Source: Coptis chinensis (Eukaryota; Streptophyta; Magnoliopsida; Ranunculales; Ranunculaceae). From it: a DNA stretch of 64,000 nucleotides. The DNA lies in the NCBI GenBank assembly GCA_015680905.1, contig CM027381.1:72343501-72407500 (forward strand). Direction: 5' to 3'. Under the pieces are notes generated by a model, which did not search any database, was not told the DNA's origin, and was given only the letters and a program-made list of their open reading frames with translations. Positions 1 through 64,000 of the stretch are shown here, in pieces. Positions within the stretch are counted from its first letter, which is position 1. Each line of letters opens with the position of its first letter. The position numbers and the translations under genes were made by a program.

Positions 1-730
1 AGGATGGTTAACAGGGTATATAGTCATCCTGAGTGAAGTATCTTTTTCCAGAAATACCTGTGACAGGTACTCTTCAGAACTTACTAGTAAAAGGTACTCT
101 TCAGAAGTTAATAGTAACAGGTATTTGTGGGAGATGGTATTTCCTCAGGATGGTTAACAGGGTATATAGTCATCTTGAGTGAAGTATCATTTCCCAGAAA
201 TACCTGTGGCAGGTACTCTTCAGAAGTTACTAGAAAAAGGTAATCTTCAGAAGTTACCAGTAACAAGTATTTATGGGAGAGGATATTTCTTCAGGATGGT
301 TAACAGGGTATATAGTCATCCTGATTGAAGTATCCTTTCCCAGAAATACCTGTGACAGGTACTCTTCAAAAGTTACCAATAAAAGGTACTCTTCAGAAGT
401 TACCAGTAACAGGTATTTGTAGGAGAGGATATTTCCTCAAGATGGTTAACAGGGTATTTAGTCATCCTGAGTTAAGTATCCTTTCCCAGAAATACCTATG
501 ACAGGTACTCTTCAGAAGTTACTAGTAAAAGGTACTCTTCAAAAGTTACCAGTAACAAGTATTTGTGGGAGAGGATATTTCTTTAGGATGGTTAACAGGG
601 TATATAGTCATCCTGATTGAAGTATCCTTTCGTAAAAATACGCGGACAGTACTCTTGAAGTTACCGGTAACATGTATTCTTGAAGTTACCGAAGAATGTG
701 TATTTGTGGTAAAGGATATTTTCTCAGAGC
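1..730. repeat. 146-bp tandem repeat, five copies
   Basis: Copies begin with (A)GGATGGTTAACAGGGTAT at 1, 147, 293, 439 and 585, so the period is exactly 146 bp. Each unit contains two or three internal GGTACTCTTCAGAAGTTAC-like sub-repeats. The last copy decays after about 630. The array probably continues left of the window. No coding potential is seen. It may be the subterminal array of the neighbouring Mutator-like element, but no element end could be placed. Confidence 0.9.
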
Positions 731-1042
731 AATAAAGAGAGTCCTTTCTCAGTATTCTTATATATACTATCGTTCATAACTTGTATCATGCCTCGGACAA
801 CTTGTATCATGTCTGGAACAACTTTGTGGTAAAGGAATTTTCTCATAATTTATTCTTGAAGACCCAATTTTCTCAGGATGGATCACAATTATGAATAATT
901 TATTTAGAATGGCTCCAGTTATTTCTAATAATCTGTGTTTTTCTGAAATCCAATTCAATATTTTGTCGAATTTGACAAGGATATTTGTGTTTTGATTATC
1001 AAAAAGTTTATATCCGATTTTTCCCAAAAATAATGGGCAGCA

Positions 1043-1281
1043 GTATTGGCACCCCATTAAATGGGACTAGCACCCCTTTGGATGATATAGGTCACCAAAT
1101 AAATTGTTCAAGACACTAAATAAACTGCATCAAGACACTATATAACATCCATAAAATAAGACTAGCACCCCTTTTTGATGTTATATAGTGTCTTGATGCA
1201 TTTTAGTTAGTATCTAGAACAGCCTATTTGGTGACTGATATCATTCAAAAAGTATAAGTCCCATTTTATGGGTGTCAATAC
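1043..1281. mobile_element. Fold-back element with long inverted arms
   Basis: The left arm begins GTATTGGCACCCCAT and the right arm ends ATGGGTGTCAATAC; the arms pair imperfectly over most of their length around a short centre near 1150..1175. The inner arms contain GACACTATATAACATC and its inverse GATGTTATATAGTGTC, the same motif that fills the spacers between 7.6 and 17 kb. No convincing target-site duplication is visible. No ORF. Confidence 0.7.
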
Positions 1282-1701
1282 CGCCCCCCAAAATAATTGG
1301 ATAGGAATTGGATGTGTTTTCAAAATACGATCTGATTATTTTCAGAATTTTGAACATATATTACATGCCAATTTCATTTATAGTCGCTAAATCATAGACA
1401 CAATGGACCTAACCACAAATTATATCCGAATATTTATGATTTTTGCTGATTTTCCAAAATTTCCTAATTCATAAAATTGTTCCATTAAAAAAAAAGTCAG
1501 AATCGGATATTGCGATCCGAAATAAATTTGATATTTTTCCAAAAGCCCTTCTTTCAAGTTTCCCTAGGCGAGACACATAGAAACCGTATAAAAAATGTAG
1601 ATCACTCTAAATTCAAACTATAAAAATGTTATTCAATTAGTACTATAAAAAAGGTTATTCAAGTAAGATCAGTCCTATATTTCGAAACATGTCCATTTGT
1701 A

Positions 1702-1894
1702 GTGTTTGATAGGAGCTATGGCCAATGCAAACTACACACAAATTTGCCACAAACTATTTGTTATCATGTAATCAAACAACAACAAATCTAGATTTGCCAC
1801 AAACTATTTGCAATTGCCACTTTGATTACCATGATAAATTTTCCATTGGCAAATGGTGACAAAATTTGTCTTTGCCATAGCTCCTATCAAACAC
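1702..1894. mobile_element. Small MITE, 193 bp
   Basis: Terminal inverted repeats GTGTTTGATAGGAGCTATGG and CCATAGCTCCTATCAAACAC match over 20 bp and continue imperfectly inward. An internal direct repeat ATTTGCCACAAACTATTTG occurs twice. The target-site duplication is unclear, so the superfamily is not assigned. Confidence 0.75.
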
Positions 1895-3036
1895 AGTAAA
1901 TTCAGTATATTGGTGGTAGATTGTCTTGGTTAGGGGTGCAAACGGAGAGGTACTGGAATTCGGATATGCCTGTATCTGAATCCGAATTCGAAAATTTATC
2001 CCGATATCCAAATCCGACGGATGCGATTATAAATCCTATCTGAATCGGATATCGGATAAATATACGATCGGAAAATGAATATTAATTAAAATTTTATTTG
2101 CTTTGAATAATTCATTTTACCACTATAAAAACTAGTATAAATATATATTTTTGTCATTTATTATTATTATTTTGTTATTATAGTTTTCTATTATTAATTT
2201 ATGATTTTATATAATATGTTATACAATAATAAATGAATAAATTAATTATATATATAATAAATGAATAACTATTAGTTTTTTAAATCGGATGGAATATTAT
2301 GGGATGCAACTTACCACGTGACGAATGTTTTTTGGGGGAAAAATAAGCCGAACGAAATATCTAAACCACTTTTATATTTTGAATATTTAAGCCAATATTT
2401 AAATTATATTTTGATCGGCCTATCACTCTATCATATCTCATCTGATTCATCTCCGTTCAAAGCTAATCTCAACCCAATCTCAAAACCAAAACTCGAATTC
2501 AAAATAACGACCGACCATTCTCAAATAATTTCCGTTCTATTTAAAGAGGAGGGGTACTATTTATCAAAAAGGTATGTTTTTTATCTGGCCGTTTTTATCT
2601 CTACTTGCATACTCTTTATTTATTTGTTCGACAGAGATGATATAGTCTAAACCATGTATTTTAACTCGAAGTATTATATATATATATATATATATTGTTT
2701 GCTCTATATTGTTTATCCTCAAAATGGTTTAAAGCTTTAGAATTTAAATTTATTTTTTCCTTGAGCAGACATTATAGTCAACACATATCCGTATTGTTTC
2801 CTTGAACAGACAATAAAGCCTGAAAATTAAACTATATTAGAGTTATTTGTTGAGTTATTTGTTGTTTGTTGAGTTATTTGTTGAACACAACTGTTTGCTG
2901 GCAGACTCTATATAAGCTATCCAGGACACTAATTTTCTTTTCCAATAAAGTATATTAGGGTCAGAAAATATTTTAAGTTGGGCTTTTTCCTGTTTCTGAT
3001 AAATAATTTAAGCAATCTTGTTTCAATATTTTTAGG
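1895..3036. other. AT-rich intergenic DNA without a supported gene
   Basis: Contains a segment rich in CGGATATCGGATA-type words (about 1955..2070) that begins TAGGGGTGCAAACGG, as hAT-like termini often do, although no partner end was found. A (TA)n tract lies at 2675..2694 and a short TTGTTGAGTTATTTG direct repeat near 2843..2885. A 110-codon open frame at 2318..2650 has no recognisable features and is probably chance. Confidence 0.5.
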
Positions 3037-4132
3037 ATGAAGAAGAAGATTACAGAGAGGAAGGGGATTACAGAGAAGAAGGTCAAAGCGGTGGCAAAAA
3101 TTGGGAAGGCGAAGGGGGGCCAGAACAGTGACACTGTGAAACGTAAAAGAAATGCGAAGCCGAAGATCAATGTAAAGATAACAACACGCAGTTGTACAAA
3201 AAGTCTGCAATCGTTGTTTTTAGATTTCAGTCAGGAGGAGGTAGAAGATTTTAGGCAGTCACCATTTGGTTTTCTGCTAGATATAGAAGAAGATATGGTT
3301 ACGCAAGACAATCTCATTGTGTCTATTTTTCAAGGAGGGTCGCTAAGATGACGTACAGGTTAAAAGGAGAATATTTGACATTTAAAAAATCAGATTTCAC
3401 CCTACTTACGAGCCTCTCTACAACTTATCCTCCTGAAGAATATTTTGAAATGGATAAGTTGGATCCATCCAAATTCCACCAAAAGTATTTCCCCTGCTTG
3501 GAGAAAATTCGGAAGACGTTCAAAGGTGCGGTTAAATTGCAGGAGATTTTGGCTGCAAGGAAGGAAGCCAAGACAGACCCTAGCGTACTAGAGGACGTCT
3601 ATCGGTTGAACCGGTTGTATGTGCTTGGAGCGTTTCTTATCCCAGTTGGACACAATGGAGTGAGTGTCATACACATTGATCTTGCAAGCAATGTGGAACA
3701 GTTTGATAAGTTCCCTTGGGGATGGGTTGCTTTCGATACCTTCAAGCAAAGTGTCGACGAATTATGTGATAAAATGGAGGACCATTTTAGGGAAAAACCG
3801 AATGAACTCTTCACGACGTGTCTACATGGTTGTGCTATGGCTTTTCCACTTTGGATTTACCTACACTTGCCCAAGTTGGGCTCGCGAAGGGCGGATGATA
3901 AGAACTTCCCATGGTTTCTTGGGTGGTCAGAATTCCCTGGGAAAAGCACGAGGGGGAATACATAGGAGCCGAAGTTGGTCAACAAGAAACTATTTCTCGG
4001 GAATGTGTTGAAGGTACCAGAAGAAGTGAAAGCTCGTCCCGCCATTAGAGCTACATTGGAGGCCAGTTTTAAAGTGTTCTCAGTAGTGCATGATGTCTTG
4101 TCACTCTTATATTATGATGTCTGCCTCTGATT
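3037..4132 (+). pseudogene. DUF1985 N-terminal part of an Ulp1-type MULE gene
   Basis: A Lys/Arg-rich start (MKKKITERKG) is followed by a region typical of DUF1985 (TRSCTKSLQSLFLDFSQEEV, then YRLKGEYLTFKKSDFTLLTS, KFPWGWVAFDTFKQSVDELC). This plant domain is known mainly from transposon-encoded proteins with a C-terminal Ulp1 protease; its biochemical role is unknown. Two breaks are seen. A one-base frameshift lies near 3348, where the first frame ends at 3351 and the domain continues in another frame. An in-frame TAG lies at 3963..3965, after which the same frame reads on (EPKLVNKKLFLGNVLKVPEE) to about 4132. TTTTTAG just before GATGAAGAAG could be a splice acceptor, so an upstream non-coding exon is possible. 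Confidence 0.85.
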
Positions 4133-4299
4133 GTATGTCTAACTCTTCTTAGATGGTTTGTAACTCTTATTTGATATAGTCTCCCTCCTATTTGTTGTCT
4201 TCTCACTCCTATTGAATGTCTCCTCACTCTTATTTGATCATATGTAATTGTATTGCTCTTTTACAGGAAGAAAAGGGAGAAATAGAGTAGAACCTTAAC

Positions 4300-5243
4300 T
4301 TTAAAATCATGGATGTCCTCTTTGAAAGCTGCCAAAAGCTCCGGTTCGACCAGATTATGGTGGAGCCTTCTGGAAAAGAAAATGTTTCATTGGAACAGGG
4401 GACACTGGGCAGGATAGTGGTGAGGATGACTTTGAAAAACAGCCAGCTTCTAAGAGAGCTAGAGGTGTTCTTAAGCAAGACAAAAAACCAACTATTGCTG
4501 AGGCGTCCTTGAAGAAGAATGCAAAAGTAGTGAAAGTAGTACCCCCCCCCCCCCCCCCCCTCAAAGAAGAAGGAAGAAGCAGTAAAAGTCGCCCCCTAAA
4601 AAAGAAGAAGGCATAAGTAGTAAAAGTCGCCCCCCTAAGAAGAAAAACAAGCAATAAAGTTGTCCCCCATCGAGAAGAAAGCAGTAGCACTAAAAGTTGT
4701 GCCCCCTTCGAAGAAGGCAGAAGGAGTAAAAGTCGTCCCCCCCTCTAAGAAGAAAGCAGAACCTATCAAAGTTGTTCCCCCTTCAAAGAAGTCGCCCACG
4801 AAGGAGAAGGCATAAGGAGTAAAAGTCGTCCCCCCCTCCAAGAAGAAAGCAGAAGCTGTAAAGGTTGTTCCACCTTCAAAGAAGTTGCCCTCAAAGGAGA
4901 AGGTAGAAGGAGTAAAAGACATCCCCCCCTCTGAGAAGAAAGTAGAAGCTGTAAAAGTTGTGTCCCCTTCAAAGAAGTTGCCCTCGAAGAAGAAGAAGGT
5001 CGTAGGAGTAAAAGTCGTGGGCAAGTGACATGTAACTTTTGAGGAAAGTCTTCCCGATGACAGCCTTATTGCTAATGTCACTGAAGAAGAGTCTCTATCG
5101 AGTCCTTACGTCGTTTGTGTGACTTGCCCGAAGATGAAGCTGATATTAGTTGGGGCCAGACACAGATGTTACATGTTGTTCTGGATAACACAATTCTTTC
5201 TTCGGACCAAGCTGGTGTTGTTGGAGGGACCATCAATGGATGG
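4300..5243 (+). pseudogene. Low-complexity Lys/Val/Pro repeat region of the Ulp1-type gene
   Basis: Between about 4500 and 5030 the + strand encodes repeats of the type KKAEAVKVVPPSKK (DNA period about 45 to 50 bp), with several frame changes. A C20 homopolymer at about 4542..4561 disrupts the frame. Downstream, the frame reading DLPEDEADISWGQTQMLHVV leads into TINGW and a good splice donor (GG|GTATGA) at 5243/5244. Basic, proline-rich linkers of this sort separate DUF1985 from the protease in related MULE proteins. Long minus-strand frames over this stretch are by-products of the repeat. Region 4133..4300 holds TCTCACTCTTATTTGAT-like short repeats. Confidence 0.7.
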
Positions 5244-5338
5244 GTATGATTTCCGTTGTGTCATTTATAGGCTTAATTTGATATATAAGCGGTGATACTA
5301 TACGTAATAAATGTCACTAAAAAATTGTTTATTTTCAG

Positions 5339-7543
5339 ACCCTGGACGAAAATGATGTTGAAGCCCAGAAAAGTGTTATGGACACTTTGGAAGACATTAA
5401 CACTACCATAGTGGAGAAGCTGAGATCTCCATGCAAAGTAGCTGATCTCCAGTCAATGTCCTCGTCATATGGAAACAGTGACATACTGAATGGTAGCCAA
5501 CCCAACCCCAAAGAAGGTGTTGGACTGCAGTTGTCCAATTTTGAACACCTAGATTGCTTTTTGAATCGAAGTCAGCCTGAACTGGAGAGAAGAGCAGGGG
5601 ATCACTTAACAAAAGGCATATCTAACGCTGACATCCGCAATGATTTTTTGCAAAAAAATCAGTCCGAGCAAGGGAGAGCGGAAATAAGTGAAGGTGTTGA
5701 GGACATGAACATTAGTTATCACAATTCTCTGAACACTTTAAACAATGGTGATGCGGACATTGCTGCTGGAGATGGTGCGGACATTGAGAAATATGTTCCT
5801 GCGGACACTGAGGTATATGTTCCTGATGTTGAAGTGGTTAATGCGGCAAAGACAGATGATGGGAATGTAAAAGAAACTTCTACTGAATCAAAGGTTAAAA
5901 TTTAAATAGCATTTCCTTGTGTTGTTAAATCGGCCCCTGTTAAATAGCATTTTTTATATTTTATTTGCAATTTGGACGAGTTCTATGACTAAACATTTTT
6001 ACACTGGTATCGGTGAGTGGTGAACAGGACAAGAATGTGGATGATGGTGAGCAGTCCAGTGACGATGAGGATGACGGACGAAACTCTGTGTCTCCTTCTA
6101 CAGCGCAGGCCGACATGGTGAGAAAGCGACTGCGCAAATTTGACATAGTGAATTGCCCAGAACTTGAAAAGGAAGTTGCCCATTTCTGCCAACCCTTGAT
6201 TCGGAGCATTTTCAAAAAAGGCCCATTACTGGATAGGCCACCGGGGATTGCATTACGGAGAAGGCTCCCCAATAACTATTCGTAGTTGACTACTACTGCT
6301 CAACGGGTAACGTATTACTGGAAACTGCACAATCTTCCTAGTACAAACCCAACACAGGTTGTTAGACGATACGGCTACCGAGATGAGATAGATCTGTCTA
6401 TCTTCTACACCTTGTATAAGAATGGTTTGCTCAATGATATCGTATGTCTCTCTCACTGATCTTCTACTTATGCGGTTGTTTGGAAATATATTGCCTAAAT
6501 ATTTGTACTAATTATGTGCAGGCTGTCGATATGTACATGGAATTGTTGCGACGTTGGTACATGGACATACATGAACAAAAGTACCACATTATATCTGCGT
6601 CATTCTTTTCGGTAATCTTCACAACTTATAATATTGTGTTTACGGAAATGTTATATAGGGTCTTCAAAATCTTATCTACTGTCTTCCACTGGGTATATGG
6701 TGTCATATAAAAGATTTCCCAAGCAAGTTAACAAGTTAAAATTGTTAAGGACATATAAAAACTGACCCACCATGAAGTCCGTTTATGAGAAAGCATGCAT
6801 GACGCCCTTAACTAATAAATTTTCCTTTCCATGACTACAGCGCTGTATGTACTTTTCCCACAATAGTTTGGCAGCGACCCTTGACGATGAAAAAATTGAT
6901 TTGGAAACCAAGATCGAAGAAGTCAAAAATTTTGTATTGGGAGGCTCTTTACACACAGGCAACATGACAAGGGTTTTCCTTTCATTTGTTAACGACATAG
7001 CGAACAACCCGTGTTTGATGATGATGGTTAATATTGGCAACATCCATTGGATTCTTGTTGTAGTGAACTTCAGAGACTGGTCTATTCAGATCTTTGATTC
7101 TTTGGAAACAAGGGATAGTGGTGAGGAGTGGGAGCTTGACCCGGGCAACTTTGGAGAAGGTACTCTCCGTATTGCCTTACGGGATGTTGGCTTTCAAGAA
7201 CGACTCTATCAATCACTCCAAATTGGGTACCAAGTGGAAGTTTGTGTTCGCTGATTGCTGCAAACAAAATGATGATAACAACTGTGGGGCCTATGCATTG
7301 ACCTTTGCTGACTGTCTTCTCAGGAATAAGTCACCAGATTTTGACTCTAAGCGCAAAGTATACATCAGACAGAGAATTGCAAAGGATTTATTGGAGTGTG
7401 GAATTACTGCTGCAGAGTATGTTAAGATGGGTGCTGGTTGTCGTCAAGTGGATTTCAATGACGACGGAGAGGGTACTGTAAAGGATGGTGGTGACGGTAC
7501 CGAAAAGGAAGTGGATGAAACCCAGACTAATGATAAGGTGTAA
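5339..7543 (+). pseudogene. Ulp1-like SUMO-protease-type (peptidase C48) C-terminal part, frameshifted
   Basis: Exon starts after TTTTCAG at 5339. The first exon (to 5905) is acidic and unstructured. Region 6013..6441 encodes a segment ending SIFYTLYKNGLLNDI, with an in-frame TAG at 6283..6285, then donor GTATGT. A 90-nt phase-0 exon (6522..6611, VDMYMELLRRWYM) and the exon from 6841 follow. The C48 catalytic residues are present: His in NIHW (7045..7047), Asp in IFDSL, Gln in KQNDDNNCG and Cys in NNCG (7283..7285). A one-base frameshift between Asp and Cys (about 7100..7150) separates them into two frames. Family members cleave SUMO or related modifiers in the nucleus. With at least four disruptions across 3037..7543 this copy is inactive unless edited. 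Confidence 0.88.
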
Positions 7544-7667
7544 ACCAAGAGTAAGACACATATTCAAAAGGGCATGTCAAAGATAATTTTATTTGCTTTT
7601 TCACTTAAACACTTAGCTTAAACATGATCGTGAGAGCAGCTTTTTCACTTTTTTAACGTTTTAATTT

Positions 7668-8055
7668 AGGCTTATATATAACACTATATAAGTTGTACAA
7701 GACCCTATATAACGTCGTACGTACACAGACATCTGATCTTGTGTCATATATAAGCCTCCCTCGAACAAGTTCTTAAGAGGAAATTTAAAAGTTATTGAAG
7801 ACTCGATATAATCTGTTCAAAGAGACTATCTAACCTTGTACGTTCACCCACATCTGATAGTGTCTTGATCAGCTTATATAGTGTCTAGTCACAGCTAATT
7901 TAGTGTCATATGTAAGCTAACAAGGAACAAGTTGATAAGTAGAATTCAAAGTTATGGAAGCCACTATATAAGTTATTGAAGACACTATATAAGCTGTTCA
8001 AGATTCAATATACGTTCCCTTGTGAACGTGTATCTTCACGGAAATGTCCGTTGAA
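7668..8055. repeat. Spacer dense in GACACTATATA/TATATAGTGTC motifs
   Basis: The motif family occurs about ten times in either orientation, usually followed by AAGCTGTTCAA or AAGTTATTGAA. A longer sub-unit with GTACGT..ACATCTGAT is present twice (near 7715 and 7835). No coding potential is seen. The same family recurs between every gene of the composite element. Confidence 0.8.
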
Positions 8056-8107
8056 GAGAAAGCCTTAAGTTGTGTATAGTCTTCAGTATGCACTGTACTA
8101 ACGACCT

Positions 8108-9434
8108 ATGCCACTAATCTGGATTTGTCATAATGTATTTGAAGGTACTATCCTCAAACAATATTGTCGACGACCAGTTCACAAAAGGAATGCACAGAAG
8201 GAGTCCCAGTGGAACAAAGTTAGTGTACTAGAAGAAGAAGTGGAAAAACTATGCCAAAAAGATTCAAAGATACTTTTCCGAGGAAGAATGCGCTAATTGC
8301 CAGAAACTCTACTGTATGCACTCGAGGTGAACTTACGGATGATCCAGTGAAAAGGACCACTACCGCCTATGTCACAGCACAGTACTGGTGCCTGGTGGCA
8401 GCATGATCAACCAAACATGGAAGCTATTGCACCAATTATTAAAGTCAAATGTTTTGGCCGAGGCTTACACATTAATCTAAGGAGCTTCTACTTGCTTTAT
8501 GACAAACAATGGCTGAATGATGAGGTCTGAAAACAAATTATTACCCTATAGTAATCCGTCAACGCCCGTACGTACACACAATGGCAAACTTCTTTTGCTT
8601 TATTTATTTATTATTATTATATTTTTTTTTCCCATAGGTTCTTTCTGTTTACATGGAACTTTTGAATAGGTGGAATAATGAAACGGTGGATCCAGATTTC
8701 CAGACACATTATGTCAGATACACTATCATCCCTGACACGCTTGTCCCAGTAATTTATTAGACATTCCCATCCATCGTCCTTCTTCATTTTTTCTGATACA
8801 GTGACACAAATTACTTCTGTGTCAATTAACTTAGGTTTCGATGGAGATGTTATATGGAACCCTGCAAGGCACCCTCAGTGAGGGGAGTCTAACCACAACA
8901 GAAAAGCTTACAAAAACTGGTTCGGTAATATCCTGAAGCCTAAGCATGACCTTCAAAGACTTGGTTCAAGAAAACAGTCACATCCCTCACGCGGCAAAAT
9001 CAAAGGGATTGATGATGGCTTTGAACGTGGGAAACAACCAACACTGGATCCTTGTTGTCTTCAACTTTCAAAATTGGATGTGTTTTGTGTACGATTCATT
9101 GGTTTCCGATGTGATTGACCCTTCCCCAACTATAGATAAGTTGTGTGCTTTGCTCCCGTATGGACTCCTATTGCACGACCTAAATTGTATACACCCTACG
9201 TTCTTGTAGCGGAAATGGCAAATAGAACATGTTGATTGTATAAAACAAACTGATGGGTGGAATTGCGGAGTGTTTGTACTTGCATATGCAGACCAATTAA
9301 TCAAAGGTGATCACCTCCAATTCGGAAGACCTGCAGATTGCATCCGTAATACCGTGGCAAAGGACCTAGTTGACTGTGGTATTACTGAACATGAGTTCCT
9401 CGACATCGACAAAAATATGAAATACTCTGTATAG
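8108..9434 (+). pseudogene. Second Ulp1-like protease gene, broken by stops
   Basis: A paralogue of the gene at 5339..7543, lacking a recognisable DUF1985 part. An exon ends at 8524 (SFYLLYDKQWLNDE, then GT), the next starts at 8638 after CCCATAG (VLSVYMELLNRWNNE), and a third carries the protease. The catalytic set is complete in one frame: His in NQHW (9042..9044), Asp in VYDSL, Gln in KQTDGWNCG and Cys (9264..9266). However, an in-frame TAG at 9207..9209 lies between Asp and Cys, and a TGA lies at about 8931..8933. Apart from those stops, reading continues to the TAG at 9432..9434. The protein is smaller and clearly diverged from the first copy, so this is an old duplication and not a recent one. 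Confidence 0.85.
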
Positions 9435-9998
9435 CTTTTATTCGCAGGGACTTCCATCTTTTTCATAGACTTGTTTGTTATAATGTAATTTTGGTCAATT
9501 GTCTACTAATCAGGCTACTGTTATGTGCCCTATAATGTTAATCTTAATATTTGTTAGTGATAAAACATAGAAACATTGTATGATATAAATATATCATTGT
9601 CTTACTATTTACTTGAATCATTATACCTACCTACCAACATAATCTCAAATATCTCAAAAATGTCAGATGTAATAATATTCGAAGCATTACAAATATACTA
9701 TAAAAATATATTTCCTCGAGTACGTATATACTGTCGTTGAAAGCTTATATAGTGTCCTATCTGAACAAGTTAATAAACTATATAAAAGTTGTTAAGGACA
9801 CTATATAAGCTGTCCGTGACACGGTATACGATTTACACGAACATGCTTCATGGACATGCCTTATCTTAGGAAGCTTATCAGGAACTTGTCCAGCAACCAA
9901 CTATCAGAATGCAGATTTGATACCGGGAGAGAACGATCTCTTATTGCATCTTCAAAACGACTTCAAAAATTCTTGTCCAGAAACTCCTTCCATCCACC
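9435..9998. repeat. Spacer; TATATAGTGTC motifs at 9735..9835
   Basis: AT-rich DNA without a gene. From 9735 it contains CTTATATAGTGTCC, GGACACTATATAAGCTGT and the word CGAACATGCTTCATGGACATG, also seen in variant form near 12,410. It separates the convergent Ulp1-like (+) and F-box (-) genes. Confidence 0.7.
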
Positions 9999-11150
9999 CT
10001 AACTCGACTCCCTACCATACCTTGACATACTCATAAGGCGTTCATTTGGCACAAAATCTGACATTAGTTTATGAACGTGGTTCCAGCCAACCTTTGGGAT
10101 ATCTTTGATTATCAAATCCTTGGTTTTTGTTAAATTATACCACATCATTTGCCTTCCACAGTTAAAAACTGCAACACCATTATCTACTAGGTCCACAAAA
10201 TGGGGTCGACAGATGCCTTCAGCATACAAATTGTCCAATTTAAACCTCCGACCTTCATCCCAATAGTTGTCAATTACAAGTCGAAGCTCCAATTCATGTG
10301 TACGATACCCAACCCCCATAAAGGAGAACATAACTGCAATTGTTCCCTGAAATTGGAAAAGCTTGAAACTCTTCCAGCGGCAGCCTGTCAACGATAGTGC
10401 AATCTTACTCCATCTCTCGGTGACAATATTGAATCGCAAAATCCCCCCCTCACAAATAGTCCAATGAAAACATCCTTTCGCCACAATACCCAGATTCATT
10501 TCAATGTGCTTACTATTGAAGGACAACTTCAAATCTTTCAGCCTTCTCCATTTGCATATGTGGGAGTCGAACTTTTCAACCACATGGCAAACGATTACCC
10601 TGCGGTTGTTGACTTCGGACTGTCTTATAGTGTTTCTGCAGTCTTCTGACAAACGCAATATCATAAACTCCAACGGTTCCACAAAACTCACATACAAACC
10701 CATACATTGTGTTCGAAATCTAGTTTTAGGACTGGGCAACATAAGCATTTGCTGCGTCGTGGGTTTGCAAAGGTAGTACACGTCCTTCATTTCAACTTTC
10801 TTGTGACCTAAAAGGATACCTTGCATTGAAGACGCCAAGATTTTGAAACCGTATCCACAGAAGTCCAGAGTAGGAGTAGGAAGTGGTGGAATGTGATCAA
10901 CGTTCGAAGCGAAGGATGTATACGTTTCCCAACCGTGTGCAATCTGAATTATGTAACCTAGAAGAGTTCTCGTCTTCAAAACATAATCGTTAAGGAATGA
11001 GGGGTCAAACCTACTCTTTTCCCACTCACGACAAACAAGCTTTGAATTGTCAAACAATGGGAATGGAGCACAGAGAATAATCTGTCGGCACATTTCCTGA
11101 GGAAGAACGCAACCCTCATCTTTCCCCTTTCTTTTAGAAGATTGGGCCAT
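9999..11150 (-). CDS. F-box protein with F-box-associated domain, intact
   Basis: A 383-residue uninterrupted frame. Residues about 14..55 (LPQEMCRQIILCAPFPLFDN, then KLVCREWEKSRFDPSFLNDY) fit an F-box, the Skp1-binding module of SCF ubiquitin ligases. Residues about 120..270 show the plant F-box-associated pattern: YLCKPTTQQMLMLP, then CKWRRLKDLKL, GCFHWTICEGGILRFNIVTE and RWSKIALSL. The length is normal for this large plant family. The substrate cannot be inferred. The start ATG at 11,148..11,150 is the first in frame and is followed by a basic stretch (SKRKGKD). It lies inside the Mutator-like element, antisense to the Ulp1-like genes and co-oriented with the transposase, so it is either captured cargo or a host gene engulfed by the element. 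It is the only unbroken long frame in the element. Confidence 0.85.
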   Translation of the reverse strand: MAQSSKRKGKDEGCVLPQEMCRQIILCAPFPLFDNSKLVCREWEKSRFDPSFLNDYVLKTRTLLGYIIQIAHGWETYTSFASNVDHIPPLPTPTLDFCGYGFKILASSMQGILLGHKKVEMKDVYYLCKPTTQQMLMLPSPKTRFRTQCMGLYVSFVEPLEFMILRLSEDCRNTIRQSEVNNRRVIVCHVVEKFDSHICKWRRLKDLKLSFNSKHIEMNLGIVAKGCFHWTICEGGILRFNIVTERWSKIALSLTGCRWKSFKLFQFQGTIAVMFSFMGVGYRTHELELRLVIDNYWDEGRRFKLDNLYAEGICRPHFVDLVDNGVAVFNCGRQMMWYNLTKTKDLIIKDIPKVGWNHVHKLMSDFVPNERLMSMSRYGRESS

Positions 11151-11261
11151 CGTTATGAAAAGTCACCAATAGTTCATGCACCGACACCCATGCTTATATA
11201 GTACATGTTTACTATTTATTGGAAGGTGGAAAGTCACCAATAACCTAAGGACATTTCACTT

Positions 11262-11345
11262 CCAAAGGACACTTTCTTTGGACACATCACTTCCAAATGA
11301 CACTTCCAAAGGACACATCACTTCCAAAGGACGCATTACTTCAGG
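11262..11345. repeat. Short tandem repeat upstream of the F-box gene
   Basis: Words CACTTCCAAAGGACAC and variants recur about five times at 18- to 20-bp spacing. The array sits about 110..200 bp upstream of the F-box start codon, so it falls in the presumed promoter or leader. Confidence 0.7.
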
Positions 11346-11586
11346 GAATCTACTTATTTTGTGAAAGGTTATTATTTTTGTATGCATCACTTCAAACAAT
11401 TCAGTTATTTTGCAAATGGGATAAAGAAGTAGAAAGAACAAACTAGAAGAAGTTAGAGAAAAGTAAGAGTCATTTCGTCAAACATATACAATTCATACAT
11501 AAAGGGATAAAACGAGATAAAAATAGAACAACATAATACAAGCCATGAATATGAATATTAAACAAATGAACAGACTCCCTCATGAA

Positions 11587-11910
11587 TCAAATCGGACTCT
11601 TTCCAGAACTGTTCTCTGAATCTAACCAAACAGATTGGATAACTTCCATCTTACGCTCACATCTTTTCACTTTCTTCCGCAACAACACAATTTTCTTCTT
11701 CAATTTTCTTTCCCTCATTTTCATCAGAATATCACTATCAGTAATAAAATTATCCATCTTCCCAAAGAGAATATCAACCTCCTTCATTGCTAACGGATTC
11801 ACTTGCTTCTTTATCCTATTGATCGTAGTTAGTATGTCTTCGAGTAAATTCACCAACCCAATTGGGGAACGAGACGACACTGACAAAGTTGACATCGAGA
11901 AAGAGAACAA
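11587..11910 (-). CDS. Small Lys-rich, coiled-coil-like ORF, unknown
   Basis: A 107-codon frame starting at ATG 11,910. Residues about 60..95 are strongly basic and helical in composition (MRERKLKKKIVLLRKK), with regularly spaced Leu/Ile suggesting a short coiled coil. No family is recognised. It is co-oriented with, and upstream of, the F-box gene. It could be a broken exon of a larger element gene or a chance frame. Confidence 0.3.
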   Translation of the reverse strand: MFSFSMSTLSVSSRSPIGLVNLLEDILTTINRIKKQVNPLAMKEVDILFGKMDNFITDSDILMKMRERKLKKKIVLLRKKVKRCERKMEVIQSVWLDSENSSGKSPI

Positions 11911-13313
11911 TTATTATCGGCCGATTATTATAGTTAAGAATATCGGTATCGGGGAAGTAGGGCACAAACCATATCTAATAAGAAAGCTATTTCACAAGGC
12001 TATCTTAGGCCATCCAACCTCAGGATCTTAATCTCAACCATTGATCAAGTAATAGAGCAATAGCCATTAAAACCTTCCTTGGACGACAGTCAATTAACAG
12101 ACACTCTCTGGGAAGGTTATAAATGATGGTAATCCTATACCCAACTGAACCCAACAATTATGTATGGGATTATTGCCTTATGGTCCGCTTATTTAGAATG
12201 CACAAGTTAGATTCTAGAAAATAGAAATAGTACTATCTAAATGGTTCATCAACACTATATAAGCGTGCAAGGCACATTATAAGCTACTCAAGGCACTATA
12301 TATGTAGGAATTCCCACGATCATGTTATATAGTGCATGTCCACAGCGTACGTAGTGTCCTAAATAACCTAATTAGTGTCATTAATACGAACATATTAATA
12401 AGCGTATATGAACGTGCTTCACGGCACTATATACGTTGTTCAAGCCACTCAATAAGCTGTTAAAGACTCCCTGTCCATTAACGGATAATCCATTTAAGAG
12501 AAGGCATGATATATATGATGTTCGTTTGCATTATAAGCTGCGCAAACATGTCCGTTTAATACATACATCAGTTATACTAAGGACAAGTCAGTGTAACCAT
12601 TTACGGCCCTGAACCATTTACAAGTACCAAAATCCAATCCAACTCTTACAACTACCAAAATAAATACTCGGCCCATAAATACTGGCCCAAATAAATAAGA
12701 GGTAAAAAGGGGACACCCGTTATATCCACAAATTCCATCTATTACTTGCGCAAAATTCACATAAAAAATTGCGATAAATGATAAATTCACAATCATCATT
12801 TATAGTAAGAAGACGATAATTTTGCCATTTTTGTCACCTCATTTACAACCTCAATAAGAAATGTCTCAACAATACTAACCACACAGCAATTGACCAACTG
12901 CACAAGTTAGAATCATTAAAATTGCAATAGTATCTCCCAAATCGTTTGCCCAGATACCTTTTGCATGGACCTAATATAGGATACTCTAAAGACTATTTAA
13001 TATTGTCAATAGCTTATATCGTGTTATATACACTTATATAGTAGTATCTTCAAGAGAAACTATAAATAGTTGAAGCCACATCAGATAATTGCAAAATTAA
13101 AGATAAAGCATTTGAAGCCATAACCAATTACAAGTTCAAAAGTACCCACAAAATCCCATTCTTGCAACAACCAAAATATCAATAACAAACAGTTGTAGTT
13201 CCTAAAGGGAAGAAGGGCAAAAAATATTAACTGCTTTATTTTGTGTCCTAAATGGCGACAAAGTCAGAATTGTTACTATCATAGCCTGCGACGTTTGTCA
13301 ACCGCTTCGAGGT
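11911..13313. repeat. Spacer with TATATAGTGTC motifs at 12,236..12,500 and 13,010..13,075
   Basis: No gene is supported. Motif copies include CACTATATAAGCGTGCAAGG, GTTATATAGTGCATGTCC and GGCACTATATACGTTGTTCA. The remainder is AT-rich unique-looking DNA. Confidence 0.65.
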
Positions 13314-13477
13314 TCACAAGACGGTGCTCAGCCCCCTTGTCATTGACAAAGTTTTTGCATGTACGTCTGATGTGCTCTTCCATGTTGCGCAAAGTGCAAC
13401 ATCTTTACACTTTGGACCATTATGCTCTACTCTTATCTTCACTCTTTTCATAGAAATCCGACCTGCAGCTTTGCGCT

Positions 13478-14629
13478 TCAAGGGAGGGGCAGGACGCGCT
13501 CTTCCTCCTCATCAATGTCCCACTGCTCCTTACTCGGAATGCCAACCCACACCTCACTATAACACCGTTGGCAGTTTGTAGTACTGTAGTACGAATCGAC
13601 ATATGTCATATGACAAGCTTGGCGGCTCACAGTTATGGCTTTGCATGCATGCGCACACGGGATTCCCATATGTTGGAAATACCCACACGAGCAAACCCTA
13701 TTTTTAAGATTGACATGAAATATTCGACAACGGTCGGTCTTTATTAGATACTCCCCAGTCCCAGCTCTTGATTGTGTGAATTTCAATGCCTTGGTGATGT
13801 TGGCTCGCACCAAACCAGTAGCCCTGGGTGTGAACCACTCACCGCGAGCAGCCCAGTCATCCGCCATTTTTTTGTACTTGCAGTAGTGCGCACTGAGATT
13901 CTCCCTAATTGCTTCCACTAAACAAACAACTGGAATGGCTCTGTCATCCTTAATCATGTTGTTCCAAGACTCAACATGATATCTTTTTACTATAGAGGCG
14001 TGACATGCCCACTTATCCAGCGGAATCTCCATAAGCTTATCGTACACATGTGAGTTCATTTTCTTTATATCTCTCATCACAGCACGGAAAAACCACTCTT
14101 GAGTTGTCTTAGCTGCTGTCTTAATCTTCCTCATAAGCGGAAGTGACGGAGTCAAACCCGACATGTTCTTACAAATGTGGTTCATACAAAAGACATGTTT
14201 CGCCCGAGGAAATACCTCAGGGACTTTGACTACCAGACTGAGATGTCGGTCAGATATGATAACTAACGGAGTCTCATACCCAATCACTTGGTCTCCTAGG
14301 CAACACAAAAACCAATTGTAGTTCTCATTGTCTTCACCGCTAACCAGACCAAAAGTAACAGGGAAAACATGATTATCACCGTCAACAGCAATGGCTGAAA
14401 TCAGACATCCTCTTGATCTCCCCCTCAAATGTGTGCCATTTATTTCTGTGTGTGGCCTACATATGTGACGGAAGCTCCTCACAGTAATCCCATAGCTCCA
14501 GAAGTAACACTTGAAGCGATCTGTGTTTCCCACTATTTGCAGCTTTGTAAAGCTAAAGCGATCAACCTTCATCAATTCTTTACTGTAGGTGTTGAGTAGT
14601 TGATAGGATTGGCCGAAACTACCTTGAAT
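13478..14629 (-). CDS. MULE transposase DDE domain and SWIM zinc finger exon
   Basis: The exon begins after TGTCTACAG (acceptor, + strand 14,630) and reads IQGSFGQSYQLLNTYSKELM into the transposase core: HICRPHTEINGTHLRGRSRG, AVDGDNHVFPVTFGLVSGED, IISDRHLSLV, and a CxxH-type motif in FCMNHICKNM. The SWIM finger is CSCGYFQHMGIPCAHACKAI. All family landmarks are present except that the first catalytic Asp position, normally DGT, is Asn (INGTHL; codon AAT). The frame stays open for 1152 nt to the TGA at 13,478..13,480; the normal C-terminal tail follows in another frame. Confidence 0.9.
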   Translation of the reverse strand: MQGSFGQSYQLLNTYSKELMKVDRFSFTKLQIVGNTDRFKCYFWSYGITVRSFRHICRPHTEINGTHLRGRSRGCLISAIAVDGDNHVFPVTFGLVSGEDNENYNWFLCCLGDQVIGYETPLVIISDRHLSLVVKVPEVFPRAKHVFCMNHICKNMSGLTPSLPLMRKIKTAAKTTQEWFFRAVMRDIKKMNSHVYDKLMEIPLDKWACHASIVKRYHVESWNNMIKDDRAIPVVCLVEAIRENLSAHYCKYKKMADDWAARGEWFTPRATGLVRANITKALKFTQSRAGTGEYLIKTDRCRIFHVNLKNRVCSCGYFQHMGIPCAHACKAITVSRQACHMTYVDSYYSTTNCQRCYSEVWVGIPSKEQWDIDEEEERVLPLP

Positions 14630-15204
14630 CTGTAGACATTACAATTATAGTTAATACAACTTCTTCCTATGGGAATACAATAACATATCTGAATACAGTG
14701 CTGAACTGAATCACAGTCTATTAGGTCTTAAAGGTGTATAGCGTATATCATGGAATATGGAGCGTACATAGTGTCTTTCCCAACCTATATAGTGTCATGA
14801 ACAACTTCATAAGTTTAATTTCTAAGCTCTCTTTCATATTGAATATAGTGTCTGTCACAACTTATATAGCCTCGCGAAGAACTTGTATTATGTATGGTAT
14901 AACTTTATAAGTTACATATCTAAGCTGTATTTCAAACCGCAATTCTTATATAATGGAAGACTCAGCTTATATATGGTCGTGCAGTTCTTACAACAAATTC
15001 CTATGAAAATACAATAACATATCTTAATATAGTGTTCAACCGAATCAGTCTATTAGATCTATTAGGTCTATTAGGTCTACAGCGTATATAGTGTTGTTCA
15101 CAGTGTATACAGTGTCTCGAATAACTTGATCAATTACATATCTAAGCTGCCTATATGACATGCATTTCAAATAGGAACATAAGTTGACCGTCTTGCAACA
15201 CACT
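14630..15204 (-). repeat. Transposase intron packed with TATATAGTGTC motifs
   Basis: Bounded by donor GAG|GTGAGTGTG and acceptor TGTCTACAG on the minus strand, which joins EKALEE to IQGSFG in frame. Inside are CCTATATAGTGTCATGAACA, GTACATAGTGTCTTTCC, GTATATAGTGTTGTTC and similar copies, plus two near-identical stretches around AATACAATAACATATCT (14,678 and 15,010), indicating internal duplication. Confidence 0.75.
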
Positions 15205-15741
15205 CACCTCTTCGAGGGCCTTTTCCCTTCCCCGCCACGTAGTTCTGTAACTGATATCTATTGAAGTCCACTTTTTAACCATTGCTCTCATGTGCATTGC
15301 CTTATATGTTCTGTCATTCTGCAAAAGGTCTTTACATGACATGGCGACATAACTGCTTGACACCTCACGGTTAAACTCACTAGCCTTTTGGCAACCACAT
15401 GTGTGAAAGTTATATACGGTTCTCACACCCCATATATATGAACCTTTCGTGCTGCAGTACACGTAAAACGGGCATGTGGAACTCAAACTATTCATCTCAG
15501 CCCCCTTACATCCAAACTGCACCCTTCCCCAGTCCGTTTTCAATCTTAATAGTTCAAAGTTATGTTTAATTGCAAAAGTCTTCATGTGAAATATAAACAA
15601 ACTCCTTTCAGGGAACTCCATACCCACAGTCAGTAAATTTGGATCTAGAGCTACCCACTCAGTTGGAGGTGCATCTTCTATGCGACCTTCGTCAACCACA
15701 ACCTCCTTGTAGCGTTGGGATTTCTCTCTTCTTTCCTTCAA
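15205..15741 (-). CDS. MuDR-type N-terminal DNA-binding domain of the transposase
   Basis: Encodes VGMEFPERSLFIFHMKTFAI, then FELLRLKTDWGRVQFGCKGA, CPFYVYCSTKGSYIWGVRT and FHTCGCQKASEFNREVSSSY. This is the conserved domain that precedes the DDE domain in plant MULE transposases, with the usual spaced cysteines and a His for zinc binding. It splices to the DDE exon through the motif-rich intron. The upstream joining region (15,742..16,136) contains several stops, including FGKPPVVLPAFGRGMGDGEG followed by TAA. Confidence 0.85.
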
Positions 15742-16136
15742 GCGGTCAACTCATTCATTACTGAACCGATTCTCTTATGTCAGCTGCTCTCCCTCTCCAT
15801 CACCCATACCCCTTCCAAATGCCGGTAAAACGACTGGTGGTTTGCCAAATATGTCATTATTAATTAGTACCACCACTGATATTTGGATTGTCACCGCCAC
15901 CATTGTCCTGCGTACACACACTGTTATCTATTACTTGCGGGCGGATATACTCAAAAGGAAGCATTATTGGACCAAATGGGCACACTCCAGGAGTGGTGTG
16001 CGGAGTTCCGAGGACGTGCTAGTATAATACTCCACCGTAACGTCCTGCACATATCGCCTGACCACCACTGCTTTCTTCCCCCGACGCAACACCAGCAACA
16101 CCACTAACCTTTCTGCATGACCACCACTCTTTTCTA

Positions 16137-16657
16137 TTATACCCCTGCCACGGACACACAATCAACTCCATTAACTTCTTCAGCATGACAGCCACTTTCC
16201 ATACCATATACAACTCTAGCCATTCCGAAGCATGCAGTAACACAACCTGGGCTATCACTACCACTAAATTCTCCATAAACTAGACCATAATCTTCAAGCA
16301 TACAATCATTGTCCATAACATCATCCCTATATGTATCCTTCGCATTCTTAGAGTCCATACCTATAGGACCCAGTGGGTTCATATCTCTATCTATCCTGGA
16401 TGTACCTGCCACATCCATAGACACATGACCTTCCCCTTCTGAGTCACTGTGCAATTCGAGCGAAGCCCGTTTGCTACCCAACCCAGTTATAATAACTCTG
16501 TCTATTGGTATATCCGGAATAATAAGCCTCAAAGTGCTTGGAAGTTGCTCAACATTGAACGTGGTTGCTTTCCCATTGAGCAGTTCAGATTCGTCGGTTC
16601 CAAAACAACTACTTTGGACAAGAACCGTTTCTGCCACTCCCGAAATATCCAGACTAC
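16137..16657 (-). pseudogene. Transposase N-terminal exon, copy B of a duplicated exon
   Basis: Starts after GCAG (+ strand 16,658) and encodes LRLIIPDIPIDRVIITGLGS and SDSEGEGHVSMD, then an acidic tail. It is paralogous to the exon at 16,945..17,406. It runs open to a TAG at 16,137..16,139, after which similar Cys/Trp-rich sequence continues interrupted. Such variable acidic N-terminal regions are common between the first and DNA-binding domains of MULE transposases. Confidence 0.65.
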
Positions 16658-16729
16658 CTGCGAACATGACAATCAACTAGTTAATGCATAACAATTTACT
16701 CATTGGTATATTGCATCTCTTGAGGGACA

Positions 16730-16900
16730 TGTCATATAGTATATTGAGCAACTTATATACTGGGCAACTTCCTACACATACTGCCCTTCATAGCTTATAT
16801 AGTCTCGGCCTTTCAACTATTTAATCAGTATAGCTTAATTAGTAAGCTATTAACGGCACTGTATAAGCCAGGAAAGGCACTATATAAGCTTCCCAGAAAC
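16730..16900. repeat. Intronic spacer with TATATAGTGTC motifs
   Basis: Contains GTCATATAGTATATTGAGC, CTTATATAGTCTCGG and GGCACTATATAAGC, lying between the two paralogous transposase exons. Confidence 0.65.
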
Positions 16901-16944
16901 ATATCAGGTTCTCTCTTAAGCTTGAGGGACGTGTCATATAGTAC

Positions 16945-17406
16945 CTGACTCATCAATAGGCTTATCACTATCACTTAATTCATCATCACTTGGGTCATCA
17001 CTATCACCAGATTCATAATCACTTGGACCATCATCCCCGGCCAAAAGACCAATGTCTTCGCACCAACTAGAACTGTCCATAAGTTCATCCCAATTTGTCC
17101 CTTCCCAATTCGATATACTTTAACCTACATCAATATTCCTCCAACTCATCACTTTATGAATAAGGGAAGTAAAGCCCCCTAGTGTGAGGCTACTTTCTCC
17201 TAGGCCTACCGACTCATGACCTTTCCCTTCAGACTCACTCGGCTATTTTCCAGGAGCACATTCGCTACCCAAACCATTTACAACAACTCTGTCAGTTGGT
17301 ATATCAGGAATAATAAGCGTATAAGCGCTTCGAACTTGATCAGGTCTGGGAAGACAAGATTTATGGCGTTCCCGCACGTGCTGAGAAGACAGAACATATA
17401 CTCCGG
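16945..17406 (-). pseudogene. Transposase N-terminal exon, copy A, with in-frame TAG
   Basis: Begins after TTTGCAG (+ strand 17,407) with GVYVLSSQHVRERHKS and contains TLIIPDIPTDRVVVNGLGS and SESEGKGHESVG, clearly related to the exon at 16,137..16,657. A TAG at 17,243..17,245 interrupts it, and a frame change near 17,118 leads to an acidic tail (NWDELMDSSSW, GDSDDPSDDELSDSD) ending at a GTACTATATG donor at about 16,944. Confidence 0.65.
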
Positions 17407-17495
17407 CTGCAAACAACAAAGTGCTCTACTTTAGTACCATTTTAGTCACCCTTTTTAACGCAAAACAATGTAGGAGTCCAAAATAACACACTTAC

Positions 17496-18642
17496 CGCCA
17501 CAAGTACCAAGTATTAGGGATGCTTCAACAAACTGATTTTGAAGCGTCTCACCTACAACAATGTTAACTGCAGAAGAATTTAGTCAATTGCACAAGTCAA
17601 TTTGATATACATGTAAATATTATACAATATCACATCCTCCAAGTGATTTCATAAATCCAATACATGGTAAGCGCCACCTTAGAAAGTGTCATCTTATTTA
17701 CCTCTCATTCAGTCATAATAATTTAGAACACCATAATAACACACTTACCACCATAAGTGTCAGGTACACGGGATGCTTCGAAAAATTGAGTTTCAAGTGT
17801 CTCACCTCCAACAATGGTAGCTGCACAAGAATTTAGTCAATTGCACAAGTCAATTTGATATACATGTAAATATTATACAATATCACATCATCCAAGTGAT
17901 TTCATAAATCCAATACACAGTAAGCGACACCTTAGAAAGTGTCCTCTTATTTACCTCTCATTCAGTCACAATAATTTAGAACACCATAATAACACACTTA
18001 CCACCATAAGTGTCAGGTACACGGGATGCTTCGAAAAATTGAGTTTCGAGTGTCTCACCTCCAACAATGCTAGATGCACAAGAATTTAGTCAATTGTATA
18101 GGTCCGTTTACTAAACATGTCAGTATTTTACCATCGCAACCGACAAACCACATACACTGTTTTTGAAAGACCTTATATAGCAATTCCGTAAATCAAATAC
18201 ACTGTCTTAGATAGTTTCCTCGATCTTCTTTACCCGTCCTACAGTTACGATAATTTAGAAATCCACAATAACACTCTTACATCCATAAGTGTCAGGTACA
18301 CATGATGCTTCCAAAAACTGAGTTTCTAGCGTCTCACCCCCAACAATGCTAACTGCACAAGAATTTAGGTAATTGCACAGGTCCATTTACTAAACATGCC
18401 AGTATTTTACCATTACAACCGACAAACCACAGAAACATTATTTTTGAAAGACCTTATATAGTGATTCCTTAAATCAAATATACTGTCTGCGAGTCCCTAT
18501 ATAATGTCCTCGATCCTTTTTACCCGTCCTACAGTTATGATAACTTAGAAAACCGCAATAACACACTTACCACCATAAGTGTCAGGTACATGGGATGCTT
18601 CGCTTATCTGAGTTCGAGGCGAATCACCTCCAATAATACTAA
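17496..18642 (-). repeat. Five tandem copies of a 72-nt phase-1 exon with its intron
   Basis: Exons lie at 17,496..17,567, 17,749..17,820, 18,002..18,073, 18,281..18,352 and 18,571..18,642, all exactly 72 nt and each followed by a GTAAG donor. They start with two codon bases and end with one, so any number can be spliced without a frame change. Each encodes 24 aa of the type SIVGGETLETQFFEASRVPD plus TYG. Copies 1, 2, 4 and 5 keep a GCAG acceptor; the middle copy has GCAT in its place. The genomic period is 253 bp for the first steps and 279 to 290 bp for the last two. The peptide is not a domain I recognise. Confidence 0.85.
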
Positions 18643-18730
18643 CTGCAAAACAATTTAGTTATTCCAAGGCAAAAATTTAGTTTGAGGTCTTCCTGTGCTT
18701 ACCTATTTCACAGTTCTGTAAAACACTTAC

Positions 18731-18868
18731 CACTAAGTTCTCCAAATTTTGTTTCAGGCAAAACTGGTGCTTCAGCAACGACCGTTTCAGCTACATGGTA
18801 CCCAGTATCGGGCACAACGGATGGTTCGCCCAATTCAATTTCATGCAATTGAGATGGTTCATAAATAT
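18731..18868 (-). CDS. 46-aa transposase exon containing two degenerate forms of the 24-aa repeat
   Basis: 138 nt, phase 1 to 1, with TTTTGCAG acceptor and GTAAG donor. It encodes IYEPSQLHEIELGEPSVVPD, then HVAETVVAEAPVLPETKFGE. The segments LGEPSVVPDTGY and VAEAPVLPETKFGE echo the EASxVPDTYG part of the tandem exons, so this exon may be the ancestral double form. Confidence 0.65.
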
Positions 18869-18954
18869 CTGCAAAATGATTTCATCAATCGGAATATTAG
18901 TTTCGAGTGAATCCACTAAATAAAGAACAATAAGGATCACAAACATACCTTCTC

Positions 18955-19297
18955 TTATCCTATTCTCATAAACAGGTGATGAGCATGATTGTGGGACATT
19001 CTCCTCCATCATATCTTTGTTCTCTGGTCTGAATATCAACAAACTACCTTCTCCAATGCTTTTCTTTCCTGTGCACATCCATCATCTCGATGAAATCGTT
19101 CTCATCTTCAATTGTGCAAACATGTCCGAATACTAGGTAACTAAATCGAAGAGGTTTGATCTTCGTTACTTGTTCCAAAAAAACTTCGAAGTCACCAAAA
19201 CATATGTTCATACTGCAAGACCTAAGCTTGGTTGATCCACCTACATATGTCACAACTCCACTGCCAAGAGTTCTAACATTACCCCCACTTACAAATA
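18955..19297 (-). pseudogene. N-terminal exon of the MULE transposase, frameshifted
   Basis: Encodes ILFVSGGNVRTLGSGVVTYV, GGSTKLRSCSMNICFGDFEV and FLEQVTKIKPLRFSYLVFGH, typical of the first domain of plant MULE transposases. Near 19,060 the frame is lost; a second frame (GKKSIGEGSLLIF, PQSCSSPVYENRIREG) continues to a GTATGTTTG donor at about 18,954. No ATG is found upstream in frame before a stop, so either the start is destroyed or an upstream exon exists. Confidence 0.7.
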
Positions 19298-19504
19298 AAA
19301 TGTCCCTTCTAGTATGCTATTGCACTGTCGTTTGCACCCACTTTACTGCCGTCGGAGCCCATTGTAGTGCCTGTTATTGCCAATTAGTATGGTTGTCTTA
19401 TTTTCTACTTCCATTCATCAAATACTAAAACTTCCATTTAGAAATCTCTTTAACTTCAAAAAATGACAACGAAAGACAAAAAGATGAACCAATTACTTTC
19501 TGTT

Positions 19505-19640
19505 CAAAAGAAAGCCTTAAGTTGTGAATGGTCTCGAGTATGTATACAACTTTTACGTGAAGTCGATGGCACTGTACTAACGTTCCAAGCTACTAAACTA
19601 GATTTTTCAGAATGTATTCGATGGTACTCTACTCTAATTA
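19505..19640. repeat. Diverged direct copy of the 8,056..8,150 segment
   Basis: AGAAAGCCTTAAGTTGTG, CACTGTACTAACG and AATGTATT.GA.GGTACT occur in the same order at both places, same strand. One copy lies at the start of the second Ulp1-like gene and the other just outside the transposase N-terminus. This could mark duplicated element ends or an internal duplication. Confidence 0.65.
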
Positions 19641-19792
19641 CTTTTTCAGCGATTAAAAGATGAACCAATTACTTTACAAGTTTGCTACTTTACAAGTTAA
19701 AACAATCATAAATCAAAATACTCTACTGTGGAAACTTTAGTTAAAGTTTCAAACTTTAGTCCAAAAACACTCCAAAAACTAACTTTTAACTT

Positions 19793-20813
19793 GGGATATT
19801 AATGTTGTTCATAAATGATAACTTGGGATATTAATGTTGCACATAAATGAAACGACCCCAAATGAAACACATTTATGACCAAATACATCATTAATGACCC
19901 TATCTATCACAAACATTAAAGAAGAATTGAGAGCCATAAACTAAAGAATTTAAAGTAGACATTATTAATGCTATAATTTAAAGCGTACCCAGAAGCTTCA
20001 AAACACACCTCGATTGGACCTTCTAAGAATCTGTTGGTGGAAAAAGATTGTGCACTTGGGATGCGTGCAATTAATTTCGGAATAAATGATGAAGAAGAAG
20101 AACAAAGGCAACCAGTGTTCAGTCCGAACAAGACATTCCCGCGAGATGTTTTTTCTCTCCCATGCATTTAATGCATGCAATGAGGTGTCATTTAGGAGGG
20201 GTACAATTGGAATTTCAATTCTTAGCTATAAGGGCAAATATGACAATTTGCATGGCCCCAAAAGTGGGTTCTACATCCTATTTTGGAATGTATTAGTGGG
20301 GGTCCGATTCTGGTATGAAACCTGACTCAGGGTCGATTTGGTAAGTTGCCCTAACTAAAACACCCCTTGCACGTGCCTTTTATGTGAATTTTTAAACTGA
20401 ACAAATAATGGTCAAATCGGTCAAATCTTAGATATGATCCAACACCTAAACATGAACAAACAATCAAACAACACTAATACCCATTTTTTCAATGATTCAA
20501 GCTGAAGATGATGAAGTAAGTAGCCCATCACAAACTTCTATTAGTACAAATCAAAGAAATCATAGATCTAAAATTATGCAAACTAATCTAATATTTGGAT
20601 ACCTAAACTATGTGATCAATAAAAAGCCTAAAACACCCCCAAAACCAACCTAATTTGATTTTATTGATTGAAAGATAGTATTAACACAACAAAGAAACCA
20701 ATTGAAACGAAATCAAACAAAGATTTTTAGACACTAGCATTTCATTCATCATTTCAAACTTCAAAGTACATTTATATTACATCACCACTACTGCTTCACT
20801 TTATTAACACCCA
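19793..20813. other. Intergenic DNA with a 33-bp tandem duplication
   Basis: AACTTGGGATATTAATGTTG is repeated directly at about 19,789 and 19,820. The remainder (to 20,813) is AT-rich with no supported gene; short frames at 19,916..20,325 look like chance. Confidence 0.5.
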
Positions 20814-21065
20814 AGAAGTGATGGTGGGCTCTTGTTGTAACGAGCAAGCCTAGAAGATTCCTAAGCCAGCTTATCGAATATGTCGTTGGTGAAACTATTC
20901 ATATTACCCATGGCCTTACTGGAGATACCAATATTAGGGTGGACCTGTTTGAAAACCTTAAAATAGAGATCATCTACGTCTCTACATTTTTCTTTGACCA
21001 CTTCTTATTTCCAGATGCGGCTTTTCCACCGAACTTTCTTCGGGAGTTTCTTTCTGGCTTTGGGT
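20814..21065 (-). pseudogene. Histone H2B pseudogene
   Basis: The minus strand reads [12 protein letters not shown], then [33 protein letters not shown] and ESSRLARYNK, which is the H2B histone-fold region. Defects: a one-base deletion after VET, TAG at 20,861..20,863 where H2B has Gln (CAG) between KLA and ESS, and loss of one A after RYNK. The match ends at the ATCACTTCT that encodes ITS, so about the last quarter of the protein is missing, and the N-terminal tail is only partly recognisable. No intron is expected in plant H2B genes, so a processed copy and a decayed genomic duplicate cannot be told apart. Confidence 0.88.
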
Positions 21066-22286
21066 TTAGGATCGACTAGTTAAACTAATGATTAGTGGTT
21101 TTTTTTTTTTTTCGGTGGACTTGGTTAATCCATTTCTTCATCATGAAATCTATTCCAGCGTAGTGTTAAGATTTTTCACCGAGAGAGATGATTACAACAC
21201 GTGTTACTAGTAAACGGTCAGGATCAATATTCATGATAGCCGTTGATTAGAAAAGAACATTGATCTTTGGGCAATGATTTGAATCATGCGGGCATTACAT
21301 TTACATTGTACGCATGCAAGGGTAAATGTGCCAATTCGGAAAATATGACGGATCACCGTTAATTTTGGCCCAACTGCAAATAAACAATCAATTGGTGACC
21401 AACTACAAATTATCCAATTAAAAAGTGACCCAAAAACTAAATAGTCATTCATTTTATCGCATATTCACTTGTAGATGTATTCAACAATCAAATATTATTT
21501 ATTCTATATATATTCACGTGTAGATGCATATTCTATATATCAGATGCATATTCTATACCGAGCCAATTACACTTTCATTTAACCTAAAAACATATAGTAA
21601 ATATGTGGCTTAGTTATTTGCTCCACAACTATACAAAGTTTATACAGAGTATTGACTCAACCCTGCACAACCAAGTAGATGTCCGAAGTACTTTTCAGTC
21701 CTTGGTTCATGCGCTAATGCACATTACACGTGGAGATGTTAATTTTTAGTTTTTAGTTTTTTGTTGGCAGCACGTACAAGAATGGTCTAGATTGGGTTTA
21801 AAAAACCCAAAAACAAAAAGAGAGATGGAATCGTGGAAAGTTGTGATCTGGTTAACTCTTGTTGTGCCACTTTCTGCATTTAATAAAAATTATAAACAAG
21901 TTGCATAGCTATGCACATGGGTGTCTTTGCTTAGCAACGAAATAAAAAATATATATATAGAAAATCATTAAAAAAAACAGTATAACAAAAAAATAATAAC
22001 AATAATAAAAGACGAAGCAATAATACGAATAATAAAAAATCTGTGTGCAATTGTGCATTTTGTCATTTTCACTATTATATCAAAAATAAAAATTACTTAT
22101 CTTGACTATTTTATACGTCGGTGTGCAGTCAACGATTCACACCACAAAACAAAACAAAAAATAAATAAAATTTGGAACACTGTCCCCATCTACATTTCCT
22201 CCATTTTGGTCAAAGGAAACTTCGTATCAACTTCCTATCTGCCACGTGTTAACAAGAAGGGCCCAGATTCGTTCAAACCCAGCCGC
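21066..22286. other. Intergenic DNA 3' of the ATL gene
   Basis: No gene is supported. Includes short repeats ATTCAC(G/T)TGTAGATG and TATTCTATATATCAGATGCA (21,460..21,560) and AT-rich DNA with ATAATAA runs near 21,990. Confidence 0.5.
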
Positions 22287-23198
22287 CTAAACTGTGGACG
22301 TTTGGTGGTGGTTTAGAGGTGTCGGAGAAGAAGCTTGTTGAGCCTGCTCCTCATTTTCTCCTCTTTCCAAATCAATCTCAATAGCTGCTGCTGAACTACA
22401 ACAACTCATTGGAGTAGAAGGCTGTTTTCTATCTCTACTCAATATCCTCTTAAATGATCTAATCCTTCCACCTGGTGATTTAAACACTTGACTTCCTAGT
22501 GGTGATCCTTCTTCTAAATTCTTGAAACTCTCATTTCTTCTTGGTACCTCTATTGACACCACCCCCGCTAGCTCAAACGCCTGTCTTCGTGACCCGACAG
22601 ACGTTGAAGAAGAAGAAGTGCCCTCTTGCGCACATGATGAACAAAGTATAGATGAAGGAGTTTCTGGCTGTTGTGTATTAGGAGAGTGGACAACGATTTC
22701 TAGAGGGGTTTGCCGAGTGTTTTCTGGTTCTGGAATAGTCACAGGTGATCTACAAAGTGGACAAGTAGAATGAGAATGAAACCACATGTCAATACAACCA
22801 ATATGAAAACTATGATTACATTTCGGTAGTAAACGACCCTTTTCGTTTTCTTCGAATTCAGATAAACACACTGCGCATTCAAGAGCATCGTGTTCGTGAC
22901 TATTTGAGGTGTATATAAAGGTAGGAAGATATTTGAGAAGTGAAGCATCGAGGCCTTGAGATATGGTAGTGGTGGTTGAAGGTGTAGTGAAGATTATATG
23001 TGCTCGATTTCGTCTTCGGTTGAGAACTTGGCGTCGACGAGTCCGGGCTAGATACCATCGAGCATAAATATGAAGGCAGATTATGAGAAGAACAACTGTG
23101 AAAAGGATAACTATTGCACTTAGCATGATTTTGCCGCTCAAGGCGTATTTTTCTTGCGGATAGTACTGGCGGGATTCATTGCCCCCGTTGGTGCTCAT
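22287..23198 (-). CDS. ATL-family RING-H2 E3 ubiquitin ligase
   Basis: 303 residues, intact, apparently single-exon as usual for ATL genes. Residues about 23..45 ([20 protein letters not shown]) form the single N-terminal membrane segment, followed by a basic stretch. [11 protein letters not shown] (82..92) is the GLD motif that defines ATLs. RING-H2 ligands are C108, C111, C127, H129, H132, C135, C146 and C149, with the ATL-typical Pro125 before the third Cys and Trp139 ([15 protein letters not shown]). The RING recruits E2 enzymes for ubiquitin transfer at a membrane; the C-terminal 150 residues are Ser-rich and probably disordered. The finger resembles ATL2-type members, often pathogen- or elicitor-induced, but the function of this copy is not determined. 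ATG at 23,196..23,198 follows a long A-rich and CT-rich leader. Confidence 0.95.
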
Positions 23199-23384
23199 TT
23201 TTTTTTTCTTGGGGAGAGAAAGAGAGAGAGAGGTGTTTTGATGGGGAATGGCGTGTGAAGTAGAGAAGGGGGGTTTTACTTCGAAGATACTGAATGGGAA
23301 AGTTCTTCGACGTTGAATTTGAAATGAATCTTGTTTTTGTGCTAGTTGTTGTTGACTGGTAGAAGTACTGTCATTGGGAAATGG
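23199..23384 (-). promoter_or_regulatory. Presumed 5' leader of the ATL gene with CT-rich tract
   Basis: On the minus strand a CT repeat (complement of GAGAGAAAGAGAGAGAGAG at 23,214..23,233) and a run of A lie just upstream of the ATG. Pyrimidine-rich leaders are common in plant mRNAs. No clear TATA box was fixed. Confidence 0.35.
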
Positions 23385-24010
23385 GAATATAACAATTTTT
23401 TTCTCTTATACCAAAGTTACCAACTGGGAATATAACCAGATATTAAGTGGAATGAGATCACCTGTGCCACCAACTTGCTGTCAATTTATCTCTGCAGTGT
23501 TTTCTGCAATATAACACTGAGCATATTACAAAATATCCCGATATATCGCGATATTTGGAAATATCTATCCATATTTCAGAAAAATATATTTAAATATCAC
23601 GATATGTTTAGAGATATATACGATTGCAAATATCAATTATATTTCGATAATATTTGCGATATTTGTGATATTTTGTGATATTTTGTGATATTTGGCGATA
23701 TTTTGTATATATAACAATTTTATTTAATATTTATCATTATATTTAAAATAAATATAAATAATGTATCATGATATATTAAGAAATATCTACAATATTCACG
23801 ATATTTGTCGATATTTTAGATATATCCACGATATTTGCATGTGAAACAATGTCAAATATCCCCAAAGAGAGGGATATATCCACGATACATATCCAGAAAT
23901 TGAATATCGATAAATACCCATATCCTGATATTTTGTACTATGACACTGAGTGCATCTGTGCAATTTTTCTCTGTTCTAATTTTCAAGGACTAATAAAAGA
24001 GTAAATTGGA
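23385..24010. repeat. Copy A of a duplicated upstream segment (copy B at 24,573..24,760)
   Basis: Shared blocks in the same order include AACAATTTTTTTCNNTTATACCAA, GGAATGAGRTCACCTGTGCC and TGCAATTTT, followed by similar downstream sequence. Copy A is split by the element at 23,522..23,942; copy B lacks it. The two copies flank the MITE at 24,078..24,563. Confidence 0.7.
23522..23942. mobile_element. hAT-like non-autonomous element, 421 bp, GATATT-rich
   Basis: Perfect 8-bp target-site duplication ACACTGAG at 23,514..23,521 and 23,943..23,950. Termini CATATTACAAAATATC and GATATTTTGTACTATG are inverted repeats with one mismatch in 16. The interior is built of GATATTTGTGATATT-type words. No ORF. 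An 8-bp duplication and a CA start fit the hAT superfamily. Confidence 0.88.
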
Positions 24011-24077
24011 GTAATAGTGTGATACTACTTGGCAACTTACTCAAGTAAGCTCTCAGTGGGATTGTAAGAGCATATAT

Positions 24078-24563
24078 GGGTGGTAGTATAACCTGTCAAA
24101 TTATTTAAATTTGAAGGAATATTTCGGAATTTTCCAGAATTCTAAGTTTTCAACTCTAGGTGGTAGTAAATTCGGTCATATAATCTGTTCGTTTGCATTC
24201 TTGTTCGCAAATTTGGTAATTTGGATGCGGATGCGGAGCGATATTGATAATGTCGTCCTAATTTTTTTTTTGACTTTGACCAAAGCACCACGCGCCAGTA
24301 GTACTATCGCGCGCCACTACTAATGTCGCGCGAGTTATTTTTTTTTACTTTTTCAATTTGGTGCGACAGTAGGAATGTCGCGTGAGTTTTTTTTTCAACT
24401 TGGGGGAGACAGTGGTAATGTCGCGCGACAGTATCAATGTCGCGCAAAATAGTCATATTCCAAATTTGCGAATTATATTTGCGACCACCTAAAGTTGGTC
24501 AAAATTTGCGACCAGTTTCTTCAAAAAATTTATTCAAATATAAAGTGTATATTACTACCACCT
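24078..24563. mobile_element. MITE-like element containing CpG-rich GTCGCGCGAC words
   Basis: Ends GGGTGGTAGTATA and TATTACTACCACCT form imperfect inverted repeats. The centre (24,283..24,455) holds repeated GTCGCG(C)GAC-type palindromic words separated by T-rich tracts. Flanks AAGAGCATATA and AAGATGCTATA could be a diverged target duplication. Class unassigned. Confidence 0.6.
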
Positions 24564-24779
24564 AAAGATGCTATAACAATTTTTTTTCATTATACCAAGT
24601 TACCAACCTAATATTAAATCATTGGAATGAGGTCACCTGTGCCATGAAGTTGGTTTCTAGGTCTTCTCCATACATCAACTTTCCAATATAATACTAATGC
24701 ACTGGTGCAATTTTGTTCAGTCTTAACTTTTAAGTTTTAACTCTCCAAGGAAATGAAAGTGAAGAGTGCTAGTAGGTAT

Positions 24780-25625
24780 TAGGGGTGGGAATTTGGCCCT
24801 AATGACCCTAACCCGGCCCTGACCGACCCGACCCTAAGCTCTATAAAGCCCTCGATCACAGTTAAAGCCCTCACAGAGTTTAGGGTGTATCGACCCACCC
24901 TAAGGCCTTCTAGTAAGGGACTAGGACTAAGGTTCAAACTTAGGTCCGAACCCTAATTCAAATTTCTAACCAAGCCCTAGTTATAGTTTTACATTTTCAC
25001 TATAAATACACGTACCATAATTGTCCAACTCTTTGTTAAATATTTTAAATTAAAATAACATTGTCATTTGTAATTTATCACTTACATCTAAGGGTACTTC
25101 CAATAACTTGTCTTATATAACAAAAACTTGTCAACCTATCTAGCAGCCATGAAGAACAATGAGCACTAGCCTAATAAAAAAATAAGACTTTATTCCTTTG
25201 ATCATCAAATCAAAGTCTATAACTTATTATTCTCAATTTATTTTCCCACTTACTTCTTATAAATTATTTTTTTATTCACATGCAAGCCAAGTCTAGAACT
25301 AAAGGTTTCCGTCCACACCATTAAAGCGAAATACAGAACAGACATTTGTAACACAGAAACAAAAAAAACAACCTTTGTCTGAAAAATGGCATTTGTAAAA
25401 CGAAGAAAATATATAGGCCCGGCCCTAAAACCCGACCTTAAAACCCGGCCTTAAAGCCTTTAAAGAGGGCCTAGGGTAGGGTCAGGGCTTGATATTTAGA
25501 CTTGTGACCCGGCCCGACCCGACCCTATATTGACTTTAGGGCTGGGCCGACCCGACCTTAATATCTAAAAGGCTTTTAAATGTTTAGGGCCGGGCTAGCC
25601 CGACCCGGCCCATTGCCCACCCCTA
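24780..25625. mobile_element. hAT-like non-autonomous element, 846 bp
   Basis: Termini TAGGGGTGGGAA and TTGCCCACCCCTA, flanked by the 8-bp near-duplication GTAGGTAT / GTAGGCAT (24,772..24,779 and 25,626..25,633). The subterminal arms carry many GACCCGACCCTAA words in inverted orientation. No ORF. The TAGGGGTGGG terminus and 8-bp duplication are hAT-typical. Confidence 0.85.
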
Positions 25626-26177
25626 GTAGGCATGCACTTCTGGTCCTGAGTTGCGTACATTTTTGTCTTGAGATTCTAATTATGTGTTCAATAGTTTAAA
25701 TCGCAAGATACAAAGAGTGGCATGTATTATGTAAATAAACCCCTTGCAACATTCCTGAGAAATAGTTTAAATTTGTAATTTACCTGATAAATAACATTAT
25801 ACTCAGTTTTTGAACCATTAGATTTGGTGATAGGGCAGGATATCCCACGAATCTACAATTTGTATGGACCAAAACTATTGTAAGGGCATCTCCAGTGTGT
25901 GGGTGGGGTGGGGTGGGGGGTGAACTGTACAAGGTGTTTACAAACCCATTCTCAACAAAAAAAAACTAACTTCCAATGGAGTTGTTAACCGTAGATAATA
26001 GCTAACCTTAATAGAGGGAGTGAGAAATTCTCCCTGGATACAAGTTGGAAGGCTTATTCCAAACAACCCCCAAATTTTAAAATCCAATTTTTTTACATTA
26101 CTCTATTGGGAACTATAAAGAATTGATACTTATAGTTTTATATATATTACTGTACAATTAGAGTTGTAAAATACTAA

Positions 26178-29100
26178 CTAATTTTCGAACCTGTATTACG
26201 AACGGGTGTCGTTATATTAAATTATTCTAAAAAATATTAACAATTATGTAGAGCTACGAGATATATATGAAAATTATATTAATCACTCATTCAAATTTCT
26301 TGCACCACTCTCAATAAAAAGAAAACACCAAACCTTGATAACATTATATTCCCTCTACAAATAATACAACTATGTTTCGAGGTTAGTTCACTGCATTTGC
26401 ATCAAGTTTCCGATTTTCTGTTAATTATTTATTGAGGTTAGTTCAATGTAGTTATTGCATTTAGTTTCCGATTTCCCATTAATTATTCTTTGAGGTTAGT
26501 TCAATGGGGTTGCATCAAGTTTCGATTTCCGTTAATTAATTATTATTTGAGGTTAATTCACTGCAGTTGCATCAAGTTTATGATTTCTTGTTAGTTATTC
26601 ATTAAGATTAATTTAGTGCGGTTGCATCTAGTTTTTGATGTTTCGTTAATTAGTTTTTTAGATTAGTTCATTGCATTTCCATCCAGGTTCCAATTTCTCA
26701 TTAATTACTCTTTCAGATCAATTCAATACATCTGCATTCAGTTTCTAATTTCCAGTTAATTATTTTTAGAGGTTAGTTCGATGTTCAATGCATTTGCATC
26801 TAGTTTCAAATTTCTTGTTATTTATGCTTGAAGTTAGTTCGACCAGTTACACCTGATTTTTGATTTCTTGTTAACTATCTTTTGAAGTTATTTCAATGCA
26901 TTTGTATCAAGTTTTTGAGGTTATTTCAATGCATTTGTATCAAGTTTCTGATTTCCCGTTAAATATTCCTCAAGATATTGCGTCCAATTTATGATTTACC
27001 ATTAGTCAATCTCTGATTTTAGCTTAATGCAGTTGCATCCAGTTTTTTATTTTTCATTAATTATTCTTTGAGGTTAGCTCAATGTAGTTGTATCCAATTT
27101 TCAATTTCTAGTTAATTGCTCTTTAAGGTTAGTTCAATGCATTTGCATCAAGTTTTTGATTTTCCGTTAATTATTTTTTTAGGTTAGTTCAATGTAGTGG
27201 CATCAAAATTTATGATTTCCCATTAATTATTTATTGAGATTAGTTAAGAGCAGTTACATCTATTTTTTGATGTTTCATTAATTAGTCTTTGAGATTAGTT
27301 CATTGCATTTGCATGCAATTTGTGACTTCCCGTTAATAACTCTTTGAGGTTAGTTCAATATATTTGCATCTAGTTTTTTATTATTTATGCTTTGAGGTTA
27401 GTTCGATGCAATTACATCAAGTTTTTTATTTTTCGTTAACTATTCTGTGAGGTTATTTCAATGCATTTGCATTTAGTTTATGATTTCCCACCAATTATTC
27501 TATTAGGTTAGTTCAACGCAGTTGCATTCGATTTTTGATTTTCTGATAATTATTTTTTGATATTAGTTCAATGCATTTGCATCTAGTTTCCGATTTTTCG
27601 TTAATTATTATTTGAAGTTTGTTTGATGTATTTGCATACTGTTTCCGATTTCCCGTTAAATATTTTTCAAGGATTTGCATCCAATTTCTAATTTCTCGTT
27701 AGTTATTATCTGACGTTAGTTTAATACAGTTACATCCAGTTTCTAATTTTTAGTTAATTACTTTTTGAGTATGGTTTATTGTATTTACATAAAGTTTCCG
27801 ATTTCTTGTTAATTACTCTTTGAGCTGAATTCAATGTATTTGAATTCAGTTTTTTATTTTATTTTAATTATCCAATGGGGTGTGTAATACCAACTTCAAA
27901 CAGGACATAAAAATAAATTATGTTTCATTTACTATGTGGGATCATAAAAAATTATCCAGTTCCCAATTTCCGTTAAGTATTCTTTAAATTATACATGACT
28001 CACTATGTATGATCTTCAAAAATTATCTACCAACGTGTGATGTTATATTAATTATTCTGAAAAATATTTGCAACTATATATGCATAACTATTATATATAA
28101 ATATTATATTGATAACTCATCCAAATTTTTTATAACGTGAAAACCCCATTATCCATTAAAAAAAAAATTCACCCTTGATAAAACCCTTCAACTTCATTTT
28201 GTTGTTTAATAATAACACTATTTTACCTAATAAGGCGAAGTTCATATTGAAACTATTTGAATAGCAATGCGTTCCCAATCATACGAAAAGAGATAAGATA
28301 AACACTATTTTAAATGCAAAACTATACTTATCGAAACGTTCCCACAATATATAACACAACTATGGTTTGAGATTAGTTCAATATATTTGCATCCAGTTTT
28401 TTATTTTCAATTCCGTTATTTTTTTTTTTTATGTTAGTTCAATGCAGTTGCATCTAGTTTCCGATTTCCCATTATTTATTTATTGAGGTTAGTTCAATGC
28501 ATTTACATCTAATTTCTAATTTCCTATTAATTGTTTTTCGAAGTTAGTTCAATGCATTTGCATCCAATTTTTGATTTTTCGTTAATTATTTTTTGAGATT
28601 ATTTTAATGCATTTGCATCCAGTTTTTTTATTTCTCATTTATTATTCGATAAGGTTGCATTTGCATCTAGTTTATGATTTCCCGTTAATTATTGTTTGAG
28701 GTTAGTTCAATGAATTTGCATACAGTTTTCGATTTTCCATTAATTATTTCTCGATGTTAGTTTAATGCATTTGCATCCAGTTTATTTTTTGAGATTAGTT
28801 CAATGCAATTGTATCCGGTTTCTGATTTCCCATTAATTATTATTTAAGATTAGTTATACGCATTTGCATCCTATTCCCAATTTATAGTTAATTTTTCTTT
28901 TATGTTAGTTCGATGCAGTTGCATCCAATTTCCGATTTCCTATTAATTTAATCATTGAGGGTTAGTTCAATGTATTTCCAACCAGTTTTCAATTTCCCGA
29001 CATTTTTTTTTATGTTAATTCGATGTATTTGCATCCAAGTTTTGATTTTTCGTTAATTATTTTTTAAGGTTAGTTTAATGCAGTTGTATCCATAGTCTGA

Positions 29101-29314
29101 TTTCTCATTAATTACGTTTTAAGATTAGTTTAATATTTGCATATGCATCAAGTTTTCGATTTTAAATATTTAAAGGTTATTATTTGCATTAGTTTTCGAT
29201 AATTGTTTTGCATTAGTTTTGTAGTATTTATATTTTAATTGTTTATTTGAGCTTAGTTTCATGTAGTATTATATATATTTTAAAATATTTATCATTATTA
29301 GTTTGTCATTATTT

Positions 29315-29348
<34 letters not shown>

Positions 29349-30212
29349 AGCTTGCATTAAAATGAATGCAAAATTTTCTATTACATATTTTGTGATGTTA
29401 TTTTTTGTATAATTTAATTTTTCATTGGAATTTGTTTTGGTTTGGTATATAATTTATTTTATATATTATAAACTTGGAAATTACATTATAGTGTTGATTT
29501 TTTTTTTTATAAATTTATAAATTTAATTGGAACATGTTGTAATTAATGTCGTTTTTTATATCCTTAACGATGACTAAATGTCTAAATCTCAAAGTGAATG
29601 GTGCATTAAATCTATCCAAGTTTATTTGTTTAGGCCCATATAGACATATAGTGCATACAATACAATTTTATTTGTTGTCCGCTTAGTTTTGGGTGTACAC
29701 TGTTACTTATTTTATGATTAGTTGACTTTTATTTTTTCTTTTTTGTCCTAGTCACATGTGAGGTTAACAAATGTAGAAAGTAATTGTTCAGGCAACTAAA
29801 TTCATTTTTTTCTTCGTTATTTCATTATCTTTTTCTAGAAAGAAACTTTGTTATGTTAAATTTCACCTAATATTAGTGTGAAAACTATTCTTTGTGGCGT
29901 ATTAGGAAAATCGTTTTCGGTGGAAACTATTGTTTTTAACAATTTAGTTTTTTTGTCTCCTATTTTTTCTTAATTAGCTATAGTATTTAGGAAAAATTGA
30001 AGAATCTATGAAACTCTAGATGAGATTGTTTCTTTTTTTTTTATATCATATTTTTTGATAATTAGTAATAGAGTTTAGAAAAAACTGGAGTCTATGTGAT
30101 TGCCAAATATTAGTATCATACTTTTTCGTAATTAGCCAAAGAGTTTTACAAATATTGGAGACTCTATGAATCCTCAAAAAATAGAGCCAAGAAAGTACAA
30201 CTATAATATATA
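26178..30212 (-). mobile_element. Helitron copy 1 of a head-to-tail trio
   Basis: Minus orientation. The 3' end (low coordinate) has the hairpin ACCCGT..ACAGGT, then TCGAAAATTAG, with the terminal CTRR changed to TTAG. The 5' end at 30,212 lacks the last 8 bp (TCCTTAGA) present in the other copies. No Rep/helicase coding is seen; the body is a roughly 55-bp satellite plus unique AT-rich DNA. Confidence 0.75.
26377..29215. repeat. ~55-bp satellite in Helitron copy 1
   Basis: Units of the type TTAGTTCAATGCATTTGCAT, CCAGTTTCCGATTTCCCG, TTAATTATTCTTTGAGG. Arrays lie at about 26,377..27,880 and 28,368..29,215, separated by AT-rich unique DNA. Units diverge from each other by roughly a tenth to a quarter of positions by eye. 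TTTGCAT is almost invariant. No reading frame is maintained. Beyond the array to 30,212 the DNA is AT-rich and non-coding, with a TA/TG microsatellite near 29,318..29,348. Confidence 0.85.
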
Positions 30213-33159
30213 CTAGTTTTCGAACCCGTTCTACAAACGGGTGCCGTTATATTAAATTATTTTAAAAAATATTAGCAATTATGCAGAGCTATGAGATATA
30301 TATGAAAATTATATTAATCATTCATTCAAATTTCTTGCACCACTCTTAATAAAAAGAAAATACCAAATCTTGATAAAACTTATCGATTTTTTTTAATAAT
30401 TGAAGTTTGATAAGAATGTGCGTTTAATGTGGCGAAGATGATATTGAAACTACTTGAATAGCAAGACACTCTCAATCATAATAAAAAGAATTATGATAAA
30501 TACTATTTAAAATGCAAACTTATACTTGTCGAGACATTATATTCCTTTTACAAATAATACAACTATGTTTCGAGGTTAGTTCAATGCATTTACATCAAGT
30601 TTCCGATTTTTTGTTAATTATTCATTGATGTTAGTTCAATATAGTTATTGCATCTAGTTTCCGATTTCCCATTAATTATTCTTTGATGTTAGTTCAATGC
30701 AGTTGCACCAAGTTTTCGATTTTCCGTTAATTATTCTTTGAGGTTAATTCACTGCAGTTACATCAAGTTTATGATTTTTTGTTAGTTATTCATTAAGGTT
30801 AATTTAGTGTGGTTGCATCCAGTTTTCGATGTTTCGTTAATTAGTTTTTGAGATTAGTTCATTGCATTTCCATCCAGGTTCCAATTTCTCATTAATTACT
30901 CTTTGAGGTTAGTTCAATACATCGCGTGATCCAGGTTTTTGATTTCCGTTAATTATTTTTTAGAGGTTAGTTCGATGTTCAATGCATTTGCATCTAGTTT
31001 CAAATTTCTTGTTATTTATGCTTTGAAGTTAGTTCGATGTAGTTACATCCTTTAAGGTTATTTCAATGCATTTGTATCAATTTTTGAGGTTATTTCAATG
31101 CATTTGTATCAAGTTTCTGATTTTTATTAAATATTCCTCAAGATATTGCATCCAATTTCTGATTTACCATTAGTTAATATATGATTTTAGTTTAATGCGA
31201 GTTGCATCCGGTTTCTAATTTTTGTTAATTATTCTTTGAGGTTAGTTCAATGTAGTTGCATCAAATTTTCGATTTCTAGTTAATTGCTCTTTGAGGTTAG
31301 TTCAATATATTTGCATCAAGTTTCCGATTTCCCGTTAATTATTTTTTTAGGTTAGTTCAATGTAGTTGCATCAAAATTTATGATTTCCCATTAATTATTC
31401 ATTAAGATTAGTTCAGAGCAGTTGCATCTATTTTTCAATATTTCGTTAATTAGTCTTTGATATTAGTTCATTGCATTTGCATACAGTTTCTGACTTCCCT
31501 TTAATAACTATTTGAGGTTAGTTTAATATACTTGCATCTAGTTTTTTTTATTATTTATGTTTTGAGGTTAATTCGATACAATTACATCCAGTTTCTGATT
31601 TTTCACTAACTATTCTGTGAGGTTATTTCAATGCATTTGCATTTAGTTTCTGATTTCTCACAAATTATTTTATTAGATTAGTTCAACGCAGTTGCATTCG
31701 ATTTTTGATTTTCTGTTAATTATTTTTTATATTAGTTCAATGCATTTGCATCCAGTTTTCGATTTTCCGTTAATTATTATTTGAAGTTTGTTTGATGTAT
31801 TTGCATACTGTTTCCAATTTTCCGTTAAATATTTTTCAAGGATTTGCATCCAATTTCTAATTTCTCGTTAATTATTATCTGACGTTAGTTTAATGCAGTT
31901 ACATTCAGTTTCCAATTTTTAGTTAATTACTTTTTGAGTCTGGTTTATTGTATTTGCATAAAGTTTCCGATTTCATATTAATTACTCTTTGAGCTGAATT
32001 CAATGTATTTGAATTCAGTTTCTGGTTTTCTTTTAATTATCCAATGTGGTGTGTAATACCAACTTCAAATAGGACATAAAAATAAATTATGTTTCATTTA
32101 CTATGTGGGATCATAAAAATTATCTAGGTTTCGATTTTCCGTTAATTATTCTTTAAATTATACATGACTCACTATGTAGGATCTTCAAAGATTATCTACA
32201 AACGTGTGATGTTATATTAATTATTCTGAAAAATATTTGCACCTATATATGTAGAACTATTATATATGAATATCATATTGATAACTCGTCCAAATTTCTT
32301 ATAACGCGAAAACCTCACTATCTATAAAAAAAAAACTCACCCTTGATAAAACCCTTCAACTTCATTTTGTTGTTTAATAATAGAAGTTTGATTGAAGTTT
32401 TGTGAGATTGCCTAATAAGGCGAAGTTCATATTGAAACTACTTGAATAGTAATTATACAAAAAAAGATAAGATTCCCAAACTATATTTATCGAGACATTC
32501 CCACAATATATAACACAACTATGTTTTGAGATTAGTTCAATGCATTTGCATCCAGTTTTTGATTTTCAATTCCGTTTTGTTTTTTTTTTAATGTTAGTTT
32601 AATGCAGTTGCATCTAGTTTCCGATTTCCCGTTATTTATTTTTTGAGGTTAGTTTAATGCATTTACATCCAATTTCCAATTTCCTATTAATTGTTCTTCG
32701 AGGTCAGTTCAATGCATTTGCATTCAATTTCTGATTTCCCGTTAATTATTCTTTGAGATTATTTCAATGCATTTGCATCCAGTTTTTTTTATTTCTTGTT
32801 TATTATTCAATAAGGTTGCATTTGCATTTAGTTTTCGATTTCCTAGTTAATTATTGTTTGAGGTTAGTTCAATGAATTTGCATACAATTTTCGATTTTCC
32901 ATTAATTATTTCTTGATGTTAGTTCAATTGCATTTGCATCAAATTTATTTTTTGAGATTAGTTCAATGCAGTTGTATCCGATTTCTGATTTCCGATTAAT
33001 TATTATTTAAGATTAGTTCTATGCATTTGCATCCTATTCCCGATTTATAATTTTTATTTGATGTTAGTTCAATGCAGTTGCATCCAATTTTTGATTTCCC
33101 ATTAATTTAATCATTGAGGGCTAGTTCAATGCATTTCCAACCAGTTTTCGATTTCCCGA

Positions 33160-33195
<36 letters not shown>

Positions 33196-34336
33196 TTAAT
33201 TCGATGTATTTGCATCCAAATTTTGATTTCCCGTTAATTATTCTTTGATATTAGTTTAATGCAGTTGTATCCATAGTCTGATTTCCCATTAATTACGTTT
33301 TAAGATTAGTTTAATGTTTGCATTTGCATCAAGTTTCCGATTTTCAGTTAAATATTATTTGAAGTTAGTTCGATGCATTTGCATCCAATTTTCGGTTTCT
33401 CATTAATTGTTCTTTCAGCTTAGTTTCATGTAGTATTATATATATTTTAAAATATTTGTCATTATTGGTTTGCCGTTATTTTTTATTTTTTTTTATATAC
33501 ATTTGTTTTGCATTAGAATGAATGCAAAATATTTTATATTATATGTTTTGTGATTTATTATATGTAGGATGGGTAATTTATTTTATATATTATAAACTTG
33601 GAAATTACATTATAGTGTTGATTTTTTTTTTTATAAATTCATAAATTTAATTGGAATATGTCATAATTACTGTGATTTTTGATATCCTTAACGATGACTA
33701 AATGTCTAAATCCCAAAGTGGATGGTGCATTAAATCTATCCAAGTTTATTTGTTTAGGCCCATATAGACATATAGTGCATACAATACAATTTTATTTGTT
33801 GTCCGCTTAGTTTTGGGTGTACACTGTTACTTATTTTATGATTAGTTGACTTTTAATTTTTCTTTTTTGTCCCAGTCACATGTGAGGTTAACAAATGTAG
33901 AAAGTAATTATTCAGGCAACTCAATTCATTTTTTCCTACGTTATTTCATTGTATTTTTCTAGAAAGAAACTTTGTTATGTTAAACTTCACCTAATATTAG
34001 TGTGAAAACTATTTTTGTGGTTTATTAGGAAAATCGTTTTCGGTGGAAACTATTGTTTTTAGTAATTTAGTTTTTTTGTCTCCTATTTTTTCATAATTAG
34101 CTATAGTGTTTAGAAAAAATTGAAGAATCTATGAAACTCTATATGAGATTATTTGCTTTTTTATATTATATTTTTTTGTAATTAGTAATAGAGTTTAGAA
34201 AAAACTGGAGTCTACGTGCCAAATATTAGTCTTCTACTTTTTCGTAATTAGCCAAAGAGTTTTACAAATACTGGAGACTCTGTGAATGCTCAGAAAATAG
34301 AGCCAAGAAGGTACAACTATAATATATATCTAAGGA
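30213..34336 (-). mobile_element. Helitron copy 2 of a head-to-tail trio
   Basis: 4124 bp, minus orientation. 3' end: hairpin ACCCGTT-TGTAG-AACGGGT, then TCGAAAA and CTAG at 30,213..30,216. 5' end TCCTTAGATATATATTATAG at 34,336. It aligns with copy 1 throughout and contains no ORF of note. Its 5' end directly abuts the 3' end of copy 3. Confidence 0.82.
30570..33420. repeat. ~55-bp satellite in Helitron copy 2
   Basis: Same unit and same unit order as in copy 1, so the array was duplicated with the element and not amplified separately. Arrays at about 30,570..32,050 and 32,525..33,420. Includes a run of about 35 T near 33,160..33,194. Confidence 0.85.
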
Positions 34337-36239
34337 TTAGCTTTCGAACCCGTCCTACGAACGGGTGTCATTATATTAAATTATTCTAAAAAATATTAGC
34401 AATTATTCATAGCTATGAGATATAAAAATTATATTAATCACTTGTTTAAATTTCTTGCACCATTCTATATCAAAAGAAAGCACCAAATCTTGGTAAAACC
34501 CATCGATTTATTTTTGTTTTTATGTTTAATAATAGAAGTTTGATTGAAATTTTGTGAGAATGTTCAATGTGGGGAAGATGATATTGAAGCTACTTAAATA
34601 GCAAGACATTCCCAATCATAATAAAATAATTATAATAAACACTATTTAAAATGTAAAACTATACTTGTCGATATATTATATTCTTCCTATATATAATACA
34701 ACTATGTTTCGAGGTTAGTTCAATACATTTGCATAAAGTTTCAAATTTTACGTTAATTATTTTTTTAGGCTAGTTCAATGTATGTAGTTGGATATAGTTT
34801 CCGATTTTTCGTTAATTATTCTTTGAGGTTAATTCAATGTAGTTGTATCAAGTTTTTGATTTTCCGTTAATTATTATTTGAGGTTAGTTTAGTGCAGTTG
34901 CACCAAATTTACGATTTCTCGTTAGTTATTCATTAAAGTTAATTCAGTGCAGTTCCATCTAGTTTTCAATGTTTCGTTAATAACTCTTTGAGATTAGTTA
35001 ATTGCATTTGCATCAAGGTTCAAATTTTTCGTTAATTACTCTTTGAGGTTAGTTTAATACATCTGCATCCAGTTTCTGATTTCCCGTTAATTATTTTTTG
35101 AAGTTAGTTCGCATCTAGCTTCCAATCAATTTCCAGTTATTTATGCTTTGAGGGTAGTTCGATGTAGTTACATCCGGTTTTCGATTTCTAGTTAACTATT
35201 CTTTAAGGTTATTTCAATGCATTTGCATCCAGTTTCTGATTTTTTGTTAAATATTCATCAAGGATATTGCATCCAATTTCTGATTTTCCGGCCTGTTAGT
35301 TAATATATTATTTTAGTTTAATGCAGCTACATCCAGTTTTTGATTTTTCGTTAATTATTCTTTGAGGTTAGTTCAATGTAGTTGCATCCAATTTCTGATT
35401 TTCTATTAATTGTTTTTTGAGGTTAGTTTAATGTATTTGCAGCAAATTTTCGATTTCCCGTTAATTATTTTTTGAGGTTTGTTTAATGCAGTTGCATCAA
35501 ATTTATGATTTCCCGTTAATTATTCATTGAGGTTAGTTCAGTGTATTTGTATCCATTTTTTTTTTTATGTTTCTATATTTGTTAATTAGTCTTTAGATTA
35601 GTTCATTACATTTGCATCCAGTTTTCGATTTTTTATTAATAACTCTTTGAGGTTAGTTCAATACATCTGCATCTAGTTTATGATTACTAGCAAAAAAACA
35701 CGTGCTCTGCACATGAATGAAATATAAAACTCATTTAAGAGTATGTGAACACAATTCAAAAGAGATAACCAAAATGTAGATAACCAAAATGTAACTAAGA
35801 TGTTGAGGTGCTCTACGGAGGATTGCTACTGGAATCACAGAAATGTCGAGTCTTTCATATGCCAGAGTCTAGAATCTGTGTCAAGTTTTAGTTTTCAATT
35901 GGGTACCAAGGTCTTTTGTAGGGGAGGCCCACGATCTTGCTGCCTGCTCAAGGGTGGCACAGATATAGGTAATCTTCCTAGATGTATTGCAGAGTTTGAT
36001 GTGGAACTCATAGTTATTTACTGGAAAACATATCCATTATTGCAAAAAAATTCACAATTCTTGGATGAATATATGTAAGCATACTTACTGTTGAGATTAG
36101 CATGACATACTAAAACAACATGGAATTGATAGGATATACCATAATAATAGGTATGTCTTCTAATAGTTCTTTAGGTGGTTTCTGGTTGCGTATACCAATA
36201 TAAACTTGTTGGACTTATAATGTGCAACCAAATGAAAAA

Positions 36240-36478
36240 TCACATGCTACTTCATCCCTAATACATCCAATATCAATGATGGATGCAGCACACATGCTAT
36301 TTCATCCCTGATACATTACATCCTACCAATGATGAACGCAGCCACATGCTATTTCATCCCTGATACATCCTACCAATGATGAACGCAGCCACATGCTATT
36401 TCATCCCTGATACATCCTACCAATGATGAACGCAGCCACATGTTATTTCATCCCTGATGCATGCTATTTTATCGATGT
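36240..36478. repeat. 47-bp tandem repeat inside the 6.8-kb Helitron
   Basis: GCAGCCACATGCTATTTCAT units start at 36,338, 36,385 and 36,432, exactly 47 bp apart, with degenerate partial copies on both sides. Internal tandem repeats are common in Helitrons. The frame at 35,800..36,078 (+) next to it has no recognisable similarity. Confidence 0.85.
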
Positions 36479-38582
36479 ATAATTTAACGTACCTACTGAA
36501 TCAATTAACAAAATGCACCACTTCTACATTTCTTACCATGGAGGCACCACACCTACAAGTTGAACACCAAAATCATGCAATGTAGCTCATTCTATACACT
36601 TGTCTTATTTACATAAAACATTGTATTTACGTAAAGCCTCATTATATGTTCAGCGATAAAGAATCTGATAGGGCCGAATCTCGATAAGCCAACAGAATGG
36701 AACTCATTTAACTTCAATAAAGGTGAAACAACCACAAAGAAAATATTGTTTCAAGTATAAAGGTAAAGTTGTCTTTATGATAAATGCCTCAAAAACAAAA
36801 GCTCTATAGACCTTGCCGTAAATCAACCCGTTGGCTTACCACCAATGAGACCATGTCCATTACATTTTGACGAAACTCTTACGTAAGGTGTCGAGTTGAC
36901 TATGGTATCTTGAATAAGCTGAGTTTCCAAAGATATAGAATTCTTGAACTAAGTTTTCCTAAACCACCACCAAAACAAATGAAACAAAGATTATCCATTG
37001 AAGGATTTAAGTTAAGGGGATCGACATAAATACTTATTTCTCTCATATAATATATTTGTTTTACCGCAAGGTGATTGATTGATAAGAACCCGTACAAAGG
37101 AATCATATTCTTCCCAGGCCAAGATCTGCTCATAAGTATCTATCACCATGGCCTTGGATCATTGTAGCAAGCTCCTTATAAGATTCCCATTGATGGCCTT
37201 CAATCTTTAAGAGATAAAGTTCACATATGAGATTCTGATGTAAAAGACTACACAAAAGGGTTTGAAAGCAAACAAATCACCTTAATTCATGCATTTGTTT
37301 TTCCACTTTCTGCATGCTAGGGTTAGGGGGTGGTCTTACTCTTACAACAGACTTGCTTGGCTTGCAACTACATATTCCTACTACACAACCCCGTATGCCA
37401 ACCTACAAGTCCTGCAAGCCAAACAGATCAATATACACACCAATTAAAAGGTGCAAATCCTATTACCCCTAGCAAAATATATCTCGTTAAGTTCTGCAAA
37501 CATTATGACAATGAAATCAAATAAGATCCATGAATTGAAACATTAACCACTCTAACAACCTCCAATCACAGCAACAACAACTGCAAGTACAAACTCAACT
37601 AATGAGTCAATGTATAGTGTAGGTTATAAATATAATTAAACCCCATCAGGGTCAGAGTTTAAAGTAGTGGCCCACAATCACAGAAAGAGTATCTTCATAG
37701 GCCGCCATTCCATAGATAGGTTTTGAGTATGGACATATGGATTAGAAAACACATACTTGGCAATTAATCTAGTATCTGCTTCTACTATGTTGGAGCCCAT
37801 CTAATCAAACCCATGGTCTTTTTAGTTAAATACATTTAAAAATAAAATGTCTTCTAACAAAACACTGAATTATAAGTCTAGACAAACAGTTTTTTGGATG
37901 CATTGGCATAGATGCCCTTTTCTCATGAAGTCCAATAAGTTTATATACTGATGAAAACAGCAACTCCAACTTGGCACCAAAAGCAGTACTGTAGGCTCAA
38001 TTTAGTTCCTTGTCCTTGCTTGTGGAAAGGTTGCGTGAGGCCGGTATGACCACAACCTTATTACAATTTAAAAACAATTAACTTTATTGTTTGCTCAAAA
38101 TTTTAGACTAAAATCCTTTTAAATGAGATGGGAAGGGTAGTTACCACGGTCTGTTTGTAGTAGGAGTTCAGGTATCCTTCCAGTCACCCAATCAACTATT
38201 ATTTGTTAACATCTATAATATATTACAAAAGGGTATTGAATTAGTAGGAGTTGGATTGTTCTTTCAGTTATGCCTTCAACAATTACCCTAATATGCCTAT
38301 GGCCAACAACCCTTCATCTCTGCTACTTTACATTAATAGCACTTTATCGTAAACCTAAGCTGACCTTAGTTGTTTTATCTTAAAAAACAAAGAATGAATT
38401 ATCATTAGAATCAGAGTACGTACCAACCGAAAAATAGAAAAGCAAGAGAGCAGATGGAAACCTCAACTAAATAGTATAACCAATTTGAGAAGTAATCATC
38501 ATTGAAGGATATGATTGTGTACGATATAAATTACTAATATGTAGCACATTTATGTAATGAATGGCATGCAAAATACTCGTAC

Positions 38583-38706
38583 CTGAGCATCGGACGCAAT
38601 GAATATGATCCAACCTTTGCCTGATGAATTTCAAGGTTCCTACGGTTTCTCGATCATTAGAGTGAACCCACACACTTAGTACTTTACCGGTAGAAACTTG
38701 CAGCAA
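38583..38706 (-). other. Exon-like open segment, unidentified
   Basis: On the minus strand TTTTAG precedes and GTACGAG follows a 124-nt segment reading VSTGKVLSVWVHSNDRETVG and TLKFIRQRLDHIHCV. The words LSVW and the spacing loosely recall eIF4E-like cap-binding proteins, but this is too short to assign. It could be a second captured host exon. The rest of 36,480..40,650 shows no supported gene. Confidence 0.3.
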
Positions 38707-40659
38707 CTAAAACAATGGAGAGCTTTAACCTTGTGCATCAACGGATTATAGCTTTCAAATATATAACAAAAACCCATAATTGAATCCCAAGAATTTAGAG
38801 AAGTAGAGTAAAAAGAAGACAGAAGTGAATAGTTTATGAATAAACGTTAAATAAAAATTTCGAACAATTTGAATTGAACTTAATGAAATAAAGAAGCCAG
38901 ATCTATACAACATGTATTATATGGCTATATCTAAACCAATATTCATTTTCAAAGGGGATAAGGTGAAATGTAAGCAGAATGGGGTAAAATCATCAGGCAA
39001 CAAAGCATTTGTGACATTCATATATATACCTGAAGTAGTTGGTTTTTTGCTAATCCCTATTGTAGCAATACAATATCTAAGTCATCTACAAGGCATCTCG
39101 GTCCTTGTTTTAGAACCACTGAGATGACCAAATTCATATATTAAGCTGAGTAGCTGACACAAAAAAAAATGCCAGTCCCAATATGACAATGTCTCATTTG
39201 TGGTAAATTAAGGGACTGCAAAATTAGGGAAGTTTATGGACTTAAAAACGAAATGTGCTTGTTTATTGAGGCCTGAAACTCACAATTGATATTCATGAAA
39301 CCGAAGGGGACTTAAGGCTAAAATGAGAATTCCCAGATTGCAAGTAGATTGAGCCGTTTCATCGATTGAAGCAAGTAAACTTACTTGGCATATATGTCCG
39401 TAGAGATTTTAACCGGCTTCAATAGACACATAGAGTCTAAACCATGACTCGAGCCTTATCCCTCACATCAAAAGTCCACCACATGGCAGAGCGTAGTAAG
39501 AGTGTAGCCAGGCAACCCCGCCACCCACGAGTAGTTGAACTTCTTTGTTGGATGCATATCTCTGCAGAATGATGGAATAAATAAGACATATGGTGAGACA
39601 ACCAAAATAACTCGGGGAAAGTACCATTTGGTTAACGCTACATCCCACTATATTGTAAGAATGCATCCCATGATGTTTTTACACCTCCTTTCTTTTTGCC
39701 AATTTCAAATTTTTGTTCTGCCACTTTAGCCACATTCCCTCATTCCCTATTAACAGTACACCAAGCTGAAAGCTAAGGTCAACAACGTCGACTGACATTA
39801 GAAACATGAAACAAAAAAGTAAAAAATTAACTAATAATGTAATAAATAAGACAATAGAACTGATTGACCGGCAGTGGAATTGATGCCTTTTGCAACTTTC
39901 CAAGGAATCCAAAGTTGTTTTATCCTCCTTCAAAAAATTAATTTAGTGTCTCAATGACCCGAGTAAGCAAAATTCAGCTTAAACTAAAAGATGGAAAAAC
40001 TTGCAAAGACGCATTTTTACTGTACCAGTTCAGATACAACCACCACCATTAAACCACACCATCAACAATCAAATAGGGAACACCTTTTTGTGAGAGAGAA
40101 TGGAGAGTAGTGGCGATCGAATTCGTTAAAACAATTTGAAAGTGATGACTGGATACATTTCTGAATTGTTTTTTGAGATTGAGAAAATAATGAAACAAAT
40201 TCAACGAATTATGAAGAATAAATAGAAGGCAAGAAGTTGATGATTACTTTATTATCATCTTCATTTGAAAAGCATCTCCCACTATTCTCAGCCAATGAAT
40301 CTGGAATCTCAGAATCTTATGATCAAAGGGAAAACTAATTAAAGGTACTAAAATGACAACAATCAGAATGTGATCAATGGTCAAGAGTTGATTAAAACCA
40401 CAAACCACAAAACAATTCAAATCACTGAAACATCAAAACCACAAACCAATTCAAAACAAAAATCATTCAAAATCGATTTAACAAAATTTAAAGTAGAAAA
40501 TCGAATAAATATCAAAAAAGCAAACAATTGCATATTAGATATGAGAAAATGCGAAGGTACTTACTTGTACATCAAACTGGAATCAAATTGAAGTCAAGAA
40601 GGATTGGAATTCGAGGAACACTAACATAGTACTAACTTCAGGAATAAGACCTCAACTAT

Positions 40660-41396
40660 CTAATTCATGCACCTGATCGACTTATTGATGAACTCTTCAT
40701 GATTTCCAAAGCATCTCCACCCTCGACATAATGGTTTCTCTTCTTCTTCATGCCACATGATGGAGCACTTAACTGGAATGGCCACAGGAAGTTGTTTGCT
40801 TCCCCTGAAATGGGGACCAACAGTCAGTATCTCATGAATCAGATCTTCCCGTGGATTATCCCATGTTTTCCAAGTCCCTGTCAAAACATCAAGATCGAGA
40901 AAGCCAAACAGAGAAGCACTGAACATATTGACAAACCAAAAATATATTACCTGTTCAACAATAACATTGTCTGTCAAAGCAATTTGCTGCTTGTTCAACT
41001 TTCCATACTCCCTCTTGTAAATCAATTCCCTCACGCTCTTTAGATTAGGGTAACTGTAATACAGAAAAAATTTGAATGAGCACCAGACACTTAAAGATTT
41101 TTGTCTTGTTCATTCTAATTGAATTGTGTACAATTGAAATACAAGCTCTCTCTAACCTCTCTGGTGCATATAGGAACAAAACTTACCCAAAAGTCACATA
41201 AGGCTCAACCCTGCACATCATGTTAACGGTTGCTTTGTTCACCTTGAGAAAGACTCCATTGAATAGCTGCAAAAGGAATTACATATTAAAATCCATGCAT
41301 CACGATATGCCATATAAAAATTTGTGACTTTTTGTACCTGTCTCAGGACGTAGGAGTTGCAATATACTTTTGGTCTTTGGGTCCATTGCATTGATA
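40660..41396 (-). pseudogene. Captured fragment of ribosomal protein L7 (uL30) gene, four exons
   Basis: Exon 1 41,338..41,396 (INAMDPKTKSILQLLR; an extra C shifts LRLRQ). Exon 2 41,187..41,266 ([27 protein letters not shown]). Exon 3 40,951..41,053 (YPNLKSVRELIYKREYGKLN, KQQIALTDNVIVEQ). Exon 4 40,660..40,877 begins as GLGKHG-like sequence, then [12 protein letters not shown], and a one-base insertion throws the tail out of frame, where NNFLWPFQL and [13 protein letters not shown] can still be read. GT/AG introns are kept, so genomic DNA was captured and not an mRNA copy. uL30 is a large-subunit ribosomal protein; here the N-terminal third is missing and several frameshifts rule out function. 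Confidence 0.9.
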
Positions 41397-42500
41397 CTTG
41401 TGGAGACATCACATGCACCGTAATAAGAAACTTAAAAGACATTGAATGGACATAATAGGAAACTGAAAGACTGTAAATTCCCTCCACCTTAGAATGCACA
41501 TGCCAATAACAGGCTGGGCTTAAAGGGTCTAGTTCAAAACTTGAACTGAGCCAGAGAAACACGTAGCTGAGACTTCGATGTTGAATCTTGCGTCACTCTG
41601 AGGACAACAGTTTTTTGTTTCAAATACCATCAATTTAGAATGTTATAATAACATGTTGCTACAAGTTTACATAGATAACTAAGAGGTAAAATATCATACG
41701 GTTTCTGCAACCTTCAGGGGACCAAACGCTCAAGAAGAATTGAGACCAAATCATACCTGAAAATTTTCAATCCAATCAATAACTGAAATCAGACAAATAG
41801 AAAGGAGTTCATTTCTAGGAAAGTATCGACCCCTTTGTGCAGATCTCGTTAATGTCAAGAGATGTAGTCTTAGCAGCCAAACGAACTAAATTTTGTCTCT
41901 TTATAGAAAATATGTATTTCTGTTGGCGTTCAGGTCCTGTGGTATTAATATTAGAACAAAGTGACTCAATTGGCTATATCAATTGGGAGAGATAGATGTA
42001 GAAGCCCTATATATTAGTCGAGAAGGAGAAGTGGGGTTTTGCAGAAAATGCAGACCGAATAGTTTTCCTCCGAGAATTGGGATTGTTTTGAAGATTTGGA
42101 ATTTTTTTTGGAAACAAAAGAGATAGGAGAGAAGGGAGAAGAGACGGGAGAGAAGGGAAATGAATCGGTTCGTATTCTCTGATTAAATGAACATCTTATT
42201 AAACAACCCAATTATTACTAATAATTAATGCGTACAATTGAGAGTGGCGTGGATTTGGTTTTCTAATATATTCCCACATGAAAAGACTGATGGGCCCTAT
42301 TTAAAGGTGTTAAGCAATTGTTTTATTTAAGGACAATATTGGTACTGAAAATTTATAAACACATAAAAAGACAAAGTAGTCCTCATTAATAAATAGGTAG
42401 GCATATGATTTTATTATTCATCAAGGGTATTATGCGTCAGAAAAAGTCCCGGATGAATTTAAGAGGCCACGATCATTATAGGCTATACTAGTAGTAGAGA
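41397..42500. other. 5' part of the 6.8-kb Helitron, no supported gene
   Basis: Holds a 65-codon Ser/Phe-rich minus frame at 42,014..42,211 of no recognisable family. Missing RPL7 upstream exons were sought here on the minus strand and not found. Confidence 0.45.
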
Positions 42501-45500
42501 TTTATGCTCTGAGATTTTAATTAGTTCGATGCAATTTCATCCGGTTTCTGATTTCTCGTTAACTATTCATTGAGGTTATTTTAATGCATTTGCACGTAGT
42601 TTATGATTTCCCGTCAATTATTCTATGAGGTTAGTTCAATGCAGTTACATTTGGTTTTTGATTTATTGTTAATTATATTTTGAGGTTAGTTCAATGCATT
42701 TGCATCTAGTTTCTGATTCATCGTTAATTATTATTTAAGGTTTGTTTGATGCATTTTTGCATATCGTTTCCGATTTACCGTTAAATATTTGTCAAGAATT
42801 TACATCTAATTTCTAATTTCTCATTAGTTATTCTCTGACGTTAGTTTAATATAGTTGCATCCAGTTTCTGATTTCTAGTATTTTACTTTTTGAGTTTAGT
42901 TTATTGCATTTGCATAAAGTTTTTGATTTCCCGTTAATTACTCTTTGAGCTTAGTTAAATATATTTGAATCCAGTTTTCGATTTCTTTTTAATTATCCTA
43001 TGTGGTGTGTAATACCAACTTTCTACTTATCCATCTGTAGTGTCCTTGCAAACATGACATAAAAATAAATTATGCTTGATTTACTATATTGGATCATCAA
43101 AGATTATCTAGTTTCCGATTTTTCGTTAATTATTCTTTAAATTATATATCTGACTCACTATGTAGGATCTTCAAAGATTATCTACGAACGGGTCCTGTCA
43201 TATTAATTATTCTAAAAAATATATGCAACTATATATGCATAATTATTATATACAGATATTATATTGCTCACTCATCCAAATTTTTTATAACATGAAAACC
43301 TCACGTACTCTCTATTAAAAAAAAATAACTCACCATTGATAAAACCCTTCAACTTCATTTGTTGTTTAATAATAGAAGTTTGATTGAAGTTTTGTGAAAT
43401 TGTCTAATAAGATGAAGTTCATATTGAAGCTACTTGAATAGCAAGGTGTTCCTAATTATACAAAAAAAGATAAGATAAACACCGTTTTAAATGCAAAACT
43501 ATACTTATCGAGACATTCCCACAACATATAACACAACTATATTTTGAGATTAGTTCAATGCATTTACATCAAGTTTTTGATTTTCTGTTATTTATTTTTT
43601 GAGGTTAGTTCAATGCAGTTGCATCTAGTTTCCGATTTCTTGTTAATTATTATTTGTTGTAGTTTAATGCATTTGCATCCAATTCCCAATTTCATGCTAA
43701 TTATTTTTCGAGCTCAGTTCAATCCATTTGCATCCAGTTTCCGATTTCCCGTTAATCATTTTTTGAGATTAGTTTAATACATTTGCATCTGGCCAGTTTC
43801 CAATTTCTTGTTTATTATTCAATGAGGTTGTATTTGCATCTAGTTTCTGATTTTCTGTTAATTATTGTTTGAGGTTAGTTCAATGAATTTGCATCCAATT
43901 TCCGATTTTCCGTTAATTATTTCTTGAGGTTAGTTCAATGCATTTGCATCAAATTTATTTTTTGAAATTAGTTCAGTGTAGTTGCATCCGGTTTTCGATT
44001 TCCCGTTAATTATTTGTAAAGATTAGTTTCACGCATTTGCATCATGTTTCCAATTTATAGTTATTTTTTTAGGCTAGTTCAATACAGTTTCATCCAGTTT
44101 TCGATTTCCCGGTAATTTAATCTCTGAGGGTTAGTTCAATGCATTTGCATTCAGTTTCCGATTTCCCGACAATCATTTGTTGGTGTTAGTTTGATGTATT
44201 TGCATTCAAGTATTGATTTCCCATTAATTATTATTTGAAGTTAGTTGAATGCAGTTGTATCAATATTCTTATTGTCCATTAATTAATTTTTAAGATTAGT
44301 TTAATGCTTGCATGTGCATCCAATTTCCGATTTTCCTTTAAATATTATTTGAGATTAGTTCGATGCATTTACATCTAGTTTTCTATTTCTCGTTAATTGT
44401 TCTTTGATGTTAGTTTCATGCATTATTATATATATTTGAAAATATTTTTGTTTTTTTTTTTTTTTTTTTTTTTTTTTTGTATAATTTAATTTTTCATATG
44501 TAATTTGTTTTGGTTTGGTTTGGTATATAATTTATTTAAGCCCAACGTTTACTTTAACTAAATCAATAGTTATATAATTTATTTAAGCCAACGTCCGTTT
44601 TAACTGAATCTCGTTATTCCGCTAAAATTGGAAATTATAAAATTTATAAATTTAATTAGAATATGTCGTAATTATTGTGGCCTATGGTTTTTGAAATTCT
44701 TAACTATGACTAAATTTTACACCTCAAATTGATTCAACTTTATTTGTTAGGTCCATATATATAGTGCATACAATACAATTTTATTTGTTTTTGGTGTACA
44801 CTATTACTTATTTTTTGATTAGTTTACTTATTTTTTCCTTTTTTTCCAGTCACATTTGTGGTTAACAAATGCATAAAATAAATGTTCAAGCAACTTAATT
44901 CATTTTTTCATTTGTTCTTTCGTAGTTTTATTATCAATTTCTAGAAAGAAATTTTGTTATGTTAAACTTCACCTGAGATTAGTGTAGAAACTATTTTTTG
45001 TGGCGTAAGGGTTTTAAGAAAATTGTTTTTGGTTGAAAATATTGTTTTTGGTTGAAAATATTGTTTTTTGTAATTTAGTTATTTTTTTAGGTTAGTTTAA
45101 TACAGTTGCATCCAGTTTTCAATTTTTCGATAATTTAATCTCTAAGGGTTAAATCACCGCATTTGCATCCAGTTTTCGATTTTCTGACAATTATTTGTTG
45201 GTATTAGTTTGATGTATTTGCATACAAATTTTGATTTCCTATTAATTATTTTTTGAGGTTAGTTTAATGCAGTTGTATCAATATTCTGATTGTCCATTAA
45301 TTAATTTTTAAGATTAGTTTATTAGTTTAATGCTTGCATGTGCATCTAATTTCTGATTTCCTGTTAAATATAATTTGAGGTTAGTTCGATGCATTTGTAT
45401 CTAGTTTTCTGTTTCTCGTTAATTGTTTTTTGACGTTAGTTTCCTGTTAAATATATATTTGAAAATATTTGTTATTATTGTTTTTTTTTTCAATTGCTAT

Positions 45501-46420
45501 TATATATTTTGTGATGTTATTTTTTGTATAATTTAATTTTCCACATGTAATTTGTTTTGTTTTGGTTTGGTTTGATATATAATTTATTTAAGCCCAACGT
45601 CCGTTTTAACTGAATCTCGTTATTTCGTTAAAATTGAAAATTATAAAATTCATAAATTTAATTAGAATATGTCATAATTATTGTGGCCTGTGGTTTTTGA
45701 AATCCTTAACTATAACTAAATTTTACACCTCAAATTGATTCAACTTTATTTGTTATGCCCATATATATAGTGCATACAGAGTACAATTTTATTTGTTTTT
45801 GGTGTACACTATTACTTATTTTATGATTAGTTTACTTTTTTTTCCCTTTTTCCCAGTCACATGTATGGTTAACAAATGCATAAAGTAAATGTTCAAGCAA
45901 CTCAATTCATTTTTTCCTTTGTTCTTTCATAGTTTTATTATCATTTTATAGAAGAAAAAACTTTGTTATGTTAAACTTCGTCTGATATTAGTGTGGAAAC
46001 TATTCTTTGTGGCGTAAGAGTTTTAGGAAAACCGTTTTTGGTTGAAAATATTGTTTTTTATAATTTATTTTTTTCCCTCCGTAATTAGCTATATTGTTTA
46101 GGAAAAGTTAGACACTCTGTGAAACTCTAGATGAGATTGTTTATTTATTTATATTTTACTTTTTCATAATTAGTAATAGAGTTTAGAAAAAATTGGAGTC
46201 TTTGGAGTGCTCCAAAAAATAGATTGGTGAGAGTATAACTATAATATATATCTAAAGATTTGGATTTTTTTTTTTCGTAATTAGTATTAGAGTTTAGAAA
46301 AAGTTGGAGACTCTGTGAAGCCTTGAAAAATAGAGCCAAGAGGGTATAACTATAATATATATCTAAGGATGACACCTTTGTGGTGGTACAATTTTACACT
46401 CTCTATTGGAGATGTCCTAA

Positions 46421-48072
46421 CATATATTTGTAGCTTTGTTATAGACTTAGAAGTTGTATTTGTATGTACGAGCCCGTTATATGAGTTCTACTACCAAAAG
46501 TGAATTTATAAGATGAATTGAAAGCTAATTTTTTGTGAATATAGTATTTTCATAATAGAGAATTTTTCTATAAAAAATCAGCACAAACGAAAATGTTTAA
46601 CTTTGTCAAAAGTTGTTTTGAAATTTGAAAACTCTAGATTGGTGGATAATTTTATAACATTATAAGTAAATTTCAATACGTTTAGACATCTTCAAATGTG
46701 TTGATTTTTTCTAAGAGTGATCTATATTGTGGGGAGAATATCTCTACAAAAATTCAGCTTCTAATTCATTGTTTTTCATGGTAGAATTTTTTTGGAGTTC
46801 GTATAAATGGAATTCATATATAACGAGCTATGTAAGTCACGAATGAACTTTGATATGGTTGCACACTAGCACGTTTCAAAAACGCCAAGAAATAGCCTTT
46901 TTTGTGCCTGTTTGTTTGTGATTGATTTTTGTTTTTCCCCTTCTATATATTACTGAAGTTTCACTCCACTTTCTTAAATTTTCATACAGTCGTATCTCAA
47001 ATTTCGCACTATTGATTTCTTGAATATAAGATAAGAATATAAGACCCGATAAGAGCAGTCGTATTATTAGTGGTTGTTGAAAACGAACTCTCCTCTCAAG
47101 GCAACAGCATGGCCCAACTATTGCACAAGGAACTTTCGTTCGGGGTAACCATTAGTCCATTACTTTTCCTTTTTCAGTTTGTGTATTTTCCCTTTTTTAA
47201 AATTTGTGTTTATTGTCTCTCAAAACTTAAGTTGTATATTACTAATCTAAATCACTAAACAACAGAGCAACTACCATCTTTTATTTTCAACAATATAATG
47301 TTCCTTGAGGTACGAGGAAACATTTTCAACAATACTACCATGCTGCCACTTTCGATAAGAAATTCAGTAAATCTTTTCTTTCAAATAATTAAAAGTAACT
47401 TAGATAATACTCTTGTCTAAGCGATTATTCATTCCAATTAGGTATTCGAATTGTGTATGATAACGTACTATATATTATACACTGGTGATCGTTGACTTGA
47501 ATTAAGGTTACCTATTGCATACTCGTGAACTATAGAAGAAGAGAATCGTGAAGACAGATCAAAATGGTGAAGTCCACACCACTTCGTACACTTCTTAGTC
47601 AAAAATATACTGTCCACTTGTGACTAAACATATCAACACACGCACTGGACACAAGGGCCGTGCGAAATGGTTTATAGCGACCAAACAGTTTCGACACGCG
47701 TCTAAGGTCCAACCGACGCCTACGAAGAGAATGGCATTGAATAGTCTTACGATTTTCATCCAAGATCATTTCAAAACTTCGGGGGCATCATGCTGTGCTA
47801 ACTGGCTAAGCCGTAAAATGGGGTTTCCGAGGTAATCGGTCTAGTAGGATTTAGTGGGTTTTATATTAAAATATAGAATAGCAACAACACTGAAAGTCAG
47901 ATAATACCTTCAAAATACATAGAAGTCTATGTTTTGTTGTGTTTATATTTATTTTTAGAGTAAAAAATAACATAATTGGAAAAAAACCGCACATTACCAG
48001 TGAGATGGGCTTTTCATTTTATATCCAATATGACAATACCCAAACTTTTTACAGCACAGTCACACAATTTCA
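46421..48072. other. Intergenic region with weak exon-like segments
   Basis: AT-rich. On + at about 47,070..47,140 a short open segment (ENELSSQGNSMAQLLHKELS) ends at a GG|GTAACC donor-like site, and 47,620..47,835 is a 71-codon basic frame. Neither is recognisable and they are not clearly linked. Confidence 0.3.
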
Positions 48073-48080
48073 TTTTAGAC

Positions 48081-48486
48081 CATGGCCCAAAATATCGCCG
48101 AGATATCCGATATCTCGCCGATATATCTCGGTAAATTGGTACACCGATATCGATATTTCCGACATATATCCACCGAATATTGAACCCCTTTTTTTCCGAG
48201 ATATATCGGAATTTCCGATATGAAACTTTATATCGCCGATATAATCGATATTTCCGATATAATCGATATATATCGGTTGACTTTTTGACCATTTTTAAAT
48301 ATAAATCCGATATTTCCAATATATTTTCGATATATTTCCGATATTTCTGATATTATATGTCCGATATATCCGAAATTTCCGATATTTTAAATAGTTTGGA
48401 CTAGTCACAAAAAAACCGATATATCCGATATATCTCGGTTTTTGGGTACACCGATATATTAACCGATATCGAAATTTTGGGCCTTG
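48081..48486. mobile_element. hAT-like non-autonomous element, 406 bp, CGATATATC-rich
   Basis: Perfect 8-bp target duplication TTTTAGAC at 48,073..48,080 and 48,487..48,494. Termini CATGGCCCAAAAT and ATTTTGGGCCTTG are inverted with one mismatch in 13. The interior is dominated by CCGATATATCGG-type words, like the element at 23,522..23,942, to which it is probably related. Confidence 0.88.
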
Positions 48487-48888
48487 TTTTAGACTAGCAA
48501 CCATCATCTTCCACAGTTCCACCTCAAAGCAAGATTTGTTTTCAACGAACAGAACCGCTCCCAAATCTCTTTCTCTCTCTATACTTACCATAGGGCTTTG
48601 AATCGGAAAATAAATCAGAATCTCTTTCAATACCCCCAAAGATTTAAGCATTCAAGTCCAACCTCTATCGCTTGTCCACCCAGAAAAATCAAACACATTT
48701 GTCAAACATTAAATTTTCTGATAATATCAGTGACTTTTTTTCCTCATTATATTTGTCCGAGAAATCGGTTTTCTCTCGAGATGACCGAATAAATCACTAA
48801 CTAGATAATAATTGAGAAATCAGGATAAACCATATTGCTCTAACCCCTGATACACGGCTAATAATCAGCAATTTAATATATATATGGA

Positions 48889-49267
48889 GTAGGTTCTGTT
48901 TACAACACTTTTTATACAACGTTTTATACAATATTCCTTAAAAATATAAATTAAACCTTGATTTGTTGTAGATATGATTTCCACACCATGGAGATCATCT
49001 CCACAAAAAAGCAGCTCATTTGAAAATTCTTAACCATGAGAAAAATTGCTCTCAACTTATGAATTTTTATCAACGGTCCAAAAATATCGATTTTGTAATT
49101 TTTTTTGGCAAACTTAGAAATGTTCAAAGGACCCAATTTTTTGTAGAGATCATATCCATGGTGAGAACATCTTATCTACCAAAAATTAGCATTTAAAACA
49201 TCTTGAAAGGTCCGATGGGGAAAATTGTATAAAACGTTGTAAAAAAAGTGTTATAAACGGAACCTAC
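48889..49267. mobile_element. MITE, 379 bp, with about 44-bp terminal inverted repeats
   Basis: Left GTAGGTTCTGTTTACAACAC continuing to ACGTTTTATACAAT; right ATTGTATAAAACGTTG to GTGTTATAAACGGAACCTAC. It sits against (TA)n DNA on both sides, which may hide the target duplication. The inner part has GTAGATATGATTTCCAC and GTAGAGATCATATCCA as inverted words, shared with the MITE at 50,299..50,596. Confidence 0.8.

Positions 49268-49269
<2 letters not shown>

Positions 49270-49339
<70 letters not shown>
49270..49339. repeat. (TA)n microsatellite, about 70 bp
   Basis: Uninterrupted TA dinucleotides between the MITE and the palindrome. Confidence 0.95.
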
Positions 49340-49342
<3 letters not shown>

Positions 49343-49454
49343 CTACCCTTTGGGAGATAGAATTATAGAAATAGTGATGTTGAGCACACAACATAATATT
49401 TTATGTTGTGTGCTCAACATCACTATTTCTATAATTCTATCTCCCAAAGGGTAG
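49343..49454. repeat. Perfect palindrome with 54-bp arms and 4-nt centre
   Basis: Left arm 49,343..49,396 and right arm 49,401..49,454 are exact reverse complements; the centre is TATT. The arm starts CTACCCTTTGGGAGATAG. A second small hairpin, GTGCCGTCATGGCAC, follows immediately. No ORF. Confidence 0.95.
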
Positions 49455-49762
49455 TGCCGTCATGGCACGGTGCAAATTGCTACGATATTTTGCTTACCGT
49501 GTCGCTATAATTGGTATACTAGTATTTCCGGTACTGTACATTGTTATGTCAGCATATAAATAAAACCCAATAAAATTAGTCAAGTTTTCTCAAAATGGCA
49601 TATATTTCATGCTAGAGCACTTGGAGAACACATTTGGGTAATCCTTCCATATGCCATTGTATCGTCAATATGGTGGTGTGCTCGAAAGGAAATCGTCTTT
49701 AGAAACGAGACACTCTATCGATAAGATGATTAATAGGATCAAGGGATGTGTTTTGGCATGGC

Positions 49763-50124
49763 TATGGCTGTTGTTAATGGATTTTGATAACCTGATAACT
49801 GACCCGAACCAAATCGAGAAAAAACGGTTTGGGTTTTGGTAATTTGGTTTGTCCTCTACCGAACCAAACTGATAAGATATTGGTTTGGTTTTGGGTTTGC
49901 CCTATGCCGAATCGATAAAATGACATTTTAGTAATATTTATGATTAATTTTATATAGATTTTATCAATTGTGTGGCTAAAATTAATCTATTTGATTTAAG
50001 ATTTAATTGATTTTATAGTTTTCGGTTCAGGTCGGTTTGGTTCGGTTTCGGGTATCCAATTACCTTATCGGTTCAATTTTGAATTTTTCAGAACCCGGCC
50101 TAAACCAATCCATTGACAGCCCTA
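49763..50124. mobile_element. hAT-like non-autonomous element, 362 bp
   Basis: Perfect 8-bp target duplication GGCATGGC at 49,755..49,762 and 50,125..50,132. Termini TATGGCTGTTGTTAATGGAT and ATCCATTGACAGCCCTA are imperfect inverted repeats of the TAGGGCTGTCAATGGAT type. The interior is rich in CGGTTTGGTTCGG words. Confidence 0.85.
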
Positions 50125-50298
50125 GGCATGGCTTTGTACGAACGAAACCACTTTCGTGGCTTGTCGACATCACCACTTCTTCGATTTGGCATTCAATTAG
50201 ACAAAGATCATTGACAACTATTGGTAATGTACTTCTTTGTAGTGGGGTAAAATCCACGAGACTCTCACACACACTTTCCCACTTACATGGAGTCATTG

Positions 50299-50596
50299 AC
50301 AATTTCACCTACAAAATGAATTAAAACCTAATTTTTTGTGGATATGATCTACTAATCATAAAGATCATCTCGATCTATAAAAATTCAACTCGTTTGACAA
50401 TTTTTAACATTGACAAAAGATGATTGGAAAAACTCGACATTTATGGACTGTTAGATATTTTTTCAAAAATGGACAACAATTTTTATCTAGGTTAGAGGAT
50501 ATCAAACGAGTTGAATTTTTGTAGAGATGATCTTTATGGTCGGTAGATCATATCCACAAAAAATTATGTTTTAATTCATTTAGTAGGTGAAGTTGT
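50299..50596. mobile_element. MITE, about 298 bp, with long imperfect inverted arms
   Basis: Left ACAATTTCACCTAC and right GTAGGTGAAGTTGT, with pairing continuing about 90 bp inward (GGATATGATCTACTAATC against GGTAGATCATATCC). No ORF. Target duplication unclear. Confidence 0.78.
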
Positions 50597-51430
50597 GGGT
50601 TGTTTTAGATTTTGTACGTAGTTTGGTACTTATTTTAAGGTCCTTTTAGGAGCCGAGCTGTATATATATATATATATATACCAAGAAGTATAATTATTTT
50701 TACATAAATAGCAAAATAAAAAGTACATTTTACATAAGTTAGTGACTTGTGTAGGCTCCTCCAACATTATATTGAAAACCTAGTTCAAAAGAACAAACTG
50801 TTCCATTGTCGGAATATGAACCGAGGTGGAGGAAGTGGAAATAACTGAGGCCATTTTAATATCAGTTGTGTTTCTCTATAATCCAATCCTAGGTTATAAG
50901 TCTGGCTCGGGACCAACAACACGACTTTTACAAGTTGAAGGGCTTGACTGAAAATGTAGGAGGCCCATGGAAAACAAGGCCTTATTATTAGACTACAATG
51001 AACATTGGCCTTCCAAGTATGAGGTCCACACCAGCTTCCTCACCTACCTATAGGGTGAGTCGACCTGTGATTGGAGATTGTAATCTAAATATATTATTGC
51101 ACAAGGGGCGAAAATGCTCATAAGAGATATCAGCACGCCACATCAACACAATTTTTAAGTGAAGATGCAAAATTAATTAAAAGGCAGGACAATATTTTAA
51201 TTAATTGCAAGTTAGTCCTTGCTTTGAATTAACATAGGATTTTCTCGAGATTGTTTGGATGTTCTCGAGATACATAAATTAATAAAAAACCAATTACACA
51301 CCCACTCTTTAAACTAATTCGCGATAACTAAGAATCATACAAACACAAAACTTGAATAATCTAACAAAAAAACCCTTCGACTGTGGCTTTGACTTGCAAC
51401 TATGACTCCTAATAAAACAAAAAACCTTCC

Positions 51431-51471
<41 letters not shown>

Positions 51472-52073
51472 TCTTCAATCAAACTACTATAAAACCCTAA
51501 CAATCAAACTTTATGAATTTTAACATAAAAGTTTAAAAAATCCTTGAAAGAGCCTATATATCCTCAAACCTATCATCAAACTTCAAGAACTTCCTGTAAG
51601 TTTTTTTTTTTTTTTTTGACAACTTCAATTACCCTTTCAAAGATCCTTCAAAGAGAGAGTCTATCAACAACCATCTCCATGTACATCTATCAACAACTTG
51701 CATATTCTCGTAAGTTTTTCTTTAACAACTTCCTTCAGTTTATGATAGATCATCAACCAACCTTCAACCAATCAATGTGAAAAAACTAATTATGAATTAT
51801 GATCAATATGAAAAAAACTAAGTATAATCAGTTGACAAATTGTTTCATATAATAGACTTATATTGAAGAAATGGTTGGAATCAACATTGTCAGTGAAGTA
51901 GCCCTTACAAGCTCCACCCCTAAAATAGTCACCTTTACTTTCAAGAGCGAGCTTAGGTCAAAGAAAATAATCAGCTTCCAATATTTAACAAGTTAGCATA
52001 TTGTTAGAAACTCAATCCTTGAAGAAATTAATTATAATCATGTATCAACAAGTCCCAGTGGCATGTAGTAGGA
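50597..52073. other. AT-rich DNA without a supported gene
   Basis: Contains (TA)n at about 50,660..50,681, a run of about 35 A at 51,435..51,469, poly-T near 51,601..51,617, and a CTATCAACAAC direct repeat near 51,661 and 51,687. No recognisable frames. Confidence 0.5.
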
Positions 52074-53025
52074 ACTACACCATTCGGGCTATTTTGCAAC
52101 AATTGGGATTTTTCATAGCCAACACATATATATCCGTTAGTTAATTGACAACATTCAGTAACCGTTAGTAATAGAAGTATCCATTGGCAAATATTGGTAA
52201 ATATTATGCAACGTTTTATTATGGTGAAAATTAAAGCGTTTTATATATTTTATATTATGCCAATGGTAATGGAATATACCTTACAGAGTTGATAAACAAA
52301 AGGGAAGATAATTAAATTGTCAAAAACAAAAATCACTTTGCCAAAAATATATATAACGAAAACTTAAGCGGGAGATAACGAAAACTTAAGCGGGATTTTT
52401 TTTTTGCTCTAGCCGTCATCTAAATCGCGATGCCCTAAAAATAAATCAATAACAAGTGAAAGAAAAGGAAAACAACAGGAAGAAAGAGAAAACAGTAGAG
52501 TGGTTTCGATTCCTCACTGGGTAAGTCGTCCTCTCTTCCTCTCTCTTGTTTTTCTTATGTTCTTCCCCTTCTTGTTCCTCTTCTCTCCTCCCCTTTCAAT
52601 AATTGATTTCGGGTTCTAATTAAAATTTGTATCTTAGAGATTAAACGAGCTGTCGCTGCTTTTGTCACTCGATCTGCTCAAGATAACTAATTTACTCATC
52701 ATTTTTTTTAAAGTGAGGTTCTTGCTTATGGGTTTTGTCCAACTTTCGATTTTGAGATAAAAGACCCATCTTTTATATAAAAGGTGCTTGTTTTTATTAG
52801 ATTTGTTTACTCTCATGTGTTGTGACTTGATTTACTCCATATTAGATCAATGTTTTATCTATCACTATTAATGGTTCATAATGTTATTTTTGAAACTTAA
52901 ATGCAATGCCTGATTTTTTTTAATATTTTTTCTTGTTTTACAATTTGCAGTAGTACCCCTTTGGTTTGTTCATGTCAAATTTATTAATTCAATGAAAGTG
53001 AACCATCTTTGTGGTCAAGTCCAAA

Positions 53026-53028
<3 letters not shown>

Positions 53029-53057
<29 letters not shown>
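53029..53057. repeat. (CT)n microsatellite
   Basis: About 14 CT units within the presumed first intron of the CACTA transposase gene. Confidence 0.95.
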
Positions 53058-53059
<2 letters not shown>

Positions 53060-53820
53060 GTGTATGTCTATGTGTTTGTTTGTTTCATTCCCCTTTTGTT
53101 TTTGAAATATTGTTTATTATGATATATAATATTTGATTGAAGAGTCCAACTTTGTTCGCCAGCACAGTAACCATGCACTATGTGCATTTTCGTTTGTCAA
53201 GTTAAATATGACTGAAATGAAAAGCTTGGGTGAATAAAAATGGACTCTCTATGTCACACTCTGCTAAACTTCAGAAACCTCCCAACCTTCAATAAAAATA
53301 GACTCTGTATGTTACACTTTGTGTTCACAGACCTCATCGATGAGTTAGGGAATTCAAAATCACACTCATTTTTTGTTAGATGGGAAGTCTCTGTCTACCT
53401 TTGCACTTGCTCGATCAATTTCCTTTGGAGATTTTCGCTTAAAATCCTATCATTCTTGAGAGGAATATTTATATGCTTCTTGTCTCTTGAAAATCCTGCA
53501 CTTGAAGGTGATTTAGCCAAGTCAATGATTTCCTTGTACAAACGAAGACAACATAAATTAACACTACCAAATAATGTAGTCGTGTACCCTATCGTCTGAT
53601 CCGGAGTCAACCAAACTCCGAAGTTTTCTCAATTGCAGTAGTACCCCTTTGGTCTCACTTAATGTACCCCTTTGTGGTTACATAGTATAGTATGGTAGTT
53701 GACAGTACATATGAGTGTTTAAGTGTTACATGTACGTTTGCATATAATCGGATGATTGGAACTTATTTGCTTATTTTGTCTTAAATTCCTTAACTATATA
53801 TAAACATATTTTATTGTAGA

Positions 53821-54378
53821 ATGAGTGAGCAAATTTAGATAGTTTGGATGGACGAAAAAAACAAGAATTCTACACTTTATGAAGATGGGGTTAGGGATTT
53901 TGTTTCATTTGCCAAAACAAAGTTGGGCGGGTCAGCTTGTCCTTGCCCATGTAAAAACTGTAGGAATAGGTTTAGACTAGAATATGATGTGGTTGAAGAT
54001 CATTTGAACCTAAACGGTCTCTCATACCGTGTATGGGTTTTACATGGTGAAAGATGCTTGCAGACTTCGATGGAGCATCCAGTGGTGGGAAACATGGAAG
54101 AAATAAACACCGAGGAAGAAGGGCTTGGAATAAGGAACTTTGTTGATGCTTATATGGGCCATGGTATTGAAATAGGAGATAATGAACCACCGTTTGTTCC
54201 TGAACCAGACTTGGGTAAGAGGTATCTTGACTACAAAAAAAAAAGCGAAAGAAAAATTGTATCCTTCTTGTGAGGGACCCGAGACAACACTTTCAGCAAT
54301 TGTTGAACTTCACAATTTGAAGAAACAGTTTGGGTGGTCTGGGAATAGTGTGACAACATTGTTGTCCATGTTGAGGAG
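53821..54378 (+). pseudogene. CACTA transposase (TNP2-type), N-terminal fragment
   Basis: The transposase-associated domain is visible: VRDFVSFAKTKLGGSACPCP, then CKNCRNRF, VVEDHLNLNGLSYRVWVLHG. The start of the TNP2 region follows: KLYPSCEG, then LSAIVELHNLKKQFGWSGNS, TTLLSMLRS. Three defects: an in-frame TAG five codons after the ATG at 53,821 (reading resumes at Met 53,848), a one-base frameshift in the A-run at about 54,235, and truncation at 54,378 where the LTR begins. The protein would bind and cut CACTA element ends; this fragment cannot. Confidence 0.85.
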
Positions 54379-55865
54379 TGATAACCCGTAAAAACTCAAC
54401 TAGATTACTCTAACTTCATTCTTACGGTATCAATTATTTATTTTCTACTCTCACATATATATTCATTCAATATATAGAGTACGGAATCGTTCCACTCTTA
54501 ACTCTCTAGACTTAAACGAATTCAACTAATCAAATACAAAGAACAATGGTGAGAGTAATGTGTGATGTGAAATTTCTATTCTACGATTATACTATGGATT
54601 CAAATAACTCTAAATTAACTAAACTAATAAAAATATAGATGAATCAAATATGGAGAAAGCAATCCACTTTTTAAGTTCTTAACATGCTAGCATAGATTTG
54701 TATAGAAAACCCTAGTCTAGATACTCTCACACAAGATTAAAATATAAAGACTAGACCTTTAATGATCCCTAATTACTTTATACTATCTCTAGTCATAAAA
54801 TAATTAGCATGAGAGAAAGCCTGTTCCCATTCTCATGGCGAACTCACTATTCTCTAGTTTAGGTTAAACTCTTCTTATCTCTAAGTCAAGAAAAACATAA
54901 ACTTAAAATCTTAAACAACAAATCTATACTAACAAATCAAGTCCTCTTAAAGTTTCATTCAACTCCCTCTAATGGAAGTTTAGCTTTGATTCATGGGACT
55001 ATCATGAACAAAATAATAAAAAGAATACATAATAGTAAGAGAAGCAATTGAATTGAATAATAATTAAGCTTTTATTAAATGGTTCTAATGGAGGCTACAA
55101 AGCTAAATCTAAATCAAAATAAGGTAATAGAACTAATTATTTGAATTTTAAAACTAATTGTGATTCTAAATAATAATCTACTTTGTTCTAACACTAATTA
55201 ATTGAAGGTAAAAACTAGATCTAAAACAAGCTATTGGAACTAATTAATGGAGTATAACATAATTTTCTAATCTTGATCTAGCTAATCTTAAGAGTTAAGT
55301 CTTCTCCATACAAATGGAGGAGACTAGATCCATTTTTTCGTGCATAGGCTGAGGAGCCATGTTTTGGGCCGGAAAATCGAGCCCAAAACCCAATTTCTTC
55401 AGTCCACAGAGGCCTTTTCAGTTGGATTTGACTTCTATGGACTTTTTGCACACTTTTGCTCCTCTGATTAGGTCAAGGGTTAGACCATTAGAAATATTTT
55501 TCCAAGCCGGTCGTTTTGACATAAGGTAGGCCCAATTCCGAGGTATGAGTCCAAAGATACGGCCTTTGAAACTTCTGCTGACTTTTATGCGTTGATTTTA
55601 CCCGCGTTGACTTTGACTTTTCAGCTTTGACCGGGATTTAAAAAGGCTTTTTCTCCTTGAATCTTGGACTTTTATCATAGAATTTCTTAGCAACTAACCC
55701 TTCCTCCTTTCTCTCACAAAAGGGACGCATTTTTGCACATATTCGACTCCAATGCTTGAAATACACAAAAGCACGATAACAGTACTAACTCTTACTTATT
55801 AATCACATAATTGGTCTAAAACAATATTGTTAAAGGGTTAAAACTACAGTTTTGGGCTCTTATCA
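54379..55865 (-). repeat. 3' LTR, 1487 bp
   Basis: Ends TGATAACC and CTCTTATCA on the + strand form the expected short inverted TG..CA termini (TGATAA/TTATCA). It begins exactly where the CACTA transposase reading is lost and ends next to a polypurine tract. No coding potential. Only one LTR is present in the window, so age cannot be estimated here. Confidence 0.75.
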
Positions 55866-55880
55866 AACCACCCCCAAACA
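55866..55880 (-). promoter_or_regulatory. Polypurine tract, primer for plus-strand DNA synthesis
   Basis: On the minus strand TGTTTGGGGGTGGTT directly precedes the LTR start TGATAAG. TTTGGGGGTG followed by TTGATAAG is a familiar arrangement at plant Ty3/gypsy 3' LTRs. Confidence 0.8.
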
Positions 55881-58205
55881 GCATTTTGCTTGTCCTCAAG
55901 CAAATATGAGAAATTAGAATAAGTGACCAAAAATGGAGTTCTAACTAATCTCGTTTCGCCGAGTGCGATTGCATTGACCATATGCAACAAGGCCTTAAAC
56001 CACTAGGAATTCTCTAGTGGACGAGTTATAGCCTCGTGAGAGTTTTCCAGTGAAGGTACTCACAAACTTCATCTATACTACAACGACTAAGAAATAAAAC
56101 TATTGTTTCCTTATTTATGTCTCAATGATCTATACATCTCACTAGTATTTAAACAAGAATGATCATTCTAAAACTTAAACTAATACATGCGTAATAATCA
56201 AATCATCTTAAGATAAACAACTATACAATGAACTATGATATGAAATGTAATGGCAGGTCCGTTTCTGAAACTTTTGGGTAGCGTGCTTAAGTAGGTTCTC
56301 ACAAGGAATGTGTCAAAACACATCACACTCTGATTTTTCCACTCAAGTTTGCTAACTCCAGTGTGCAGTAGGCACACGTTTCCTCACAATCTCAATGACA
56401 ATCTAAGGAAGCCGAGGTCGATCAAACACATCTACCACTTACTATCACACCAACCTATTTCTAATTGAGCTAGAGGTCTTTATTAGCTGATACGGGGCGT
56501 AAGTATTGGTTAAAGAAGGAAAGAAATGGATATTCAAGAAGACAAGTATGAGAAAATAGGGTCTTCATATTATGTAACTAGAGAAAACCTTGTTCTTTTG
56601 CTTCTACACTTTGTTTCCATCCTTAGCCTTTTTATTTTGGCTTTTTGACTCATTTTATTCTATTTTTGGAGTTTTTATTCTATTTATATTTTTCTTTTTC
56701 TTTTTCTTGTCTTTTCTTTTCTTTTCTTTGGATGGAAACTTCTTTTCTTTTTCTTTTCTGAAGCAACTAACTAATTTTTGTTTACACAGGTTTTTCTCTT
56801 TTCTTCACTCATCCTATTTCTCATACTTATCCAGATAGGTAGGCTGATTTTATTTTTTATTTTGTTTTATTGGGTAAAGGATTTGTGGTTTGTAAAGGCT
56901 AATAAAAGGCTCAGTGGGCGACTAGCGGATAATAAATTTCATATAGGTGTGAATTTCTGGCTATATCAATCCAAAGAGGGCCTAAATTCTCGCTTAGGAT
57001 ATGGTATGGTGATCAAGAAAGTGGATGTGTGATTTCTCTACTCGAAATTGACTTCTCCCTTGTGTCATCACTCAGATATTTCACTCTTATGAGGCTTTTA
57101 GGCTAGATGCTCACAGAATATGTATTAAGTACTCTAACCTAGGTCTTAAAAAAATCTTGCCAAGTACAATCAAAGATGCTCATGCAAGATGTTAAGTAAA
57201 AGATGCAATGACTATTACCTATGTATTAATCTATGTTTCAAAAATTAAATCCTAATTCAAGTACTACGTGAGATTTCTAGACTAATATCATCATGGAGAA
57301 GAGAACAATACCATTATAACTAAGTGTATAACATAAACTTTTTATTTATATTTTTGAATTTTTGAAATTTTATAAGACAAATAATACATAATATACAACC
57401 TAATATGTGCTTAAACATTTACATCGTGTTTCTATACCACCCCCAAACAATTTGGGAGAAGGGGGTTCATGAAACAATTCAATAACATAATTCAATTATG
57501 TAACTAACTAATTTTTATGATTTTTAACATTTTATGAATAAAAGTGTGTAATTTACATCCTAAAAGTGTCTAATTTTTGCAAATGTTTCTATCCCACCCC
57601 CAAACAATTGAACGCTTTGTCCTCAAAGTGTAAAGAGATAAAGAAAGAATTTACCATAGAAACGTGACAACAAATTGGCAGTACCTATAACAAAAATATT
57701 GTAAAGAAGATATGATAATATGAAACACAATTAAACTGTTACGTACTAACTAACACAAACTCTATTGGAGTAAACATGACAGGCAAAGGGTGGCAAAAAG
57801 ATTTGAAATGAAATACCAAAATATGCCACCCCCAAACAAAATTTGAAACTCTTTTGAAGTTTGAAAAATTTTGTGGCCTATACTCCATTAAGATGGTATT
57901 TTACAAGAAATTATATGGGTCTTTTAAAGTCAGATTCCCCTAGACTAAATGTGGGGTCGTTTTAAGTCAGATTTCCCTAGACTGTGTGCACCCCCAAACA
58001 AGCAAGAACTGGGTGACACAAAATGGATGATGCGTGGTCAACTATAAACTAATAGCTGAAAGAGTTAGGTGTCTAGCCATAAAAACATGATACTAAATGC
58101 ACCCCCAAACAGAATGAAATTATATAATTGGAAGCAATTATGTAGAGGAATGAAAGAAAACTTATGTAACCCATCAAAAAACATATGCAAACCATCATGT
58201 TGTTG
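55881..58205. other. Non-coding 3' internal region with repeated PPT-like tracts
   Basis: No long frame. A CT-rich block lies at about 56,640..56,760. CCACCCCCAAAC words recur at 57,437, 57,594, 57,826, 57,989 (CACCCCCAAAC) and 58,100. From about 57,920 the sequence is duplicated at about 60,840. Confidence 0.6.
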
Positions 58206-59600
58206 CTATTTTAAAGAGTTAGAATGACCCAAAAGATGAATTAGTGATATTTTAAGTGAGAAAGGAATGAAGTATGGATTTTTATTTCTTTCATGAGGCT
58301 TAGATGAGGAAAAATAAGACAAAATAGGTTTCTCACTACACTCGGTCAAAGCTTGGCTTTCAACTACAGGAATGGTGTACTCATGGGATTGTGTACTAGG
58401 CAAACACTCTTCACCGTGAGGGTTGAAAAAATTATAGAGGGTCTCTGAGGCAATAGGCTCAAGTGTAAATTCGAGGTTCTTCTGAAATGGTGGGTGAATG
58501 GATGACTTAGTTATGGTAGATGGTTGGATTGTAGGAGGTGGTAACTCAAGTGGATGGTGGCCAGTTGATGGTTTATCAGTTGGTGGATCCTCACATGCTC
58601 TTAAGAAATCATAGAATTCTTCATCTAGCTTAGCTGAATCTATAAAGTTGTGGTTCGTGGTTTTATCTATAAGAATTTCATCTATGTTTTCCATTGTTAT
58701 TTCCTCAGCTGCCAAACTAAATTTAGATTCACATTGCTCTAAAGATGTTACTTCCTTTAATTCCTGCACATTACCTTATTCATGCCTTAGATTAGAATTG
58801 TTGATTTATATTTCCTCACTCTTGTCCTCTAAAATAATATAAGTTACCTCAATGGCATCATGGTTATCCGAAACAAGTCCTACAGAGTCGTCTTCAAGAA
58901 TTTCCTCATCCAGGTTGTGTGTGGAGTTAATATAATGGTTAATGGGAGGGTCATGGGAAGGTAATGGTTCATCTTGTGTGTCGATCTCTGGCAAGGTTGA
59001 AAGTTCTGTGTTAGGTGAGGGGATCATGGAAATCATTTTGGCTAGATTCTGAAGCATAGTTTGGGTTTCTGCATTTTGTTCTCTAAACGTTTTTCCATTG
59101 TTGGCTATTTGTTGGGAAATTTGGTCTGGGAAGGGTGGCGAGCTAGATGGGTGGGTGATTTCTGGCATGGTGGAAAGGTTTGGCGTAGGTGAGGTTAGCA
59201 TCAATCTTGTCCGTTCTAGGTTCTGAAGTATTATTTTGTTTTGGGTCATTATTTTATCAAATGTTGTTAGCGGAGGGGAAGCTTGGTGGTGTGGTTCTAG
59301 TTGGTACGGTGTTTGATAGTCATAGTTATTGGCGTTTGAGTAACTATGGTTGATTTCGTACTGTGCTGGGTTAGGTTGACTCCATGTATAGTTTGGATGA
59401 CTAGAAAACTCTTGATTGTATCGGTTACTATGAAAATTTGAAAATTGAGGCTCATAATTATTATTATATTCTATAGTAGGTCCAAACCCTTGGTATGATG
59501 GGCACTGAGAAGCCCAATGGTAATGACTACCACAGCATGAACATGGTGAAAGGTTTGCATAATAATCATATGATTGTTGGTCTACATATTGATATGCCAT
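58206..59600 (-). pseudogene. Zinc-knuckle gag-like protein, module copy 1
   Basis: Starts at ATG 59,600 (MAYQYVDQQSYDYYAN), followed by CSCCGSHYHWASQC, a perfect C-X2-C-X4-H-X4-C zinc knuckle (nucleic-acid binding, as in gag). Long Asn/Tyr/Ser/Pro-rich, then acidic, regions follow. Two in-frame TAA codons (58,806..58,808 and 58,776..58,778) stand where copy 2 has Glu and Gln; otherwise the frame continues through EFYDFLRACEDPPTD and ASETLYNFFNPHGE to 58,206. Without the stops about 464 residues would be read. No pol motifs. A true gag is likely but not proven. Confidence 0.65.
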
Positions 59601-60340
59601 ATTGGTTTTACAAATATATTATAGGACAATTAATATGCAAACAAAACCCTAACTATAAATTTCTAGATAGGCATGTACGTTGACGTTTACGATAAACAAG
59701 CCTGATTATACTAGAATTGAAACTCCTCTGACAGAAGAGCCGAGGAGTGGAAGAAGGAGTACCTGAATGCCTCATTGCTACGTGTATGAATAGCGTCTTG
59801 TATACGCAATCTCAGTGTATTGAAGAAGTTAGAAACACCGAATAACTTGAAGAAATGGAAGTTTGGACTGACCTGTGAAAATCGGGCTGCTACACAAAAG
59901 GGCGCTGGTCGCGCTCCGAAATGGCCTTGGTAGGGCTTGGGTCGCGCTCCGACCTTGCTCGAGGAACATGCACTTAGGCGCGGGTCGCACTCGAAATTAG
60001 CCTTAGGTGGGCGCGGGTCGCACTCAACCTATGCCTGGGTAGGGGCGCAGTCGCTTCGAGGGTAAACCGGATCGGGGTTATATGGTGGTGAAGGTCCACT
60101 GAGCGAAGCGAGGAAGCGCTGAGGTCTTTGAAAAATGCTGAAGTGAGAAGGAAAAAGAAGGAAAACTTGGGAGTGAAAAGTGAGAGATGAAAGTGAGAGA
60201 TGTGAGTTGTGTGTGGAGAATTAATGGAGTTTATATAAGTTTTTAGTTTCCAAAACGAATCGGGAAGTTGCCAAAAAGTTTTAAAGCAATTGCCGGAAAC
60301 AAAAATTTCTAAAACCGAAAACGGAAACAACCCATATTCT
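59601..60340 (-). repeat. Leader of module copy 1 with GC-rich minisatellite
   Basis: From about 59,900 to 60,060 the + strand repeats GGGCGCGGGTCGCGCTC-type words at roughly 30- to 40-bp spacing, strongly GC-rich in an AT-rich context. Flanking leader words (CTCCTCTGACAGAAGAG, TACGCAATCTCAGTGTATTG) are shared with module copy 2. Confidence 0.75.
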
Positions 60341-61041
60341 TGATTCTAAAACAAACCTAATATCTTTTAGGTTGAATTTAGGGTAATAACTGCCTAACTC
60401 ATTGAGATTTCATCTTACCACAATATTTACTCATAGCCATGCCAATATCAGCAACATTCCCGACAATCATATCAAAATTACATAATAAATTGTGGATCAT
60501 ATAAAAACCATGCTAAAAGAAATAATACCACCCTCAAACAATTCGGGAAGGTGGGATTAACATTAAAATCAACACATAATTTGAAAAGAACCAAATTAAA
60601 TTCAAATCGAAATTCAAATATAATTAACTACCGAATTCAAATTTAACTACTTAACATCCAATCTACTAAACACAATAAAAACAACATCAAAACAACAAAC
60701 AACAAGAAATCTAGCTACGAGATGAAGAAGGGATAAGAATAGGAAGTTGAGTGATCAAGAATGGAAAAACTAAACACCTCACCCCCAAACAAATTTTATA
60801 GAACAGAGTTTAGAAAATTTGTTTTAAACGTGGGTATTTTAAAGTCAGATTCCCCTAGACTTAATATGGGGTCGTTTTAAGTCAGATTCCCCTAGACTAT
60901 GCACACCCCTAAACAAGCAAGAAACTGGGGTGACACAAAATAGATGATGCGTGGTCAACTATAAACTAATAGTTGAAAGAGTTGAAGGTCTAGCCATAAA
61001 AACATGATACTAAATGCACCTCCAAATAGAATGAAGTTGTA
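60341..61041. other. Non-coding link between the two modules
   Basis: AT-rich, no frame. PPT-like words at about 60,527 (CCACCCTCAAACA), 60,779 (CACCCCCAAAC) and 60,903 (CACCCCTAAAC). From 60,841 it parallels 57,926 onward. Confidence 0.6.
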
Positions 61042-62758
61042 TCATTGGAAGCAATCATGTAGAAGAATGAAAGAAAACTTATGCAACCCATCAAAGAACA
61101 TATGCAAACCATCATGTTGTAGCTGCGTTAAAAAGTTGGAATGACCCAAAAGATGAATTAGCAATACTTTAGGTGAGAAAGGAATGAAATATGGATCCTG
61201 ATGTCTTTCATGAGGCTCAGATAAGGAAAAATAAGACAAACTAGGTGTCTCACAACACTCGGTCAAAGCTCGATTCTCAACTAAAAGAATGGTGTACTAA
61301 TGGGATTGTATGCTAGGCAAACACTTTTCACCGTGAGGGTTGAAAAAATTATAGAGGGTCTCTGAGGCAATTGGTTCAAGGGCAAAATCGAGGTTCCTTT
61401 GAAATGGTGGGTGAATGGATGACTTAGTTGTGGTAGATGGTTGGATTATATGAGGTGGTAACTCAGGTGGATGGTGGTTGGTTGTTGGTTCATCAGTTGG
61501 TGGATCCTCACACGCTCTTAAGAAATCATAGAAGTCTTCATCTAGCTTAGTTGAATCCATAAAGTTATGGTTCATGGCTTTATCTTTAAGAAATTCATCT
61601 ATTTCTTCTATTGTTATTTCCTCAGCTGCCAAACTAAATTGTGATTCACATTGCGATAAATAAGTTACTTCCTTTAATTCCTGCACATGACCTTGTTCAT
61701 GCCTTATATTAGAATTGTTAATCTCTATTTCCTCACCCTCTGCCTCTAAAACACTATAAGTATCCTTAATGGCATCATTTGAATGTGTCAAGGAATCATC
61801 CAGCTGAGTGCGGTTAGCAAACACAAAGGCCTGGACATGCTCAACCGGAGGGTCCATATTAAGAGAATGCCAATAGTTATCAAATTCTTCCTCCGTCACA
61901 TCTTTATAAATATCTTCTAATGTGTCATCATTATATTCATCTTTAGATGGATCAGTGGGAGGTTCCTCGGAGGCATCTATCGAATTTGAGTGGTCATCCA
62001 AAACATGTCCTAAATAGTCGTCTTCAAGAATTTCCTCATCCAGGTGGGGTGTGGAGTCAACATAATGGTTAATGGGAGGGTCATGGGAAGGTAATGATTC
62101 ATGAAATTCAGGGTAGATCTTAACTAGATCAAATGGTGTGGTTCTGGGAATAGGTTGTTCTAGTTGTGTGTCGATCTCTAGCAAGGTTGAAAGTTCTTTG
62201 TTAGGCGAGGAGATCATGGAAATCATCTGGGCTATGTTCTGAAGCATAGTTTAGGAAATAGTTTAGGAAATTTTAATGCAGGAAGGGTGGCGAACTAGAT
62301 GGGTGGGTGATTTCTGGCATGGTGGAAATGTCTTGTTGGTATGATGTTTGATAGTCATAGTTATTGGTGTTTGAGTGACTCTGGTTGATCTCGTATTGTG
62401 ATGGGATAGGTTGAGGTTGAATAAATATGGGACATGAATGAGCAGTGTGGTCTGGATCTGAACAAATTGTGCACGGAAAAGTGTTTGGTTCGTTATACAC
62501 ACTCATTACGGAACTAGAATTATACGACACTAGTTGATTCCCTGTATAGTTTGGATGACTAGAAAACTCTTGATTGCATGGGTCACTATAAAAATTTGAA
62601 AATTGAGGTTCATAATTATTATTATATCTTATAGTAGGCTCAAACTTTTGATATGATGGGTAATGAGAAGCCCAATAGTAAGGAATACCACAGCATGAAC
62701 ATGGTGAAGGGTTTGCATAATAATCATATGATTGTTGGTCTACATATTGATATGTCAT
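61042..62758 (-). pseudogene. Zinc-knuckle gag-like protein, module copy 2
   Basis: Starts MTYQYVDQQSYDYYAN. The first knuckle is damaged (CSCCGIPYYWASHY: His and last Cys both Tyr), but a second, intact knuckle CTICSDPDHTAHSC occurs that copy 1 lacks (about 240 bp longer). Breaks: a stop at about 62,273 after PPFLH with rearranged sequence, and TAG at 61,297..61,299 where copy 1 has Glu (SHEYTI). The middle segment (61,297..62,247) is a long acidic open frame. The C-terminal part ALTECCETPSLSYFS and FIPFSPKVLLIHLLGHSN matches copy 1. Different breaks in the two copies allow the parent frame to be inferred. Confidence 0.65.
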
Positions 62759-63260
62759 ATTGGTTTTACAAATATATTATAGGACAATTAATATGCAACC
62801 AAAACTCTAACTATAAATTTCTAGATTGGCATGTACGTTGATGTTTACGATAAACAAGCCTGATTATACTAGAATTGAAACTCCTCTGACAGAAGAGGCG
62901 AGGAGTAGAAGAAGGAGTACCTGAATGTCTCATTGCTACGCGTATAAATAGCATCTTGTATACGCAATCTCAGTGTATTGAAGAAGTTAGAAACACCGAA
63001 TAACTTGAAGAAATTGAAGTTTGGACTGACCTGTGAAAATTGGGCTGCTCCAGAAGAGGGCGCGGGGTGCGCTCAGAATTTGCCTGTGAAGGGCGCAGTC
63101 GCGCTTCGTTCTGAGGCGAGAGTGAAAGCGGGGTCGCTCTGAATTTGCTTGGAAGGGCTGGTCGCTCACCATGGAATTTTACAAATGTTTTGGCGCGGGT
63201 CGCGCTCAAACTTTGCCTTGTATGGGCGCGGGTAGCGCTCTCCAAAAATTTTGAAATTTT
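62759..63260 (-). repeat. Leader of module copy 2 with GC-rich minisatellite
   Basis: Same leader words as copy 1, then GGGCGCGGGGTGCGCTC, GGGCGCAGTCGCGCTTC, GGCGCGGGTCGCGCTC and GGGCGCGGGTAGCGCTC between 63,058 and 63,241. Confidence 0.75.
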
Positions 63261-64000
63261 TACAATAGGTTGCTAAGATGTCCAGTAAGTATCTTGTAAA
63301 ATTTCAAAACAATCGGAGCTATGAAAGTCCTTCTACTGCCCTGCTAAGTTTGCGAAACAATTTTCGGACATAATACAAACAACTGAATGCTTATCCAATC
63401 AAAACAGAGCCAAAAATCGCAAATATTTTACTGGAGACTTTTGACAAATCATGCGTGTTTCTGTAAATTTTTTAGAGAAATTGGAGTTCTACAAATCTTC
63501 CTTATCAGCTATTGTTCCATAAATTAAGTGTTGCAAAACTGTAGAAACACACTGGAAACAATCCACTAGTTAGGAGGTCAAAACAAATAAAAAACTCGTC
63601 AAATTTTTACTTCAAACTCCTGACTTAGGATAGATACTCCTATAAAAGGTTTAGAATTTTTGGAACTGCCTAAGTAACCTTACTCGTCTGTTTTTCAAGA
63701 ACTTACGGTTTGAAAACTGAAATGCAGCACTATAAAGATCGTATTTGTTCACAAGGTAAAACAATTAGAAAAATTCTGAAAATATTCTAGTAAATCAATA
63801 ACAACTTAGATATTATACCTGAAAATATTTAGAATTTTCTAAAATTTAGAAATACCTTTACTGCAGTATTCGTCAATGTGATTTCGCAATCTTAAGGGAG
63901 CGCGGGCGCGCTTTGTGCAAGGCAAAAGAGAGGGCGGATTAAAACAGTGAATTTCAAGCATGAACAGTAACGAAAATATGAGAAACAAGAGAGAAAAATT
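63261..64000. other. Upstream internal region of the retroelement, no supported gene
   Basis: AT-rich. One more GC-rich unit (GGGAGCGCGGGCGCGCTTTG) occurs at about 63,896. No primer-binding site or second LTR is visible before the window ends. Confidence 0.5.

Follow-up and report, generated by a model that had tools for sequence, protein, structure and literature searches.

Three members of one Helitron family stand head to tail on the minus strand of positions 26178-46369 of the window, in the order c3, c2, c1 and with zero base pairs between them. The window is the whole 64,000-nucleotide stretch of Coptis chinensis DNA analyzed here (C5:72343501-72407500). We think it likely that this chain of non-autonomous Helitrons was built by successive canonical insertions at A^T steps, into or beside resident copies, together with one transposition of a two-copy unit.

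RESULTS

Layout of the array

Minus-strand reading of both joints bore out the first-pass annotation, which had placed the CTRR end of c3 against the TC end of c2 at 34,336/34,337 with no host DNA and had c2 adjoining a c1 whose 5' end is 8 bp short at 30,212/30,213 (Table 1). At the latter joint, c1 starts without TCCTTAGA. When up to 3 mismatches are allowed, the window has three matches to the 31-bp 3' terminus (26178, 30213, and 34337; 0.00 expected) and three to the 5' 20-mer (34336, 46369, and 46258, the last of them with one change; 0.02 expected). Both c2 and c3 have the 5' TC and 3' CTRR of Helitrons and a short hairpin about 10 to 12 nt ahead of the 3' end; in c1 neither terminus is intact and the hairpin is lost. 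The stem before CTRR is 7 bp in c2 (folding z, -2.82) and in c3 (z, -1.64, with 15 of 200 shuffles folding equally well). The c1 stem is broken (z, +0.31), and its 3' end reads ATTAG, not CTRR. The earlier statement that each end has its own hairpin therefore stands for c2 and c3 and fails for c1.

Table 1. Features of the Helitron array, in window positions
Feature	Position	Strand	Description
Helitron copy c1	26178..30212	-	4,035 bp; 5' end starts at T9; mutated 3' end reads TTAG
c1 3' terminus	26178..26208	-	broken stem
Junction c2/c1	30212..30213	-	CTAG/TATATATT, 8 bp short; minus strand ...ACGGGTTCGAAAACTAG/TATATATTATAG
Helitron copy c2	30213..34336	-	full TC...CTAG, 4,124 bp; between c3 and c1
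c2 3' terminus	30213..30243	-	with hairpin
55-bp minisatellite array in c2	30572..32040	.	equivalents in c1 and c3
Decayed internal 3' end in c2	32178..32254	-	approximate limits; counterparts end near 28009 (c1) and 43164 (c3)
Junction c3/c2	34336..34337	-	CTAA/TCCTTAGA; minus strand ...ACGGGTTCGAAAGCTAA/TCCTTAGATATATATTATAG
Helitron copy c3	34337..46369	-	5' end 46369, 3' end 34337; A/TCCTTAG at 46369, hairpin-GCTAA at 34337; interrupted by nested Helitron
c3 3' terminus	34337..34367	-	with hairpin
Nested Helitron, another family	35687..42500	-	A/TCTCTACTACTA...GCTAG/T, 7-bp stem, 6,814 bp
60S ribosomal protein L7 (uL30) gene fragment in nested Helitron	40660..41109	-	ORF
Internal 1.0-kb duplication of c3	44058..46058 (44058-45049 + 45076-46058)	-	84.0% alike by BLAST; 89.8% when gaps are ignored
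Second 5' terminus of c3	46239..46258	-	111 bp inside c3
Outer 5' terminus of c3	46350..46369	-	

The proposed self-alignment gave 87.9% identity between c1 and c2 over 3.9 kb and, between c2 and c3, identities of 78.6%, 81.6%, and 71.9% in three blocks, the last of these being the first 1.3 kb of c3. The copies are 9% to more than 20% apart from each other. DNA unrelated to the 4.1-kb period flanks the array at both outer ends, which rules out a satellite running on through non-Helitron DNA. No transposase ORF was seen in the array, and the only ORF of at least 120 aa that overlaps 24-49 kb is the L7 fragment; c1, c2, and c3 therefore look like non-autonomous copies. Each unit also has a decayed older 3' end about 2 kb ahead of its real 3' end, at which folding found no hairpin left in c2 and c1.

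The 12.0-kb length of c3 arises because a 6.8-kb Helitron of another family lies inside it. The hairpin of this nested element folds with a z of -3.16, and its flanks, CATAAA/TAATCATAAACTAG, match c1, c2, and the c3 paralogue Y described below, all of which are empty sites. The L7 fragment that it contains matched solved structures in a phmmer search (E = 3.7e-21, two stretches) and had zero matches in Pfam at 0.001. c3 belongs to a separate subfamily: over its first 110 bp, similarity reaches 99.0% to copies elsewhere and is 82.8% to c2. The second 5' terminus of c3 is possibly the fossil of an earlier self-insertion; the same CCAAA/TCYTTAG arrangement was found again elsewhere in the genome.

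The rest of the window holds repeats and gene remnants of other kinds. Mutator-like element remnants occupy 3255-7254 (plus strand) and 13478-14638 (minus strand), with an Ulp1-type peptidase and a MULE transposase domain with a SWIM finger; a DUF1985 match in this neighborhood lies below the curated cutoff. The stretches 1-727 and 17461-18661 are tandem repeats whose periods are 146 bp and about 253 to 279 bp, and an ORF for a RING-H2 finger protein lies beside the Helitron array at 22287-23405 (minus strand). Two stretches within 57916-63108 each have a second copy about 3 kb away (89.0% and 91.3% alike); ORFs 58806-59618 and 61297-62250 had zero matches in Pfam.

The family in the genome

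We searched the 935.6-Mb genome, as the first-pass annotation had advised, for the family's termini and for 3'-5' junctions. The exact 5' 20-mer occurs 1,096 times, many of these being internal repeats of the 5' end, and the exact 3' 16-mer occurs 756 times with CTAG and 31 times with CTAA (control, 1); head-to-tail joints recur. When the lists of places on C1 were compared by eye, about 20 same-strand pairs of 5' and 3' ends stood 3.9 to 5.2 kb apart. One solitary copy, C1:9599994-9604120, was read at both ends (ATA/TCCTTAG in L051 and CTAG/TCTTAATA in L084), so isolated copies end where the array copies were said to end.

The base that follows the 3' end was T in 39 cases and G in 1 (n = 40, places 2 to 41 of the exact CTAG list). 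For the 5' end, the first 54 places of the exact-match list were read in 40 stretches, and the 42 matches that came first in their stretch, some of which are internal repeats, were preceded by A (31), G (7), or T (4). The T after 39 of 40 3' ends and the empty sites found are those of insertion between A and T without target duplication. Five of the 40 sampled 3' ends adjoin a TATATAT(AT)TATA 5'-like sequence, in four cases that of a sister 5' end with CAATTGAGG; C1:20956, outside this sample, is also such a joint. This sister 5' end, TCTTTATATATATATTATAG followed by CTACCCTCTTCAATTGAGG, was seen in L021, L031, L046, L047, L059, and L108; it has the same TA-rich start, and newcomers land there too. 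In addition, three 5' ends (L034, L037, and L044) have the identical upstream sequence TTATTCCGATA/TC, as if all three had entered another repeat at a single site or had been copied along with that repeat.

Registers of the joints

Exact head-to-tail joints were counted according to the base of the next copy at which they resume. There are 5 at T1 (full), 18 at T9 (A8^T9, 8 bp inside the next copy), among them the c2/c1 junction of the window, 3 at T11 (A10^T11), and 0 at T4. T1, T9, and T11 coincide with A^T steps in the resident; T4 does not. Random use of A^T sites would give about 0.004 joints per register, an expectation that takes the A^T frequency from the window only and counts internal 5' repeats as ends. 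T9 joints with any CTAG number 66 in the genome, 48 of which are without the family's exact 10-mer. The left side was read for at least 3 of these 48: L045 and L012 have other Helitron-like ends, and L017 has a mutated family end.

A junction query of the genome gave at least 42 matches (40 of 2,350 candidates scored), and 25 of the 42 were read in 20 stretches of about 10 kb each plus the window. The 24 joints read comprise 8 full T1 joints, 5 T9 joints, 4 T9 joints with an additional TA, and 7 of other kinds. Among these 7, the 5' ends of L009, L015, and L016 are cut where the consensus has no A^T step, and in L020 the ends are separated by 12 bp of other DNA. Helitron-like 3' ends of other families adjoin the family's 5' ends at T1, T9, and T11; L117 and L012 have a clear hairpin, L009 a fair one, and L036 and L045 weak ones. 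In L129, an other-family end lies at the same spot in the opposite orientation. Full joints between near-identical copies are what a rolling-circle concatemer would leave, and 5 full joints against 18 that are 8 bp short do not support such an origin.

Orphaned fragments of residents

A newcomer that lands at A8^T9 must leave the resident's first eight bases ahead of itself. This octamer, followed by a complete 5' end, occurs at four places in the genome, and at all four a family 3' end is joined to the resident's remainder 3.8 to 5.7 kb downstream on the same strand. The remainder begins exactly at T9 in two cases, has an extra TA and a CTAA end in the third, and is T11-like in the fourth. 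The octamer on C2 carries a single change and follows C instead of A. L025 has the same orphan pattern inside the resident's second 5' repeat. L063 and L113 have one composite of resident 5' piece and newcomer in common, which suggests copying of the composite itself.

Five other exact T9 loci have a readable upstream end. The octamer is present in two (C4 and C2), and none was found in the other three (X in L112, L121, and L027, the 5' end of L027 being itself altered); for these, one has to assume that the 8-bp repeat collapsed or that a different route was taken. No family 5' end was found in 6 of the 13 upstream stretches examined. At L120 (C8:18381500-18382750), two T9 joints enclose a 967-bp family unit, and the two successive 3' regions there are 97.1% alike (133/137), with differences mostly in the hairpin; thus, local tandem duplication happens too. 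Taken together, the registers other than T1, the four orphan octamers with their remainders, and the other Helitrons at the same sites argue that the joints arise mainly by insertion at A^T. This indicates, from sequence comparison, that chains grow mainly by new copies landing at A-T steps in resident ends. The first-pass annotation had named repeated insertion at a resident end's A-T as one of two readings; several other loci demonstrate it, and it explains both junctions of the window.

A paralogous pair on C8

At C8:71.06 Mb (L014), a c3-like copy (Y) is followed by a c1-like copy (Z) without c2, and their joint reads GATAA/TATATATT. The Y/Z pair is thus the empty site for c2, and its joint accounts for the short c1. 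An 8-bp deletion had been considered as the cause of the short end and was dropped, since L014 has the identical short end right after GATAA. The 8-bp loss and a 158-bp deletion are common to c1 and Z, and the joint of that deletion is found only in these two. c3 and Y have diverged as much as c1 and Z have (Kimura two-parameter distance [K2P], 0.044 to 0.049). In trees, c3 and Y are sisters and c1 and Z are sisters, with c2 as the next relative of c1 and Z among 25 sequences. The flanks of the C5 and C8 pairs are unrelated, the left edge of the C8 pair being hidden under another insertion (X). The equal divergence, the sister relations, and the unrelated flanks suggest that the pair moved as one unit, probably by terminator read-through past the c3 3' end. 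Terminator read-through, which had been offered as the origin of the joints, is not supported in that role and gains ground in this one.

Other joints were compared with those of the window. The c3/c2 joint is 94.7% and 91.6% identical on its two sides to L009, and 97.1% and 90.5% identical to L014, so that L009 is slightly better on the weaker side; for L013 and L015, the values are 97.0% and 90.8%. In an all-pairs comparison of 24 joints, 0 of 276 pairs were at least 92% identical on both sides. When whole arms of the junction loci are compared, the 55-bp arrays align with one another at many offsets. Over about 350 bp, three other c3-type 3' ends have a K2P of 0.044 to 0.047 to c3, versus 0.032 for Y. 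A c3-like copy precedes a c1/c2-like copy at other joints too, and such combinations may therefore arise more than once.

DISCUSSION

Our preferred history has four steps. A c3-type element would have inserted into A8^T9 of a c1-type 5' end, giving c3/c1 with the joint CTAA/TATATATT, an event of the same kind as those seen at other loci. This pair would then have been copied as a unit from the TC of c3, past the c3 3' end, and stopping at the c1 3' end, as suggested by the equal divergence, sister relations, and unrelated flanks; it would now stand both at the window site on C5 and at C8:71.06 Mb. Next, as comparison with the C8 paralogue shows, c2 landed in the A^T of the joint on C5 (CTAA^TATATATT) to give c3/c2/c1. 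Finally, the other-family Helitron with the L7 fragment entered an A^T inside c3, as its empty sites in c1, c2, and Y show.

Two alternatives would do without insertion at the joints. A rolling-circle concatemer, in which a single event replicated repeatedly past the 3' end and inserted a head-to-tail trimer, would give the exact CTRR/TC contact seen at c3/c2, and precise head-to-tail circles are described as intermediates of Helraiser (PMC5876387). The first-pass annotation raised this origin; we judge it very improbable, because c3 is of another subfamily, unlike c1 and c2 over its whole length and with nearer relatives elsewhere, the commonest exact joint is 8 bp short, other-family Helitrons occupy the same positions, and the C8 paralogue is without c2. 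It is also improbable, if not to the same degree, that the 4.1-kb unit was duplicated in tandem by unequal crossing over or end joining, even with c2 nearest to c1 and Z among the 25 sequences, a 1.0-kb duplication inside c3, the apparent local amplification of L120, and the orphan octamer missing at three of the five other T9 loci. Unequal crossing over within the unit was rejected: informative sites put c1 = c2 ahead in most windows, with no switch at the joints. The exceptions are three windows with more c2 = c3 and one with more c1 = c3, where c1 is rearranged or the copies are close.

The remaining alternative keeps insertion joints and has the arrays built separately, a c3-type element landing on a c1-type element twice and no pair being transposed. 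The site is a strong hotspot, L009 and other loci have similar orders of c3-like and c1/c2-like copies, and other c3-type 3' ends are almost as near to c3 as Y is. The equal divergence of the halves, the deletion joint exclusive to c1 and Z, and the sister relation in both pairs speak against separate building, which we consider rather unlikely. Insertion at A^T combined with transposition of the pair is the history that we retain.

Tandem Helitrons and self-insertion are already in print, and this kind of arrangement is known. At the maize r1 region, adjacent head-to-tail Helitrons are described (Du et al., 2008; PMC2267711), with a 3' CTAG directly on a 5' TC, as here; one reading given there is a second insertion at the AT formed by a host A and the resident's T. 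That case concerns two dissimilar elements at one locus, whereas the present one involves three copies of a single family, with joints counted across the genome, orphan octamers, and a paralogue that serves as the empty site. For composite FoHelis of Fusarium oxysporum with several 5' termini (PMC5148889), self-insertion has been proposed, with remobilization that starts at the outer 5' terminus and stops at the first 3' terminus, and the same account has a Metarhizium case of three in tandem with the same two readings. In that work, self-insertion of FoHelis was deduced from termini; here, the newcomer is flanked on both sides, by the orphaned fragment of the resident and by the remainder that matches it. 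Head-to-tail junctions are likewise seen in the tandem arrays of Helitrons in plants and bats that have been cited in support of rolling-circle transposition (PMC5876387); for the joints described here, insertion is the better explanation. A review states that Helitrons tend to insert near other Helitrons (PMC12477314). Our literature search, which covered titles and abstract openings with subscription papers mostly outside it, returned no report on the transposition of a Helitron pair. To this, the present analysis adds a test by register, the orphaned fragments, the count of joints at the hotspot, and a pair whose paralogue serves as the empty site.

The register of a joint and the orphaned resident fragment separate insertion joints from concatemers, a test that could be applied to any genome rich in Helitrons. 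The C5/C8 pair is a candidate for a single transposition past an inner terminator, both halves of which can be used as clocks. Together, the test and the pair suggest how dispersed Helitrons can become tandem repeats. More tentatively, and with somewhat more doubt than belief, we propose that the family's 5' end (TCYTTAGA^TATATATTATAG) may be a favored landing site for the family itself and for other Helitrons, with chains growing on resident copies as a result, and that pairs in a chain may then be mobilized as units past the inner 3' terminator, yielding composites with extra 5' ends and decayed inner 3' ends. If true, this would be a self-feeding route from dispersed Helitrons to tandem arrays.
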